Below are positions 1 through 64,000 of a stretch of 64,000 bases of DNA, piece after piece. This stretch comes from Scenedesmus sp. ARA3 (lineage: Eukaryota; Chlorophyta; Chlorophyceae; Sphaeropleales; Scenedesmaceae): positions 1 to 64,000 of the forward strand of contig RWJK01001659.1 of assembly GCA_004335835.1 (NCBI GenBank), in the 5' to 3' direction. A model generated the notes under the pieces. It saw only the letters and a list, made by a program, of their open reading frames with translations, did not search any database and was not told where the DNA came from. The position numbers were made by a program, and so were the translations under genes. Position 1 is the first letter of the stretch; each line of letters opens with the position of its first letter.

Positions 1-24
1 CTGCTGCTGCTGCTGCTGCTGCAG

Positions 25-1919
25 GGTGGTGCCGTGCAGCCCCAAGGTGGGCGTGGTGCAGTGGGTGGACGGCACGCAGCCAGTGGGCGACTACCTCTCA
101 GAGGGAGCCATGAAGGAGGGCGGCGCATGCGCACGGTACGGATTAGCAAATGCATGAGCAGAAATGACCTTGCAAGTCAAAATTATTAGAACGGCGCTTA
201 GCGCTGTGTTGCAATAGTACTCTAGCGTCAACTGCTGCAGCTGCTGTTAGCTGCATGATTGTGCCGATCATCACAGCCAGTGTCTGCCAATGTCTGTTTG
301 ATTATCCAAGACTCCAAGAATTTGCTGTGCAATGGTATTGCTAAATGGACCAGTGGCTGGTGCTGTTGCTGCGTGCAGGTACCGCAAGCCCGGCAACATG
401 ACGTGGTTCGAGTGTCACCAGCGCATGCACAGCTCCAAGCCTGAGCAGCTGAAGGACAACCTGCTCTACGTGAGTGGGATGCGGCTGTGTAGATTAGTGT
501 TAATGTTGTTGCAATTCGGGCCGGGCAGAAACACCTGGTATGTTTGTTTGGCGCTGCTTGCTGGTTTTGTGTGGCTTGCTCACGCACAACCACGCATGCA
601 CAGCTTGTACATATCAATGGATGTTGGGACTGGAGTGTTTACTGATGTTGATTGTTGGACTCAACTTCACACCCATGTTCCAACTCAGTTTCACACCCTT
701 GTTCGCAGTGCATGGCGCACTTCCCGCCCGTGTTCCACAACTTCTTCCTGGAGCTCTTCCCGCAGCCGTCGGCCTGGTTCACCGCGCGCACCGCCTACAC
801 GCGCAGCACCGCCGTCAACAGCATGGCTGGGGCAGTGATCGGACTTGGTGATAGGCACCTGAACAACGTGCTGGTAGATCTGGCCACTGCAGAGGTGGGG
901 CTGTGCTTTGTGCTGCTGGTTAGGGCTGCTGTTGCGCAGCTGCAAGTGAGGCGTTGCTTGCTGGCAGTGCTGGTTGATTGAACCACTGCAGAGGTGCGAC
1001 GCTTTGGCGGAAAGCAGGTATAATGCGTGTTTCAATCGTTTTATACGCTGTGCAGGTGCTGCACATCGACCTGGGCATTGCCTTCGAGCAGGGCATGTTC
1101 CTGTCCACCCCGGAGCGCGTGCCGTTCCGGCTGACGGCCAACGTGGTTGACGGCATGGGCGCAGCAGGCCTGGAGGGAACCTTCCGGCGCTGCTGCGAGA
1201 CAACGCTGCAGGTGCGGCGGCAAGATGATCATGTAGCATGCTTTAGGGGCTGGGTTGGTTTGGTTCTGCACATGGGACAGCAGAGAGTCTTGCTCTTTGG
1301 TGAAATCACATATGGCATTGTTGCGTGGGTGGGGCTGGGATGTGGATGATGCGGTATGCGCTGCTTTTCTGACAAAACCATGCTCAGCGGTTGCTAGGTC
1401 AGGCTTGTGCAGTGGTTTTTCGATGCACAATCACAAAACACTTGACATTCATGCGCACACAAACCGCTGCTGCCGCTATGCTGCATCTCTCCCTGCTGCT
1501 TGCAGGCACTGCGCAGCCACAAAGAGGCTCTGCTGACAGTGGTGGAGGTGGTGCTGCATGACCCTATGTACAAGTGGCAGATGACACCCGTAAAGGCGCA
1601 GCGGCGGCAGCAGGACCCCATAGCAGCAGACGGCGGCGGCGCTGCTGCTGCGACGCCTGCAGGACCAGCAGCTGGCGCTGCTGCTGCGTCGAGTGGTGCA
1701 GCGAGCAGCGCGGGCGGTCCTGCAGGAAGCGGTGCAGCAGCAATTGGGAATGCGGATGCGGAGAGGGCAGTGCTGAGGGTGAAGCAGAAGCTGGAGGGGC
1801 AGGATGTGGAGGGTGGCGTGGCGATGAGTGTTGCTGCGCAGGTTGGCAAGTGGCTGCAGAGCGCACAAGACCCTGACAGGCTGTGCCGCATGTTTGTGGG
1901 CTGGGCTGCCTGGCAGTGA
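25..1919 (+). CDS. ATM: ATM-type PI3K-like protein kinase, C-terminal kinase and FATC exons (5' end outside window)
   Basis: Five in-phase exons (25-135, 379-469, 709-894, 1056-1211, 1506-1919) encode the end of a DNA-damage checkpoint kinase that phosphorylates Ser/Thr-Gln sites after double-strand breaks in the nucleus. Seen: [15 protein letters not shown] before the catalytic core; the catalytic loop [13 protein letters not shown] with its Asp and Asn; the activation motif [11 protein letters not shown]; then [14 protein letters not shown] and FRRCCETT, which follow animal and plant ATM closely and separate it from ATR, TOR and DNA-PKcs. The last exon runs through an Ala/Gly-rich insert (about residues 1620-1760 in DNA terms) into a FATC tail ending FVGWAAWQ, matching the usual GWKAWV-type end. 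The stop is TGA at 1917. Exon 1 is preceded by an intron ending in (CTG)n-CAG. A short copy of the exon-3 donor (CCACTGCAGAGGTG) recurs at 981-994 in the next intron. A TGTAA signal lies at 2083. Confidence 0.95.
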
Positions 1920-2685
1920 TTTGGGCACAAGTGCGCTGAGCAAGCACTGTGTTGTGTTGATGCCTGGTTGATGGTTGAGCTACTTCTTTGGGTTGGTGGG
2001 AGCTGTGTGTGATTGCAACAGGTTGCAGCATTGTCAGCCTGACTGCATGTTGCCGCTGATGGCGCTGTTGTAGTCTGTGCTGTGTAACGTGGCTCGTGTG
2101 TTTGATTGTTCTGTCAGCGGGATCTTGGATGAAGTTCAGCTCGAACGTGCATTGTTGCTAGTCAAATTCGCGGGGCCAACAGCATCCAATCTACACGCCT
2201 GTGCTGAAAGTGACGACCTGAGAGTGTCACTGACAACACTACACCAGGGCTACCTCAGGCTATAAAGGCTACAAAGGAGCAGAAGACCGTCAGTGCTCGT
2301 TCCCCCCAGGCATCGTGGCTACTGGGAACAGCACTGACCAGGTTTTGTTTTGTTTGCAGGTAATACTAGAACAAGTAGAAGGAGCAGCAGCAATAGAGTC
2401 TGAAGTTGAAGCAGCCATGATGGCCTGGGGGCGCCGTCTAGCTATGTGAGTATGCATGATGTTGCATTGTGCTTCAATGCTTGTAATGTATGCAATCGGC
2501 AACTTTCTTTATATAGCAGTGGTCAATGTGTAACCCAATGTTTATACCACAGGGTCTAGGTCTGAACGTCGTGATGGCACACTTGACACCGATGTGTAGG
2601 AGTTGAGATGCGCTGAAGAGTGCTATTTATTGATGGTGCAGCGCATCGATAGCCCGGGTGGGCACACGTTGTTGACACTGCAAAG
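1920..2685. other. Intergenic: ATM 3' end to TRIC start
   Basis: This stretch holds the ATM 3' untranslated region, with TGTAA at 2083-2087, and the probable TRIC promoter. Two short open stretches lie on the plus strand: 2077-2265, which has no ATG, and 2360-2449, listed separately. No other gene was recognised. Confidence 0.5.
2360..2449 (+). other. Possible small terminal exon of an unrecognised gene
   Basis: A strong acceptor (TTTTGTTTTGTTTGCAG) ends at 2359. It is followed by 29 open codons, an acidic Ala/Glu-rich peptide beginning VILEQVEGAAAIESEVEAA, and a TGA at 2447. No upstream exon with an ATG was found, so it may be a chance open frame in the ATM 3' region, an alternative 3' exon, or the end of a small gene. 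No family similarity was recognised. Confidence 0.2.
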
Positions 2686-5384
2686 ATGGCTGAAGTGCTT
2701 ACAGACCTGCGCACGCTGATACCTGGGGAAATTGTAGATGGATTCACTGAATTGAACGAATTCTGGAAGTGGCTGCCCTTTGCGTACGTGTTCGCGGGGC
2801 ACTGCCTTTTCTGCTCCCTGCCAGCCAAGGAGTTCAGGGACCGCTGCTTTGTGCACTACGTGGTACGCACAGAGCGTCAGAGGATTCGTTCAGATACTTG
2901 TATTTTGCCCTTCGTCTGACAAAATCATGTCTGTGTGGTGTGACCCGACCAGCTGACATTCCTCTGGGGCAATGGAGGTGGCGTGGTCTCAGCGCTGCTG
3001 CTCATGGTAAGGGTCAAGGCACCACGCTAACATAGTGATGCACAGCAGCTGTACTTCACTACATTGATGATAGGCTTCGCACAAACTACGTTCTTGGCAG
3101 GAAAGCACAGCAACTGCCAGCAACTGACATAACAGTATGTTTCCTGCAGGCACCGCAGCATGCAAAGCTCTCGTTCTTTGCGACCAATGAGGTGCTCGGC
3201 ATCTGGACTGTATGCTGGTAGGTGCAAATGTCATTAGAAGCAAAATCCAGCAGTATATTGGGCAGTGCAGCAGCAGCGAGTTCAAGAAGGCTGCGTCTGC
3301 AGCTGTTGTGGCAGCACAATATGCCAGCAATCACCCAGCAGCTGGCGCAACACAGCATTGCAGCTCCGCCTGCAGATTTTAGACGTTTCTTCATAAACCA
3401 CCTGCAGCTGGCACGCTCTCTGCGCCTGTGTGTTGGCACTGCTGACTGCCTGACATGTGTCCCACTGATGCTCCGCATCTGCTGCTGTCACGTCAGGTGG
3501 CTGGTCAACTACTGCCCTGGAGGGCTGGTGTACAACCTGCTCAACAAGTGGTACATCAAGGTGACAGCAGGAACAACCTGTCAGCAGCCCATGTTAAAGT
3601 GCCACATTGTTTACGCCAGCAGCTGTGCACAAGCGACGGGTTTACTTGCCGGCATCCACGAACAGCAGCAGTGGCACAACACCTGACTGTTGATGTCACA
3701 CCTGCTGCTACTGCTGTTGCCGCTGATTTGCACTTGCAGATGTTTGCAGCGTCATGCACTGCACTGATGAGGGCGCTGCTGATCGTCTCACGGGTGAGGC
3801 GCATTGCGCAAGCCAGCTGCTGCAGCGCGCCTTGCTGGACTGCATTGCAGCCGCACCCACAATGTCAGCTGGGGCCTTTGCTTAGTTCATCAATAGCAGC
3901 ACGGCCATGCTTGTTGACCTGCTACCAAGTTAAGGAGACATTGTGCTGTTTGTAGTGGATCGCACGTCTCCTGCTCAAGTGTCACTGCTTCCTGCAAGCT
4001 GCTTTTTGCCCAGCATCCTGCTGTAGTGACCTGCCTGATATTCTGTCACACACTGAAAGCAGCCAAGGCATATTTGTATACCCTGGCATAGTCTGTAACG
4101 CTTGAGTGAACGCTGCAAGTGTCTAATTGAGCTGCTGTATGTGTGTTGTGTGGCTGTGCTTCTTGCAGGTTGACCTCGCAGTCAAACTGTACCCAGGCAT
4201 CGTGGCAGCACCGCTGCTGCTCGGCACACTGGCAGGCTGCGGCGGCCGCCTACTGGCAGACACCCTGCTGCACAGCTGGGGTGCACTGCCAGGTCATGCA
4301 GAGCTGTCATCGCCTGGCTTTGTCAGCCGGTCTGCTGCCATGGCAGCCACCACATACTACTTGCTGGCGTATGTCCTGCAGCTGCTGCCGGCATCAGCTG
4401 CTGCCGGCTTTGTGGTGACGTGGCTGGTGAGGTTTAAAACAATGCGGTCAGCTCGGCTTTGCATGCAAAATCATGCAACAAGCATGCTGTTGTGGACAGA
4501 CGGTGGGCAGCAACAGCGGATCCTATTCTTTTAAGTGTGGGCTGCTGTCCTGTGTATGTAGTAGCTGTTTGGCTGTCAGCAACTGACCTTCCATATGCTT
4601 GCACGGTTGCCGTATCACACGAGTGACGTTGGCTCACACATGTTGACTCCTCACATTGCTGCCTCATGGCTGCAGGTGCTGCACACATTTGTGAAGGAGG
4701 TCAGTGGGCACACCCTGGATTTCACAGCGCCTGTGGCCAAGCTGCTGCATACGCTCACGTGAGTCACCAGCAACCAGAGACCTTAATTGCACCTTCAGCG
4801 CACCGTGCTCTGGGTTGCTGCGGTCATGGCGCTTGGTGATTTGCAGCTGGCGCGCAAGGAAAGCACAGCTGTGTGAGTCTGCTGTCACCAAACCAGACAT
4901 TCGCTGCAATGTTGCATTGTGTACTTGTGACCATGACGAGTAGCTGTAGTGTTTGACTGGTGTGGCCGCGCTGCTGCTGCCCTGCAGGCTGGTGCCCCAC
5001 CCTCCACCGCAGCCACTGCCAGCGCCAGTGAGCATCTTCCGCCGCAGTGGCAGCATTGAGTTCCCCAATGCAACTGCAGCAAAAGCCGCTGGCGTGTCCA
5101 GCCCAGTGGCAATCGGCCAGCAAGCCAAGGCTGCCGCCACACCAGCCAAGACACCAGCATCTGCAAGCAAAGGCAAGGCATCACCAGCCAAGGGCAGCCC
5201 TGCAGGGAAGCGCACTCCTGCAAGCAAAGGCAGTCCTGCAAAGGCTGCGGCAGCAGCAGCAGCGGATGAGCCCGCTGCAACCCCAGCAGGTGCAGAGCAG
5301 GTGTGCAGTGTGCAGCCGCAGCAGCGCGCGGCAGAGGCAGCAACACGGCCGCGGCGCTCGCAGCGCAAGGCAGTGGCAGCATAA
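2686..5384 (+). CDS. TRIC-type (trimeric intracellular cation) channel family protein
   Basis: Eight in-phase exons (2686-2862, 2953-3006, 3150-3217, 3497-3560, 3740-3793, 4169-4426, 4676-4758, 4988-5384) give 384 residues. TRIC channels are K+-permeable homotrimers of endomembranes that balance charge during Ca2+ release. Seen: hydrophobic helices through about residue 255; NEVLGIWTVCWWLVNYCPG, like the TRIC helix before the central pore helix; then AVKLYPGIVAAPLLLGTLAG followed by CGG, which lines up with the animal TRIC stretch 'AAKLYP...IIIGTLKGNG' remembered from the family. The canonical KEVxRxRKI loop is replaced by TALMRALLIVSR, so lipid binding may differ. From about residue 280 the tail is Ala/Lys/Pro-rich with repeated SPAK/SKGK units and ends RRSQRKAVAA. 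It resembles a histone-H1 tail and is presumably cytosolic. The start is the first ATG of an open 59-codon exon. Family assignment is good; the transported ion is inferred. Confidence 0.8.
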
Positions 5385-6081
5385 AGTGGGGGAAGCCGAC
5401 AGAGCGCATTAGGGACTAGTGCTGGTGGCTTGGGTGCTTGATAGGAGTCATTGAGGAAAGGCAGGAGAGAGGGGCCTGGATTGATGGTTTGTGTTGGGGT
5501 GGGGCATGCTGTTCACATTAGTGGGGTGGCGGTTGGCCCCCAGCTCTTGGCGGGCATGTTTGCTTTGTTGCACAACAAGCATGCTAGTGGTTGAACAGCA
5601 GCACCTTGGAGGGGTTTTGATCAGCAACTGTGATCCGCAAAATGGCAACTGCTGCTGTAGCGCGGGACTGAACTAGCTGGTAACAGCTGTGCAGCATGTT
5701 GGGATGTTGATGCTGCGCATGGTGTCACTGCACATGCTGTTGCATCACGCTTCACGTTTTCAATTGCTTGCTTTTAGCCATTCTGTTAGTTTAGGTTAGC
5801 AACACTTGAGGTGCACAGATGTAAGTCATCACAAGTCAATGGATCCATGCACGCGCCAAGCTACATGTACGACCCTGCAGCTGTAATTACATCCTGACAC
5901 TGAAGCCCCGTTACACCGGGACGCCACCTCGCACCAATGCTCGAGTGCACTCAAGGTGCACGTGCACCACCCTCGGCTGTGGCACAAAAAACCAAGTACA
6001 CGCTCTCCCAACACTTTCACCAGCACCCTTGGCATTGCCGCGAACCGGCCCGGTTGCTGCACAGCATGCTTCCAGTCGTGA
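5385..6081. other. Convergent intergenic region, TRIC / ZNFX1-like 3' ends
   Basis: This is 3' untranslated sequence of two convergent genes. TGTAA occurs at 5820-5824 for the plus-strand gene, and a palindrome at 5882-5891 serves both strands. No gene was recognised. Confidence 0.6.
5882..5891. terminator. Palindromic polyadenylation signal TGTAATTACA
   Basis: TGTAA is the usual polyadenylation signal of chlorophycean algae. Here it occurs on both strands as a perfect 10-bp palindrome, 498 nt past the TRIC stop and about 190 nt past the stop of the opposing ZNFX1-like gene. The dual role is inferred. Confidence 0.4.
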
Positions 6082-9000
6082 TCAGCTGCCTGGCCTGACA
6101 GCCTCCCTGAGGCGATGCAGTAGCCCCTCATCAGCCCTGCTGTTGCTGGCCTCCAGGTTATGGCTGGCACCCCCCACCACGCTGCCACATTCCGGGCACC
6201 TGCTGCGCTGCATTGCCCCGCCACACTCCCCAATCACATACATGTGGCCATTTGGGCACTGGTAGAGGTGCCCAGCCATGAATGAAGCCATGTTTCCATA
6301 CCCGCGCCCAAACTCGGCTTTATACAGAGCTTGCAGGACACCTGCTATCTCAGCGGCTGCTGCATCACGCTTGACAGACTCCAGCACCTGTGGCAGCTGC
6401 TGCAGCAGCTCTCTGATGGAGGCCGCAGGACCGCTGTCGCTGCTGCTGTCGCTGCTGCTGCTGCTGCTGTCTCGCACCAGCGAGCTTGCAGCATGCTCAG
6501 CAAGTGCTGCCTTGCCCAGCTGAACCACATGCTGCACCATCTCCTCCTGCAGTTCCAACACAACCTCTGCCCACGCTGCACCGCTTGTTGCACAAGCTGC
6601 AGCAGCCTTGCCTGCTGACCAGCGCTGCCAGCTGCTGCCAACCTGGCCATCTGCGCCTCTGCCAGGGCCTAGTGGCTCCTGACCTGGAGCAGTGCCGAGC
6701 ACAGCAGCAAGCCCAGCAGCCAATGCAGCAGCTGCTGCTGCATCTGCCTTGCCAGCGAGCTGGGATGCTGGCAGCGCTGCTGTTGTTGACTCGGCAGCTG
6801 CAGCTGGCATGCAATGCAGCACCCGGTGCAGCAGCGCTGCCACCTGCGCTGACTTTAGGGATTGCAGCTGCATCACGCGCTGTACTGCCAGGCGCATGTG
6901 GGCCAGCCGTATCTCAAGCACTGCTCTGTAGCTGCTGGATGCTGCTGCGGATGCACTCTGCTGCTGCAGCAGTGCTGACACCTGCTGCAGTCTGAAGGTG
7001 GCTCCAGTCAGCAGGGTGACTACCTGCAGAACAAAACATCATAATGATGAACACCCAGCAGTTTCATACGTGCTGCAAGCGGCGCACCAAACTTGCATGC
7101 AGCCGTGTCGGTTCTGCACAGAATACTAGAGAGCCTGCCTGCTGCTGCAGTGGTAAAATGTTTTTGATCATGTGTCAAGCTCGTCTACAGACATATGCTC
7201 ATGCACATGCTCAGCAACATTCATCATGCTTGTGCAAGGCAATGTCAAGGCAGGCAGGCAGCACCAGCACTCAAAAACAGATGCAAGCATCAACTCACCT
7301 GCTGCTCTTTCTTAGCCGTCTGAGCAGCAGTGCTGCCACCAGCCGCCCGGCCAAAGCCCCTGGCACCGCCTGCTGTTGCATTGGTGTCTGCATTGTTCAT
7401 TGCTGCCGCCAGCAATAGCTGAATCACGCGCAGGTGCTGCTCTGTCACCTGAGCAACACCACGTGCAAACCTGCACAGTGCAAATACAGCGCAGATCATG
7501 CAGTCATGTCCACTCATCTCCTGTGCTGGTTTTCAGTTGATGGACCAGCAGAGCCGCTTGAAAAGCTATCTTGCTGCAAGGTCCACGTGTGGTATCTGCT
7601 GCTTAACTTATGTTTCCTGCTTAGCATATGTTTCACCTTTCAGGCTATGTAACAGTGTTGCTGCCAAGTCATGAGACAGCTGCTAGCAGCACAGCGCTGT
7701 GCTCTCCTCTTCTCACACACTAAACCTAAATAGGGATTCTAGCCGCCACAGCACTGACAGCACTTACGTGCCGCAGAGGCTTGTGTCTGGCTGGGGCACC
7801 AGCAGCAGCTGCTGCCTGGCTTCCACCTGCTGCGCTGTCAGCCGCTGCTCCTGCTGCAGCCTCTTGAGGGCCACAATGCAGCCCTCACGCACACGCGCCG
7901 TGGGAGGGCTGCGTCAGCAGACGCACAGCGGAGCAGTCAAAGAAGCGAGGACAGCAGACGCACAGCGATGCAGTCAAAGACGGGATGCAAAAGTGGATGC
8001 AAAGCACAGCAGCAGGTGGCTCAGCTTCATCAGCATGGCTCAGGCGGCCTGATGAGTACTACTCAGTAGTACACGCTAGTGATTGACGGTTGCTCGCGTT
8101 AGCTTTGAAATAGCTGACTCATTGACAACGCAGATGGTTTATGCAGCTGATAGTGTGCTGTAGCATCAGCTGTCCCACCACACAGCTACCAGCTGCACAA
8201 CTACCCCTGTGCACTGCAACTTGCATTAAATGTCTCTTGTTGCACGTTGTGCTGCAATGGCCATCAGTGACTCACCTCTGCTCCTGTGCCAGCCCTGTCT
8301 GCAGGTCCTCTGCCATCTTGCTGCAGCGCTTCAGCAGCGCAAAGCCCTGCTTCAAGCCAGGGGCCTTGCTGGCGCTGTCCACCTCAGCAGCAAGCGACTG
8401 CAGCTGGCCTGACAGCTGCTGGCAGCGCAGCCTGGAGCAGCAGGTGCCGGCGGCGTGTACAGCAAACACAGGGATGAGGGTGTTTACGATGACAGAATGT
8501 GCACGGCATTGACGTTGGGTTTTGGAGTGGTCGGTACATGCAGAGGAGGCTTCCTTGCACTGCAAGCCTCTGCTCATGCATGACACAGTCAGCCAGCCTC
8601 TGGCAATGCAGCGCTCGGTGAGGAGCTTTTATGCAGTTGCAGCTGCTGCTTGGGCAACCCGCGTGCAGTACTAAATGCATTGGCGTGCACACATTTGTGA
8701 TGTATATTTATTGCATGCATAACATACTGCCACGCACCTGCCCGACTCCAGCTGCTTCCTTTGAATCAAGTCCAGCAGCGCCTTGTTGGCTGGCCTGCCA
8801 TAGCGGCGTAGCCCCACCACCAGCGCCCCGCAGCCTCCAGCAGGGCAGGCCTTGGGTGACCACACATCCGGCGGCAGCGCCTTGGGGGCTGCCCAGCTGG
8901 TTAGGCTGTCCTCGCCTGTTTGTGGAGGGACATGGGCAGAGAGGTAGCAGGCATGCAGCACAGGACATGTGTGCGGAGCTGTTGTGTATCTTGGACATAT

Positions 9001-12000
9001 CAACAACAGGTTTGTGATGTGTGTACATCTGGTAGCGCCTTGGGGGCTGTCCAGGTGGCCGGGCTGTCCTTGCCTGCATGCAAGCAGAATGGCCAGCAGA
9101 CACGGAGCCCAGGAGATCTTTGGGGTCTGAGAGCAGCAAAATATAGTGTCAGCGCCGCAGTGCAACAGCTAAGCTATCTTTGTTGCTGACCAGCACACGC
9201 ACAGCCAGCGGGGCATGAAAGATCAGCAGCAGCGGGCGCAACAAACCTGCTGCGATGCCCTCGTATGCGGCTGTCATGTCCATCCAGCCGTCGAGGGTGC
9301 TGGTGTTGAACACGTGGCCGCAGGGCAGCAGCAGCAGCGGGTCTGCGTCCACTGCTGAGTCGTCCAGGTCAGCAAAGGTGCTCAGCATCACGAGGTCAAC
9401 CACCTGCAGCAGTTAGCACAGCAGCAGCGCATGCAGCACAGGAAGCAGGAACAGTCGCCGATGTTCAATTCATTGCAAAGCGCAGGGCTATTGTTGACAC
9501 GAATACCAGTAGCACCTGGTCAACAAGCTGCAGCTGCAGTCTTCACACCAGCAGCATCATGGGCACAGGGAGGTGCAAGGACCTTGCCCGACACGCACGC
9601 AGCTTCACAAGGCACGACCATCAGACCGTCAAACACATACTGGCAATACAAACGCCGCACCTGATCCATCAGGTGTGGCTTGGCCTTCTGCACTTTGTCC
9701 CTGCAGCTGGGGTGCACGCAGCCGCCCTGCAGGCACACCTCGCCACACAGTCCAGGGCAGCGGTGCCCACACTTCAGCGTCTTCTCACACCGCATGTTGC
9801 AAGGCAGCCTGTCACAGGGCGCCCCACAGGGCAAGCTGCACGCCCCCTGGTGGCTGCAGGACCACCCGCAGGGCTCTGCACATGGGGCGCAAGGCAAGCT
9901 GCAGCCCTTGCCGCAGCGTGTGTGCTCGCAGGACACCGGGCACTTGGCGCCGCAGGGAGGACAGGGCCTGCCGCTGTGGCAGCTGCTGCTGCATGGATGG
10001 CCGCAGGACAGCGGCTTACTGCACTTGAGCTTGCAGGAAGGGTGGATCAGGGTGAAGTCTGCAGGCAGGTGCAGCTGCTGCTTGGCGGAGCTGCTGCTGC
10101 TGCTGTTGGCGTCCAGCGCAGCAGCCGTGCTGCGCTGCTGCAGCTGCTGCAGCCATGCTAGCCAGCTGTTTGCTAGCTTTCTGTGCTGCTCAGCATCGCC
10201 TGCCGCCTCATTTGTATCACCCCTGCTGATGCTGATGCTCCCAGAGCTCCTGCCTGATGAAACCCTACCACCTGCAGCATCTGCTGTTGCTGTGCCTGCA
10301 CCTTGCAGGAACTTCAGCAGCTGCCTCGCTCCACCAGCACCTGCCATCTGCCGCCTGCACACAGCTCCCAAACCCTGCCACTCTGTACCCTGCTCCGCTT
10401 CAACTGCCTGCACCCAGAGCTGCATGAGCCGCTCCAGGTTTAGTCCCATGCAGCTGCCAAAGCTGCTGGTGCATGCATGCAAGCAGCCTGGCAGTAGCGC
10501 CCCGCACAGCTCCTTGCAAGTGCTGGGGTCTAACCGCTTGGCTGCCACCTCACTGCATGCACAGCTCAGGAGGTGGCCACAGGCTGGCAATTTGAGCTGT
10601 ACTGCTGCAGGGCAGGTGTGAGGGTTGGCTGCTAGGGCTGCAGCTGCTGTGCAGCTGGTGGTGTGGCTGTGGCCGCAGGGCAGGTGCACCGTGACTTGTG
10701 TGTTGCAGGCAATGGTGCTGGGCTGCAGGGCCCTGCATAACCAAAAACAAGTGCAAGAGACACAGCAAGAAGTAACATTCGGCTGTGTTTACGGGCCGCT
10801 GCACTGAACGACTTTGCCGCCAGAGTGCAGCAACAACTGCTGTGCTGAACGGCCCCCCAGTCCTGAGTTGTGTTGTATTGAACTGCTTACTCCTGCTCAA
10901 AGCAAAGCTGTCGGCAGCCCAAAGTACGCCTCAAACTACCTCTGCATCACCCCTGCAGCACCTTTGCACCCTCTGCTGGATACCTAGAGTCAAGCACATG
11001 TTTGCTGTCTGCTGGCACACGTTTGCTGGAAGCACACGCATGCCACTGTTTGGGACCAGCACTCACTTGTGACAGTCCACGCCATCAGCTGTGTGTCCAC
11101 AGGGCAGCTTAGCTTGCATATGTATGTTGCAGCAACAACTTAGTCTGTATTATGCCATGGCGTAACTCGACACTGAGTTACTCACTGGTAGCAGGCCACG
11201 CCATCAGCAGTGTGCCCGCAAGGCAGCACCACCCCATCAACTTGCTCCAGGCAGCGCCCACACGCCTCAAAGCACAGCTTGCTGCAGGCATGCAGCCCCG
11301 CAGCACACAGCCTGGCACACGGCTGCAAGCAGCGAGATGTGAGGTGCCCGGGGTCGTCTGCATGGCAGCGCCTGCGGCAGGCGTGGCCGCAGGGCAGGCG
11401 CTCATCACAGGGTAGCTGGCAGCCGCCGTCTCCTGCAAGAAGTTCGAAGTCATCCGGCTGGCAGACGCGGGTGCTGTTGCCGTGCTTCTGGCAGACCAGC
11501 TGCAGGAAGGCAGCGGTGGCAGTTGGGCGGGTCACAGCAGTGGCAAGCAGCAGCAGAGGAGTTGTGATGACAGATGAACACTATGGCACGGGTTACAGAA
11601 CACAGTGCCGATGCTTCCTGCAACCGGCTTGCAAGTGATGAGAAGGCACATACGGTGATGGTGCCATGCTGCTGCCATGCCAGCCGCAAAGTTCTCCACA
11701 GCTCAAATCCCAACAGCTCTCAACACCTCTTTCAGGTTCTAACCTGCAAGATGAGAAGGGAGTGCATCTGGGTGGGCGTGCGACTCAAACCGCATCAGCT
11801 GCTCACTATTCATACCAGAGTGAAAACCTGCCTCCAGATTTGTGCCCACGCAGCCCGACTCCTCCAGTATGTCCCAGCAGCAGTGACGATAATGCACACG
11901 TGTGTGTAAGCCACATGTCTCTACAAAATGGCATGATGAACCACGCAACCCACCTCCAGCTCCCTGCCCACGCAGTCCCTCTCCTGCAGCATGTCCAGCA

Positions 12001-15000
12001 CCTGCCCCCACATGGGGGCAGCAGGACGCCTGCTGCCCTCCGGCGGCGGCGCGGCCGCAGCACGTAGCGTGTCTACACAAACAGCGGCAGCAGGGGAACA
12101 CGCCATGCCCATTTGGGGGTTATTGTGATTGCATGGTGACACATACCCAAAACCTTTCCCTGCGGCAGTGACCGCGACAACAGCGCATCAAAAACACACA
12201 TTACATTACATTACATTACATGCTCCACTCAAAAACACGCAGTTAATATTCTACACCATGCAACCCCGCACCCTGATGCACCCGCAGATTTGCCCAGTGT
12301 ACAGCGGCCGACAGCAGCAGCAGCGCACCTGCATTGCCCAGCAGGTACATGCCGTGCTTGGCGCGCGACAGCAGCACGTTGATGCGGTTGCGCAGCCGCA
12401 GGAAGCCGATGTTGCCGTCTGGCCGGCTGCGCACCAGGCTCAGGATGACCACAGTCGCCTCCTCACCCTGCAGGGGAATGAGGCACGAAAGAAAGAAACA
12501 GCAGGCTTATGCTCAGCCACATTAGCGTGCTGGCTTTGGCATCCAAAACCTCGAGAAGGCTGGGCAGCTGTTGATGCACCAGGCTCAGGATGAACAGGGT
12601 GGCCTCCTCACCCTGCAGGGGCAACATATCACCCAATTACCGGGTAATCAGAATTATAGTAGGCCGCAGGCCCACCCAAAAAGGAGCCAAACAAGGCTGA
12701 TGGGGCTACAGGTAAGCAGGAAACAACAATCTTATGCTGAGCACAGTGTTGTGCCGGGCTAGGATTGTCAGCCCCTGGAGGGCTGGACAGCTGCTGACGC
12801 AGCATCATGCGCAGCTGCTGACAGGTTGTGTCTGCTTGGTGGGTTCCTGCAAGCTCGGCTGGCTGGTGCCTGGTGGCTGCATGACAGCTGCCTAACCAAA
12901 TGCAGCCTCTGATGTGGTGCAAGCTTGCAGTAGCACAGGTCAGTTCTTCTGGCAGCACACCGCATGATGTATGCCGCATGAGCATATCCCCACCAACGTT
13001 TTCCGGCCACCTTGACACTGCCAAGAACAGGTTGTTGTGCCTTTTGTCTCATGATAGACAGCAGATCTGCATCTCTAGAGGACAGGTTTGCTGCAACAAA
13101 CCCTACCTGGAAGTTGTCAATCGTAGCCAGCCGCAGGCAGCTCTGCATGTCAGTGACCGTAGTGCCACCAGCAGCAGCACCGCCACCTGCAGCACCACCA
13201 CTGCCGGTGTCGCCAGTGCTGCCAGCAGCAGCAGCAACATCACCACCACCACTAGCAGCAGCAGCAGCAGCATCGCCGGCTTCTACAGCTGCAACTGCTG
13301 CTGCTGTTGCTTCATCCACCAGCTTAGCCAGCTCCTCTGTGTCCCTGTCACTCAGCAGAACCCGCATGTTGCTGGCTGCCACTGCCTTGGTCAGCCTCCG
13401 CAGCTGGCCCACATATGGCGTGAGGATGACTAAATCACCTTCTTTGGTGTAGCCTTGCTTGATGAGGTAGCTGCAGCAAGGGCAAGCAAGCAGGAGAGAT
13501 AGTGTGCATGCAATCTCCAGCGATGTCATGAGAGCAAGTGAACTTGGCAGCACCGCAATGGGCATAGTCATGTACCCAGATTTCAGGTGTTTGCAGCCGC
13601 TGGTAAGTCCTTCCGCCTGCTGCACCCTACACACCCATGTTTCGCTGGAATTGGCAACACCAAAACAATACACTATTGCTTCACAAAGGTTGAATCTGCA
13701 TACGTTGCGTTTTAAAAACTTACCTGGCCAGCCCAACAGCCAGGTCAACCTCGTGGCAGTTGAACTTTGACCGGCTGTCATCCGCGCCTTGGCCGCCCTC
13801 AGGCACACTGTGATCCAGCATGAACAGCGGCTGCGCCATGCCCCGCACTGCCGGGTAAGCTGCCACACTGGGATGGTCACGCAGGCTGGGGTAGATGGGT
13901 GCACGGATGAGCCTGGGAAGAATCAACAGTGCAGCCATACACACAGATATGTAAGCACACATGCGTAACAGGAGTAGCAGGATGAGGATAGGAACAGCAG
14001 GAGTCTGATGCCGTCCATGCAAGGTGTATATCGCACATAATTGCACATGCAGCAACAGCAAGTGCACAGCATAAACCTGCTGCTGACACGTTTCATCAGC
14101 TTGAACACATGACAAGCCACGCAGCAGCAGTCAACCAGCAACAAGGTGGCAGTCGGCAAGCCCACCTGGAGATGTCGGGCCGCATGCGTCGCTGCTCCTG
14201 CAGCGTGACAACAGGGATGCTGCCGCTGCTCGCCAGCCGCTCAAAGGCGCTCACATCCAGGTTGTACCCACGCCCTGAGGCTGCTTCCAGGGGGTAGTAC
14301 TGCGGCTTGGGGCGCAGCTGCTCATGGTCGCCTGCAGCAGCCACGCGCACAGCTGAGCTGTCAAGCACAAGTTTGGCAGACGAGTCACGCTCAGCCGGCT
14401 GGCCGAAGTAATGGGGAGCAGGTGTAGGATTGGAGGATTGGAGGATTTGCATGTGCATGTTGGCAGGGTGTTGAGTCATATGTTTGTTATAAAATGAAGG
14501 CGGCGCAACAGAGTGTACAGCTGTCTGTGTCACACTGCTGCAGCTGCAGCCCTCACCAATCAGGATGACGTGCTCTGTTGCAGTGCTGAGTGAGGCCAGT
14601 GTGTGTGCCTCCAGCAGCTCCCCAGCTTCCTCAATCAGCAGCACCTGGCAGCAGCAGCAGCAGCAGCAGCAGGGCGCAGCATCTCAGCACCTACACACAA
14701 TTCTTCTGTACATGCAGCAGCATGAAATTGAGCCACAGCAGGCTGCAAGGCTGTACCAGGCCCTGCTGCACAACCGGCACAAGATGCAGCTGCAGCTAGA
14801 ATAACATGGCCTTTATAGCCTTCTCCATGATCCAGCCATATTAACAAGCGTTTCACCTTGGGATGCAGCCCCTCCACGAGGCTTCACCAGGCATTGATGC
14901 ACAGCTCACCCAAGCTGCACCCATAGCTGTCTTTGCATGCTCTTGTGAATCAAGCTTCATTGTCAAACAATTCTGCAGTGTCCCACCTTGGGCTGCAGTG

Positions 15001-18000
15001 CCTCCACCAGGTTCTGCATGCGAGCCACTCCGCTCGTGGTCATACCCACCACACGCGCACACCGCAGCGTCTGCGGCGACACAGATGCACAGACGTCAGC
15101 TAACACGTGGGTACACAAGTACATGCGCTGACTGACATCTTGCAGCCTGCTGTGCCTGCAGCAGCCAGCCAGCAGCCCATCCGTGCTGCACGCAGAAGTG
15201 CAGCCCACAACAGCTTTCACTGAACTAGCAGGCTGTGCCGCATTATGTTGTGTTGATAGTTGAGGTCGGCATACACTGTGCTCTGTTTGTCCTGCCGGTT
15301 TGCAGCGCACCTGCAGGCTGTTGGCGTCATACAGCTGCTGCAGCTGTGTGTTCCGACTGTCCAGTGCAGCGATGTCTCCTTGCAGAGCATCAGCAAAGCC
15401 TCCCACCAGCTGCTCCTTCAGGTGCTGCAGCAGCGTCTGTCGCTCAGCCCTGCATTGGTGGCAGCAGCAGCAGCAAGCGCCGGCAGCAGCAGCAGACATA
15501 GTAGTGCTAGTGGGGCTGCCAATGCACATCACACTGCAGCCCATCCTGCAGTGCTGCATGTGCATCTAGCTTACAGCAGCACCAGGCAGCATATGCAATT
15601 GCGCGCCTGCTGAGGCAAATTGGAGTTTTCTGAGCCGGGGAGCCTGTGAACCAAACAAGCTGGTGCATACACCGCGCCTCACCAGATGACAGTGCAAGAG
15701 AACCAGGCTTGGGCCGCCAAAGAGAGATGCACGTGTAGCAGCACACGTTTCGCCCAAGTTACACTATGTAATACGCACGCACCTGCTCATCATCGCTGCA
15801 TCAGTCTCCTCAAACAAAAGTTCCTCCAGCGGACGCCGGCGCTGGCAGGCAGCTGCCACAGCAGCAGGCACCGCAGCCTCTTCTTCAGCCGCTGCTGCTG
15901 CGGCTGGTGGTGGTGGTGGTGGTGGTGGAGGTGGTGGTGGATGCCACATGAATGGAGGCACCAGCTGCTGCTGCTGCTGCCAGTCATAGCCGAATGCGCC
16001 AGGCATTGGCTGCATCAATGGCTGCCCTGATAGCGCTAACAGCTGCTCGCTGCCGGCAGCTGCAGCCATGTCACCCAGTGCTGCAAAGGCGTTGCTGGTG
16101 GCCACAGGGACGGTGGCAGACGGCGCGTCAGCCGCCCAATAACCTGCAGTCACACCATGTCATACTTGTTTGAGTCAACGACTGCTTGCTGGAAGAGTTC
16201 TTCAAGTATACCTGACATACACCTATCACACAGATCTCTCAGCCTGCTATGCATTCTCTTTTGCTGCAGATACATGCCCTACTTTTGGCATGTACATGCC
16301 CTGTTGAACTGCTTCAACTGACTGCACAAAGCTGCTCTCACTTTGCATGCCGTAGCCGCCTGGCCCCTGCATCATCTGTGCATAATCGTCCCAGCCATCT
16401 AGCCCCATCTCCGCCTGCTGCTCTGCTAGCCTCTGTGCCTCTTCTGCTGCTGCCACCTCCCGCTGAAGCCTCCAGTCCTGCTCAGGATCACTTGCAACCC
16501 AGTGCATCAGCACGTCGCCTGCTGCTGCTGCTGCTGCAGCCCTGCGCTTTCTGCTGCCTGCCACCTGCCAGCCGGTTTCTTGCAGGATGTGTGGCCAGCT
16601 GCGGCGCTGTTCCAGGGAGGGCAGCAGCTGCGGAGCCTCCAGTAGCAGCACGTACCTCACATCCTCAAAATGCAGCCTGATGGTGGTGTCAGGGCCATGC
16701 AATCAGTGTCGACAAACGCAGCAGAAGCCCCAGCGTCAGTGGGTCAATGGAATTCATGCATTCAATAGCATTGTGTGCAGCGCAGCAAGTGTTAGCGTAG
16801 TGCATTGCTGGTTTGTCGGGACATGCTGCGTAGCACGCATGCAGATGACACACAATTACTCAACGTCAAACACAGCTGCCCCAGATGGCAACGTTGCTAT
16901 GGCTTAAATGGTAACATGATGATGACGATGACAGCTGCCCCAGATCAAGCAGTGCTGAAGTCAATGCTAATGCATGCTGATGGTCTCTCACCTGTCTGCC
17001 TTGGCGCGGTTCAGCTGCTGCACCTTGGTCTGTATGCCTTTTTCCGCATCCGTGATGGCAGCACGCAGCACAGCCACTTCACGGCCCCCAGCAGGGCCAG
17101 CCAGCTGCACGGCAGTGGTCATAATAATAACAAGGACAGGAATGCACAGCACAGCATCCAGACTTATTGTCAGGGTGCGATAGTCGAGAGCCTTTAAGAA
17201 CACCTGGTTGAATAAACACGAAGGTGACCTCTAGCGTGCAACCTCACAACGTCACACCTGCAGCCTGTTGCCACCACACTGTGCAGACCACACACTGCCT
17301 GCAGAGAAAGCACACCACCCTCGGCGCAACCAAAAACATGCTGTTTGACGCAACCTGCATGCGCGTCTGTTGTTGGCACCAGCTAGTGACTTGTCCGTAC
17401 AGGCACACAAACCCATTGTCTGCCGCTTACCTCCCGCAGGTTGTGGGGCTGCAGCCGCTCGCTCTTACCAACACAATCTACCTGAGTCGTGTTGGTCTGC
17501 CATGGACGCCTACTTTCAGACATACCCTGCCGCTCACCTCCCTCAGGTTGTAGGGCTGCAGCCGCTCGCTCTTGCTCCGTCCTCCCACGCGGATCATCTC
17601 CCCAGGATTTGCAGCCACGCCAGCATCAAGCAGGCCCTCCATCAAGCTATCTATTGCATGATTTGTGACAGTCACCATCAGGATGGGGCCGATGTCAGGC
17701 TTGCTGGCTGCTGCTGCTGTTGCAGGTGGTGGTGGTGGTCCTGCTGCTGCTGCTGCTGCTGCTGGAAGAGGTGGTGGTGGTGGCTGGTGCCGGAAGTCAG
17801 CTGTGAGCCTGCTGTGTATGTTGCAGGTGTTTGCCAGCAGGGCCTTCACCAGAAGGATGCCCACATACGTCTTGCCTGCAGCCAATTGCCTCAAGGATGA
17901 AATCATGTATGTGAGCAAGCTCAAGGGACCACAGCTGCAAATACATGCATTATAGTGCACGCTGGCAGGCGGCAGGAAGCTCACATAACAATGAAACCAG

Positions 18001-19135
18001 CAGTGAGCTTCTATGTGGTGGTTCTCCTTAATTCAGCAGCAGCAGCAGCAGCAGCGCACCTGTGCCAGGTGGCCCCTGGATCAGTGCCCACTCCTGTGTC
18101 AGGCCAGCAATGAGTGCATCAGCCTGGGCCCCATCCAGGGAGGTGCAGGCCAGCAGCAGCTGCTTCAGGGGAAAGCCGGCCAGCTGTGCCACGGGTATGT
18201 TCGACAGCCTGAACAAGATATGACACGATATGAAATCTCAGAGAAAAATGAGCAGGTTTGATTGAGTGGCAAGCAGGATGGACGGCAGTCGCAGCAGAAA
18301 AGCAGCAACCTGCTTCAACTGTGCTGCTGCGAGCTCACACTGTTACTGAGAACTGTGGGGAGGCAGCGCAGCATGCTGCAACGGCGCACTGCACTAGACA
18401 CCTGCACTTGACACGCGCAATGATGCATTGCACAATAGGATGTAGACAGACGTCACACCTGAGACGCAGCTCCTGCCCGTTGCCGTGGCGTGCTGCCAGG
18501 GCTGTGTCGCATATGCTGCTCAGGTCGAGCCTCGCACCCTCATCCGCCAGGTAAGCCGGCACAGGAATGCTTGTGATGCCATCTGGTAGCACGGCAGGAT
18601 GGACAGCAGAGAAGCACTGGTCAGCCAGGCATCAAGCATGTGCAGGTTGGTGCATGCGGCCTTGCCGACGGAGACGTCTGGTGGTGCTGTCGTAGCACGG
18701 TGCACGGCGCATACTGGACCATGTACTGCACCCAGTGCCACATCATGCACGGAAGCCGTGCAATACAGGCCGATTTGGCCAACGGCCATGATATTTGATG
18801 ACAAGCCACCCGCCTGGACCTGCCAGAGCAGTCGCCTGATAGCACATCATGGCAGCAAAAACAACAGCTGCTTTTAAACTAAACTATACTGATATTAGAA
18901 TATCAATATTCTCTCCAGACTGCAAAAATATTGATGTTCTCTCCAGACTGCATGGCAGCAAAAATCAGATATAGTACTAATATTTCTCCTGATATTCACG
19001 TGTACAAATTCAACATGTCACGGCACTCACCTGGCCCTGCCAGCCCAGGCACCAGGTAGCGCGCCATGGGCAGCACAGTGGTCTGCTGCAGCGCCTTGAG
19101 AATGGGCTCATATGCAAAGAAGCTGTTGCTGGCCT

Positions 19136-19170
<35 letters not shown>

Positions 19171-21266
19171 GTTTTCAGCTGCAGTGCCTTGAGTATGAGC
19201 TTGCACGCCAAGCATGTGTTGCTGGCGTGCAACAGCATACATCGCACATCACAACCGTTTCATCAGAAGCAGGCAAGCCTGCTCCAGCAAGAGCTCCTCT
19301 ATGCATCAGCAAATGTTCCGTACATAACCACAAGGACAGGCCTGGAAGGTTTTGACGTCGAAATCAAGCTGTACTCTGCTCCACACCTGCAGCAGCACCA
19401 CTTCACGGTTGCCAGCAAACTGGCCGTGCCCCAGGCAGGCCTGCAGCAGCAGCTCAGTGTCACGAGATGGCCTGCACAGGCTGCAGCGTGGAAATGGGAA
19501 GGCGGCAAAGTGACATGCAGTACACGCAGTGCAGGCAGCAGTGCAGGCAGTGGTCAGGCCCGCACTGCATCCGCAGGACAGGCATGACAGGCTGCAGCGA
19601 GGTGGCGGAAAGGCGGCATAATGACATTCAGCACAGGCAGTACATGCATAACAGGCAGTACGTATAACAGGCAGTACAGGCAGTACAGGCAGTACATGCA
19701 GTGCAGGCAGTACATGCAGGCAGTGGTCATGGCCAGCATCAAGGAGGGTGGATATAGAGTGGAGTGGCATGTCTGTCAGCCACAGCTCATGTGGCATGCG
19801 TGACAGGTTTCTTTGTGTTCAAAGGCAGCAAACTGCTGGGCTGTGAGCAAACACCTGCAGCTCCAGCAGATGCTCGCAGTAGGTCTTGCACTTCAGGCGT
19901 TGTGAGTTATGCGAAGCACATGAAGCCTTGCAGAGCCTGCTAGTGCCACTGCGGCAGGCTGAAATCTATCAGTACACGTTTGAAGGTGTGTTGCCATCCC
20001 ACCTTATGCCCAAACAGCACCGCACGCCCGCATCGTCGCTGCCGCCGCTGCTGCTGCCATCCACTGGAACACCTGCAAGCTTCCGCGCATCCCTGTCCAC
20101 CACAGTCGCAAAAATGATGTGCGGCTCGACAGCAGCTGTGCCACCAACACCACCCAAATCTCCACCACCAGCACCGCCAGCAGCAGCAGCAGCAGCGCCC
20201 AGCCTCGCCCTGCGTGCTGCGAGCTGTGCTGATGCTGCAGCTGGCTCCTGCCAGAGTGCGATGAGGCTGCCGTTCTCCAGCTGCTTGCTGTGCTTCCAGA
20301 AGTCCAGCTTGTCGCGGGTGGGGCGGCCCTGCAACCCTGCCGGCTCGGCAAAAGATACCTACAAATTCATCAGATCAAAGGCAGCAAGTGATGCAGATGC
20401 TGTGAGATTTTTGGAGTGCAGCGCAGCCGCAGCCATGCGGAGCAGCTTGGTGCAGCCAAGCTGATATGAAAGCCAGCACCTGGAAACTGGGCACTGCGCT
20501 ATCAAAGTGCCACCAACGGCTGCATCTGCACCGCATGGGGCTGCTCAGCACCTGCTGCCATTTGCAGTATGAGATATTCAGCAATGCTTGCAAGCAGTTG
20601 CTGTAATAGGCAGGCTGGTACACATGCCTTTGGTTCTGCAAGCGCATACAAGACTCAGCTGCAGATATATGTTTGAAAAATCAATCAAATAAATGTATGA
20701 AAACCAGATGAGGGCTGTATAGAAACCCCACCTCGAAGAAGATGCCGGTCCTTTGCTGTGCGCACAGCTGCTCGATGCCCACGCGCCTGTACACGTTGAG
20801 GCTGCTGTTGCTGCTGAAGTTGACGCGGCTGCCGCGGCTCTGCGCCTGCAGCACGCACAAAATAGAGGACAAGGCGAGCTTCAGTGGACATCTTGCAGAA
20901 CTCTCGTTCATGTTGGATGATGCAAAGATGCAGGAACAGGTGACAGAACACCATGCGCTAGCTAGCTCCATTTCAGTTGATCTCCCCACCATGCGTGCAT
21001 CCAGGCCTGCAACGCCTCCCGCGTCCTTCGTGGCGCCAATCAGGTCCGCCAGCAGCTCACTATGCGTGGTTCTACCGCTCACATTTATGACATTGACAGT
21101 TCACACCTTGCGTGCATCCAGGCCAGCAATGCCTCCCGCGTCCTTCATGGCACCAACTGAATCAATCAGGTCTGCCAGCAGGTCGTGGTGAGTCAGCCGG
21201 AAGTGCAGGTCCAGGTGGGCATCAGTGGGGGAGATGCCCTCGGCAACAAGTGCACCGCCAGGACTA

Positions 21267-21327
<61 letters not shown>

Positions 21328-21377
21328 NNNNNNNNNNNNNNNNNNNNNNNNNNNNNNNNNNNNNNNNNNNNNNNNNN

Positions 21378-21436
<59 letters not shown>

Positions 21437-24400
21437 TGCGGTGAGTCAGCCGGAAGTGCAGGTCCAAGTGGGCATCAGTGGGGGAGATGCCCTCGGCAAC
21501 AAGTGCACCGCCAGGGCTGCAGCGGCATCACAATCAGCAGCAGTAGCAGCAGCGGCGGTAGGGTTAGTTGAGTGTTGCTGCATGTGCATGCGCATCTGCT
21601 GAAACAAGTGAACTTCTACCACCCATGCTGACCAAGAGGTTTTTAAACATGTCGCAACCAGCGCTAGCATGAGCAGCATTGATATAACGGCTTGCTGTCG
21701 ACACAAGGCAGGCTCGCACACAGCTCTGCTGACAGCTTCGGGCACGCATCAGCTCACATGTTGCGCGGCAGGTATGGGTCGACATCGCACAGCACCTGCT
21801 GCTGCGTGGGTGCGATGCTGATGCGCCTGAAGTCAGCGTGGTCGTTGTCATGGCGAGGGCCGCCCGGCTGCCGCAGCTCGCCTGCAGGGGATGCCGCCAG
21901 CAAGCAAATCGACAATGCATGCAACAAAGTGTGGCAAAGATGGAACAGTGAAGTGAGTGTGCTGTTGAATGCTGGCTCTGATAGCATTGACAGCAAAGTT
22001 GCGAGAAGTGCACGTGGCTGTGTGGCATGTGGCTTGCTTAGTCAACGCTCTTGTCAAAACAGTGACAAGAGGTGAGCAGATCAGCGCTACTGGTGAAGCC
22101 GTAATCATGGGTAGATGTGTACCACCTTCCAGGCAAACCTACCTGGAAGCTGCTCTGGCAGTACTGGCCGAACTCTGCGGGCAGTTGCAGCCGATGCAGC
22201 AGCTGCCGCCTGCCGTGTGCGCTGCTGCAGCGTGGACAGTGCCGCATCGCAGTTCATACGCTGGCCGAGCACCCTGCAGCAGATATGCACATTGACAGCA
22301 GAGACAGGAATGCGGTGCACGATCAAGTCACTGAATAGGAATGCATGTCGCAGGCTGAAGGGGCACATGCTTGCCACGAGTCAATTTGCATGGCGCGTCC
22401 CACAAGATTGTGTCTGCCGCATGCAGCAACACACTCGTGCGTCCGCTTGCCAGCAAAGTATGCAGCACCACGCAGCACAACAGATGCACCCTGCTTCTCA
22501 TATTTGGTTGCAGAGCCTCACCCTTGCAGCTGCTCCAGCTTTAACTGCAGCCTCCTTGAGCGGACGCCTTGAGCTGCAGCACCGCAAGCTGCTGGGAAGC
22601 GCCGCCAGTGATCATCCACCACTACCACCAGCTGCAGCACGCCTGCAGCAGCACACACAGCACGCATGCTTGCATATCACGAACCTCTGGGTCTGTAATT
22701 GCAGCTGCACGACAGTCACGGCAAGAACAGCCTGTCAATTATCACATGTAAGATCTGAATGAGTAACACTAGTGAAGATTCATCTCTTCTCACCCTCCTT
22801 GCGCTGCTGCCAGGCCCCATCCTGCCTAAACCTCCTCAGCACCTCCAGCAGGTACCACACCAACGGCTCCAACACATCAAGCCACCCTTTTGTCTCCCAG
22901 CAGCCCTGCAGCCCTTCTGTCACAGCCCACACTGCGGCAGGCCCGCCCATGGCTGCTGCAGCAGTTGCAGCAGGCCCTGCATTGCTCAGGCTGCTGCTGC
23001 TGCTGCTGCTGTCTCCTAATACAGCATCTGCAGCAGCTTGAGAGCTGGTGTTCTGGCTTGTGCTGCTGGTATCAGGTGTGCTTGGCAAAGCAGCCATCAG
23101 CTGCCGAGCCATGGCTGCGCAGCGGGCGTGGTCGAGGTCTTGGAAGAGAGCTGCGTAGATGGTGCTGGTGTGCTGCTTGCTGGGGCTGTTCTGGATGCGA
23201 GGGTCGCACAGCAGCCGCAGCAGCGGCAGCAGGCAGGCCTGGAATGGCAGCAGGTTGCTGGGCTGCAGCAGCACGCAATTGCAAGGCAGTGGAAATAGAA
23301 GTAGCAGCGGCAGGGGCAGAGACTGCCGTCGGTTGCGTGTGTTGGCTTATACTTGGTTTAGGAAGATCTGGCAGAGATACTGGACCACCATGCGGCTTGA
23401 TCGCTCAACACCCGAAACTATTTGCTGTTTACTCTGTTCTGGAAGGCAGCACGCAACAAGCTCACCCCTGATCTGGAGCATACAGTCTTTCAGGAGAGCG
23501 ACTTGCGCAGCAGTCACGCGAGTGATAAACCCACGCACAGGTTTGCAGACATTGATAACCAGCTCACCTGCAGCAGGTTGACACCAGCAGCAGCAGCGTT
23601 TGGCGAGTCCAACACCAGCTTGCAGTTGGCGCCACTTGCCGTGCTGCACACCAGCTCCCGCAGCAGCTCAAGCCCTGACATGCTTGCTGCTGCTGCCCCA
23701 GTGTATGATGAGCCCCTGCTGCTGCTGCTGCCGAGGGCTTCTAGCACCACTAGGTCTTCTCCAGCTTCCAGTAGGGCCCAGGCCAGCTGGATGAGCCAGC
23801 AGAGGTCACTGGGGCGCCTTGCGTTGCCTGACGTGAGCCTGCAATGCCGCACGTGTGCAAGCAACAAGGAGTGAGGTGGGAGCACGCGTGTCAGCAAGGG
23901 TGCGTTGTGCGGATATGGCATGACCCCTGAGACTGAGGTCTGTGCTTGCATGCTTGCTTGCTCCAGCAATGATTCAACGTGGCCAACATTGTTTTGGGAT
24001 AGAGAACAGGGACACCAGCTGCCAGAATGGCACAGGAGATGGCAGCACGCTGCCCTGCTTAGCAGCATGTAACAGCTGGCAGTATGATCACGTGCCATGA
24101 CATGTGTGATGTATGGTGCTGCTGCTAGCTTCTTCACTGCCGCGTCACCCTGTCAATGTTACATCTCTTGGCTGAGTATGATACCCATTCAGATATGGTG
24201 TCGATGAAACCAAATTGGACTTGCACACGCCATACTATGTGTCAACTGCCACTGCAGCCAGCAACTCTCAAGCTGCGCACCTTTTCAAGCACATGTAGAA
24301 CTGGCTCCTGGTGTTGGAGTTGGACTGCTGCCCAGGCCTCTGCCCTTGCATGGTCCCACTCCCATTCTTGACCACACCAGATCTTGTGTAGTCACCTGCA

Positions 24401-24572
24401 CCGCTGTTGCTGCGGTAGCTGCTGTTGCTGTTGCTGCGCCAGCTGGAGCTCGCTGAACTGCCCCTACCTCCACGCCCTGCCCTGCCCCTGCCACCTGATT
24501 CATGCCTGCCTCCCTGTTGCCACCTGCCAGTGCCTCTCCCATACCTGTTGTGATGTGTGCTGCTGCTGCCAG

Positions 24573-24603
<31 letters not shown>

Positions 24604-24859
24604 TGCGCTGGCCAAACCGCTGTGATCCGCTGTGGTGGCAGCGGCAGGGTGCTGGTCAGAAGACTGCCATCTTTCAGCAGCGCCAGCTGCTCTCCCAGAA
24701 TCTGTAAAACACAATACAAGTACAAGCAGTGACTTTTGTACAAATCTGGCCTGCAAAGCAGTAAGGCAAGCAGAAATGTGTGCGATGCCGCCAGGGCACA
24801 GATAGCCTGAGGGCAGATGCGCACGTCGCACCTGCGAGACTGTAGACTCTGCTGCTCAT
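6082..24859 (-). CDS. ZNFX1: ZNFX1-like SF1 RNA helicase with NFX1-type zinc fingers and C-terminal RZ finger
   Basis: Thirty-four exons with unbroken phase give 2734 aa: 24859-24832, 24701-24281, 23838-23568, 23262-22794, 22642-22522, 22273-22143, 21881-21758, 21263-21107, 20845-20732, 20358-20003, 19471-19387, 19133-19031, 18582-18459, 18208-18060, 17875-17538, 17104-16992, 16676-16342, 16143-15783, 15449-15311, 15070-14987, 14644-14557, 14331-14166, 13912-13724, 13470-13107, 12467-12329, 12072-11954, 11499-11186, 10717-9661, 9403-9247, 8915-8738, 8431-8276, 7908-7768, 7470-7299, 7023-6082. Order seen: Arg/Gly/Ser-rich N-terminus (1-145); helical region; helicase motif I GPPGTGKT near 880, split by an intron; GMTTSG; Walker B-like IEEAGE near 1345; QLRP; RRMRP; GEEATVVILSLVRS near 1611; NRINVLLSRAKHGMY; Cys/His NFX1 fingers about 1700-2150; CGHVFNTSTLDG; and a terminal RZ finger (CPNGHMYVIGECGG, then CPECG) at 2675-2708. 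In animals ZNFX1 acts in small-RNA inheritance and antiviral RNA sensing; an RNA-silencing role here is inference. The helicase core carries low-complexity inserts. The 50-N gap lies in the intron just upstream of the exon starting at 21263. Confidence 0.92.
9028..9078 (-). repeat. Decoy copy of an exon start in the ZNFX1-like gene (exon 30 acceptor)
   Basis: The start of exon 30 (8915 downward), including its splice acceptor, is repeated with differences at about 9028-9078 inside the preceding intron (GCAAGGACAGCC versus GCGAGGACAGCC). The copy lacks the downstream part of the exon. Confidence 0.6.
11068..11110 (-). repeat. Decoy copy of the exon 27 donor in the ZNFX1-like gene
   Basis: The end of exon 27 (11186; Pro-Cys-Gly-His-Thr-Ala-Asp-Gly-Val) and its GTGAGT donor recur about 115 bp downstream in the intron with several substitutions. 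It is one of the donor-side duplications that mark this window. Confidence 0.6.
12199..12222. repeat. Short ATTAC tandem repeat
   Basis: Four to five perfect ATTAC units lie in the intron between exons 25 and 26 of the ZNFX1-like gene. No function is inferred. Confidence 0.85.
12430..12622 (-). repeat. Tandem duplication of the exon 25 acceptor (ZNFX1-like gene)
   Basis: The segment CACCAGGCTCAGGATGA to CCTCCTCACCCTGCAGGGG occurs at 12432-12477 (genuine exon start, helicase motif GEEATVV) and again at about 12578-12620. The copy carries a few substitutions and a functional-looking acceptor. It sits upstream in the intron. Confidence 0.75.
15899..15942 (-). repeat. GGT/CCA repeat coding for polyproline
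   Basis: A run of GGT/GGA triplets on the plus strand encodes about 12 prolines in exon 18 of the ZNFX1-like protein, preceded by a short polyglutamine. It lies in the non-conserved insert between helicase motifs Ia and II. Confidence 0.85.
17430..17572 (-). repeat. Tandem duplication of the exon 15 donor (ZNFX1-like gene)
   Basis: The end of exon 15 (SERLQPYNLRE, then GTGAGC) at 17538-17575 recurs at about 17430-17468 with a few changes, 105 bp further into the intron. The second copy also carries a GT at the equivalent position. Confidence 0.75.
18880..18995. repeat. AT-rich island with direct repeats in an intron
   Basis: In the intron between exons 12 and 13 of the ZNFX1-like gene, TTCTCTCCAGACTGCA and GCATGGCAGCAAAAA each occur twice, together with several TGATATT/AATATCA inverted pairs. 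The composition differs sharply from the surrounding GC-rich DNA. The origin is unknown; it may be a decayed mobile-element end. Confidence 0.4.
20985..21186 (-). repeat. Tandem duplication of the exon 8 donor (ZNFX1-like gene)
   Basis: The exon end coding for LADLI, then DAGGIAGLDARK, at 21107-21186 is repeated at about 20988-21054 (DAGGVAGLDARM). The copy has lost an internal stretch and gained substitutions, and keeps a GT after the last codon. Confidence 0.75.
21186..21515 (-). repeat. Duplicated exon 8 acceptor segment flanking a CAG tract and assembly gap
   Basis: About 75 bp including the exon 8 start (GTGAGTCAGCCGGAAGTGCA onward) occur at 21188-21263 and again at 21440-21515, nearly identical. 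Between them lies a CAG tract (21270-21437) interrupted by 50 N at 21328-21377. Phase requires the 21263 acceptor; the outer copy is a decoy. Confidence 0.8.
21328..21377. other. Assembly gap (50 N)
   Basis: Fifty N bases sit inside a CAG repeat. The true repeat length is unknown. Confidence 0.99.
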
Positions 24860-25919
24860 CACTGCAACTCATCGAAGTGTTAGGCTATCGCATTCATCTC
24901 TAGAAGGGTGCTGAACGGAGATGCAAGCGGGCGTCAGTTGATCTTATGAAGGGTGCTTGCAAATGTGTACACTGCTTGCAACAGCACGAGTTACTTTATA
25001 GGCACCGCTGCGCAGCTGAAACGGATCGCTCTTGTAGTGACTAAAAAGCTTCGTAAGTGCTGTACGCGGTGTCAGGTGCTTATTGTAGCCTACCATGGGT
25101 AGCACGGATAGCGCGCTGTTAGTTCATTGACATCAAATACCGGAGACTGGCAGCGCACAGCCACTCAAGGTCCAAATACGTACTCTTGAGTGTATTTCTT
25201 CACATTAATTCACCCTTGGATAGCGAACGAGACTACTCCTCGGCAGCCTCCGAATGTTGCCGCGAACAGGTTGGCAGTACTGTACAGCAACGCTGAGATC
25301 AGCATGCTGGCAACATGAACGCAGCAGCCAGAAACAAGCAGCATGCATGCAGCAGCAATATATCTTTGTGTGGCTGTGGGCATAAAGCAAAGCCAGACAC
25401 CGTGCAAAGCCGCCGCCGCAATAGCAGCGTAACTTTCAGACCGGGTGGCAGCAGAAGAGGCAGCAGTGTTGCTTGTATACAGCTGTATGGAACCGCTGGG
25501 CTTGCTGGGTGTATTGCCAATAGCGCTCGTATGTTTGCAGCGCTGCGCATGTCATGCATCGAAGGCAATTGGTTTGAAACCATCTTGCAAGCCTTGCTTG
25601 CTGAGCAGCAGCCTGTTGCAACAGATGCAATTGGATGTGCCACTCAGTGACTGATACCTGCCGCATGCAATTGCACTCTCACTTGCGTGGTGACTGCATC
25701 ATCAAATTTCGCCCCCTACAACCTTACATCAACTCTGTGGTGTAAGTGCAGAAAAACTGGCAACACAGCAGTGCAGCTGCGCCAGCAGTACAGCTGGTGC
25801 TGCAACATGCCAGCCAACTAGGGTTCACTGCCAGTGCAACAGGCACTGTACCCACATTAGTGCAGAGAAGCTCAAACAGCAAAGATCGTTGCTTCTCCAA
25901 CCTTCAACCTTGCCAACAG
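24860..25919. promoter_or_regulatory. Divergent promoter region, ZNFX1-like / CaMKII-hub genes
   Basis: This 1.06-kb gap separates divergent start codons and so must hold both promoters and 5' untranslated regions. A 111-codon ATG frame (25315-25650) was seen but resembles nothing known. No TATA box or named element is claimed. Confidence 0.5.
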
Positions 25920-26252
25920 ATGCAGCGCTGTGGTTTGCAACAGCCTGTAAATTCGCAGTACTGCCCTGCAGCCTCAATTGCATTCCGACAACCGACCACT
26001 CGCAGGCCTCAGCGTCAATTACTCGTCCAAGCAGTGACAGATAGGCGCGAGATGGATGAATCACAACAGTACCTGATCAAGCTGTCGCAGTGCCTGCTGG
26101 ACCGCATAGCCAACAGGAACTGGCAGGCGTACTCGGAGCTGTGCGATGAGACGCTCACGGCATTTGAACCGGAAGCAGGTACCAGACACAACATTTCCCC
26201 ACCAGCACGCTGCCAATGAGGCACCAGGGATGGGCTGCTGCACGCTGCTGCC

Positions 26253-26284
<32 letters not shown>

Positions 26285-27544
26285 TGCTGCAGTTGCAAAC
26301 ACGTGCCAGCACATATCAAGTATCCACAGATGCACTGCCGATATCACATGTGTCTCACCACTCAGTGTTGCAACCCCTGACTGCGCAGTTTTGGCCTGCT
26401 GTTGCTGTCGTTGCTGCATGTGCAGTGGGCCACTTGGTGACGGGGCTGCCTTTCCACAAGTAGGTGACAGCTGGCAGCTGCCATGAAGCACCTTGCACCC
26501 ACGGAGCACTTGAGGGATCCATGCTTATGCAGTATATGACAGCGGCAGTGCTGTTGGTAGAGGTGACAGCTGGCAGCTGGCTGCTGCCATGCAGCTCCTT
26601 GTGCCCACGCAGCATTTGCTTGGTTCAATAGTTCATGCTTACAGTGTATGCAGTGTATGCCAGCCGCAGTACTGTTGGTAGAGGCGACAGAGGGTGGCGC
26701 ACTGTTGCTGCAGTGATGCGCTTGCAAGGCACCGCTGTCATGCGCGTGTAGACCTGCTGCGCAGCCACAGGGTGCAGGAAACATGGCGCCAGGGAAGCAG
26801 CTGCGTAGGCGCCACTGCAGCAGCAGCTGCGTCCTACTGCTGAACATGTGTGCCATACCTTGTAGCTCAAACAGGACTCTGACAATGTTTGCGCCTTGTG
26901 TGTACTGCCTGCGCAGGTTCTACTTCGACCTGCTGGCAGCGCGTGAGGACTACCAGAAGCCAAACAACACCATCACACAGCCACATGTGAGCGCACACAG
27001 CAGACCTGGAGCAGTTGTGTGGTAGCTGCAGCCTGCACCGCATGTCTCTGTGTTGGTGGCACGTACTGGGGTGTTGCACTGTTCGCATGGGTTCACTCGT
27101 TACTACGGGCAGCCACATGTACTGCATGCGGATGATGTTACAACATTGTGTGCGGTGATAGCAGCAGCTGATGTGCCGTTGCGTACTGGTAGCATTGCCG
27201 GCACTGTGTGCAGCGCCGCACTTGCATCACGCCGCCTGTTGTGCTTTGCACGCAATTGTGCCGGATGTAGGCGCCCACACTCGGTGACATGGCGTCCTTG
27301 CTATGCCTTGGGCTGCTGTCTTGGCTGCTGACATGACGACGACGCTTTGCTTGCTGCTGCCGCGCAGGTACGCATGCTTGGCGACAGCGCCGCTGTCGTG
27401 AGCTATGTGCGGCTGGTGCAGAAGATCGATGCGGGCGGCAGGCCGGTGACAATCTCAAGCGAGGAGACGCGCGTGTGGGAGAAGAAAGGGGGCAAGTGGA
27501 GGAATGTGCACTTCCACAGGTCACCCACAACACCCAGCAGCTAG
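25920..27544 (+). CDS. Stand-alone CaMKII association (hub) domain protein, probably organelle-targeted
   Basis: Four in-phase exons (25920-26178, 26426-26459, 26917-26986, 27368-27544) give 179 aa. The hub domain starts near residue 45 and matches animal CaMKII almost motif for motif: YSELCDETLTAFEPEA, HLVTGLPFHKFYFDLLAA, ITQPHVRMLGDSAAVVSYVR, then SEETRVWEKKGGKW and NVHFHRS. CaMKII hubs assemble into 12- or 14-subunit rings; there is no kinase or regulatory segment here. Kinase-free hubs are known from Chlamydomonas. The first 44 residues lack acidic residues until ADRRE-like positions, are rich in Gln, Arg and Ser, and reach VQA before the domain, as in a chloroplast (or mitochondrial) transit peptide. 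The start chosen is the first in-frame ATG (25920); a start at 26052 would give a hub without targeting. One exon is only 34 nt. A TGTAA signal follows at 27733. Confidence 0.9.
26464..26700. repeat. Tandem repeat in hub-gene intron 2
   Basis: Two and a partial third copy of a roughly 100-120-bp unit begin GTGACAGCTGGCAGCTG and end TACTGTTGGTAGAG (at 26464, 26563 and 26684). The array starts directly after the 34-nt exon and its first bases overlap the donor, so it may have grown from the splice junction. Confidence 0.65.
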
Positions 27545-29287
27545 CCTAGCTACTAGCTAGACTGTTGAACAGCCTGTGGCTTGGCCAGGCCCTGATATGA
27601 ATCGTGCCAAGGTTAGCTGACTGCGTGTACTGGAGGCTTGCGGCTGTGCCACAGACAGTGTCTGCACGGTACGTTTAATCCCTATGTAGCGGTATACCGT
27701 ACACACTTTTTGGCGTGATGATGGGTGCATTGTGTAACGCATAGGTTGCAATACAACTCTGCTCATCTGGCGCTTGGGCCACGTGTTGCAGGCAGTGCCC
27801 TGACAGAGTCTGTCACAGCCACTGTGACGGCAATGCAGTTTTCGTAAGCCAGTTGTCAAGGCGGTTACACATGTCATGCACTTCAGCTGCAGCCCTCACA
27901 CCCGCACGACATATCAACAGCAGTCGTGGACATAACGCGTCGCGTCACACGTGTAATGTGTACATTACTGTGAAAGCGGCACGACGGCGCGCTTTGTGTC
28001 GCATCTTGGGACACTGTAATAACTGCAAAAGGTCCAGCCTGGCAGCAGCAAGCATAGCGGGTCACAGCCCAGCTGGCAGCCGCTGCTCTGAAGTCAAGTG
28101 CCAGCCACACTCACCAACACAAGACAACTGGGTGAACTTTACGAAGCCACAAAATCATGTGCAGGGGCATAGTCATGCTAAGCCACCGTGGGCCTTAAAC
28201 ACTTGATAAAACGCCACCAGCACATATACCGTCTTTGTGACAGTGACTGTGCTGTAAGATCCGGCTGGCAGGTTGCCTGACGTAACACAGGCTGCATGCC
28301 TTGCCAAATGCCCGGCTGAAAGCCCCACAGGGGCGCCCAGCATTTGACAAGAGCAGATGTGCACACAGAGCCCCAGAGGTCTGCAAAAAAGGTACGTAGC
28401 AAACGCGCAGATCACGCTTCAAAGCATGCAGAGCATCAAAAGAGCATATGTCAACGAGCAGCGCTGCTGCTGCTGCTGGCACCACTGCCAGCAACTTCTG
28501 CTCCAACTGCACTGTACAGCAACCTCTCATCGGGTACCTGCCACAGCTGGCTCCCCTGCTGTCTCCCAAAATGCATGCACAGCTGTGCATCAAGATAAAC
28601 TGATGCAACCCAGCCAGGAAGAAGCTAGCAGCCTCTCGCCGCTTGAGACAACATGCAACACCTGCACTGCAACTGTTTTGCATGCACCCAGGCGCATGCA
28701 GTATACTGTGCATTGCCACTGGACCATGCACGCTTTATGGGGGTCGTTCTCTGATGCTACTTGCTTCAAACAACCCGGCAGCCAAGGCTCCAGGCATGAA
28801 CAGGCACAAACAGGCTAAGACCTTACAACGCTGGTCTGCTCCGCTGATGTGCCTGCCACTGCGGCAGCCTGAGGCATACAATCATCAGCAACAAAGACAC
28901 AAGGCAATATGAAACAAGCAGACATACTGTACTCACGCATCCTTTTTGCGCTGAGATCACCCCATGTCCCTCACCCACCCATACGCAGCTGTACTCCGTG
29001 GCGCTGCGCAAGCCACTGCAAGCAGCGCTGGAGCTCCGGGGCACACACGTTTGCTGCATCCTCTCCGTGTTCTCATCACTGGGTTACGCTCAGCAACACT
29101 GCCTTTACTTTGCGCTCTCCGGCTTGCGCACCAGGAAAAAGAACAGGCTGCCCTCGGCAACCACGCCGCAGACCTGCTGCCGCATCTGCTGCTGCATGTA
29201 TGCCGCCACCGCCAGCCATGCCGCACATCTGCTGCTGCTTTTGCTGCTGCTTCTCCTGCCACCGCCAACTTCCTGCATGCCTGCTGC
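27545..29287. other. Convergent intergenic region, hub gene / SMT1
   Basis: This holds 3' untranslated sequence of both genes. TGTAA is at 27733 (plus strand) and at 28827-28823 (minus strand). Decayed copies of the SMT1 terminal exon lie at about 28940 and 29089-29140. No independent gene was recognised. Confidence 0.5.
29085..29140 (-). repeat. Copy of the SMT1 terminal coding segment beyond the stop codon
   Basis: The codons for the SMT1 C-terminus ([12 protein letters not shown] and stop) at 29288-29330 recur here, about 190 bp downstream of the real stop, with the stop preserved. A fainter fragment lies near 28940. Confidence 0.7.
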
Positions 29288-31155
29288 TTACTTTGCGCTC
29301 TCCGGCTTGCGCACCAGGAAGAAGAACAGCGGCGTGAACAGGCCCATCTTGCCGCCAGCAACCAGCCCGTCTGCTGCGCGCTCCAGCATTGATGCAACCT
29401 CCAAGCTGCCCTTGGGAGCCACGCCAAAGCGCTCCAGCACCTTAACCAGGTGGTGCGTGACATAGCGGCCCGCCTTGGTGGTGCGGAAGTCTGCAGGAAT
29501 ACAGACATGTTGTGCAACGGATGTCAGGAGACAAGAGAGTGTAAGCAGGCAGGTGGGGTGAGCAGCGCTCCAGCACCTTGACCAGGTAGTGCGTGGCGTA
29601 GCGGCCCGCCTTGGTGGTGCGGAAGTCTGCAACACAGGTACATACATACGTGCAACGGGTGTGAGCAGCTGGCAGGGAGAAGTAGGGGGCACACAATGCC
29701 TTGGTGGCGCGGAGGTCTGCAAAGTAGTTTGTAGAGACGCGCGGCGGATGCATGCAAGCAGGCACGGAACCAGAGGGAAGCATGTTGGAAAGTGGACACG
29801 CCACCAGAGATACAAGCACAGAGGTAAATGGCGCAACCGGCGACACCAGGCGCACGCAACGAGCCCACAACCACCGCCGCGGTCAGCAAAACTCCGTCAG
29901 CCAGCAGCATCCGCAACTCTCTCTGCAGCCGGGTCCAGTTGTCGGGGCCCACAGAAACCTTACACACAATGCAACATATGCAGTGTAATGGCAGATATAT
30001 AGTGTAACTGCAACACAAATCCCAACTCACTCTGCAGCCGCGTCCAGTTGTCGGGGTCCATGGAACCCTTACACACAATGCAACATATGCAGTGTAATGG
30101 TAGATATGTACTGTAACTGCGACACCATTTTCAACTCACTCTGCAGCCGCGTCCAGTTGTCGGGGTCCACGGGAACCTTACCCACAATGCAACATATGCA
30201 GAACTCTGGCAGACATCAAGTATTATGAAGAAGATGCCACAAATGTCTTCTACTCACTCTGCAGCCGCGTCCAGTTGTCGGGATCCACGGGGTCCCACCA
30301 GGTGATGTCTGCGCTCAGCGCCAGGTCAGCGCTGTCTACGAGCTCAAAGCCAGCCTTCTGCAGCGCCTCCAGCGTCTGCTTGGTGGTGCTGCGGGTGCAT
30401 AAGAGATAGCGGCAACAAACAGTGACAGATATGTAAGATGCGTGAGAAGTCAACGGAAAGATGTCCACCACCTCAAAGCAAGCCTTCTGCAGCGCCTCCA
30501 GCGTCTGCTTGGTGGTGCTGCGGGTTCAATGCAGCAGGATGCGGCGGAGCAGGATAGATAAGTATGTGTGAGTAGTGCTTCGAAAACAGGTGCCCACAGG
30601 CTCAAAACCAGCCTTCTGCAGTGCCTCCAGCGTCTGCTTGGTGGTGCTGCAGATGTACGACAGTGAAGGTAACAGAACAGGTGCGAGCCATAGACTGGGT
30701 ATTGAACAAAGAGAGCAACAGTAAAATGGTGCTGCTGGCGAGGCACTGTAACAAGTATGTAGGCGGTGCGCGGCAGCCCGCGCAAGCCACACATGCAAGT
30801 GCTACCAGAGAATGCACAACACCACACATGATCTAATACAAACATGCCATTACAATCTGGCGATCCACATTAGCCGCCGCACTCACCGCACATCAGGCAG
30901 GCCGTTGCCCAGCTCGATCTCTGCCATGATGGACTTGTGGTTGGGGTTGGTGGGGTCGTACAGGTCGGTGGCGCACCACTCGTAGCCTGCAAAGTACTGC
31001 CCAGGCTTCAGCACGCGCAAGATCTCCTGCAGGTGCCAGCAGCAACAGCAGCAGCAGCAGCAGCAATATTGGTTGGATTTGGTTGCGTCGTACAGGTCAG
31101 TAGCCAGCAAAGTACTGCCCGGGCTTCAGCACGCGCAGGATCTCCTGCAGATGCC

Positions 31156-31195
<40 letters not shown>

Positions 31196-31385
31196 TTTTG
31201 TTGAAGTTGTTTGGTCGTACACGTCAGTAGCCTGCAAAGTACTGCCCGGGCTTCAGCACACGCAGGATCTCCTGCAGGTGCCAGCGGCAGCAGCAATATC
31301 GGTTGGAGTTGGTTGGGTCGTACAGGTCAGTAGCATGCAAAGTACTGCCCGGGCTTCAGCACGCGCAGGATTTCCTGCAGATGCC

Positions 31386-31428
<43 letters not shown>

Positions 31429-34400
31429 TTTTGTTGAAGTTGTTTGGTCGTACAGGTCAGTAGCCGGCAAAGTACTGCCCGGGCTTCAGCACCCACAGGA
31501 TATCCTGCAAGTGCAGCAACAGCAGCAGCAACAGTGTTCGACTTTGTAACTGGGTGTGCTGACAACCAGCTTATCTGGCCGCAAAGAACGCACCTGCACA
31601 CCTCTAACTTGACGCCACGTCCCTGCCACATTTCTGCAGCAGCAACCAACTACGCTTGAAACCTCGCTGTTGCTCTGTGTCCCTGTGTTCACAGGCCCGC
31701 TCACCTTGTAGCAACCAACCTGGTCTGGCGCGTGGCAGGTGGCGTCGATCTGGTAAACTGCATCAAAGCTGCAGCTGCTGCTGCCGCTGCTGCCTGTGCT
31801 TCTGAAGGCACAGGGCAGCCTCTCACCTTGTAGCAGCCGACCTGGTCTGGCGTGTGGCATGCCGCCTTGATGCGGCAACCTTCTGCTGCTGCTGCTGTTT
31901 CTAGGTGTTTATGAGCACGCAACCGGTTAGTTCTTCTCGTATCACCCTTGTCTCACCTTGTAGCAGCCGACCCGGTCCGGCGCGTTGCAGGTGGCGTCGA
32001 TCTGGTACACTGCATCAAAGCTGGCATCCTCGAAAGGCATCTTCATAAAGTCCGCCTTCACAAAGCAACCTCTCACCTTGCAGCAGCCTACCTTGTATGG
32101 CGTGTGGCATGCCGCTTCGATGCGGCAACCTTGTGCTGCTGCTGCTGCTGTGTCTACATGTTAGTGAGCACGCAACCTGTTCTTCTTGTATCACCCTTGT
32201 CTCACCTTGTAGCAGCCGACCTGGTCCGGCGCGTGGCATGTCGCGTCGATCTGGTACACTGCGTCAAAGCTGGCATCCTCGAAAGGCATCTTCATAAAGT
32301 CTGCCTTCACGAAGCGGCTGATCTGGTCCAGGTTGCGCCCGGTGCGGCCGTTGTGGTACAGCGCGCGGCTGATCTGGTACGCGTTGTTGTTCAGGCCTGC
32401 GGTGCACAACAAAGTTAAGCATGTCGGCGGCGTGTCATGAATCAAAGTAGGCAGATGTGCAGGCATTTGTGGCAACGCGGGAGGCTGATGTGGTACGCGT
32501 TGTTGTTCAGGCCTGCAGCGCATGTGTATGCACAATGCAGTATGCACGAAAGTCAGGGGCTTTGTGTAACAGATGCTGTTGGCGAGCAATGATGCACAGC
32601 GCAGCGTTTCGAGCGCGACGCTTCAAATGCAACAGCACGACGCCATTGCTGCTCATCAGCTGCTACACGACCACAGGGCATTGCGCACATCTGCACCCTG
32701 CTGCTGCAAGAGCCTCAAGCGTGCGCAAGCCCTACAACCACACCCCCTGCTGCTGCTGCTGCTGCTGCTCCTCCTGCAGGTGCGCTCTCTGCCCAGCTGC
32801 CAGCCAGCAGGGCCAGAGCTACTGCAGCTGCACTGCACACTAGCAAGCAAGCCAAAGCCCAATACTGCAGCTGCAGGGCACGCACCGGTTACGTGTGCGC
32901 CTGAGAACAGCGCAATCTCCCTGAGGGGACCGCCGATGCCGCAGCCCACATCCAGGCACTTGTCTCCTGCAGGACAACAAGCAGCGCAGCAAACAGGGAA
33001 GCACAGCGATTAGAACAATACGTCAGCTTCACCACACGCACAACACGCACGTGGGAACACTTGTCTCCTGCAGGACAGCAAGCAGCGCAGCACATACAGT
33101 ACAGCGCAGCAGATGATATTATCAACACCAGATCGGCAACACGCATGTGTGAGACAGAGAAGCAACAGCAGCTCGATGTTCTGCTATGCATCGCAGGGCA
33201 CCGAAGGCACAAACCAATAATTGGCGTGTGCGCTTACACACAAGGCAAGTGTTGTTTGACACCAATCTATACGCGTCAACATACTTCACGGTAATAACAG
33301 TATGTGATCAGTGCACCAGCATAGAACCACAGCATACAACCACAACCAAGTACATCAACGTCTCCTGGCTCTCCCAGGTGACTTCAACGTACTTGGCTGC
33401 TGTTGTGTGCATAGCCCCCGGGAACCCATGTTGCATGCAAGCAACAGTATTGCACAATGCACAAATAGCAGCCGGCCAGCAGCATAAGCCAAGCCACTCA
33501 AACACATAGCCTTCGCAGCACAGCTCTGACTGCTGCTTGCGACCCCTCCCAACTGCTGTGATTGCTCTCTGCTAGCGCAGTCCTGCAGAACCCTACCCTC
33601 GGGTGAAGCCTGCATGCACAATCAAAGCCCTCCCTGGGCCAACACCAACTCCAACGCTCTCCTGGAAGCCAAGAGACTTCTAGCAACAATGGCAGATCTA
33701 CTTGAGGCTCACGCAGCTTGCTACGACCTGATGCACAGCTGCAGCCCCTCCCGCAAGCACTTTAAACGCAACTGTCTCCTGCAGCCCAGCCGCACCTGGC
33801 TTCAGCCCCAGGCGCAGCGCCAGGTAGTGCTCCTTTGCAGCTGCAATTACTTCAGCAAGCACTGTATATGTGTGACCAGAAAAAGACAGAAACAATTCTC
33901 CTGCAGCCACGCCTCACCTGGCTTGAGCCCCAGGCGCAGTGCCAGGTAGTGCTCGTGCCGCCGGATGCTCTCCATGTGCGTCTCGTGCTTCAGCCTGTGC
34001 GCAAAGTGGAAGGAGGTGCCCCAGCCTGCAGGAAATGGTGAAAAATGGTGCAGCAGAGACAGGTGTGAGATGGTGCAGCAACATCAGCAGCAGGAGGAGG
34101 AGGAGGAGGGCATAGGGGTTGTTATTTGTTAATGGCAGAGCCAAGCGGTGTCAGGGGCGTGGTGTACAATTGCATATGCGATGGGCTTGCTCGCTTACAT
34201 AATGAGTTTGCTTGCAAGATGTGCCAACATGGCAGAAGGGAGGAACTGCAGAATACTCCAGCACGTGCACGTCTACATCTGCATGTGTACACACGTGTAC
34301 AAAGCCTGTGCATGGCTGCATGCTGTTTGGGCCAATTGCCAGCGCAAAACATGCTATGTGCAGGGCTCATCAAACCTTGGTTGCTGGCATGCTGTTTGGC

Positions 34401-35064
34401 ATGTGCTGATGATCAAGCAGACTGCTATTGTGAGGTCATACACTGCTGCTCGCAGACTAGCGCCAATGAAGCACACGTTGCTAGAGAAGCTGGCACTGTG
34501 TACTGGTGCTGAAACTGCTGCAGCCAGGCATCAGGTCTTGCATGGGACGCACCATACTCGTAGAAGGATGTGGCCAGGTCATAGTATTTGTTGACCATGT
34601 CTGCATACTGCGACTTGCGTGCCTCCACGTCGCCTCCATGCGTGGTGTGGTACTTCTGCACTCATCAGGTGCCCACACACAAGGCAGCAGCGTCAAGCAG
34701 TGAAGGCGGGAGGTGACACCAAACGGAGCGCATGCGATCAGCTGCAATGGTCAACAATTAAGTAATCGCTGAGCTGCCTTTTGGTTCGCTGCAGGTCCCA
34801 AGCAGGTGAACAATTGCTAGCTGGCACCGAGTGCACTTAGCTTCCAGTCCTCAACTCTGATCCTGATTGTTACATTCATTCAATTACATCCGTTCAAATA
34901 CGTTGTAACCATCAGCTGCCTGACGGGCCTGCATCGTCCAGCCCGCCAACGGGTTGGGGCTGACAACGCCCTTTGCGCACCTCGTACTTGTCTATGTCCT
35001 CAGCAACCCTTTCTGCAGATCGCGATGTGATTTGAGGAGTAATGAAAGTGGCGGGAGTAGTCAT
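29288..35064 (-). CDS. SMT1: Sterol C-24 methyltransferase (cycloartenol type)
   Basis: Eight in-phase exons (35064-34981, 34655-34553, 34025-33918, 32966-32886, 32396-32206, 31026-30887, 30388-30258, 29490-29288) give 346 aa, the normal family length. The enzyme transfers methyl from S-adenosylmethionine to C-24 of cycloartenol-type sterols at the endoplasmic reticulum, the branch step to ergosterol/phytosterol-type algal sterols. Seen: [14 protein letters not shown] (sterol-binding region I); SAM motif [44 protein letters not shown] (region II); [24 protein letters not shown]; and a C-terminal SMT domain ending [17 protein letters not shown]. The N-terminus ([11 protein letters not shown]) is encoded in a small first exon found by phase. 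Most introns carry tandem copies of adjoining exon ends, listed as repeats; only the exon-proximal splice sites keep the frame. Start at 35064 faces the HD-domain gene. Confidence 0.95.
29430..29722 (-). repeat. SMT1 exon 8 acceptor array (3 copies)
   Basis: The exon 8 start (FRTTKAGRY region) with its acceptor occurs at 29430-29496 (genuine), 29565-29633 and 29698-29722. The copies lie upstream in the intron, about 136 and 93 bp apart, and show substitutions such as the Thr/Ala and His/Tyr changes in their translation. Confidence 0.85.
29913..30290 (-). repeat. SMT1 exon 7 donor array (4 copies)
   Basis: The exon 7 end (DPDNWTRLQ plus GTGAGT) is at 30251-30290 (genuine) and is repeated at 30131-30177, 30024-30068 and 29913-29958. 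The units are 105-120 bp and share a spacer containing ACAATGCAACATATGCAG. The last copy has lost the GTGAGT donor. Confidence 0.88.
30344..30655 (-). repeat. SMT1 exon 7 acceptor array (3 copies)
   Basis: The exon 7 start (CACCACCAAGCAGACGCTGG onward) is at 30344-30388 (genuine), with copies at 30473-30523 and 30600-30648, spaced about 130 bp apart. Both ends of exon 7 are therefore duplicated outward into their own introns. Confidence 0.88.
30950..31515 (-). repeat. SMT1 exon 6 acceptor array (5 copies, higher-order)
   Basis: The exon 6 start ([15 protein letters not shown]) with its CTGCAG acceptor is at 30950-31031 (genuine), with copies near 31087, 31207, 31317 and 31447. All four copies lack the same 13-14 bases found in the genuine exon between the GGCTAC and GACCTG motifs. 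Spacers alternate between a GGTTGG type and a CTTTTGTTGAAG type, so a two-unit block was itself reduplicated. CAG tracts of 7-13 units sit in the spacers. Confidence 0.9.
31700..32318 (-). repeat. SMT1 exon 5 donor array (5 copies)
   Basis: The exon 5 end ([14 protein letters not shown] plus GTGAGA) is at 32200-32318 (genuine). Copies lie at 32068-32128, 31949-32063, 31822-31883 and 31700-31770, in long and short versions. Most copies keep AAG|GTGAG. Confidence 0.9.
32484..32522 (-). repeat. Copy of the SMT1 exon 5 acceptor
   Basis: GGTACGCGTTGTTGTTCAGG and the adjoining CCTGCAG at 32377-32400 (genuine) recur at about 32490-32516, in the upstream intron. Confidence 0.75.
32955..33090 (-). 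repeat. Copy of the SMT1 exon 4 acceptor
   Basis: CACTTGTCTCCTGCAGGACA at 32958-32977 (exon 4 boundary) recurs at 33058-33077, followed in both by AGCAAGCAGCGCAGCA-like sequence. Confidence 0.75.
33793..33960 (-). repeat. Copy of the SMT1 exon 3 donor
   Basis: The exon 3 end ([11 protein letters not shown]) at 33918-33957 recurs at about 33790-33833 with several substitutions, 125 bp into the intron. Confidence 0.75.
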
Positions 35065-35472
35065 CTTGGCGCTGCTGTTGGATGGAGTGTGTACAGGATT
35101 AAACTGCTTGTTGGCCTTTCGTCTCTTTCACACAATACACACACACGGCAGAAGAAGCGTGAACGTAATCGCAGGCACTTAGGCCAGGATGCACGGCCGC
35201 GGTGAATTTGGGTAGCTGTGCATGACACTGTCACTATGGCACTTTGAAGTTGAGACGCATTGGCCCTCGTAAAAAGGATGCCTTTGCACCCAACTGCAAT
35301 TTGATCGCTTGTTCAGCAACGTTTTGATCAATATTCGCCTTTGTAGCATAGCTGTACCTGCTGACTTGCAGTGATCCACACCCTCTGTGGCTGCATCAGT
35401 CTGCTGTGCAGGCACCAAGGCAGTTCAGCAGCAGCGTAGCTCTGCAACAGGCGGCAGTCTCAAGCAGCAGCA
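35065..35472. promoter_or_regulatory. Divergent promoter between SMT1 and the HD-domain gene
   Basis: These 408 bp separate two start codons on opposite strands. The minus strand must hold the SMT1 promoter and 5' untranslated region, the plus strand those of the HD gene. The region is richer in A and T than the flanks. No specific element was identified. Confidence 0.55.
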
Positions 35473-37562
35473 ATGGCACTGGACGATGCCAGCCTGTTGA
35501 AGGCCACAGAGCAGCACGTACAGCAAATCCTGGCTGGCAACGATGCCAGCCATGACTACAGTCACATAGGTGTGTGCTGATGGTGCAGGTGCTATGTTGT
35601 AAAAAGCAGACCATGCCAGCAACGCCGCGCATAACATTGACAGCTGCGTAATTTTTGCACATGCTCAGTGAGTTTCAACAAGCACAGCCCGACTACCATA
35701 CCATGTAGGGACACGCATCAAAACCTTGTAAGAAAGCACACGATCGTCTGGTAATGTTGTTTACAACCACCGGCAGCAAAAGCAGAGCACCGCCTCTGGT
35801 ATTTGGGCGCCATGGGAGCTTCGGCCAGGCATGCATGCCAGCCCTTATCCCTCTTCCTGCAAGGCCCCGCCCTGCTGCCCTGCCCTGCCCCAACTGCCAC
35901 TAGTTTCATCTCAATACACTTTCTGGTCTTACTTTCTGGCCTCGGACAATGCGTTCATCACGTTGTGGCCCATACTGTGTAAATGGTGCCAGGACCTACC
36001 CATGTGATTACCCTCTCTTGATGCACGCATTCATCGCTGCTGCTGCAGAGCGTGTGCGGCGGACTGCGCTGCACCTTGCTGCCTTAGAGGGCCTGGATGC
36101 TCGGGGCCAGCTGGTGGTGCAGCTAGGGGCCCTGCTGCATGACATATCAGACCACAAGTATGGAGGCTCAAACGAGCAGGCACAGGCAGCAATACAGGTG
36201 CGCATCCAAGCCCCCAGCCAATCACAGCCAGCAATAGATGCGTGCATTGCAAATTTGTAATTGAGCAGGCACAAGCAGCAACATAGGTGCGCATTGCAAG
36301 CCCGAGCAGCGCACATGTTGGCTAGTGCTTGAGGCTTGAACAGGCTGGCAGCAAAAGAGGACTGCTGCTGCCAGTGCACCGGCCAAGCGGGGGTGTGCTG
36401 TGCATGCCGCAACACTCAGGCAGCTGCGGCTGCAGCAGCAGCCCGTCCACCTCCCTTACAATCGCAGGAAGCAACTGCCAAACACAGCAGAGGACAGCAA
36501 GTGCTGCGCGCATAAAAGTGTGGGCCGCTTGCACACTGCTCACGCGGTGTGCTTTGCTTGTTGCGCCGCCTTGTCCTGCGCAGGAGTTTCTGTCTAGCCA
36601 GGGGCAACCGCAAGACTTGATTGCCGACGTGTATGCTGTGGTGGCCTCGGTGGGGTTCAAAGAGGAGCTGGCAAGCAAGCACGGCAACAGCAGCAGCAGC
36701 AGCAGCAGCAGCTTAAGCAAGGAGGCAGCAGTAGTGCAGGATGCAGACAGGTGCGTAACAGGCAGCGCTTTGCTGCACTGTTGGGCTGACTGTGCTGCTG
36801 CCGCATGCAACTTCAAACTGCTGCAACTGCTTGCGAAACCATGGCACTGCGTATGTGGCGCTGCATGTGCGATGACAACTTCCGTATTGCACTGCTAATG
36901 CACTGCTAACAGGTTGGACGCCATTGGCGCCATTGGCATAGCGCGCTGTTTCACATTCGGAGGCGCGTTCAAGCGAGTGCTGCACGACCCTGCCGTGCCG
37001 CCGCGGCTGCACCTGACCAAGGAGCAGTACATGCAGCAGGGCCACCAGGCCACCACCTTCAACCACTTTGCAGAGAAGCTGCTGAAGATCAAGGTGGGTG
37101 TTTTTGTGGCAGCAGCACAAGGTGCTCGTGCGGGCAGCATTGTACATGTTTTTTTTCTGTCCATTATGCCCAAGAAGAAACAGATTGGGCATTGGGCAGA
37201 ACCAGATTGGGACGGGTCACCCGTCAGTGACGAGCACTGCATCAACCTCCCTGCAGCTGTTCTAGAAGCTGTGTACAGTCAAGTGGTGTGTGGCACGGTT
37301 GACCACAATCAGCCGTCAGGTGTGACGACAGCGTAGAACGGAATGCGGCATGTGACACATGTTCTGCAGGTCCTGCTGCGGTGCAAACAACAATATCCTT
37401 GCCACGCCACGCTGCTTGCTGCTGTCCCTGTTGCTATCCTTGTTGCTGCTGCTGCAGGACCTGATGAAGACCGCCTCTGGCAGGCAGCTTGCGCAGCAGC
37501 GGCACGCTTTCATGGAGCAGTACCTGCAGCAGTTCGTGGCTGAGTGGGAGGGCAAGGCCTGA
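35473..37562 (+). CDS. HD-domain phosphohydrolase (YpgQ-like)
   Basis: Five in-phase exons (35473-35569, 36049-36197, 36584-36750, 36913-37093, 37458-37562) give 232 aa, the usual length of small soluble HD hydrolases. Metal ligands of the HD fold are visible in order: His in DASHDYSHIERV near 28-33, His-Asp in LGALLHDISDHKYG near 60-70, and Asp in VVQDADRLDAIGAIGIAR near 135. The rest follows the family: FTFGGAFKRVLHDP, then TTFNHFAEKLLKIKDLM. Bacterial relatives hydrolyse nucleotide phosphoanhydride bonds; the substrate here is unknown. Exon 3 contains an in-frame AGC repeat coding for about eight serines, absent from typical relatives and probably a surface loop. Cytosolic by default; no targeting peptide is evident. 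A TGTAA lies 30 nt past the stop. Confidence 0.9.
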
Positions 37563-37648
37563 CGTGTCGCACGGCGAGTGGACCAGTTATCTGTAACACC
37601 GTTATAATGCAGGCTGAGGCCTGCTGACCGTCAGCAGCGGCTTCAGGC

Positions 37649-37713
<65 letters not shown>

Positions 37714-38402
37714 GTTATAACCATCATGATGTCAGCACCGCCTGCGCCAGCATGAGTGCTGGGACCCTTGAAATTATGGTCTGTTGATGTTGTTGATGCT
37801 ATGGCTTGATGGGTAACACGATGATGATGAAGTTATGGTCTGATACACCACCACCTGGGTTCAGTGGGAGGACATACGCCATGTTGTACACCTTGCATGC
37901 ATGAAACACGACCCGATGCGCCTGCCTCGGCCTGACACTGGCACCCGTATATACCTACACCCTATGCCATAGTGGCCATGCGCTCATGAAATCAATCAAT
38001 AAATCAAAAGGGCTGCAACCACTGGTTGCTTGGCAGCAACTGCAGCCCATGTTCACCCTTGTACCATATGCATCTTCTCCAGCACCAGCGTGTGGCAAAG
38101 CAGCGCATGCAACAAGCAGCTGCTGCATCTGCAGGAGCTGCAGCTGCAATGACAGCCGCATCAACAACACCTAGAAGTGGTCCAGCACTCTGGTAGCTGT
38201 GGATGCTACTCAGCCATCAACTAGCCAGCATCACGATCTGCCAGCAGCGCAATTGCGCAGCTACTACATAGCCAGCGCCTGCTCCTGCAGGCGCCGATTA
38301 CCCACGCCAGCAAGCACCACCAGCCCAATCTGCAGATGCTGTCGGCACCCTGGCCGCCCCGCCGCTGCAAGGTTGGCACCACAGCAAACAGAGCGCACAC
38401 AT
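37563..38402. other. Convergent intergenic region, HD gene / calmodulin
   Basis: This holds 3' untranslated sequence of two convergent genes and the TTA microsatellite. No gene was recognised. Confidence 0.6.
37649..37713. repeat. TTA/TAA microsatellite
   Basis: About 21 uninterrupted TTA units. It is one of the few repeats here not built on CAG/CTG. Confidence 0.95.
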
Positions 38403-39661
38403 TTACTTTGCGAGCAGCATGCGCACAAACTCCTCGTACTGGATTTTGCCATCACTGTCTGGGTCTGCCTCGCGGATCATGTCCTCCATCTCGGGCGCAG
38501 ACAGCTTCTCGCCGATGTTGGTCAGCACGTGGCGCAGCTCCTTGGCCTCAATAAAACCGCGCTGATCCTTGTCAAAGACCTGCGGCCATTGACAACAAAA
38601 CAACTGTTATTGAGTGCTTTGCAAAATGTTGCTTCTTGGCCATGATGCAGCCGCGCTGGTCCTTGGCGAAGACCTGCAATCACATACAAAGATCGTGCAT
38701 GATGGTCTGCAGGATCCTTTGCGGGATGGTTGGCAGGGTGTTGGTCAGCACGCGGCCCAGTCCTTTGGCCTCAATCAGCCCGCCCTTGTCAAACACCGGC
38801 AGCGGCACCGCACCACAGCGCACACAATAACACCCATCAGCAGCAAGGTTCCTGCAAGGGTGGTGAGGTGCAAGAAACAACAACCTGCTACCAGGCTTGT
38901 GCCGTGCCTGCACTGCATTCAACTGCGTGCTGATGTTTGGTCATTGCAAATGAAGGCTCCGCACTGCTAACACACCGTTTCAGTTGTGTCGTGCCTGCAT
39001 TAATATAGATGCCTTCACCAATGCTTCCTCTGCCTGCTGCTGCTACGCACTGCTGACTTTGAACTTGACCCTGCCGCACATGCTGCACAGCCTGCATAGC
39101 CGTTAGTTCCTACCTTCCATGCGTTGCGGATGTCCCGCTCTGAGTCGTAGCTGCGGATCTCACGGCTCATCACCCCCAGGAACTCTGCAGCAGCAAAGCA
39201 CATGCTGCAAGGATAAGGCGGCACATCTTGCAGGTCATGGCAGCAGTAGCACTCAACGCTGAAACACTGCATGCATGCACATGAGCGGCAAGATTGCAAG
39301 TTGGCCGGCCATGACATGCAAGAATCCAACTTGTACGTATAAACTGTTCGATCCTGTTGCTGCCTGTGCATGTCTCAGCATCAACTGCCCAGGCAGTTTT
39401 GTTGCCTTCACTGCTGCTTGGCTCAACGTGGCACCGACAGCCAAGCGTATGCGTGCGCTCACCCTGAAGGTTGATCACACCCCTGCCATCGGCATCCACT
39501 TCTTTAATCAGGCTGCGGACCTCTGCCTCTGTTGGATTCTTGCCCAGCGCACGCATCACAGTGCCCAGCTCGCCGGTGGTGATGCATCCATCATTATCCT
39601 TATCAAATAGCGCAAATGCCTCCTTCGCCTCAGAGGTCTGAGCGTCTGTCAGGGGTGCCAT
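38403..39661 (-). CDS. Calmodulin / calmodulin-like protein, four EF-hands
   Basis: Three in-phase exons (39661-39463, 39184-39114, 38579-38403) give 148 aa, exactly calmodulin length. The protein is a Ca2+ sensor that binds amphipathic target helices. EF-hand loops seen: [12 protein letters not shown] (1), [12 protein letters not shown] (2), [12 protein letters not shown] (3), [12 protein letters not shown] (4). Calmodulin signatures between them include [36 protein letters not shown] and [10 protein letters not shown]. Loops 2 and 3 have Arg at loop position 5, where canonical calmodulin has Asn or Asp, so Ca2+ affinity of these sites may be lower. The second half of the linker is also diverged ([18 protein letters not shown]). 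It could be the organism's main calmodulin or a calmodulin-like paralogue. The exon 3 acceptor region is copied into the intron. Confidence 0.92.
38520..38800 (-). repeat. Calmodulin exon 3 acceptor array (2 decayed copies)
   Basis: The genuine exon 3 start ([20 protein letters not shown]) is at 38515-38579. A short copy with its own acceptor is at about 38638-38675 and a longer one at about 38735-38795, where the EF-hand loop is shortened. These are acceptor-side decoys inside the intron. Confidence 0.75.
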
Positions 39662-40545
39662 TTCAATGCGTAGTTTCTGGGTGCTTGCAGGGCCGTTTAA
39701 AACGACGACAGCAAGCTTGAAGAAGACAAACTTCAAGGAATCAAGGCAGAAAACCAACGAGCATCAGCGTAGAAGCGATTGGGAGGCCAATGTTATGTTA
39801 CTGTTCAAAAATGAGTCAGTTCAAAGGCAGCCATATGACGGGCTGATCCCCTTCTTAGTGAATGCGTGAATGCGATGGCTTCTGATTACATCCCTGTTAA
39901 CACCGGCTGATGCAGGGTGTTGACCGCGCCCCTCTGCAAACCACCCATGCAGTGCCCATTGCGTCAGGGTGCTGCCTTGTCACAGAACAGTGTGCTGCCT
40001 GAGTCTGCTGTTGCTGCTGCGAGCGCACCATGGCACTGCAGCACCAAACGTTACGAAAGATAGGGAGAGTTGCGGGCAGTCGACCCATGTTTACTGTGTC
40101 TCACAGACAGCACGTTCAAAGCTGGCATTCGGCCACCTGGGCCTGCAGCCCGCAGGAGGAGCACGGCAGTGGCCACCACGGCACAGCACTATGCAGCACT
40201 GTGCTGCCTGCCAGTAGCACCAATAGCACCAGAGCACCCATCTGGTACATATGGAAAGCCGACGTACACTTCCGCCAACGAGCGTCAGCAGTACTGCCAC
40301 ACCTGCCTTGCAGGAGAGTCCAACATCATGTGCAACAGTTGCTGAACAATTGCATGCAAGGCAGAGGCGCTGCCTGCCGCCAGCAGTGCAGAGCTGACTT
40401 CAACCCAACTTGTGGCCACATCACAGAGCCTGCATAATTCATTGACAATAACTGTTGTCCTAACTGAGCCCTTCAGCACCAGCACTTTCACCTGTCAAGG
40501 CTATGACGACCCAGCTATCGCAGCAACTTGCTGCCCCTGGCTGTC
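39662..40545. other. Intergenic: calmodulin promoter and 3' region of the coiled-coil gene
   Basis: Both flanking genes are on the minus strand, so this stretch holds the calmodulin promoter and 5' untranslated region. Open frames such as 40030-40437 (+) resemble nothing known. Confidence 0.5.
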
Positions 40546-43500
40546 CTACTTCTCTCCAATCGCCGCCCTCTTGGCCATGCGCAGCAGCCCGCCAATGCTG
40601 AAACCTGAACTGTGCATGCTATCAGGACTTTGAGCCTCTCCACCCTCAGTGGTGCTGCAGCACTGCGCTGCCATCCTTGCAATCAAGCCAGCACTGCCCT
40701 GCGGGAAGCGAGCACCAGCTGCACCAGCGCCACCAAACTCAACAAACTCCATGGAAGGGAACTCTGCTGCACTCCACTGATCGGCTGCGTTGACAACACC
40801 CTTGGTTGCTCCGCCACCGGCAGGTGGCGCAGCTGCTGCCACTACGACTGTCACATCCACGCTCCCCATGTCTGTGCCAGGCACAGGCAGCTCTGTGTGC
40901 ACAGCTGCCTCATCGTGCTGCTGCTGCTGCTGCTGCTCGTCACTACAGTCTGAGCTGCGACTGCTGTTGGTGCTGCTGCCATGCTCAATCGGCAGCATAC
41001 CTGCTTGGATCAGCTTGGCAGCCTCGTCTAGCCCTGCCTGCAGACCCTTCATCACACTGCCAACAGCATCGCCATGCTCTCTGATGCTGCTGAATACTGC
41101 ACAGGCTGATGGCTCATACTGCACTTCCTCCGCCTTCAACTTGGCTGTCAGTGCAGCTGTCTTCCTGCGCAGGCTGGCCCAGTGCTGAACATGCGTCCTG
41201 AGCTTGCCTGCCAGTGCACGATCTGCAGTGCGTTGCGCTCTGCTGCGGACCGTCCGTCCAGAGTCTGTGGTTGCTGGTGCGTTGGCAGCAACTCGCAGGG
41301 GTGCTGGCAGCGGTAGCTTCTGCATGCTGCTTGAAGCCTTGAGCTCTTCAACCTGCAGGCCGATACAGTTGTGCATGAGCCAAGCAGCAGGTAAGAGAAG
41401 TTGCAAGGCATGGAGGAACCAGTGCCAAGAGACATGGTACTACCAGGTAGGTAGCGTGTCAAGCCCAAAACGGTCAGCATGTCGCCGGCAGACAACCGGA
41501 AGTTCAACTGCTACAGTGTAGCAATCACATGCACACATTCACCTGGTTTACGTAATTGCCTGTAACCAACTTCAGTTCTGTCGTCTACTTGCACCATAGC
41601 AAAGGCACTGCAACTGCGCACATGGCTGCAGAGCTGCACACTGCAGCAAAGCTAGCATGTGATAGTCAGACAAGCAGTGCATGCCCCTGCAGGGAATGGC
41701 TGCTGACGCACACTGAAAACAACAACAAGGCACCAGACACCTGTGATTTGGATGCTTCCAGCTGTGCCTGCAGCTGCAGCCCAGTGCGCCGCTGCTTCGC
41801 CAGCTGCTGCCGCAGCCAAGCCCTCTCCAGGTCGCTCCTCAGCCTACTGCACTGCTTGTCTGCCGCAGCAGCTGTTGCGGACGCAGCATGCGCATCTGCT
41901 GCTGCAGCAGCCGCCTCACGCAGAACCTGCAACTCCTTGTTGGCATGTGCTGCATGCTGCTTCCACCCTGCCGCCGCATTCTCCAAAACCACTATCTTCC
42001 CAACCGCTGCCTGCAGCTCACAAGACAGCGTCTTCACCTGTGAGCGTGCAAACACAGCCGAGCCCCATGCCTGGCCTGCCTGCTGCCTGGCTGCTGCCAG
42101 CTCAGCATCCAGTGCCTCTACCTTGGACTGTGCCTGCTGCAGCTGCGCTGCCAGATCTGCCACCTGTTCACTGGCCTGGTTGCAACCCTCACAGCTGGTA
42201 TCCTCCAACTCGTCTCCTGACTCGGCTAAATAACAGCCATCTGCGTCCCACAGTGCTGCTTCCTCCTCGTCTTCATCACAACCAGCCCAAGTGTCCTGCA
42301 AGCACTCACTGTCTCCGCTGTTTGCAGCTGCCTGCTTGATACCTGGCTGTTGCACTGCCGTAGACTGCTGCTGGTCATCCACACCCTCTCCCCCATCATC
42401 AATGCTGCCCTTGTGCTGCTGCTGCTGCTGCTGCTGCTCCTGCTGCTGTTGAATTGCCATCGCCATGTCTATCAGTCCCTGCCGTGCATCTGCCAGGTCT
42501 GCCTCTAGCTCATTCACCCTGGCCATAGCTGCCTGCAGCTGGCCATTCAGTTCTGCAACCTTGCTGCTGTGCAGCTGCTCTGCGAGGCGGTTGACAGAGG
42601 ACAGCTGCTTCATCTCCTGCATGCAGCTGGCGAGCTGCTCTTGAGAGGCGTGACGCTCCGCAATGAGGTGGGAGGTGCCCTGGCTGGTGCTTGGGTTGCG
42701 CTGCATTGCAATAGGCAAGCAGAGCACAGCAGGGTGTAAAAGTACATGTCAGACGGTCGTGACAAACAGCAAACTGCGCCACAACTGCGCCAGCAACGAC
42801 GCAAGGCTGGGAACAGCAGTTTGAAGTTTACAGTTGCAGTAGCCGGACACAACATAACCCTGCGTCATGCACACTGTGCAGTTAGCATTGATGCACCGAT
42901 CTGTAGTATCCTGCAAGTATCTTCCTGGCTACTATTTGCCGCTAGCACAAACCATCAGGCGCAGTATGCTCGTCCTGCCTGTTCAATTGTGTATCAACTG
43001 TAGCTCACCTCTCCAGCGTTGCCAGGCTCTGCAGATGTCGTGGGTGTGAAGCTTTGCTGCTGCTGACCTGGTATGCCAGCGCCAGCAACGCTCACAGAGC
43101 GTGGCGCAACCTGGTGGTGTGGCGCAGCAGTACAAAGCAGCGTTATGTTGGGCAGGGCTGACATGTGCAACATTGCGAGCAGTAGCTGTTTTTGAGGTGG
43201 ACAGAGCATGTTCCCAGCTGCCAGGCCTCGGCTGTTAACATCAACAAAACATGTTGATTGTGCCAGCAATGCCAATCAAACACACCACAAACCTTATACC
43301 TTCCACCGCAGTCCTTCATCCATCAGCTCACCTCTGTGCCACTGGCATTGGGCGCTTGCCTTGACAGGAAAAAGCCAGTACCCTTAGCAGATGCCGCTGC
43401 TGGCTGTGACGCCTTGCCGTTTGAGCCAGCGCTGCCAACGCCTCCCTCGCTTGCTGGTCTGCGTGGCGACAGCACACCTGCCATGTATGCAAAGCTGAAC

Positions 43501-44534
43501 TCCTCTGCTGTGCGTGCTGTACGTGCTGGCCGGAATGCTGTACTGGTAGTGGATGCAGGGGACTGCAGAGCAGCTCTGTCACCTCCAATGGCCATGGTGT
43601 TGAGGCCCTGAGCTGTGGTGTTGATGCTTGCAGGACTGCCTCCAAAGGCAGCTCTGCTTGGGGATGCAACTTCAGCTTGCAGCCAATCAGGAAGCATATT
43701 TAGTTCTGCACTGTCTATTCCTGGCTGTGGCTGTGTCTGTGCCGTGTTCCAGCTTGGTTGCAGGGGGTTGGCCACGTGCTGCACGGAGCCAGCGTCCTGC
43801 AAGCTGAATGCAGCTGGGTGGTCATGCATGCTGCCAAACCCCCACAGCCTGTTGAAATTGGTGTTAAAGTAGGAGTTTGGTGCAGCAGTTGGCGCAGTAA
43901 CAGATGGCCCCAGGCCTGATGGCGTTGCGGGTCTTGGTGGTTGTACGGCTCGTGGTGGTGGCGTCATGGCATAATGGTCTCCCCGCGGCTGGCATGTGGC
44001 TTGACCAAAAGGGCACCTTGGAGAGCTTATTATCTCAGGCAGGCCTTGTCCTGCTGCGCTTCTAGGCGACATAGGCTGTGCTGCTGCTGGCAGGGCTGCT
44101 AGCTGCAGGATAGCCCTGCTGGGGCTGCTGCATGCGTTGCCAGCATCCATAGGGGAGGATGCCCTGCTGTACTGCTGTCCTGCAGGAGCCGCAGCTGTGG
44201 CTACTGCTAGCAGCTGCTCGAGTACTGCAAGGTCTGTGATAGGTGCTGGAAAGGGACCTGCTAGCAAGCCATTGAGAGCTGCTGCTGCAGCTGCTGCAGC
44301 CGATAGTTGCTGCTGTTGGGTCACGCCCTGGCTCCTTGGAGAGCATGGCACCCCACTGCTCGTCTCACAGTTGACTGTGTTGCGGTGCCTGATGGACTCC
44401 AGCGCAGGTTGCTGGAAGCAAGCCGTTGTCTGGTGCTGGTGCTGAGGCAGCTGCTGGGGATGGTCCTGTTGCCTGTTGCTGCTGTTGATGCCCGGGTGGT
44501 AGCTGGGACCTGAGCCTCTCGAATTAAGCTGCAT
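40546..44534 (-). CDS. Large low-complexity and coiled-coil protein, function unknown
   Basis: Four in-phase exons (44534-43332, 43110-43009, 42700-41741, 41352-40546) give 1023 aa. Residues 1-435 are disordered, rich in Ser, Pro, Ala and Gln, with many SPR/SP sites (possible kinase targets). Residues 436-755 alternate heptad-rich coiled coil (LAEQLHSSKVAELNGQLQAA; LAAQLQQAQSKVEALDAELA) with a polyglutamine run and an acidic segment (GCDEDEEEAALWDADG). Residues 756-1023 contain a basic helical part (LRTHVQHWASLRRKTAALTA), a second polyglutamine and an amphipathic end, FSIGGLLRMAKRAAIGEK. No enzyme motif, membrane segment or signal peptide is seen. A cytoskeletal or centrosomal scaffold is one possibility, by composition only. 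The start is the first ATG of a 401-codon open exon; the frame stays open a few codons upstream to an acceptor-like AG, so an extra 5' exon is possible. Confidence 0.75.
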
Positions 44535-46171
44535 TTTTGTGCTTTTTGCAGATGAACTGCAACAATGGCAGGCGACAAACCGCTGCGAGCAGTAGGCTGG
44601 TGTTGAAAATTGCTACAGCAGAGCTACGGTGTCACGCTGCAGCAGCATGCCACAGCCACCGCAGCATCTTTGCTGAGCAGTTAGTGAGCTGATGAAGTCA
44701 TCAGGCGAAAGCATGCAATGCGTCGCATCGCCCGCGAAGATGGCATGGGTTGAGCCAAGCCGTTGGACAACAACTGGTGAACGCGTAGGCGCAGTTTTCA
44801 AGCGTAAACATTGCACATCAGCAGCAAGTAGTAGAGTTTACGTCTCCTGCCGCTGCCACGTAGCGGCACTATGTGATGTCGTCTTGCTGGGGTAACTAGG
44901 GTTTGTACAAATGCGTTGTCAGTATAAAGAATCGCAGGTAACACACATTGCAGTAGCACTGCAATTGCAGCAGAAGTACACACAGACGTTCGCACGCCAT
45001 CACAACAGGAATCAACCACGCAACAAGTAACCTGGCAGTGCAAGATTGCACCAGGTGGCGTAGCGTGCGTGGCACATGAGCAAAACAAACACCCAGTTGC
45101 TCAACCAGCTGCCAGCAGTGCGGCAGCAGTTCATACGCAAGTAAGCGCATCCACATTGAAGGACACACAGCCCTAGTGCCAAGAACCACGATGTGTGTGT
45201 TGCACGACGGGAACACAGCCCGTTCCGCAGCATCAAGCGCAAGCAGAATCGCACAAGAATCAACTAACGTCCATCAGTTGACAAGGCTCAGCCAGCCAGT
45301 GGCTGGACAGTTGTCAAGCTCAACTTGTCATGACATTTACGCAAGTACTTGTGCACACTGTGATCCTGGCAGGAAGAACTAGCACAAGCGCTGCAGCTCA
45401 ACTTCAAACCTACACTTGGAACAGAAACCGTGTCATGACAGGTGCAGCAGCAACACTGACCACAACGTAATTGTACATGAGCCGTGCATGCAGTGAATGT
45501 CAAAGCCTGTCAACTTGATGCTTTCTGGCAACTTTAGAAGATTGTGCAACCAAGGCCTGTGTGCAACCAATTGCATTGTTGTACATGCTATACAGTCTGT
45601 GCATTGCGCACTTGGATGCTGTTGAAAGTGCTGCAATGGCAGCAAGGCCTGCTGAGCTTCCACAGCCTGCGTTGCTGAGCAGCACAACCTCACAACAAAC
45701 ATCTCCAGCATGCATACATAGCAGAACACCTGATGCATGTGTCGAAATGCTTGCAATGCTGCAACCTTCCACAAGGATGTTTGTATCAACAAAGTGCAAC
45801 TGAAGCACAGCCGCTGTGCAGCTGCGGCAGCTGCACCTGATGTGTCAGGGCGAGCGTCCACAGGCAGCCACACCGAAGCAGCCTGCGCCCACCGAAACAA
45901 TGCCATATGCTTGTGTAGCAGGCATGAACCGCCACAGTAACAGGCAGATGCGGTGGGCATTGCATTACAGCAGCTTCAGCAGGCTGCGATTGGACCCCAG
46001 TGTTCAACTCTAAGACTTGCCCGCCCACAGTTGGCACACCACACATCCCACGCTCTCCTGCACCTTGACCCCACGCCCCAACCACGTACACCCTGGTGAA
46101 CCACTCTACCGCTGCGTCGCTGGCAGAACATCTATGCACATGGTCAGCTGCTTCCCAGATCCCCTCTCTCT
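44535..46171. other. Intergenic: upstream of coiled-coil gene, downstream of BTB gene
   Basis: This holds the promoter of the coiled-coil gene. One open stretch on the minus strand is noted separately (44613-44816). The rest shows no recognisable coding. Confidence 0.5.
44613..44816 (-). other. Open stretch of coding-like composition, possible upstream exon
   Basis: Sixty-seven open codons contain GDATHCMLSPDDFISSLTAQ, then a Cys-rich CCGGCGML. It lies just upstream of the coiled-coil gene on the same strand, but no donor and phase combination joining the two was found. It may be a short independent gene, an unrelated first exon, or chance. Confidence 0.2.
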
Positions 46172-48168
46172 TCACAGCAGCTCCGGCACCTCCACTTGCA
46201 CCAGCAGGTGAGGCCCAGCAGCTGCATCGCCCTGCCCACCAGCATGCACCAGCTGCTTCTGCCGCAGCACTGCCTCCGCTGCCTCCCAGCTGCCCTCAGC
46301 ACCCAGGCTGATGAACTGAGGAAACCCTCAACACTGCTCGCTTGATACAAAGCAGTTATGGAAGGACCAGGAGGGGGTTTCTGCTGCAGCTTGACCGCCG
46401 CCGGCTGCTGCGGCGGCTGGAGCCGCGACTAAAGCCAACTTAGCAGACACCTGACGCACAGCATTGGAGGGCAAGTTGCTCAGCTTCAAAAACACGCCCA
46501 GCGCCAGAGCCCGCGCGCCACCATCGCTGCTGCCGCCGCTGCTGTTGTGGACTTGTACATGGACAGCTGCTGGCTGCCCTTGCACAATGTGGAAGCTGCT
46601 GGTGCCAACAACAGTGGCGGTGCTTGAGCTGCTGCTCAAGTGCTTCTCTACGGCTGCCTGGACGGTGCCTAGCGGCAGCTGCCACTCAAACATCGGCTGC
46701 TTGGCAGATGCTGGCCGCTGCTCTGCACCCCAAGCTGGGTACTTCTTGAGGGCAGGACTGAGAGCTTGAGCCTGCAGCTTAGCGTGCACCCCTGATGCGC
46801 AGCACACATGCATCAGCAGCAGCTCTGACTGGTCAAAGCAATGTTGCACTAAGACGCTCTGCGGCATCACTGTGCCAGCATAGCAGGATGTGCAGTGCTG
46901 CACACGCACCAGGTGCATCAGCTGCTTCAGCTGCTCAACACTGCCTGCAGAAGCAGGCAGTGCTGTGCACCATCTCTCAATCGTGTACACCACTGTGTTC
47001 TCGCTGGCAACGCAAGTGTCTGCATGCTGCAGCAGCTGCAGCAGCGCAGAGAATGGTAGGCTCAGCAGCTGCTGCTGCTTCTGCTCATCTGCCCACACCT
47101 CCTCCAGGTCCCCCAGCTGCTGCTGCAGGCGCTGCACTGCCAGCTGCTGCACTGCCTTGAACTCTGCCTGCTGCGCACAGCTAGGGGGCAGATCTAGCAG
47201 CTGCAGCGCTGTCTGCCACTCGAGCTGCTGCGGCTGCACTGTGCTGAATGCTGCAGCCACTGCTGCCTGCACCTTGGGCACCTCAAAGCGGTCAGCAAGC
47301 AGCATCAACTGCAGCAGCTGCTCATGGCTGAGCTCCTCTGTGATGGTGGGCTGCTTCTGGTACATGCCTGCAGGTTGTGCGACAAGTGATGTGACATGCA
47401 GGCATACAGCATTCATTGGTAAAAATAGTGGCTGTACATGTTGTGTGTTTGACAGACAAGCAGCAAGGTCGACAGTAGACAATTGCTGCAGCAGTGCGTT
47501 GGCGTTCTAGTATAAAGCATCGAGCATGCTTGCTTTAGCGCACGGAAGATCATGAAAGCTTGCTGACAGGACACACTTGCTGAGGCAACAAGCAAGATAA
47601 GCAAACCGTCCTAAAGGGACGCAACTGCGGAGCTGTTGAGCAAACGAAATGAATAGTTCTACTGCTGTGCCCACCCTTGATCAGCAGCACAGCCAGCTCT
47701 TCCTGTCCTGCAGGCACTGGCATCACGATCTCCAGCTGCTGCTTGGCGCCCTTGGCACTCCTGGTGCTGCTCGCCTGCTCGTTTTTCCAATTCTCCAGCT
47801 GCACCAATGAACAGGAGTAAGTATGCTGAGCATGAACACTTATGTATGGTTTCAGTGGTGTTTGGTTGCAATGCAAGACCAGGATGTATGATGTTCGTAG
47901 TAGACGATGCTCAACCACCTGAACCGGTTGCTTTGCTTAATACTGGTGCAGTAGTTGCGTGAGACATGATGCTGCACACCTTTGCCTTGCAATAGCCAGA
48001 GTGGCCCAGCAGCAGCAGGCAGTGACCAGGGATGGTGCGGGCAGTGCTCTTCCTCCTGCGCTTCTGTCCTGCTGCTGCTGTTTCAATTTCATCCTTTATG
48101 ACCAGTTTAACATCCGAGAACTCCTCCTGCATGTACAAGTGCTCATAGTCGGGTGTGAACTGCGCCAT
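46172..48168 (-). CDS. BTB/POZ-BACK domain protein with an in-frame TGA near its C-terminus
   Basis: Three in-phase exons (48168-47980, 47798-47675, 47367 onward) encode a probable substrate adaptor for cullin-3 ubiquitin ligases. Residues 1-105 form the BTB fold (MQEEFSDVKLVIKDE; IPGHCLLLLGHSGYCKAK; LLLIK-type end). BACK-like helices follow to about 250 (EELSHEQLLQLMLLADRFEV; LLDLPPSCAQ; VVYTIERWCTALP). A C-terminal beta-type domain begins near 340. The frame meets TGA at 46328 (450 aa), but the same frame continues with domain-like sequence (FISLGAEGSWEAAEAVLRQK, then HLLVQVEVPELL) to a second TGA at 46172. A 33-nt GT-AG segment (46348-46316) contains the first stop; removing it would join the two parts in frame. 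The coordinates given assume the longer form. A sequencing error, readthrough or a true shorter protein remain possible. The start could also be 48201. Confidence 0.82.
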
Positions 48169-49189
48169 ACTGTCTGCATTGACACGATCTTTGCAAATCA
48201 ACCACTGATTGATAGTTAATCCATGAATAATTACGCTGGACCATTTGGTGACAATAACTAGCTGCCGAGCACACTTTCGTCATAACATGATTTGAACGGT
48301 TTGAACTGCACCAGACACCAGATGTGTTTTGGCGTGTCGAGCAACAGCAAACCCTATTGAAAGCTGCAGAAAATGAGTTAGTTATACTACGCGATGCTGC
48401 TGCAAGAGCCTGTGATGTTACAGTGTACAGTACCCCTGAGGCTGTACAGGTCATTGCCTTCCAAGTGTTCCTGGCACATACCACGTCTGCAATTCTGTGC
48501 TACGACAACTACTTCTATTCAATTGTAACGTTGTAGAGCAAACCGCTTGGAAGTAACACTGAAGGCCACGCATGGCTGCTGCAGTGTATGCAGCACCAGC
48601 GGCTGGTGCTGCAGTACCGGTTGCCTGGAAGAGGCCTGCTTGAGGGCGCACATCACTCTTCGATGTGGTCGGAGACATAATCTTCACAACCGCATGAGAC
48701 AGTCAGCGTACTGGGCTTTTCGTACAAGAGGCCAGGTCGGAAGGCAAAGCTTCCCGCACAGCAGTGCTACTACAATTTCAAGCCTTGAGAGGCGGCCTGA
48801 TTTTCAACTGCATGCATGCCAGATGGCACAGTGCCCTGACACTATGACAAAGCAGCACCCAGATCTAGAACGACAGCCACAACTTCAACGCACTCAACAA
48901 CACGCAACATGCAAGGCAGGCAGCTGCCTGCATCATGCAAAGCTAGTTATCCCTCTCCATCCTGTATTTGCAATGATGCAGCAGCAGCAGCAAACAGGCA
49001 TTGGGACTGCCAATGCTGTGTGGCCTGCATCTTATTCGTAGAGCATGGATGGACATGTGTGCCAAACTGTGCTTTATGCAGCCATGAGCGCAGTGCTCTG
49101 CATGCGGCCCTGCAAAGGGGTCTCAGTTGGCAAACACAAGCCGGATGTAAGCAGTCCAGCAACAACCGCTTGAAGCTGCAAGCAGCAGC

Positions 49190-49510
49190 AGCATACTGCT
49201 ACTGCTACTGCTTTCTATCAGCATACTGCTACTGCTACTGCTTTCCAGCAATCCCACACAGAGGACGCCACTAGCAACTCAGTGCAGTTGATCATACGTA
49301 CCAATACAGCCAGACAAAGATGACCATTAGCAGCATGCTGCTCCAGGTGCACTGCTGGCAGGCATGTGAGCATGTACCTCATCTTCTGTTGTGGCATGCA
49401 GCAACGGCCATGAGGCAACCGACTAATTGACGATAATCTAGCATCTAGCAAGCGTACCAAGCCCATCAAGCAACCGCCTAACTGACGATGATTTAACAAG
49501 GCCCATGAAG
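49190..49510. repeat. Short direct repeats in intergenic DNA
   Basis: A unit of about 30 bp (AGCATACTGCTACTGCTACTG CTTTC-type) is present twice at 49190-49250. Diverged AACCGNCTAANTGACGATNAT units lie at 49415-49510. No function is inferred. Confidence 0.5.
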
Positions 49511-50879
49511 CAACCCACTAGCTGCCAACGCAGCGACGCCCATGATGCAACAGGCTAGCGGCAGATGTTCATAATTCCATGAGCACGCTTGATGCAGCTA
49601 CACCAGAGCGCAGTTTGCCAACAACAAGTGCTCATCTAATCTATACGGTGATGCGATCGTAGAGTCCCACAAATGACACTGTCAAGCAACCAGAGCTCCC
49701 ATTCACCTGACAGGATTGCACCAATGCGCCTGACAATGAGCGCAATGCACCAAGGTATATACCGTATCTACAGCTGTCTACAATGCAACGTGTCGGCATG
49801 TCTGCCGCTGCAGCAGTATTCTGGCTGTTGCAGCGACTGCAGTGTCTGAGCGTATGCATGCGGGTGATCATTCACAAAGTCCCCATTTTCTACGGCTATG
49901 CAACAGTGCACTTGATGTAACATGCAACTTCAAGTCCTTGGAATGGGAGCCTGCAGCTGCAGCATCTTGCAGTGCTGCATGTGAGTTCAGCGCACGTGAC
50001 CAATGTGTCTGGGTGTCACACATGCAGGCGCATACTATGGCTGAACGATAGCCCATTCAGAGGCGATTGTTGTGACAGATGCACTATTGCATGGCTCCCC
50101 TCCATCATGCGGAGGACAAGCTCCCAAGACACGCGAGTTCCACAGCTCAAACACACAGAATTGCCCCGACACAGTGTTGCGCACATGCATTCTGCAGGAT
50201 GGCGGACCACAACAGTCATTTGTGTGTTCCATTCCAAACGTCACTCATTGCAGGCGGAGGCAAACATCAGCCCAATCTGCTGTGGCGGCTCCCAGCCAGC
50301 CATGCAGCACCATATTGCATGTACCTGCACAAAGCTGCGTTCTGGAATCAGGGCTGCAGATGTGGGTAACTGTTCCAACCAAGGAACTCGACATCTGCAG
50401 ACGCATGCAGCCGCTTTGGTCAGACGCTTCAAATCAAACGAAGTGCAATCCAACACAGCTCTCAAACCCCCCTGCCCTCGTGCCGCCTGCTTTCCTGCAA
50501 GGCCCCACAAGCCAACACCATAGCCTGCTTCCATAACAACACAATGACAACAAATTTATCCTATATTACTTTGCAGCTGCTGTGTTGTGCGGCAGCGCCA
50601 GCACTCAGATGAGGAAATGACACTGCTGCATGGAGCAAGTGCATCATGTCCCGACTGAAAAAGGGCTGCAGCCGTGCAACAACAGGTGTACCTGGGCTCC
50701 AGATCTACTCACTCTGCTGCTCCAGCTGACACACTGCTGCCCCTGCCAAGCCTCAAAGAGCTTTAATTGTGTACTGATGAGTGACCAACAGACCTGCCCA
50801 CCAGTGCTCCCACCCCTTGCAACAAATGAGATACACCATACCAGACCTGCTCAACAATGCATAGATTCAGGGCGAAAGG

Positions 50880-50975
50880 CTGCCTGTTGCTGCAGGCAGC
50901 CGCTGCACGGATTTTTTCCAAACATAATTGTGAACAACTGATCATGGCTGCCTGTTGCTGCAGGCAGGCGTAATT
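50880..50975. repeat. Duplicated hairpin-forming segment
   Basis: GGCTGCCTGTTGCTGCAGGCAG occurs at about 50878-50900 and 50946-50968. Each copy has complementary arms (CTGCCTG/CAGGCAG). The segment lies downstream of the glucan-synthase stop. Confidence 0.5.
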
Positions 50976-51588
50976 CTGATGTACCTTCTGCATGCAGGTA
51001 TATATGCAAGCGACTAAAGCACTTTGGCATTGCCTCTATCCCGAGCACCACGGTAACAATGTTTGGTTATGCACATTTGCCCCCAGATGACCACAGCGTG
51101 AGGAACATCTGGAGTATTTGGGTTGTCAGGAGCAACTGCAACATGTGCACCTCTCCTATGCCAAGCACAGCCTAATTCTAGTTGAATATAGGGACAGATG
51201 CACTGGACTGAAGCGTGGCACGCTCTGGGAACTCTAAGTTTACAGAGGCTGCGACATGACAACCTCCTGCAACAACATGCATGCAAGTGCTGATCTTCAG
51301 TGCTATCAGATCCCCTTGCAGCTGTTCTTTGACCAAAAAAACTAGCACACAGCACAACACTCGAGCCAGAACAGGCAAGTTGTCTTAGCAGCAAACGCAG
51401 GTGGGCAGTGAGGCGCCTGCAGGGCAGCCTGCTACCCTCGCACGCCACACACTACCCTGTTATTACCCAGGGCGCTAGTGATAGCTCCCTCAACAACGTC
51501 TCCCCCGAACCTTGCAACTTCTAGAAACGCTAGCACTAGCAGCTGCTCGACATCACCATATGCATATAAAGGCAGCTCAAACGTGGGC

Positions 51589-54500
51589 TCAAGGCGCGGA
51601 GAGGTTCTCCTGGGGGTAGCGCCTCCCCAGCAGCAGCACACAGCCACAGCGCAGCACCTCACAGCCCCCAATGAGCCCAGCCAGCAGCCAGGGGCTTGCT
51701 GTGATTGCTGCATGCTGCGCAGCGAAGGCGATGCCGCCCACCAACACCATTGCCACTGCAGGCAGGACAGCAGCAAGGCGGAGTGTGTGGTGGGCACTTA
51801 AAGATAGCAGCACATCATGTGGCAATTGTGAGCTGCAAGCTTCAAGCAGGTACAAGTGGGTGGCCAGTGCCACCAGCTGCAAATCTTGCTAAGACACAAA
51901 ACGGCCTGCACCGGTGAGTGCATGCGCCGTTGTAAAATGTGCAGTTGGCAAAGGCAGACAAATAGCATGCAGCGCAACCTCCAATGCATGCGCATCATCC
52001 TAGCTAACTTACAATGCATCTATCAGCAACTCCAGTCGCACCTGATCCGATCATGATGCCCAGGCACTGCCACATGCTAATCACCTCGTGCAAGTGCACA
52101 TCCTAGCAAATGCTTTACAGCATCAGCACTCCCAAGCCCACCTGATCCATTCATGATGCCCAGGAACTGCCACATGCTAACTACCTTGCGTGAAGGCAGC
52201 GTCACAAAGCCAGCCAAGCCCAGGATGCTGCTGCGGCCGCCCATGGCCAGGTCCAGCAGCGCAGACACGCCAACATCACACCTGCTAGTAGCAGCAGCAG
52301 CAGCAGCATTTGATGATGGGAGCAGGTGCTGCTGCGGCCGCCCATTGCCAGGTCCAGCAGCGCAGACACGCCCAGCATGACACCTGACACATGTCAGCAG
52401 TTGTGGCAGCAGCAGCAGCAGCAGCATTGCAAGCATACTACACTCCTCAACACACAATGTAACAGTTCATGTACAAGGCAGAAGGTTGATGATGAGAGAG
52501 AATGCTGCTGCGGCCACCCATGGCCAAGTCCAGCAGCACAGGAACACCAAGCATCACACCTGACCAGCTGCAGCAGCAGCAACAGCACTGAAGAGTGCAT
52601 TAAATTGACCTGCTGGGTCCATGGCTTTAGATTGTTTGAGTGCGCTGCTAAAGCAGACTGTCCAGAGTTGCCACCGCACTGCCGTCAAAGTCTGCGGACC
52701 ATAAGCATTAGCCCTGATACTGGATGCCCTAATGAATGACCTGTGACAGCAGCAAAATGCTTCTGCGCACCTGTAGGCAGGTGAGCCAGCAGCACAGCCG
52801 CCTTCAGCGCCTGATGCAGTGGTAGCCCAGCCAGCAGCAGCATGGCCCCATTCAGGTGCAGCTCAGCAACACTGCTTGACAGTGCACGCCAGTTCCACAG
52901 CACCGCAGCAGCACTGCAGCCGAATGCAATAGCCTGGAATGACGCCAGTGCTGCCAGGCTGTCAGTGATTGCTACCACCAGGAATCCGGTCAGCAGCAGC
53001 GCCAGGGTGTTGCAGGTGCCGGCAGCGAGGGATAGCCAGAAGCAGCTGCATAGAATAGAGCAGAACGGGAGCAGAATAAACAGGGGGAATAACGTTCAGC
53101 GTCAGCTATGTTCAGCACGTTTTCAACTTTCAGGGTTGGGACTGTCTGCTGAAGCAAGGAAATACGGCAAGCCCAGGTTGCATCACCGTATTGCCAGCAC
53201 ATGCGCTTGTACGAATGTTCACCCGAACAGCTGGTGCAAATGGCTGGGGCACACGGCATGCTACAACTTGCAGCATGCCAGTGAAGGAAGCAACAGTTTG
53301 CACCACAAACCAACCTGAGGTGCTGCAGCAGAGCCCACTGGCGCCTACAGCTCAGCTGCATGTGGTGGTAGGCCTGTGTCACACAGTGAGAGCAGCACGT
53401 TCCAGTGATGCACAACCCGGTCACCACCCTGAGGTGCTGCAGCAGAGGCCACTGGCGCCTACAGCTCAGGTGCATGTGGTGATAAGCCTGAGTGATGCCA
53501 GCAGGGCTGCACAGCCAGGCGGCAATGGCCACAGCCACCAGCAGCGCACAGCCGGCCAGCAGCTGGTGCGGTAGATCTAGAGAGCTTGATGCTGCTGCGG
53601 CGGCGGCCATTGCTGCTGCCAGCAGGCTGTACTTGACGCACTCGCTGAGGGTGAGCATGCTGCGGCCGACCTGTTGTGGAGTGCATCAGAGGCAGATGCG
53701 TCAGCATGCAGTGAACACAGCAGACACGCAAGAAACATTGCCAGTTTTGGCTTCACATGTTGAGTTTATACAACCTACGCAGCCTGGCTCCCGGTGTGTA
53801 CAATCATTGCTCGCAAAGACAAACAAGACGATCTGCTGGTCAACGAGTTTGGTTTCAGATGATATGCATCAAAATCACCACCAGATTTTATTACCCTCTC
53901 TCCAAGTGTGCTGCACCCACCTCAAAGACGTCCACCTCCTCTTGTCCCAGCAAGCCCATTCTCATGACCGGGGCAGCCACCAGGTTCACACAACCCACCA
54001 GCCACACAGCCAGCGTTACAATGCTGCTGGCATACAGAGCCACAAAGGCCAGCAGGTAGGCAGCAGCCACTGCCAGTGCTGCTGCGCGGATGTAGGTGGC
54101 GGGCTTAAGCTTGGCACCCAGCCAGAACCACAACGATGCAAAGGCTGCAACAGAGCGGCAGCGTAACAGATACACAGGACAGTGCAAGGGTGAGTGTGAA
54201 AGATGTAGGTGGCGGGCTTCAGCTTGGCACCCAGCCAGAACCACAGCGGCGCAAAGGCTGCAACAAAGCGGCAGCGTAACAGATGCACAATCAGAGCAGT
54301 GCCAGGGTGAGTGTGCAAGCTCTAGGTGGCGGGCTTGAGCTTGGCACCAAGCCAGAACCACAGCGGCGCAAAGCCTGAACAAACAGACCGGCAGAGTAAC
54401 AGATGCGCAGAGCAGTGCAAGGTTGGGTGCAACATTTGTTGCCTGGTCGCTGCAAGCGTAGGGTGGAGCTGCTGCAATATCTTCATCATTCAGAAAATGT

Positions 54501-54775
54501 GCAGCTGAAGATGTGCTCTTTGATCAGCAGCAGCCTCACCTATGCTGATTGCAAATACAAGGAACCTGGCTCAGCTTGAAGCTGGTGAAAGGATCTGTTC
54601 AAAAGGCACTTTTGTTTTCTTTGACTAGAATCTGCAAGCTCACCTGTGCTGAGTATGGCAAAGCCAATAAAGCTGGGTGCAAGCAGGCGCATGCCGCGGG
54701 GCAGCCAGGGCAGTATACTGTCCTGCAGGTGCAGCCCATACAGCGGCCTGGAGCCCACCAGCACGTCCTGCAGAT

Positions 54776-54806
<31 letters not shown>

Positions 54807-56653
54807 TGTAAGAAGCTAGGCAGCCACGCCAGCAGGTTTTCGTGCAGGTGCAGCCCACGCAGCCGCCTGGAGCCCACCAGCGCGTCCTGCAGCATGAAGC
54901 AGCGGCAGCATATCGGTAGTGCTAGGTTAGTAACGAGTGCAGCAGTTTGTCCTGCAGGTGCAGTTTGCACAGCAGCCCGGAGCCCGCATGCACATCCTGC
55001 AGCATGAAGCAGCAGCAGGGGCAGCAGCAGCAGCATGAAGCAGCAGTACAGCAATGACGACGGCACATTAGCAGAGCCCAGGTGCATTTATGTTGCAGGC
55101 TATTTATGTCTCCATCCAACAGCCACACCTCGTAATGTTGCAGGTGCAGCAACACCAAGCTACAAATTGGAACAAAATGCCTCTAAAGCAGTCCTCAAAG
55201 CCGCACCTCCAGCAGCACGAAGCTCAGCAGCAGGATGCCAGGGCCCAGACTGAATGGCAGCAGCACCACCAGCAGCCTGTTGCTCAGCCGCTGCTGCCAG
55301 CTGAGCCGCTGACCAGGGCCATCGCTGCATTGCTCAGCACTGCCACCACCTGCCATAAGTCGCGGCGGCAGCTGCTGCAGCCGGCTGCTGCGCTTGCAGC
55401 TGAAGCTGCTCAAGATAGCAGCGCAGTCCACTGACACCGAGCCATTGCGGTTGTCAGTGCTGCTAGAGGAGTGCTTTGCTGCTGCTGTTGTGCAGCTCTG
55501 GTCGGTGAGTGTGGCAGCAGCGGTGTCTTTTGGGGCAGTGGCAGCAGCAGCGCCAGTGCCTGCTGCTGCCGTGCCCTCGTTGCAGCGCTCCCACTTTTTG
55601 GCGAAGAAGCTGGCAGCGTGCTGCTGCTGTTGCTGCTGGGCTTGACGGACCTCCTTGGCCTGCCTGAAGCAGCGGTCCACCTGCGCAGGCAGGTAGGTAG
55701 AAACAGCCAGGCAGGTATGCTCGGAATGCATGTGCGACATCCATCTCGCACTTTCTACGCATCAGAAGCAGGCAAGCTGCCCGAGCCTTTTCTGCCTTTC
55801 CTGTATGTGCAGTCTGGGAAAAGAGACGCAACTGAACATAAGAACTGGTGCAACAAAGGCAATGACAGTCAATTCACGTGTTTCCAGGTGTCAGCGTACG
55901 CGCCCAGCATGCCTTCTACAGGGAAGCGCCTCGCCAGCGCCTGCGCTGTCATGCTGTGCCGGTCCGAGACCGTTAGCGCCATGGCAGCATCAACAGCAGC
56001 CTTAAACTTGCGCGCCAGGTGGCCCAGGTGGCTGGCCCGAGCGGTGAAGTACACCCTGCAATTTGCGGCAAAACAGCAGCAGCGGAGAAGTGGCAGGAGC
56101 TGCACCAAGCAGAGGCTGAGACATCAAGGTAAGTGACAAGCAGTGACAGGCAGACTTCTTGCATTGCATTGACATCCTGCCACTTACAACCCCAAAAACG
56201 TGGCGTCTCACACACTCACCAGGGCATCCTGCCCAGCCGCCTAATGTTGCTCAACACCCCTGACAGGAACATGCCATGCGTGCCTCACCCTGGCACCTTG
56301 CCCAGGCCTACTGTGTCGTGGCCAATGACCAGGCAGCCAGACTGACAAACCCTATGCTGAGCCCTGGTGCCTAAGTTTGCATAAAACCCTCAAAATACTT
56401 GTGACACTCACCCCGGCACTTTTCCCAAGCCTCCTGTGTCATGGCCGATGACGAGGCAGCCTAACCAACATTCCCCAAGCTGAATCCTGGTGCCTAAGTT
56501 TGCATAAAACCCTCAAAATACTTGTGACACCCACCCCGGCATCTTGCCCAGGCCTCCTGTGTCGTGGCCAATGACGAGGCAGCCATTCCAGCCAAACCCA
56601 ATGTCCACCAGGCCGCCTGGGGGTGGCAGCAGCAGCAGCAGCAGCAGCAGCAG

Positions 56654-56686
<33 letters not shown>

Positions 56687-59600
56687 TGAGTGAGAAAAAT
56701 TTGCCTGGTATGTGTGTGGCCCCACAGGTATCATCAAAGGCCTTGCTGATGTGTGGAGTCTCCTCAACAAATGACATTTGAGTGTACTACCACCAACTGT
56801 TGACCGCTGGTACGAAACTTCAGCGCACCCAAACATGCCTCTAGCTGTTGCCTGCCAGGCTGTTGACAGACGGCAGATGGCTGGATGACGTACATGGCTC
56901 AAACCGGCTGGGCAGCAGGCAGAAGTCCGTAGCGCGCAGCAGCAGCTCCTTTGCGCCCATCCATCAACGACACCACCCCTCAGCCAAATAACCGACTCAC
57001 AATAGCGCCACTCACATGGCTCAAACCTGCTGGGAAGCAGGCAGAAGTCAGTGGCCCGCAGCAGCAGCTTCTTCTCAGCGCCAGCCACGTAGCGGTCCAG
57101 CGGGCAGAACATACGCCCAGGGAAGGCCCCTGACAGCTGCAACGAACACAGCTTGGCGGCTGCTGCGCTGCCAACAGGGTCACCTGCACATGCACATGAT
57201 GTGTGGAAAAGGAGCACAGGCAGGCAGCAGGCAGGGTCATTAGCAATCCAGGCAGCTGCAGCGCACACAGCTTGGCAGCAGCAGCGCTTCCAATGGGGTC
57301 ACCTGATGTGTAAAGATACAAGCACAGCAGGCAGGGGAAGCATGGTGACAGGCAGGTTCAGCATTGCATACGTATGTGTTTTTGCATTGACACAAGTGTA
57401 TTGGGGTGTGCTGCTGTGGGCTGTGTTCCTGGCTGAATGCAACATAGCTGAAGCTGAGCGCTTGCCAACAGTATAAGCAGCAGACGCACAAACGCAAGCC
57501 GGGTATGCATGTGAACTCTGAGCAGCGCTGCATGCAGTACATGGCATACTGCAAACCTCATCTGAGCGACAGCCCGAGCTGAGCTGGTTGCAGCTTCCAA
57601 TCCTTTCAGGTGTTAGTGGTGGCGTATGCCGCGCAAGGACACCCGTGTCACCCCCCCCCCTCCTCTATTGCAAGCCTGGCATTGCACGCGTTGGGCGCAC
57701 CTGCTGGGCCCACCACCACCAGCTGCAGCACCGGGTGCCTCGCCAGAAGCGCGCCAATGACATCCACACATTTCTGCTGAGTAAGGTTGTACGGTTGTAC
57801 TGCTGCCCAGAAAGCTGAGTATTTGTCAACGCCTTGAGCATCAAAACACACACGCACAAGCCAAGCAGGCAAACCTATAGGCCACTGAACAGAGCAGCAC
57901 TGCTTGCAGCTACCCCAGCCCAACCCATTCACCTGCCGGCCCCACCACCACCAGCTGCAGCAGCGGGTGCCTCGCCAGCAGCGCCGCCGCCGCCTCCGCA
58001 ATCACATCCACGCCCTTCTGCTGCGTCAGCCTCCCCACAAAGGCCGCCAAGCTGTACTGCTGCCCCCTTGACAGCCCATACAGCGTCTGCAGCTGCACTT
58101 TACAGCTTGATTTGAGGGCAAGGACGGCATCCAAGCTCATGGAGTCGTCTGCTGCCAGGCTGTCTGAGGTGTCCAGGGCGTTGGTGATGCCTCGCATGTG
58201 GGTGGCGTCTGGGCGGCCGAGGGGCACCAGGTCCCAGAAGCAGGACAGCTTCTTACTGATCTGTGCAGCGTACCTGCGGCGATTTGTTTCAAGTGAAGCA
58301 GCACGTCAAAAAAGGCAGCGACAGCTTGGAAAACCACAGCAGCGCTTGCACGCCATGCTGTGCAGCGCATACAAAGCAGAGCAGTTCCCAACAACCTTTC
58401 TTCCAACAGCATACATATGTAGGATATGCTGTAAAAGGCAACTGCACACCTAGGCGAGACTGCCACCACGCCGCAGCCGAGCTGGTGCAGCCGCATGTGT
58501 TTGACTGCGCCGCGCAGCACGTCCAGGGCGCCGTTGTGCTCTGTGAGAGGGGCTGCCTCGGGGGTGAGGTTGAGGTGCTCGTACACCTGCACGGCGTTCA
58601 GCAGCAACACAACAGGCAACCAGCGAGCATCTCACGACAACCCGAGTACAGAGCTGCTGCTTGTCTTTGCAGCGGTGCCACACCGTACAATCACTTGCCG
58701 CACAGAGAGCGCACTGCAGGTGCCATTGAGCTTTAGTGGCAGCATAGGCATGCCACGTTTGCATACGAAATGCTAAGTGGTGGAGCTACATTATGCATGA
58801 AATCCTCACGACGCTGCGCCAGCCACAGCCTGTGGCTGTCATGCGCAGTATGCTCCTGCGGTGCAAAAGGCATCAGTGTGTCACCTTCCTCATACCATAG
58901 GATTATAACAAACAGCAGCCAACCCAACCAGACCAGACAGCGCGCAACACGGTGTGGTCAACAAAGGCAACCGGCGTTGTGTGCAGCAGAGGAACCGCCA
59001 GCCCTGAAATAGATTACCTCCAAGCATGATCAGGAATTCACAAGGAGCACAACGGGGTACTAGTAACAGCATCCGTGACATCACGCACACAGACCTTCAC
59101 TCACCCGCAGCACCTTCTCCAGTGCAATCACCATTGGGAAGCTGAACGCACTCGAAGCTCCACCGGCTTTGACAAAGTCTGCCACCACGCCCATTGATAG
59201 CGAGATATTGTCCACGAGGAACAGCTCCCCCACAGTGAAGGAGCTGTTGCGGATTTCAGACGTTAGCGCAGCACACAAGGACTGCATGCAAGTGTGGCGT
59301 GTTTGGAGGTAGCAGGAGGTAGAAGCGGCAGGAGCGCGCAGGCGGTAAGGCAGGTGAGTGAGAGACAGAACACAAAGGCCGGGAGAGGATAGGAAGCTGA
59401 ATACGCTTGAAGCTCTGCCTGCTGTGACAGTTTCCGCAACCACGCGCATTGACAGCGAGATGTTGTCCATAAGAAACACCTTCCCCACAGTGAACGTGCT
59501 GTTGCTGATGCTGGCCGTCAGTGCAGCACGGAAGGACTGCACGGGCGAGCGGTGTTGACAGAGGAAGCAGGGGCAGGAGTGTGCAGGCAGGCAGGCAGGT

Positions 59601-61046
59601 GCAGTGAGCGGGAGCACACACACAGGTGGGGAGAGGTTGATGTGCTGTCGCTGATGCCGGCAGTGACTGCAGCGCGGAAGGCTTGGCATGTGGCAGGTAG
59701 TTGCCAGGTATGACAGAGGCAGGCATGTGCAGGCAGGCAGGTGGCGGGTTGCAGTGAGAGGTCCAGTCTGCTTCTTATGGCAGTGCAACCTGGACAACAA
59801 CCCCAAGCAACTTACTGCTTGCTGCGTGCTGTTTGAAGCCGGAGCATGTTGCAGGACATGCTGCACAAGCTGTGCAGCAACACTACAGGCCACAGAGCAA
59901 GCGGCACCTTCCAGCTGCTTGAAGTTGCTTGACTGCTTCATAGCACATGGTGCTAGCTTGCAAGGTTGAATTGGGTGGCTGCTGAAAACGAGCTAGGAGG
60001 AATCTAGGGCTTTGCTTACTGTGTCGGAGTGACCTGCAGCATCCAGTCGCAGCCCATCAGGCTTGTACGCAGCCAGTGTGTGGTCAAACACATGCTGCAT
60101 GCGTGTCAACACCCCAGGGCTGCTGTGGTTGAGGTCAGGTAGGCCAGACCTGAACCAGGCGCAGCCCATCTACATGTGATGTGAGCTGAACTATTGTAGG
60201 TTATTGTTGATTAGTTTCTTCAAAGCTTTCAACTCTGCTTTGCTTACCGTGTCGGAGTGCCCTGCTGCATCCAATTGCAGCCCATCAGGCTTGTACGCAG
60301 CCAGCGTGTGCTCAAACACCTGCTGCATGCGGGACAGCACCCCGGGACTGCTGTGGTTGAGGTCAGGTAGGCCTGCCAGCTTGCAGTGCTTGAAGCTGGC
60401 TGCTGCTGCTGGGCTGGCAAAGATGCCTGCTGGGTCTATGTCGCAGTAGGGGCCGTAGCAGCCTGCAGCAGGTGGCGAGAGGCACAAAAGGGCACACATG
60501 CAAGCGACGAAAAGCGCACAGTGGCAAAAAAGCACGCCCATGTTCATAAGCAAAGCCAGGAGAGGTTTTGCAGCAGTGCCGTGTGCAACGATGGTGGCCT
60601 ACTGTGCACAGTCACCACTTGCAGCTGCAGCAGGCAGCAGCGCTTGCTGATCAGCCATGTGCTGCCTCAAATTAGGCGGGAAGTTGCTGCATTACCAGCA
60701 ACATTTGCAGCTGCTGCTGCAAGCGGGATCATCAAGCTCACCGTTGCAGTCGTGGTAGTCGCTGCTTGCATTGAAGGGGTTGAAAGATGACACGTCACCA
60801 TGGCCCATGTGATTGATGACCATGTCAAACATGACCAGCATGCCACCTGTGACAGTGTGAAGGGGCAGATGCAGGCGGTGCAGTGGGTGCATTGTTGTCA
60901 AATGCTGATCACAGGAGCAGCAACAGGCGACAGAACAGGTGCTGGTGCTGCTGATATAAGAGCACTGCCAGCTGCAGATCGGGGTAGAGGCAGCTGCTGC
61001 AGCAGTCCAGGGGCTGCCTGTACGAGTCAACAGCCTGCAGTTGCTG

Positions 61047-61088
<42 letters not shown>

Positions 61089-61209
61089 TGCTGTTCACAT
61101 GTGGTGCCTGGCAGTAGTGCATGGCTGCGAGCTGAAGAGTGAGGGAGTACCCTTGCCAGCTGACAGACCAGCAACAAGCATGTTACAATCAGGAGGTGAC
61201 AAGTAGGCG

Positions 61210-61244
<35 letters not shown>

Positions 61245-62573
61245 CAGCTCCATACATGCTGCCTGCGGGCATGCTCACTGTTGTGGCATTTGTGCACCAG
61301 CGCCTGCAGCTGCTGCTGGCTGCCAAATGCGGGGTTGAGGGTGAAGAGGTCTGCTGGCCAGTAGCCATGATAGCCGGCTGCCCCAACAGCATCACTGCCC
61401 TGCAGCAGAGACAATGCAGCATGCAAGCAGGTGTCATAAGCAGCTGGTTTACAGCAACAGCCGCAGATCTTGCAGCATGACACGCACAAATGAAGTAAAA
61501 TGCAGCACTGCACCTTACTGATGTAACTCGGTGTGCGCGCTGCTGTCGGGTGGGAACAGTGACAGCTGACACATGCTGGCGTCAGTGTTGCGTCAGCCAG
61601 ATGCCTCGTACCGCTGCTGGCAATCATCATGCCTGCATTTGTATCCATGCAGACTTCTGCTGCTCTCATCCTAGGTGCTCAATGCTGCATTTGAAAATAT
61701 TATCAGCTCACCTGCTTAGACACCGGGCTGATCCAGACTGCATCAAAGCCCATGTCAGTTATGTAATTCAGCCGCTTTGACAGGCCCTCCCAGGTACCGC
61801 CACAGTAGCTGTCGAGGTCGCTGCAGGGCTGCCCCCAGCAGTCCGAGGGAGCAAAGCGGTCCGTGACAACCTGCATGGATATAAATACAAATGACGAAGT
61901 GCATTGTGGCGAGGTTTCAGCTGTTGTAAGTGGTCCAAGAGCATGTCGTGCATGCCCTCGCACTGTGAGTACTGTGACAGCAGCTTTTGAAGCAGGGCTG
62001 CCCCCAGCAGTCCGAGGGTTCAAAGCGGTCCGTGAACACCTGCATGGATATAAAAGCAACTGACAATTGGGATGTACTGCGCTTTGAAATGTTGTGGAGG
62101 TGTGGATGCTGGTTGCATTGCGCTTGCAAGCCGATTGGCAAGTGCCACTGGAGGACATGTACATGTGTGCATGCATACACAGATGCGCAGAACAAGGCAG
62201 GAAGGCAGGCGCGATGCGCTCTGCTGCTCAGACAAATGTGAAGCACAGCCGCTACATTGGCTTGATGATAGAAGTGAATGTTTTGTCAGTGCATTACAGG
62301 CTTGTGATCTATGTATGCAGCTGTACAGCACAGGCGCTGCGCTGCATGCCAGGCGACACACCATGGTTGTGTGCCTAATTGCAGGAGACAACAGCCTGCC
62401 CCAATGTCTTCCAAGCCTCGTAAGCCGTCAAAACACATCCCAAAATCAAACACTCGCACCTGGTAGATCGTGCGGGAGCGCCACTCATCAGCTGGGGCTG
62501 CGTGGGCAACTGGAGCAAAGCTCGCTGCCGCAAGCGACAGGCCCAGGAGCAGGCTCAAGACGAATGATCTCAT
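51589..62573 (-). CDS. AGS1: Alpha-1,3-glucan synthase-like protein: amylase domain + GT5 + multi-pass membrane domain
   Basis: Exons: 62573-62460, 61870-61712, 61399-61279, 60846-60742, 60462-60248, 59281-59105, (unresolved), 58586-58450, 58273-57933, 57183-57016, 56616-56535, 56055-55878, 55680-55207, 54767-54644, 54144-53921, 53670-53315, 53045-52771, about 52281-52142, 51884-51589; about 1,220 aa. A signal peptide (1-26, cleavage after AHA) leads to a GH13 amylase domain: IYQVVTDRFAPSDC, YCGGTWEGL, YHGYWPADLF, DMVINHMG, DGLQLDAAGH (nucleophile Asp) and VGELFLVDN (acid Glu). The GT5 part matches fungal Ags1: HMRLHQLGCGVVAVSPRYA, AAFVGRLTQQKGVDVI, FPGRMFC, DFCLLPSRFEPCGLVDIGFG, HDTGGLGKMPG and ALARRFPVEGM. 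After a Gln/Ser linker come about nine hydrophobic helices to the end. Fungal homologues make cell-wall alpha-1,3-glucan at the plasma membrane. Odd: the GT5 N-half with KTGGL is absent; exon 52281 needs a one-base shift; several exon ends are duplicated. Two separate genes (amylase; synthase) remain possible. Confidence 0.83.
52035..52190 (-). repeat. Donor-side copy of a glucan-synthase exon end
   Basis: The exon end coding for VVSMWQFLGIMNGSG (52142-52190) recurs at about 52040-52085 as VISMWQCLGIMIGSG followed by GTGCGA. The spacing is about 100 bp. Confidence 0.8.
52225..52562 (-). repeat. Acceptor-side triplication of a glucan-synthase exon start
   Basis: The exon start coding for GVMLGVSALLDLAMGGRSS occurs three times: 52225-52281 (continues into the full exon), about 52325-52381 and about 52500-52551. 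The copy joined to the full exon has lost one base relative to the other two, which breaks phase with the preceding exon. Confidence 0.85.
53315..53485 (-). repeat. In-frame duplicated segment within a glucan-synthase exon
   Basis: TQAYHHMHLSCRRQWPLLQH (53429-53485) is followed in the same open frame by TQAYHHMQLSCRRQWALLQH (53315-53375). The phase to the next exon (53045) fits only if the exon extends through the second copy. Confidence 0.75.
54080..54376 (-). repeat. Acceptor-side triplication of a glucan-synthase exon start
   Basis: The exon start coding for FWLGAKLKPATY occurs at 54090-54144 (genuine), about 54205-54262 and about 54318-54376. Spacing is about 117 bp, with a shared spacer containing GTAACAGATGC. 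Confidence 0.88.
54715..55015 (-). repeat. Acceptor-side array of a glucan-synthase exon start (3 copies)
   Basis: The exon start coding for DVLVGSRPLYGLHLQDSIL is at 54715-54767 (genuine). Copies DALVGSRRLRGLHLHENLL (54838-54887) and a further diverged one (about 54950-55000) lie upstream, separated by CAG-rich spacers. Confidence 0.88.
56270..56590 (-). repeat. Donor-side array of a glucan-synthase exon end (3 copies)
   Basis: The exon end coding for GHDTGGLGKMPG is at 56535-56580 (genuine). Copies lie at about 56412-56460 and 56285-56340, about 121 bp apart. The spacer TAAGTTTGCATAAAACCCTC is identical between the first two. Confidence 0.9.
56617..56690. repeat. CAG/CTG tract at a 3' splice site
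   Basis: Two blocks of CAG repeats (CTG on the transcribed strand) run up to the acceptor of the 56616 exon. This is one of many acceptors here preceded by CTG repeats. Confidence 0.9.
56885..57075 (-). repeat. Donor-side copy of a glucan-synthase exon end
   Basis: The exon end coding for RATDFCLLPSRFEPC (57016-57065) recurs at about 56893-56945 (RATDFCLLPSRFEPC again, then a different flank). Confidence 0.88.
57120..57305 (-). repeat. Acceptor-side copy of a glucan-synthase exon start
   Basis: The exon start coding for GDPVGSAAAAKLCSLQL (57137-57183) recurs at about 57255-57303 as GDPIGSAAAAKLCALQL. The same exon is thus duplicated at both ends. Confidence 0.88.
57690..58035 (-). repeat. 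Donor-side copy of a glucan-synthase exon end
   Basis: The exon end coding for LLARHPLLQLVVVGPAG (57933-58030) recurs at about 57697-57785 (LLARHPVLQLVVVGPAG) with a shortened upstream part. Confidence 0.88.
59105..59700 (-). repeat. Acceptor-side array of the amylase-domain exon (3 copies)
   Basis: The exon 59281-59105 (SEIRNSSFTVGELFLVDN) has a long copy at about 59395-59540 (SISNSTFTVGKVFLMDN) and a short one at about 59630-59690. The long copy keeps an open frame through ISLSMRVVAE, but its acid Glu codon position reads GKV. Confidence 0.85.
60017..60400 (-). repeat. Donor-side copy of an amylase-domain exon end
   Basis: About 135 bp coding for LAAYKPDGLQLDAAGHSDT and preceding residues (60248-60380) recur at 60017-60153 with few changes, including the catalytic-Asp motif and the donor. 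Confidence 0.88.
61038..61090. repeat. CTG repeat in intron
   Basis: About 15 CTG units lie in the intron between the third and fourth exons of the glucan-synthase gene. Confidence 0.9.
61815..62055 (-). repeat. Acceptor-side copy of the first amylase exon
   Basis: The exon start coding for VVTDRFAPSDCWGQPC (61815-61870) recurs at about 61990-62042 as VFTDRFEPSDCWGQPC. Both are preceded by a TATATCCATGCAG-type acceptor. Confidence 0.88.
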
Positions 62574-63571
62574 AGACAATACGGTAATATTGTTGTTGGA
62601 TGCTATTTAGCTTTGTCGAGGCGACGCCCGCGCCTGCCAATGCTCTCGTGAAATCATCACGGAACACGATCTGGGTGGCTAGTTCAATAAAAGGCTGACT
62701 TATTGACAGATCAGGTGTTCCTTCAATATATCGAATGCTTTGCATCGTGTCAACATATATCTGGCATTGGTGTGCACGTCTCGTCAGAAGAACGCCGGGG
62801 TGGTTGTCGCGGTAACAGTCGCAACCGTCGAGGTAACCTGCACGCCTTAGTCTCGTGTGCACTAGGAGCAAAATTTAAGGGCAAAGCTACAAAGCTAACC
62901 AATGCTTCAAACGATTCTTCGCCTTGTTCCTGCGTCCGAGGTGACAATGCGAGAGAGGTAATGAGATTGGTAGAATTACATGCGGGTCCGGCCGCCATCT
63001 GAACAAGGTCAGAGAAACCAGAACCGACTACTTCAATTGATATTAAAAATGAATCGAAAACGTGGCACATCCTTGCGCGCCAACTCCTGGTGCATGGAAT
63101 GCAGGGGAACCTCGATGCACCTATCCTTGGACGTCAATCACAAGTCACCGTCTGCCCGGCCATCACTGACGATGACCGAGTGCATCAGCGAATACAGAGT
63201 ATTGGTATGCATTAAAAACCGAGCTGGACTACCAGACTCAGGCCTGCAGGCCTGCAGTAGCTGCTCCAGGTTATGTATGAAGAAACACCAGCCAGTTACC
63301 ATTGTTACCAATGTGCGGCCACGTGGCCCGGTGCACGTGCACCAGCTGGCTGCAGCCCACCCATCAAAGAGCCAAGGAACATACGCAGTCGTACTGCGCG
63401 TCAATTAAGAGAGAACACAGCTGCATCAGAACTGCTCCACATCCACGTAGGACCTAGGCACCAGCCCCTGTGCCCCATCGCCGTCCCTGGCCACCTCTCA
63501 GGGGACACAAGCGTGCAAGAAAGAAAACAAGCGTGCACGCTGTCCACTAAAGCCACGAAGGACAGCGGCCC
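62574..63571. promoter_or_regulatory. Promoter side of the glucan-synthase gene and 3' region of the SH3 gene
   Basis: Both flanking genes are on the minus strand, so about 1 kb here holds the glucan-synthase promoter. It is less GC-rich than the genes. A copy of the SH3 terminal codons lies at 63424-63486. No further gene was recognised. Confidence 0.5.
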
Positions 63572-63640
63572 TTAGAACTGCTCGACATCCACATAAGAGC
63601 TAGGCACCAGCCCCCGCGCTCCATCGCCGTCCCTTGCCAC
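63424..63640 (-). repeat. Copy of the SH3 terminal coding segment beyond the stop
   Basis: The segment coding for GLVPSSYVDVEQF (63575-63640) recurs at about 63424-63486, downstream of the stop codon, with substitutions. Confidence 0.75.
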
Positions 63641-64000
63641 AGCGTACCAGCCGTCCACCTCGGACTCCACCCACAGCGAGTCACCCACTGCCACGCTGAG
63701 CTCGCCCTCGGCTTCGGCATCAAATGCGTACAGCACGCGCACCTGCACTCGGCAGCAGCAGCAGCAGTAGCAGCACAAATTGTGAATTCAAAAGCAGCAT
63801 GTGCATAGCCGCCCACTGCCACGCGGAGCTCGCCCTTGGCCTCCGCATCAAATGCGCACAGCAGGCGCACCTGCAGCGACACAGCACATGCAAAACATGC
63901 AGTGATGTGAAGCTTGAAAAAACAATGGCAGCAGCATCACTTAACTAACGTGGGCCTGCGCATCGAAAGCGTACAGGACGCCCAGCTACAGCAAAGCACG
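63572..64000 (-). CDS. SH3-domain protein, C-terminal exon (5' part outside window)
   Basis: The last exon (63742-63572, 56 codons and TAA) is a complete SH3 fold: VRVLYAFDAEAEGELSVAVG, the acidic RT loop, a GWYAV in place of the usual Gly-Trp-Trp, and a closing GLVPSSYVDVEQF. SH3 domains bind proline-rich peptides in endocytic and signalling scaffolds. An SH3 at the extreme C-terminus is common in such adaptors. Upstream are two acceptor-side copies of the exon start (about 63826-63870 and 63950-63990), so the previous real exon lies beyond the window. The rest of the protein is unknown. Confidence 0.72.
63690..63990 (-). repeat. SH3 exon acceptor array (3 copies)
   Basis: The exon start VLYAFDAEAEGEL with acceptor is at 63690-63742 (genuine). 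Copies lie at about 63820-63870 (LLCAFDAEAKGEL) and about 63950-63985 (VLYAFDAQA), about 120 bp apart. Confidence 0.82.

What the first reader, a model, noticed from the sequence alone, without database searches (positions are those of the whole stretch)
29288..33960. Splice-junction duplication arrays: exon ends and their splice sites are tandemly copied into introns, in most introns of one gene
In SMT1, segments of 40-110 bp made of an exon end plus its donor or acceptor are repeated two to five times inside the adjoining intron: exon 3 donor, exon 4 acceptor, exon 5 both ends, exon 6 acceptor, exon 7 both ends, exon 8 acceptor. Only the exon-proximal site keeps the reading frame; the others are decoys. 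The same pattern recurs in the glucan-synthase, ZNFX1-like, calmodulin and SH3 genes, so it is a property of this genome. It implies a recurrent process that targets or tolerates duplication at splice junctions and makes introns longer. Tandem duplication of AG|GT segments is a known proposed route to new introns; arrays at existing junctions on this scale are, to my knowledge, not a standard description.
Basis: partly seen in the sequence, partly recalled or inferred. Interest (0 to 1): 0.92.

Follow-up and report, generated by a model that had tools for sequence, protein, structure and literature searches.

The report
Exon ends copied into algal introns
In a green alga, the last or first fifty or so bases of many exons, together with their splice site, are copied once to several times into the neighbouring intron at steps of about 120 bases, which suggests that introns can grow by local re-copying of splice junctions.

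Summary
SMT1 (sterol 24-C-methyltransferase; its spliced product equals a Tetradesmus obliquus protein) has extra exon-end copies at 8 of 14 splice junctions and one at the CDS end. One reader detail is wrong: the nearest exon 7 acceptor copy stays in frame. In 324 kb of this genome (window plus 26 ten-kb samples) 67 of 412 introns carry such copies, 42 of 323 outside the window, far above cross-gene controls. New facts: copies step at about 120 bp; the copied exon part is about 50 bp; intergenic tiles almost lack local copies (4 of 891); copies stay near 90% identical while the sequence between them is often unrelated. Simulated neutral tandem duplication fails; re-copying from the live exon, or direct templated insertion, fits in kind, and I cannot separate these two. 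A protein from another alga, on an independent contig, shows an exon 5 start copy about 100 bp upstream, so a one-assembly artefact is unlikely. Introns with copies are longer (median 448 against 253 bp; 240 without the arrays). The copies are not whole exons, Introners or the AG|GT intron-gain product. My limited paper searches showed no description. No RNA or long-read test was possible; the mechanism is inferred.

The parts
29288..35064 (-). SMT1 gene, 8 coding exons: E1 35064-34981, E2 34655-34553, E3 34025-33918, E4 32966-32886, E5 32396-32206, E6 31026-30887, E7 30388-30258, E8 29490-29288 (stop included)
   Evidence: these exons translate to P0001 exactly
33775..33832 (-). E3 donor copy (exon end plus splice site), 122 bp from the real one, 91% identical
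33058..33092 (-). E4 acceptor copy, 101 bp away, 97% over 35 bp
32457..32522 (-). E5 acceptor copy, about 116 bp away; an exon 5 start copy is read in P0129 of another alga
31700..32145 (-). E5 donor array: four copies with last exon-like base near 32077, 31957, 31827 and 31705
31100..31527 (-). E6 acceptor array: four copies (31100-31147, 31227-31274, 31330-31377, 31460-31507); read by eye, the E6-like parts lack a short piece of the real exon
30462..30650 (-). E7 acceptor array: two copies, offsets 129 (in frame, open) and 258
29909..30201 (-). E7 donor array: three copies, offsets 118, 227, 336; 109-bp tandem period
29564..29716 (-). E8 acceptor copies: offset 136 (29564-29668) and a 24-bp piece at 226
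29105..29146 (-). Copy of the CDS end with its stop codon, downstream of the gene, 98% identical
8873..21556 (-).
   Evidence: AAA_11
51985..63875 (-). Exon-end copies in the glycosyltransferase/alpha-amylase/SH3-like gene
38516..38803 (-). Weak acceptor copies (94 and 217 bp away, 75-79% identical) of an EF-hand exon

Best explanation
Step 1: about 120-bp segments that span a splice junction become duplicated in tandem, which leaves a spare exon end plus splice site in the intron; repetition gives arrays of one to four spares. Step 2: the spare exon-like part is re-copied now and then from the live exon (short gene-conversion-like template switching between direct repeats about 120 bp apart), so it stays near 90% identical while the intron part between copies drifts to unrelated sequence. 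The gene tolerates this because the exon-proximal site is the one spliced; introns grow. Shown: the copies, their register, exon footprint, near absence from intergenic tiles, the decoupling of copy and spacer divergence, and the link with intron length. Inferred: the duplication event itself, the re-copying, and the non-use of the spares.
For: Of 109 steps between successive copies 90 fall at 80-159 bp (offsets). Exon part median 48 bp, alike at donors and acceptors, not uniform over the allowed range (KS p about 9e-10, 48 of 53 junctions). Residual spacer homology up to .97 shows tandem origin for part of the arrays: 36 of 83 spacer comparisons exceed the 99% control value .17 (counted from the printed list). 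Copy identity stays near .91 whatever the spacer score (median .17, Spearman .25, n=67). The neutral model (k=1) gives spacer medians .53-.62 and rho .73-.80 over the six settings tried; slowing the copies by a constant factor up to 5 keeps rho >= .53. Re-copying gives rho .04-.31 and spacer medians .06-.38 over 13 settings. Three genes checked by homology: SMT1, STAG-like, xylose isomerase. Another alga: P0129.
Against: The templated-insertion model fits the same statistics. With frequent re-copying (six settings) the median copy identity is too high (.95-.97, observed .91); rarer re-copying (seven settings) gives .92-.94. All these runs predict too many copies of at least 95% identity (.37-.60; observed 11 of 67). 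Pure re-copying allows a silent/non-silent ratio of at most about 2; observed 2.96, bootstrap 2.26-3.77, which hints at constraint or at a higher mutation rate at silent sites. No direct sign of conversion tracts: identity inside the copies is flat with distance from the junction. Most exon annotation is from my own gene finder.
Confidence: 0.45

Rival explanations
1. One-step templated insertion: break repair in the intron copies the nearby exon end and splice site (about 50-60 bp) to a place about 120 bp away, so the spacer is simply old intron; fully homologous arrays are later tandem amplification.
For: In 44 incompletely matching pairs the spacer is at control level; the similarity stops within about 10 bp of the donor; simulation with 30-50% tandem cases gives spacer medians .09-.19, rho .04-.26 and copy identity .90-.92, as close to the data as re-copying or closer.
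Against: 11 of 27 single-copy junctions have a spacer comparison above the 99% control value, and 13 of 50 spacers exceed the 95% control against their +-1 kb surroundings (long spacers that hold a middle copy among them); tandem origin is needed there. It does not by itself explain the register or the preference for exon ends over intron sequence. Its runs also predict too many near-identical copies (.29-.35; observed 11 of 67).
Confidence: 0.25
2. Ordinary neutral tandem duplication plus survivorship: duplications inside exons are lost, and exon-side copies stay recognisable because the source exon is conserved.
For: Known process; the exon side diverges mainly on one lineage; donor GT kept in 47 of 60 copies found with exon-only queries, about what neutral decay gives.
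Against: Simulated with the same detection it predicts spacer median .53-.62, rho .73-.80 and 2-6% of near-identical copies with poor spacers; observed .17.25 and 8 of 11. Intergenic tiles nearly lack copies (4 of 891). The exon part is not uniform.
Confidence: 0.12
3. The copies are functional splice modules (exon-end enhancer region plus splice site) kept by selection, for instance for alternative or unproductive splicing.
For: Acceptor copies found with exon-only queries keep AG in 41 of 46; the 12 with diverged flanks still have more pyrimidine than background (p .0014); copy sites score higher than after 9% random change; silent ratio 2.96. A constant slow-down of 2-3 matches the spacer quartiles.
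Against: The same slow-down does not match rho or the near-identical class. Donor copies lose GT in 13 of 60. Indels in copies are mostly not multiples of three (30 of 35, 11 of 18). No opposite splice site at the copy edge. Donor and acceptor copies co-occur more within exons (odds 10.6) than within introns (odds 5.6), so they are not paired by intron.
Confidence: 0.11
4. Assembly artefact: divergent haplotypes or read-length effects joined in series.
For: The assembly has gaps (a 50-N run in the window, longer N runs in samples); the register is close to short-read lengths; differences are richer at third codon positions.
Against: Most indels in copies break the frame (30 of 35, 11 of 18), unlike alleles of a working exon; up to four copies, many with unlike spacers; an exon-start copy in another alga on an independent contig.
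Confidence: 0.05

Closest known systems
Intron gain by tandem genomic duplication of an AGGT-containing exon piece (PMC3443670, passages read)
   Same: Local duplication of exonic sequence that carries splice signals
   Different: There a new intron forms between the two copies; here introns carry extra copies of the same kind of site about 120 bp from the real one
Introners (PMC9860276, two passages read)
   Same: Sequence additions tied to introns; that paper found Introners mainly in fast-evolving lineages such as green algae
   Different: Copies are local and gene-specific; 50 spacers showed no family beyond CAG-type low complexity in the matches printed
Minisatellites and other tandem repeats
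   Same: Some arrays are full tandem repeats of 100-130 bp
   Different: Concentrated at junctions, almost absent from intergenic tiles, many spacers unrelated
Tandem exon duplication and mutually exclusive exons (recalled)
   Same: Extra exon-like sequence in introns
   Different: Only one exon end is copied; the opposite splice site is not enriched

Membership tests
Tandem-duplication intron gain | New intron lies between two copies of one exonic AGGT segment, so the upstream exon end is repeated directly at the acceptor | tested here: not met
   Copies lie about 120 bp from their own junction and repeat the same kind of site; age of the introns was not tested
Introner family | Similar intron sequences at many unrelated genes | tested here: not met
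   50 spacers compared with each other: the matches printed (first 20) are CAG-type low complexity; 324-kb sample only, whole genome not searched
Plain tandem repeat (minisatellite) | Homology runs through the whole unit | tested here: inconclusive
   Met in part: spacer comparisons run from .97 to control level; 44 of 67 pairs with offset under 200 match less than three quarters of the offset
Plain tandem repeat (minisatellite) | No dependence on gene structure | tested here: not met
   Tiles: junction 158/1171, intron 277/5169, intergenic 4/891; circular-shift null, junction share .556 against .411 (s.d. .046), the highest of 300 shifts equalled the observed value
Tandem exon duplication | Copy carries both splice sites | tested here: not met
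   Opposite site score >=5 in 6/35 donor-type and 0/34 acceptor-type copies; control .184 and .065
Decoy exon or regulated alternative site | Splicing machinery uses or binds the copy | not testable with these tools
   No RNA data; indirect signs only

The most novel reading that the evidence does not exclude
Sphaeroplealean algae have an ongoing, exon-templated local copying process with an about 120-bp ruler that keeps planting and refreshing splice-site modules in introns, a distinct route of intron growth and a supply of ready-made alternative splice sites.
Probability: 0.35. Interest if true: 0.87.

Novelty: new variant of a known kind. Interest (0 to 1): 0.72.

Why it matters
How introns lengthen, and where new splice sites come from, is usually argued from single cases. 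Here about one intron in six of the sampled sequence (one in eight outside the window) carries spare splice sites in a measurable register, so birth, refreshing and loss of splice sites could be followed directly between strains, and splice-site choice could be tested against natural near-identical decoys.

Tried and rejected
Self-trained gene finder, first version, over-predicted introns and started from a partly mis-phased SMT1; replaced by the version. That version also started from slightly mis-phased SMT1 exons (its printed translation shows frame slips), yet its output places SMT1 E1, E2, E3, E5, E6, E7 and E8 to within 4 bp; E4 is 7 bp short, and several SMT1 decoys are called as exons. 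Decoys as cassette exons: rejected, no opposite splice site. Spacers as inverted local copies: 1 of 50 above the 95% control, not supported. Donor-acceptor pairing for nested splicing: co-occurrence is stronger by exon than by intron. Strong splice-site constraint: suggested and weakened by exon-only detection of donors. Search for the gene in other collections: genome contigs gave 65 loci, by their titles bacterial; viral contigs none. The STAG-gene protein search listed 8 proteins, none named T. obliquus (my guess is that the full protein is outside the length limit), but it gave the related transcript protein P0121. The direct hope of finding the T. obliquus copies themselves in independent data failed: none of the 17 proteins is a T. 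obliquus intron reading frame, as far as names and the 13 sequences fetched show. Paper searches: 9, open-licence PMC only, with capped lists (20 of 158, 20 of 781 and 20 of 31 shown); no title or abstract start shown describes such arrays. Papers: passages seen in PMC9860276, PMC3443670, PMC5966456, PMC3488318; all others only as search listings.

Row handling: loci with more than 3000 N were left out of gene-finder training (L023, L027) but were annotated later; one search used 884 of 911 junctions; one search kept pairs with exactly one anchored junction, 69 of 99; one search looked at the 68 junctions of those pairs and found copies at 67; one search used 67 junctions, one search used 62.
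Full report
What the gene is. The minus-strand gene at 35064-29288 was rebuilt from the window. Its eight exons translate exactly to a Tetradesmus obliquus protein (P0001; the longest contig listed for it has 5.1 Mb); the next best hit, 86%, is Scenedesmus sp. PABB004. The window's assembly has 87.3 Mb in 1567 contigs. Protein-guided mapping shows each real exon and, beside several of them, shorter copies.

Against their own introns these eight junctions score 18.0-50.8 and the six others 7.0-10.1. The reading-frame claim fails for one copy: the E7 acceptor copy 129 bp upstream lies in the same open frame.

It is a genome property. I sampled 26 stretches of 10 kb (24 of them contig starts, which may be richer in repeats) and used the window as well, 324 kb, about 0.4% of the assembly. 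Exons came from a self-trained gene finder, checked by homology in three genes: SMT1; a STAG/stromalin gene in L022 (related transcript protein P0121; Pfam STAG and SCD); and xylose isomerase in L023, whose exons, typed without the predicted decoy exons, align in line with solved structures. Exon-end 50-mers have a copy within 600 bp at 131 of 884 junctions (97 of 695 outside the window) against 25 of 4420 controls. Some of these junctions belong to copies that the gene finder called as exons. After such false exons were removed, 67 of 412 introns carry a copy, 42 of 323 outside the window. The effect is uneven: seven of the 26 sample loci, each with ten or more usable junctions, show none (an eighth has one usable junction only), while L006, L022, L017 and SMT1 show many.

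It is not just any local repeat. Among 50-bp tiles, a local copy exists for 158 of 1171 junction tiles, 277 of 5169 intron tiles, 167 of 2657 exon tiles and 4 of 891 intergenic tiles. Of 99 adjacent pairs, 61 join exon or junction sequence to intron (33.8 expected from 300 circular shifts) and 10 are purely intronic (27.7 expected); the junction share is .556 against .411 with s.d. .046, and the highest of the 300 shifts reached the observed value. In exons of 170 bp or more, copies in the adjoining intron fall from 18 of 272 tiles at 0-30 bp to 2 of 255 at 90-120 bp and 1 of 259 at 135-165 bp; the same tiles against one random intron of another locus gave none (192-226 tests per distance).

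Register and footprint. Offsets peak at 100-140 bp, with a second peak near 220-260, and one lies below 80. With a more sensitive search, 67 of 68 such junctions show 109 copies (38 with one, 20 with two, 5 with three, 4 with four), and 90 of 109 steps between successive copies are 80-159 bp. The copied exon part has median 48 bp (n=53), alike at donors (mean 47.2) and acceptors (51.6), and is not uniform over the allowed range.

Copies and spacers are decoupled. At donors the identity is about .9 for the last 25 exon bases and the first few intron bases and .38-.51 from +10 on. In 44 pairs chosen for incomplete matching the spacer is as unlike its counterpart as in controls (median .16 against .17; 7 and 4 of 44 above the 95% control for the two sides tested). 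Across 83 spacer comparisons the similarity runs from .97 down to control level, 36 above the 99% control, so tandem origin is plain in part of the cases. Copy identity barely follows spacer similarity (Spearman .25, n=67; 8 of 11 copies of at least 95% identity have spacer scores of .42 or less). A neutral tandem-duplication model put through the same detection gives rho .73-.80 and spacer medians .53-.62; slowing the copies by a constant factor of 2 to 3 matches the spacer quartiles, but up to a factor of 5 rho stays at .53 or more. Re-copying from the exon (13 settings: rho .04-.31, spacer medians .06-.38, copy identity .92-.97) and insertion with an unrelated spacer (3 settings: rho .04-.26, medians .09-.19, copy identity .90-.92) both come near; both predict too many copies of 95% or more (.29-.60; observed 11 of 67), so the fit is in kind and not exact, and I cannot separate the two. 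I prefer re-copying because of the residual spacer homology in single-copy cases (11 of 27).

Are the copies in use? Acceptor copies found by exon-only queries keep AG in 41 of 46 and mostly have good site scores. Donor copies found in the same way keep GT in only 47 of 60, about the neutral expectation. Indels in copies are mostly frame-breaking (30 of 35, 11 of 18), so they do not look coding, and this also speaks against misassembled alleles. The fourfold to non-silent difference ratio is 2.96 (2.26-3.77), above the limit of 2 for free decay, a hint of constraint or of mutation bias. Copies carry no opposite splice site at their inner edge. Function therefore stays open, and I rate it lower than non-use.

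Effect on introns. Introns with copies are longer (median 448 against 253 bp) and would have a median of 240 bp without the arrays; arrays make up 10.9% of the sampled intron sequence. A published annotation of a T. obliquus assembly of another size (strain UTEX 393, 107.7 Mb) gives a mean intron of 462 bp (PMC5966456, passages).

Beyond this species. A chimeric query of window intron reading frames returned P0129, 114 residues from a JGI contig of 7194 bp and, by its differing exon 5, another alga. Its first 16 residues read like a shifted-frame translation of the exon 5 start, about 33 codons upstream of the real exon 5 start (my reading by eye). Its first residue is M where an intact acceptor copy would give R, so that copy may have lost its AG. 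Its decoy and ours seem to differ from their own exons at different places, so common descent with re-copying and independent origin both remain open. P0136, from another relative, seems to run from exon 4 to exon 5 with no such copy (by eye). DNA of these relatives could not be fetched.

Relation to known kinds. The nearest published idea is intron gain by tandem genomic duplication (PMC3443670), whose product has a different geometry. Introners are dispersed families; the spacers compared here are not. Nine paper searches (open-licence PMC only, lists capped) showed no description of phased exon-end arrays at existing junctions; this does not cover subscription journals.

Noticed in passing
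window 21328-21377: A run of exactly 50 N inside a CAG repeat in the helicase-like gene: probably a scaffold gap.
   Followed up: no
window 38403-63870: Predicted long gene whose parts match SH3 (weakly), alpha-amylase and group 1 glycosyltransferase, joined by the gene finder to an EF-hand exon at 38403-38579 that probably belongs to a separate gene.
   Followed up: partly
window 26052-27544: Small gene with a CaMKII association domain (PF08332).
   Followed up: no
window 35065-35472: Only about 408 bp separate SMT1 from a divergent HD-domain gene (35473-37562): a possible shared promoter.
   Followed up: no
window 49189-49245: A 30-bp unit repeated 1.9 times with 100% match.
   Followed up: no
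L029-L093: Sterol methyltransferase-like genes, matched in one stretch each (41-52% identical), in many bacterial metagenome-assembled genomes (Myxococcales, Nitrospira and others).
   Followed up: no
P0129 and P0136: Intron-spanning reading frames in protein databases can reveal exon-end copies in other algae without any DNA; a cheap survey route.
   Followed up: partly
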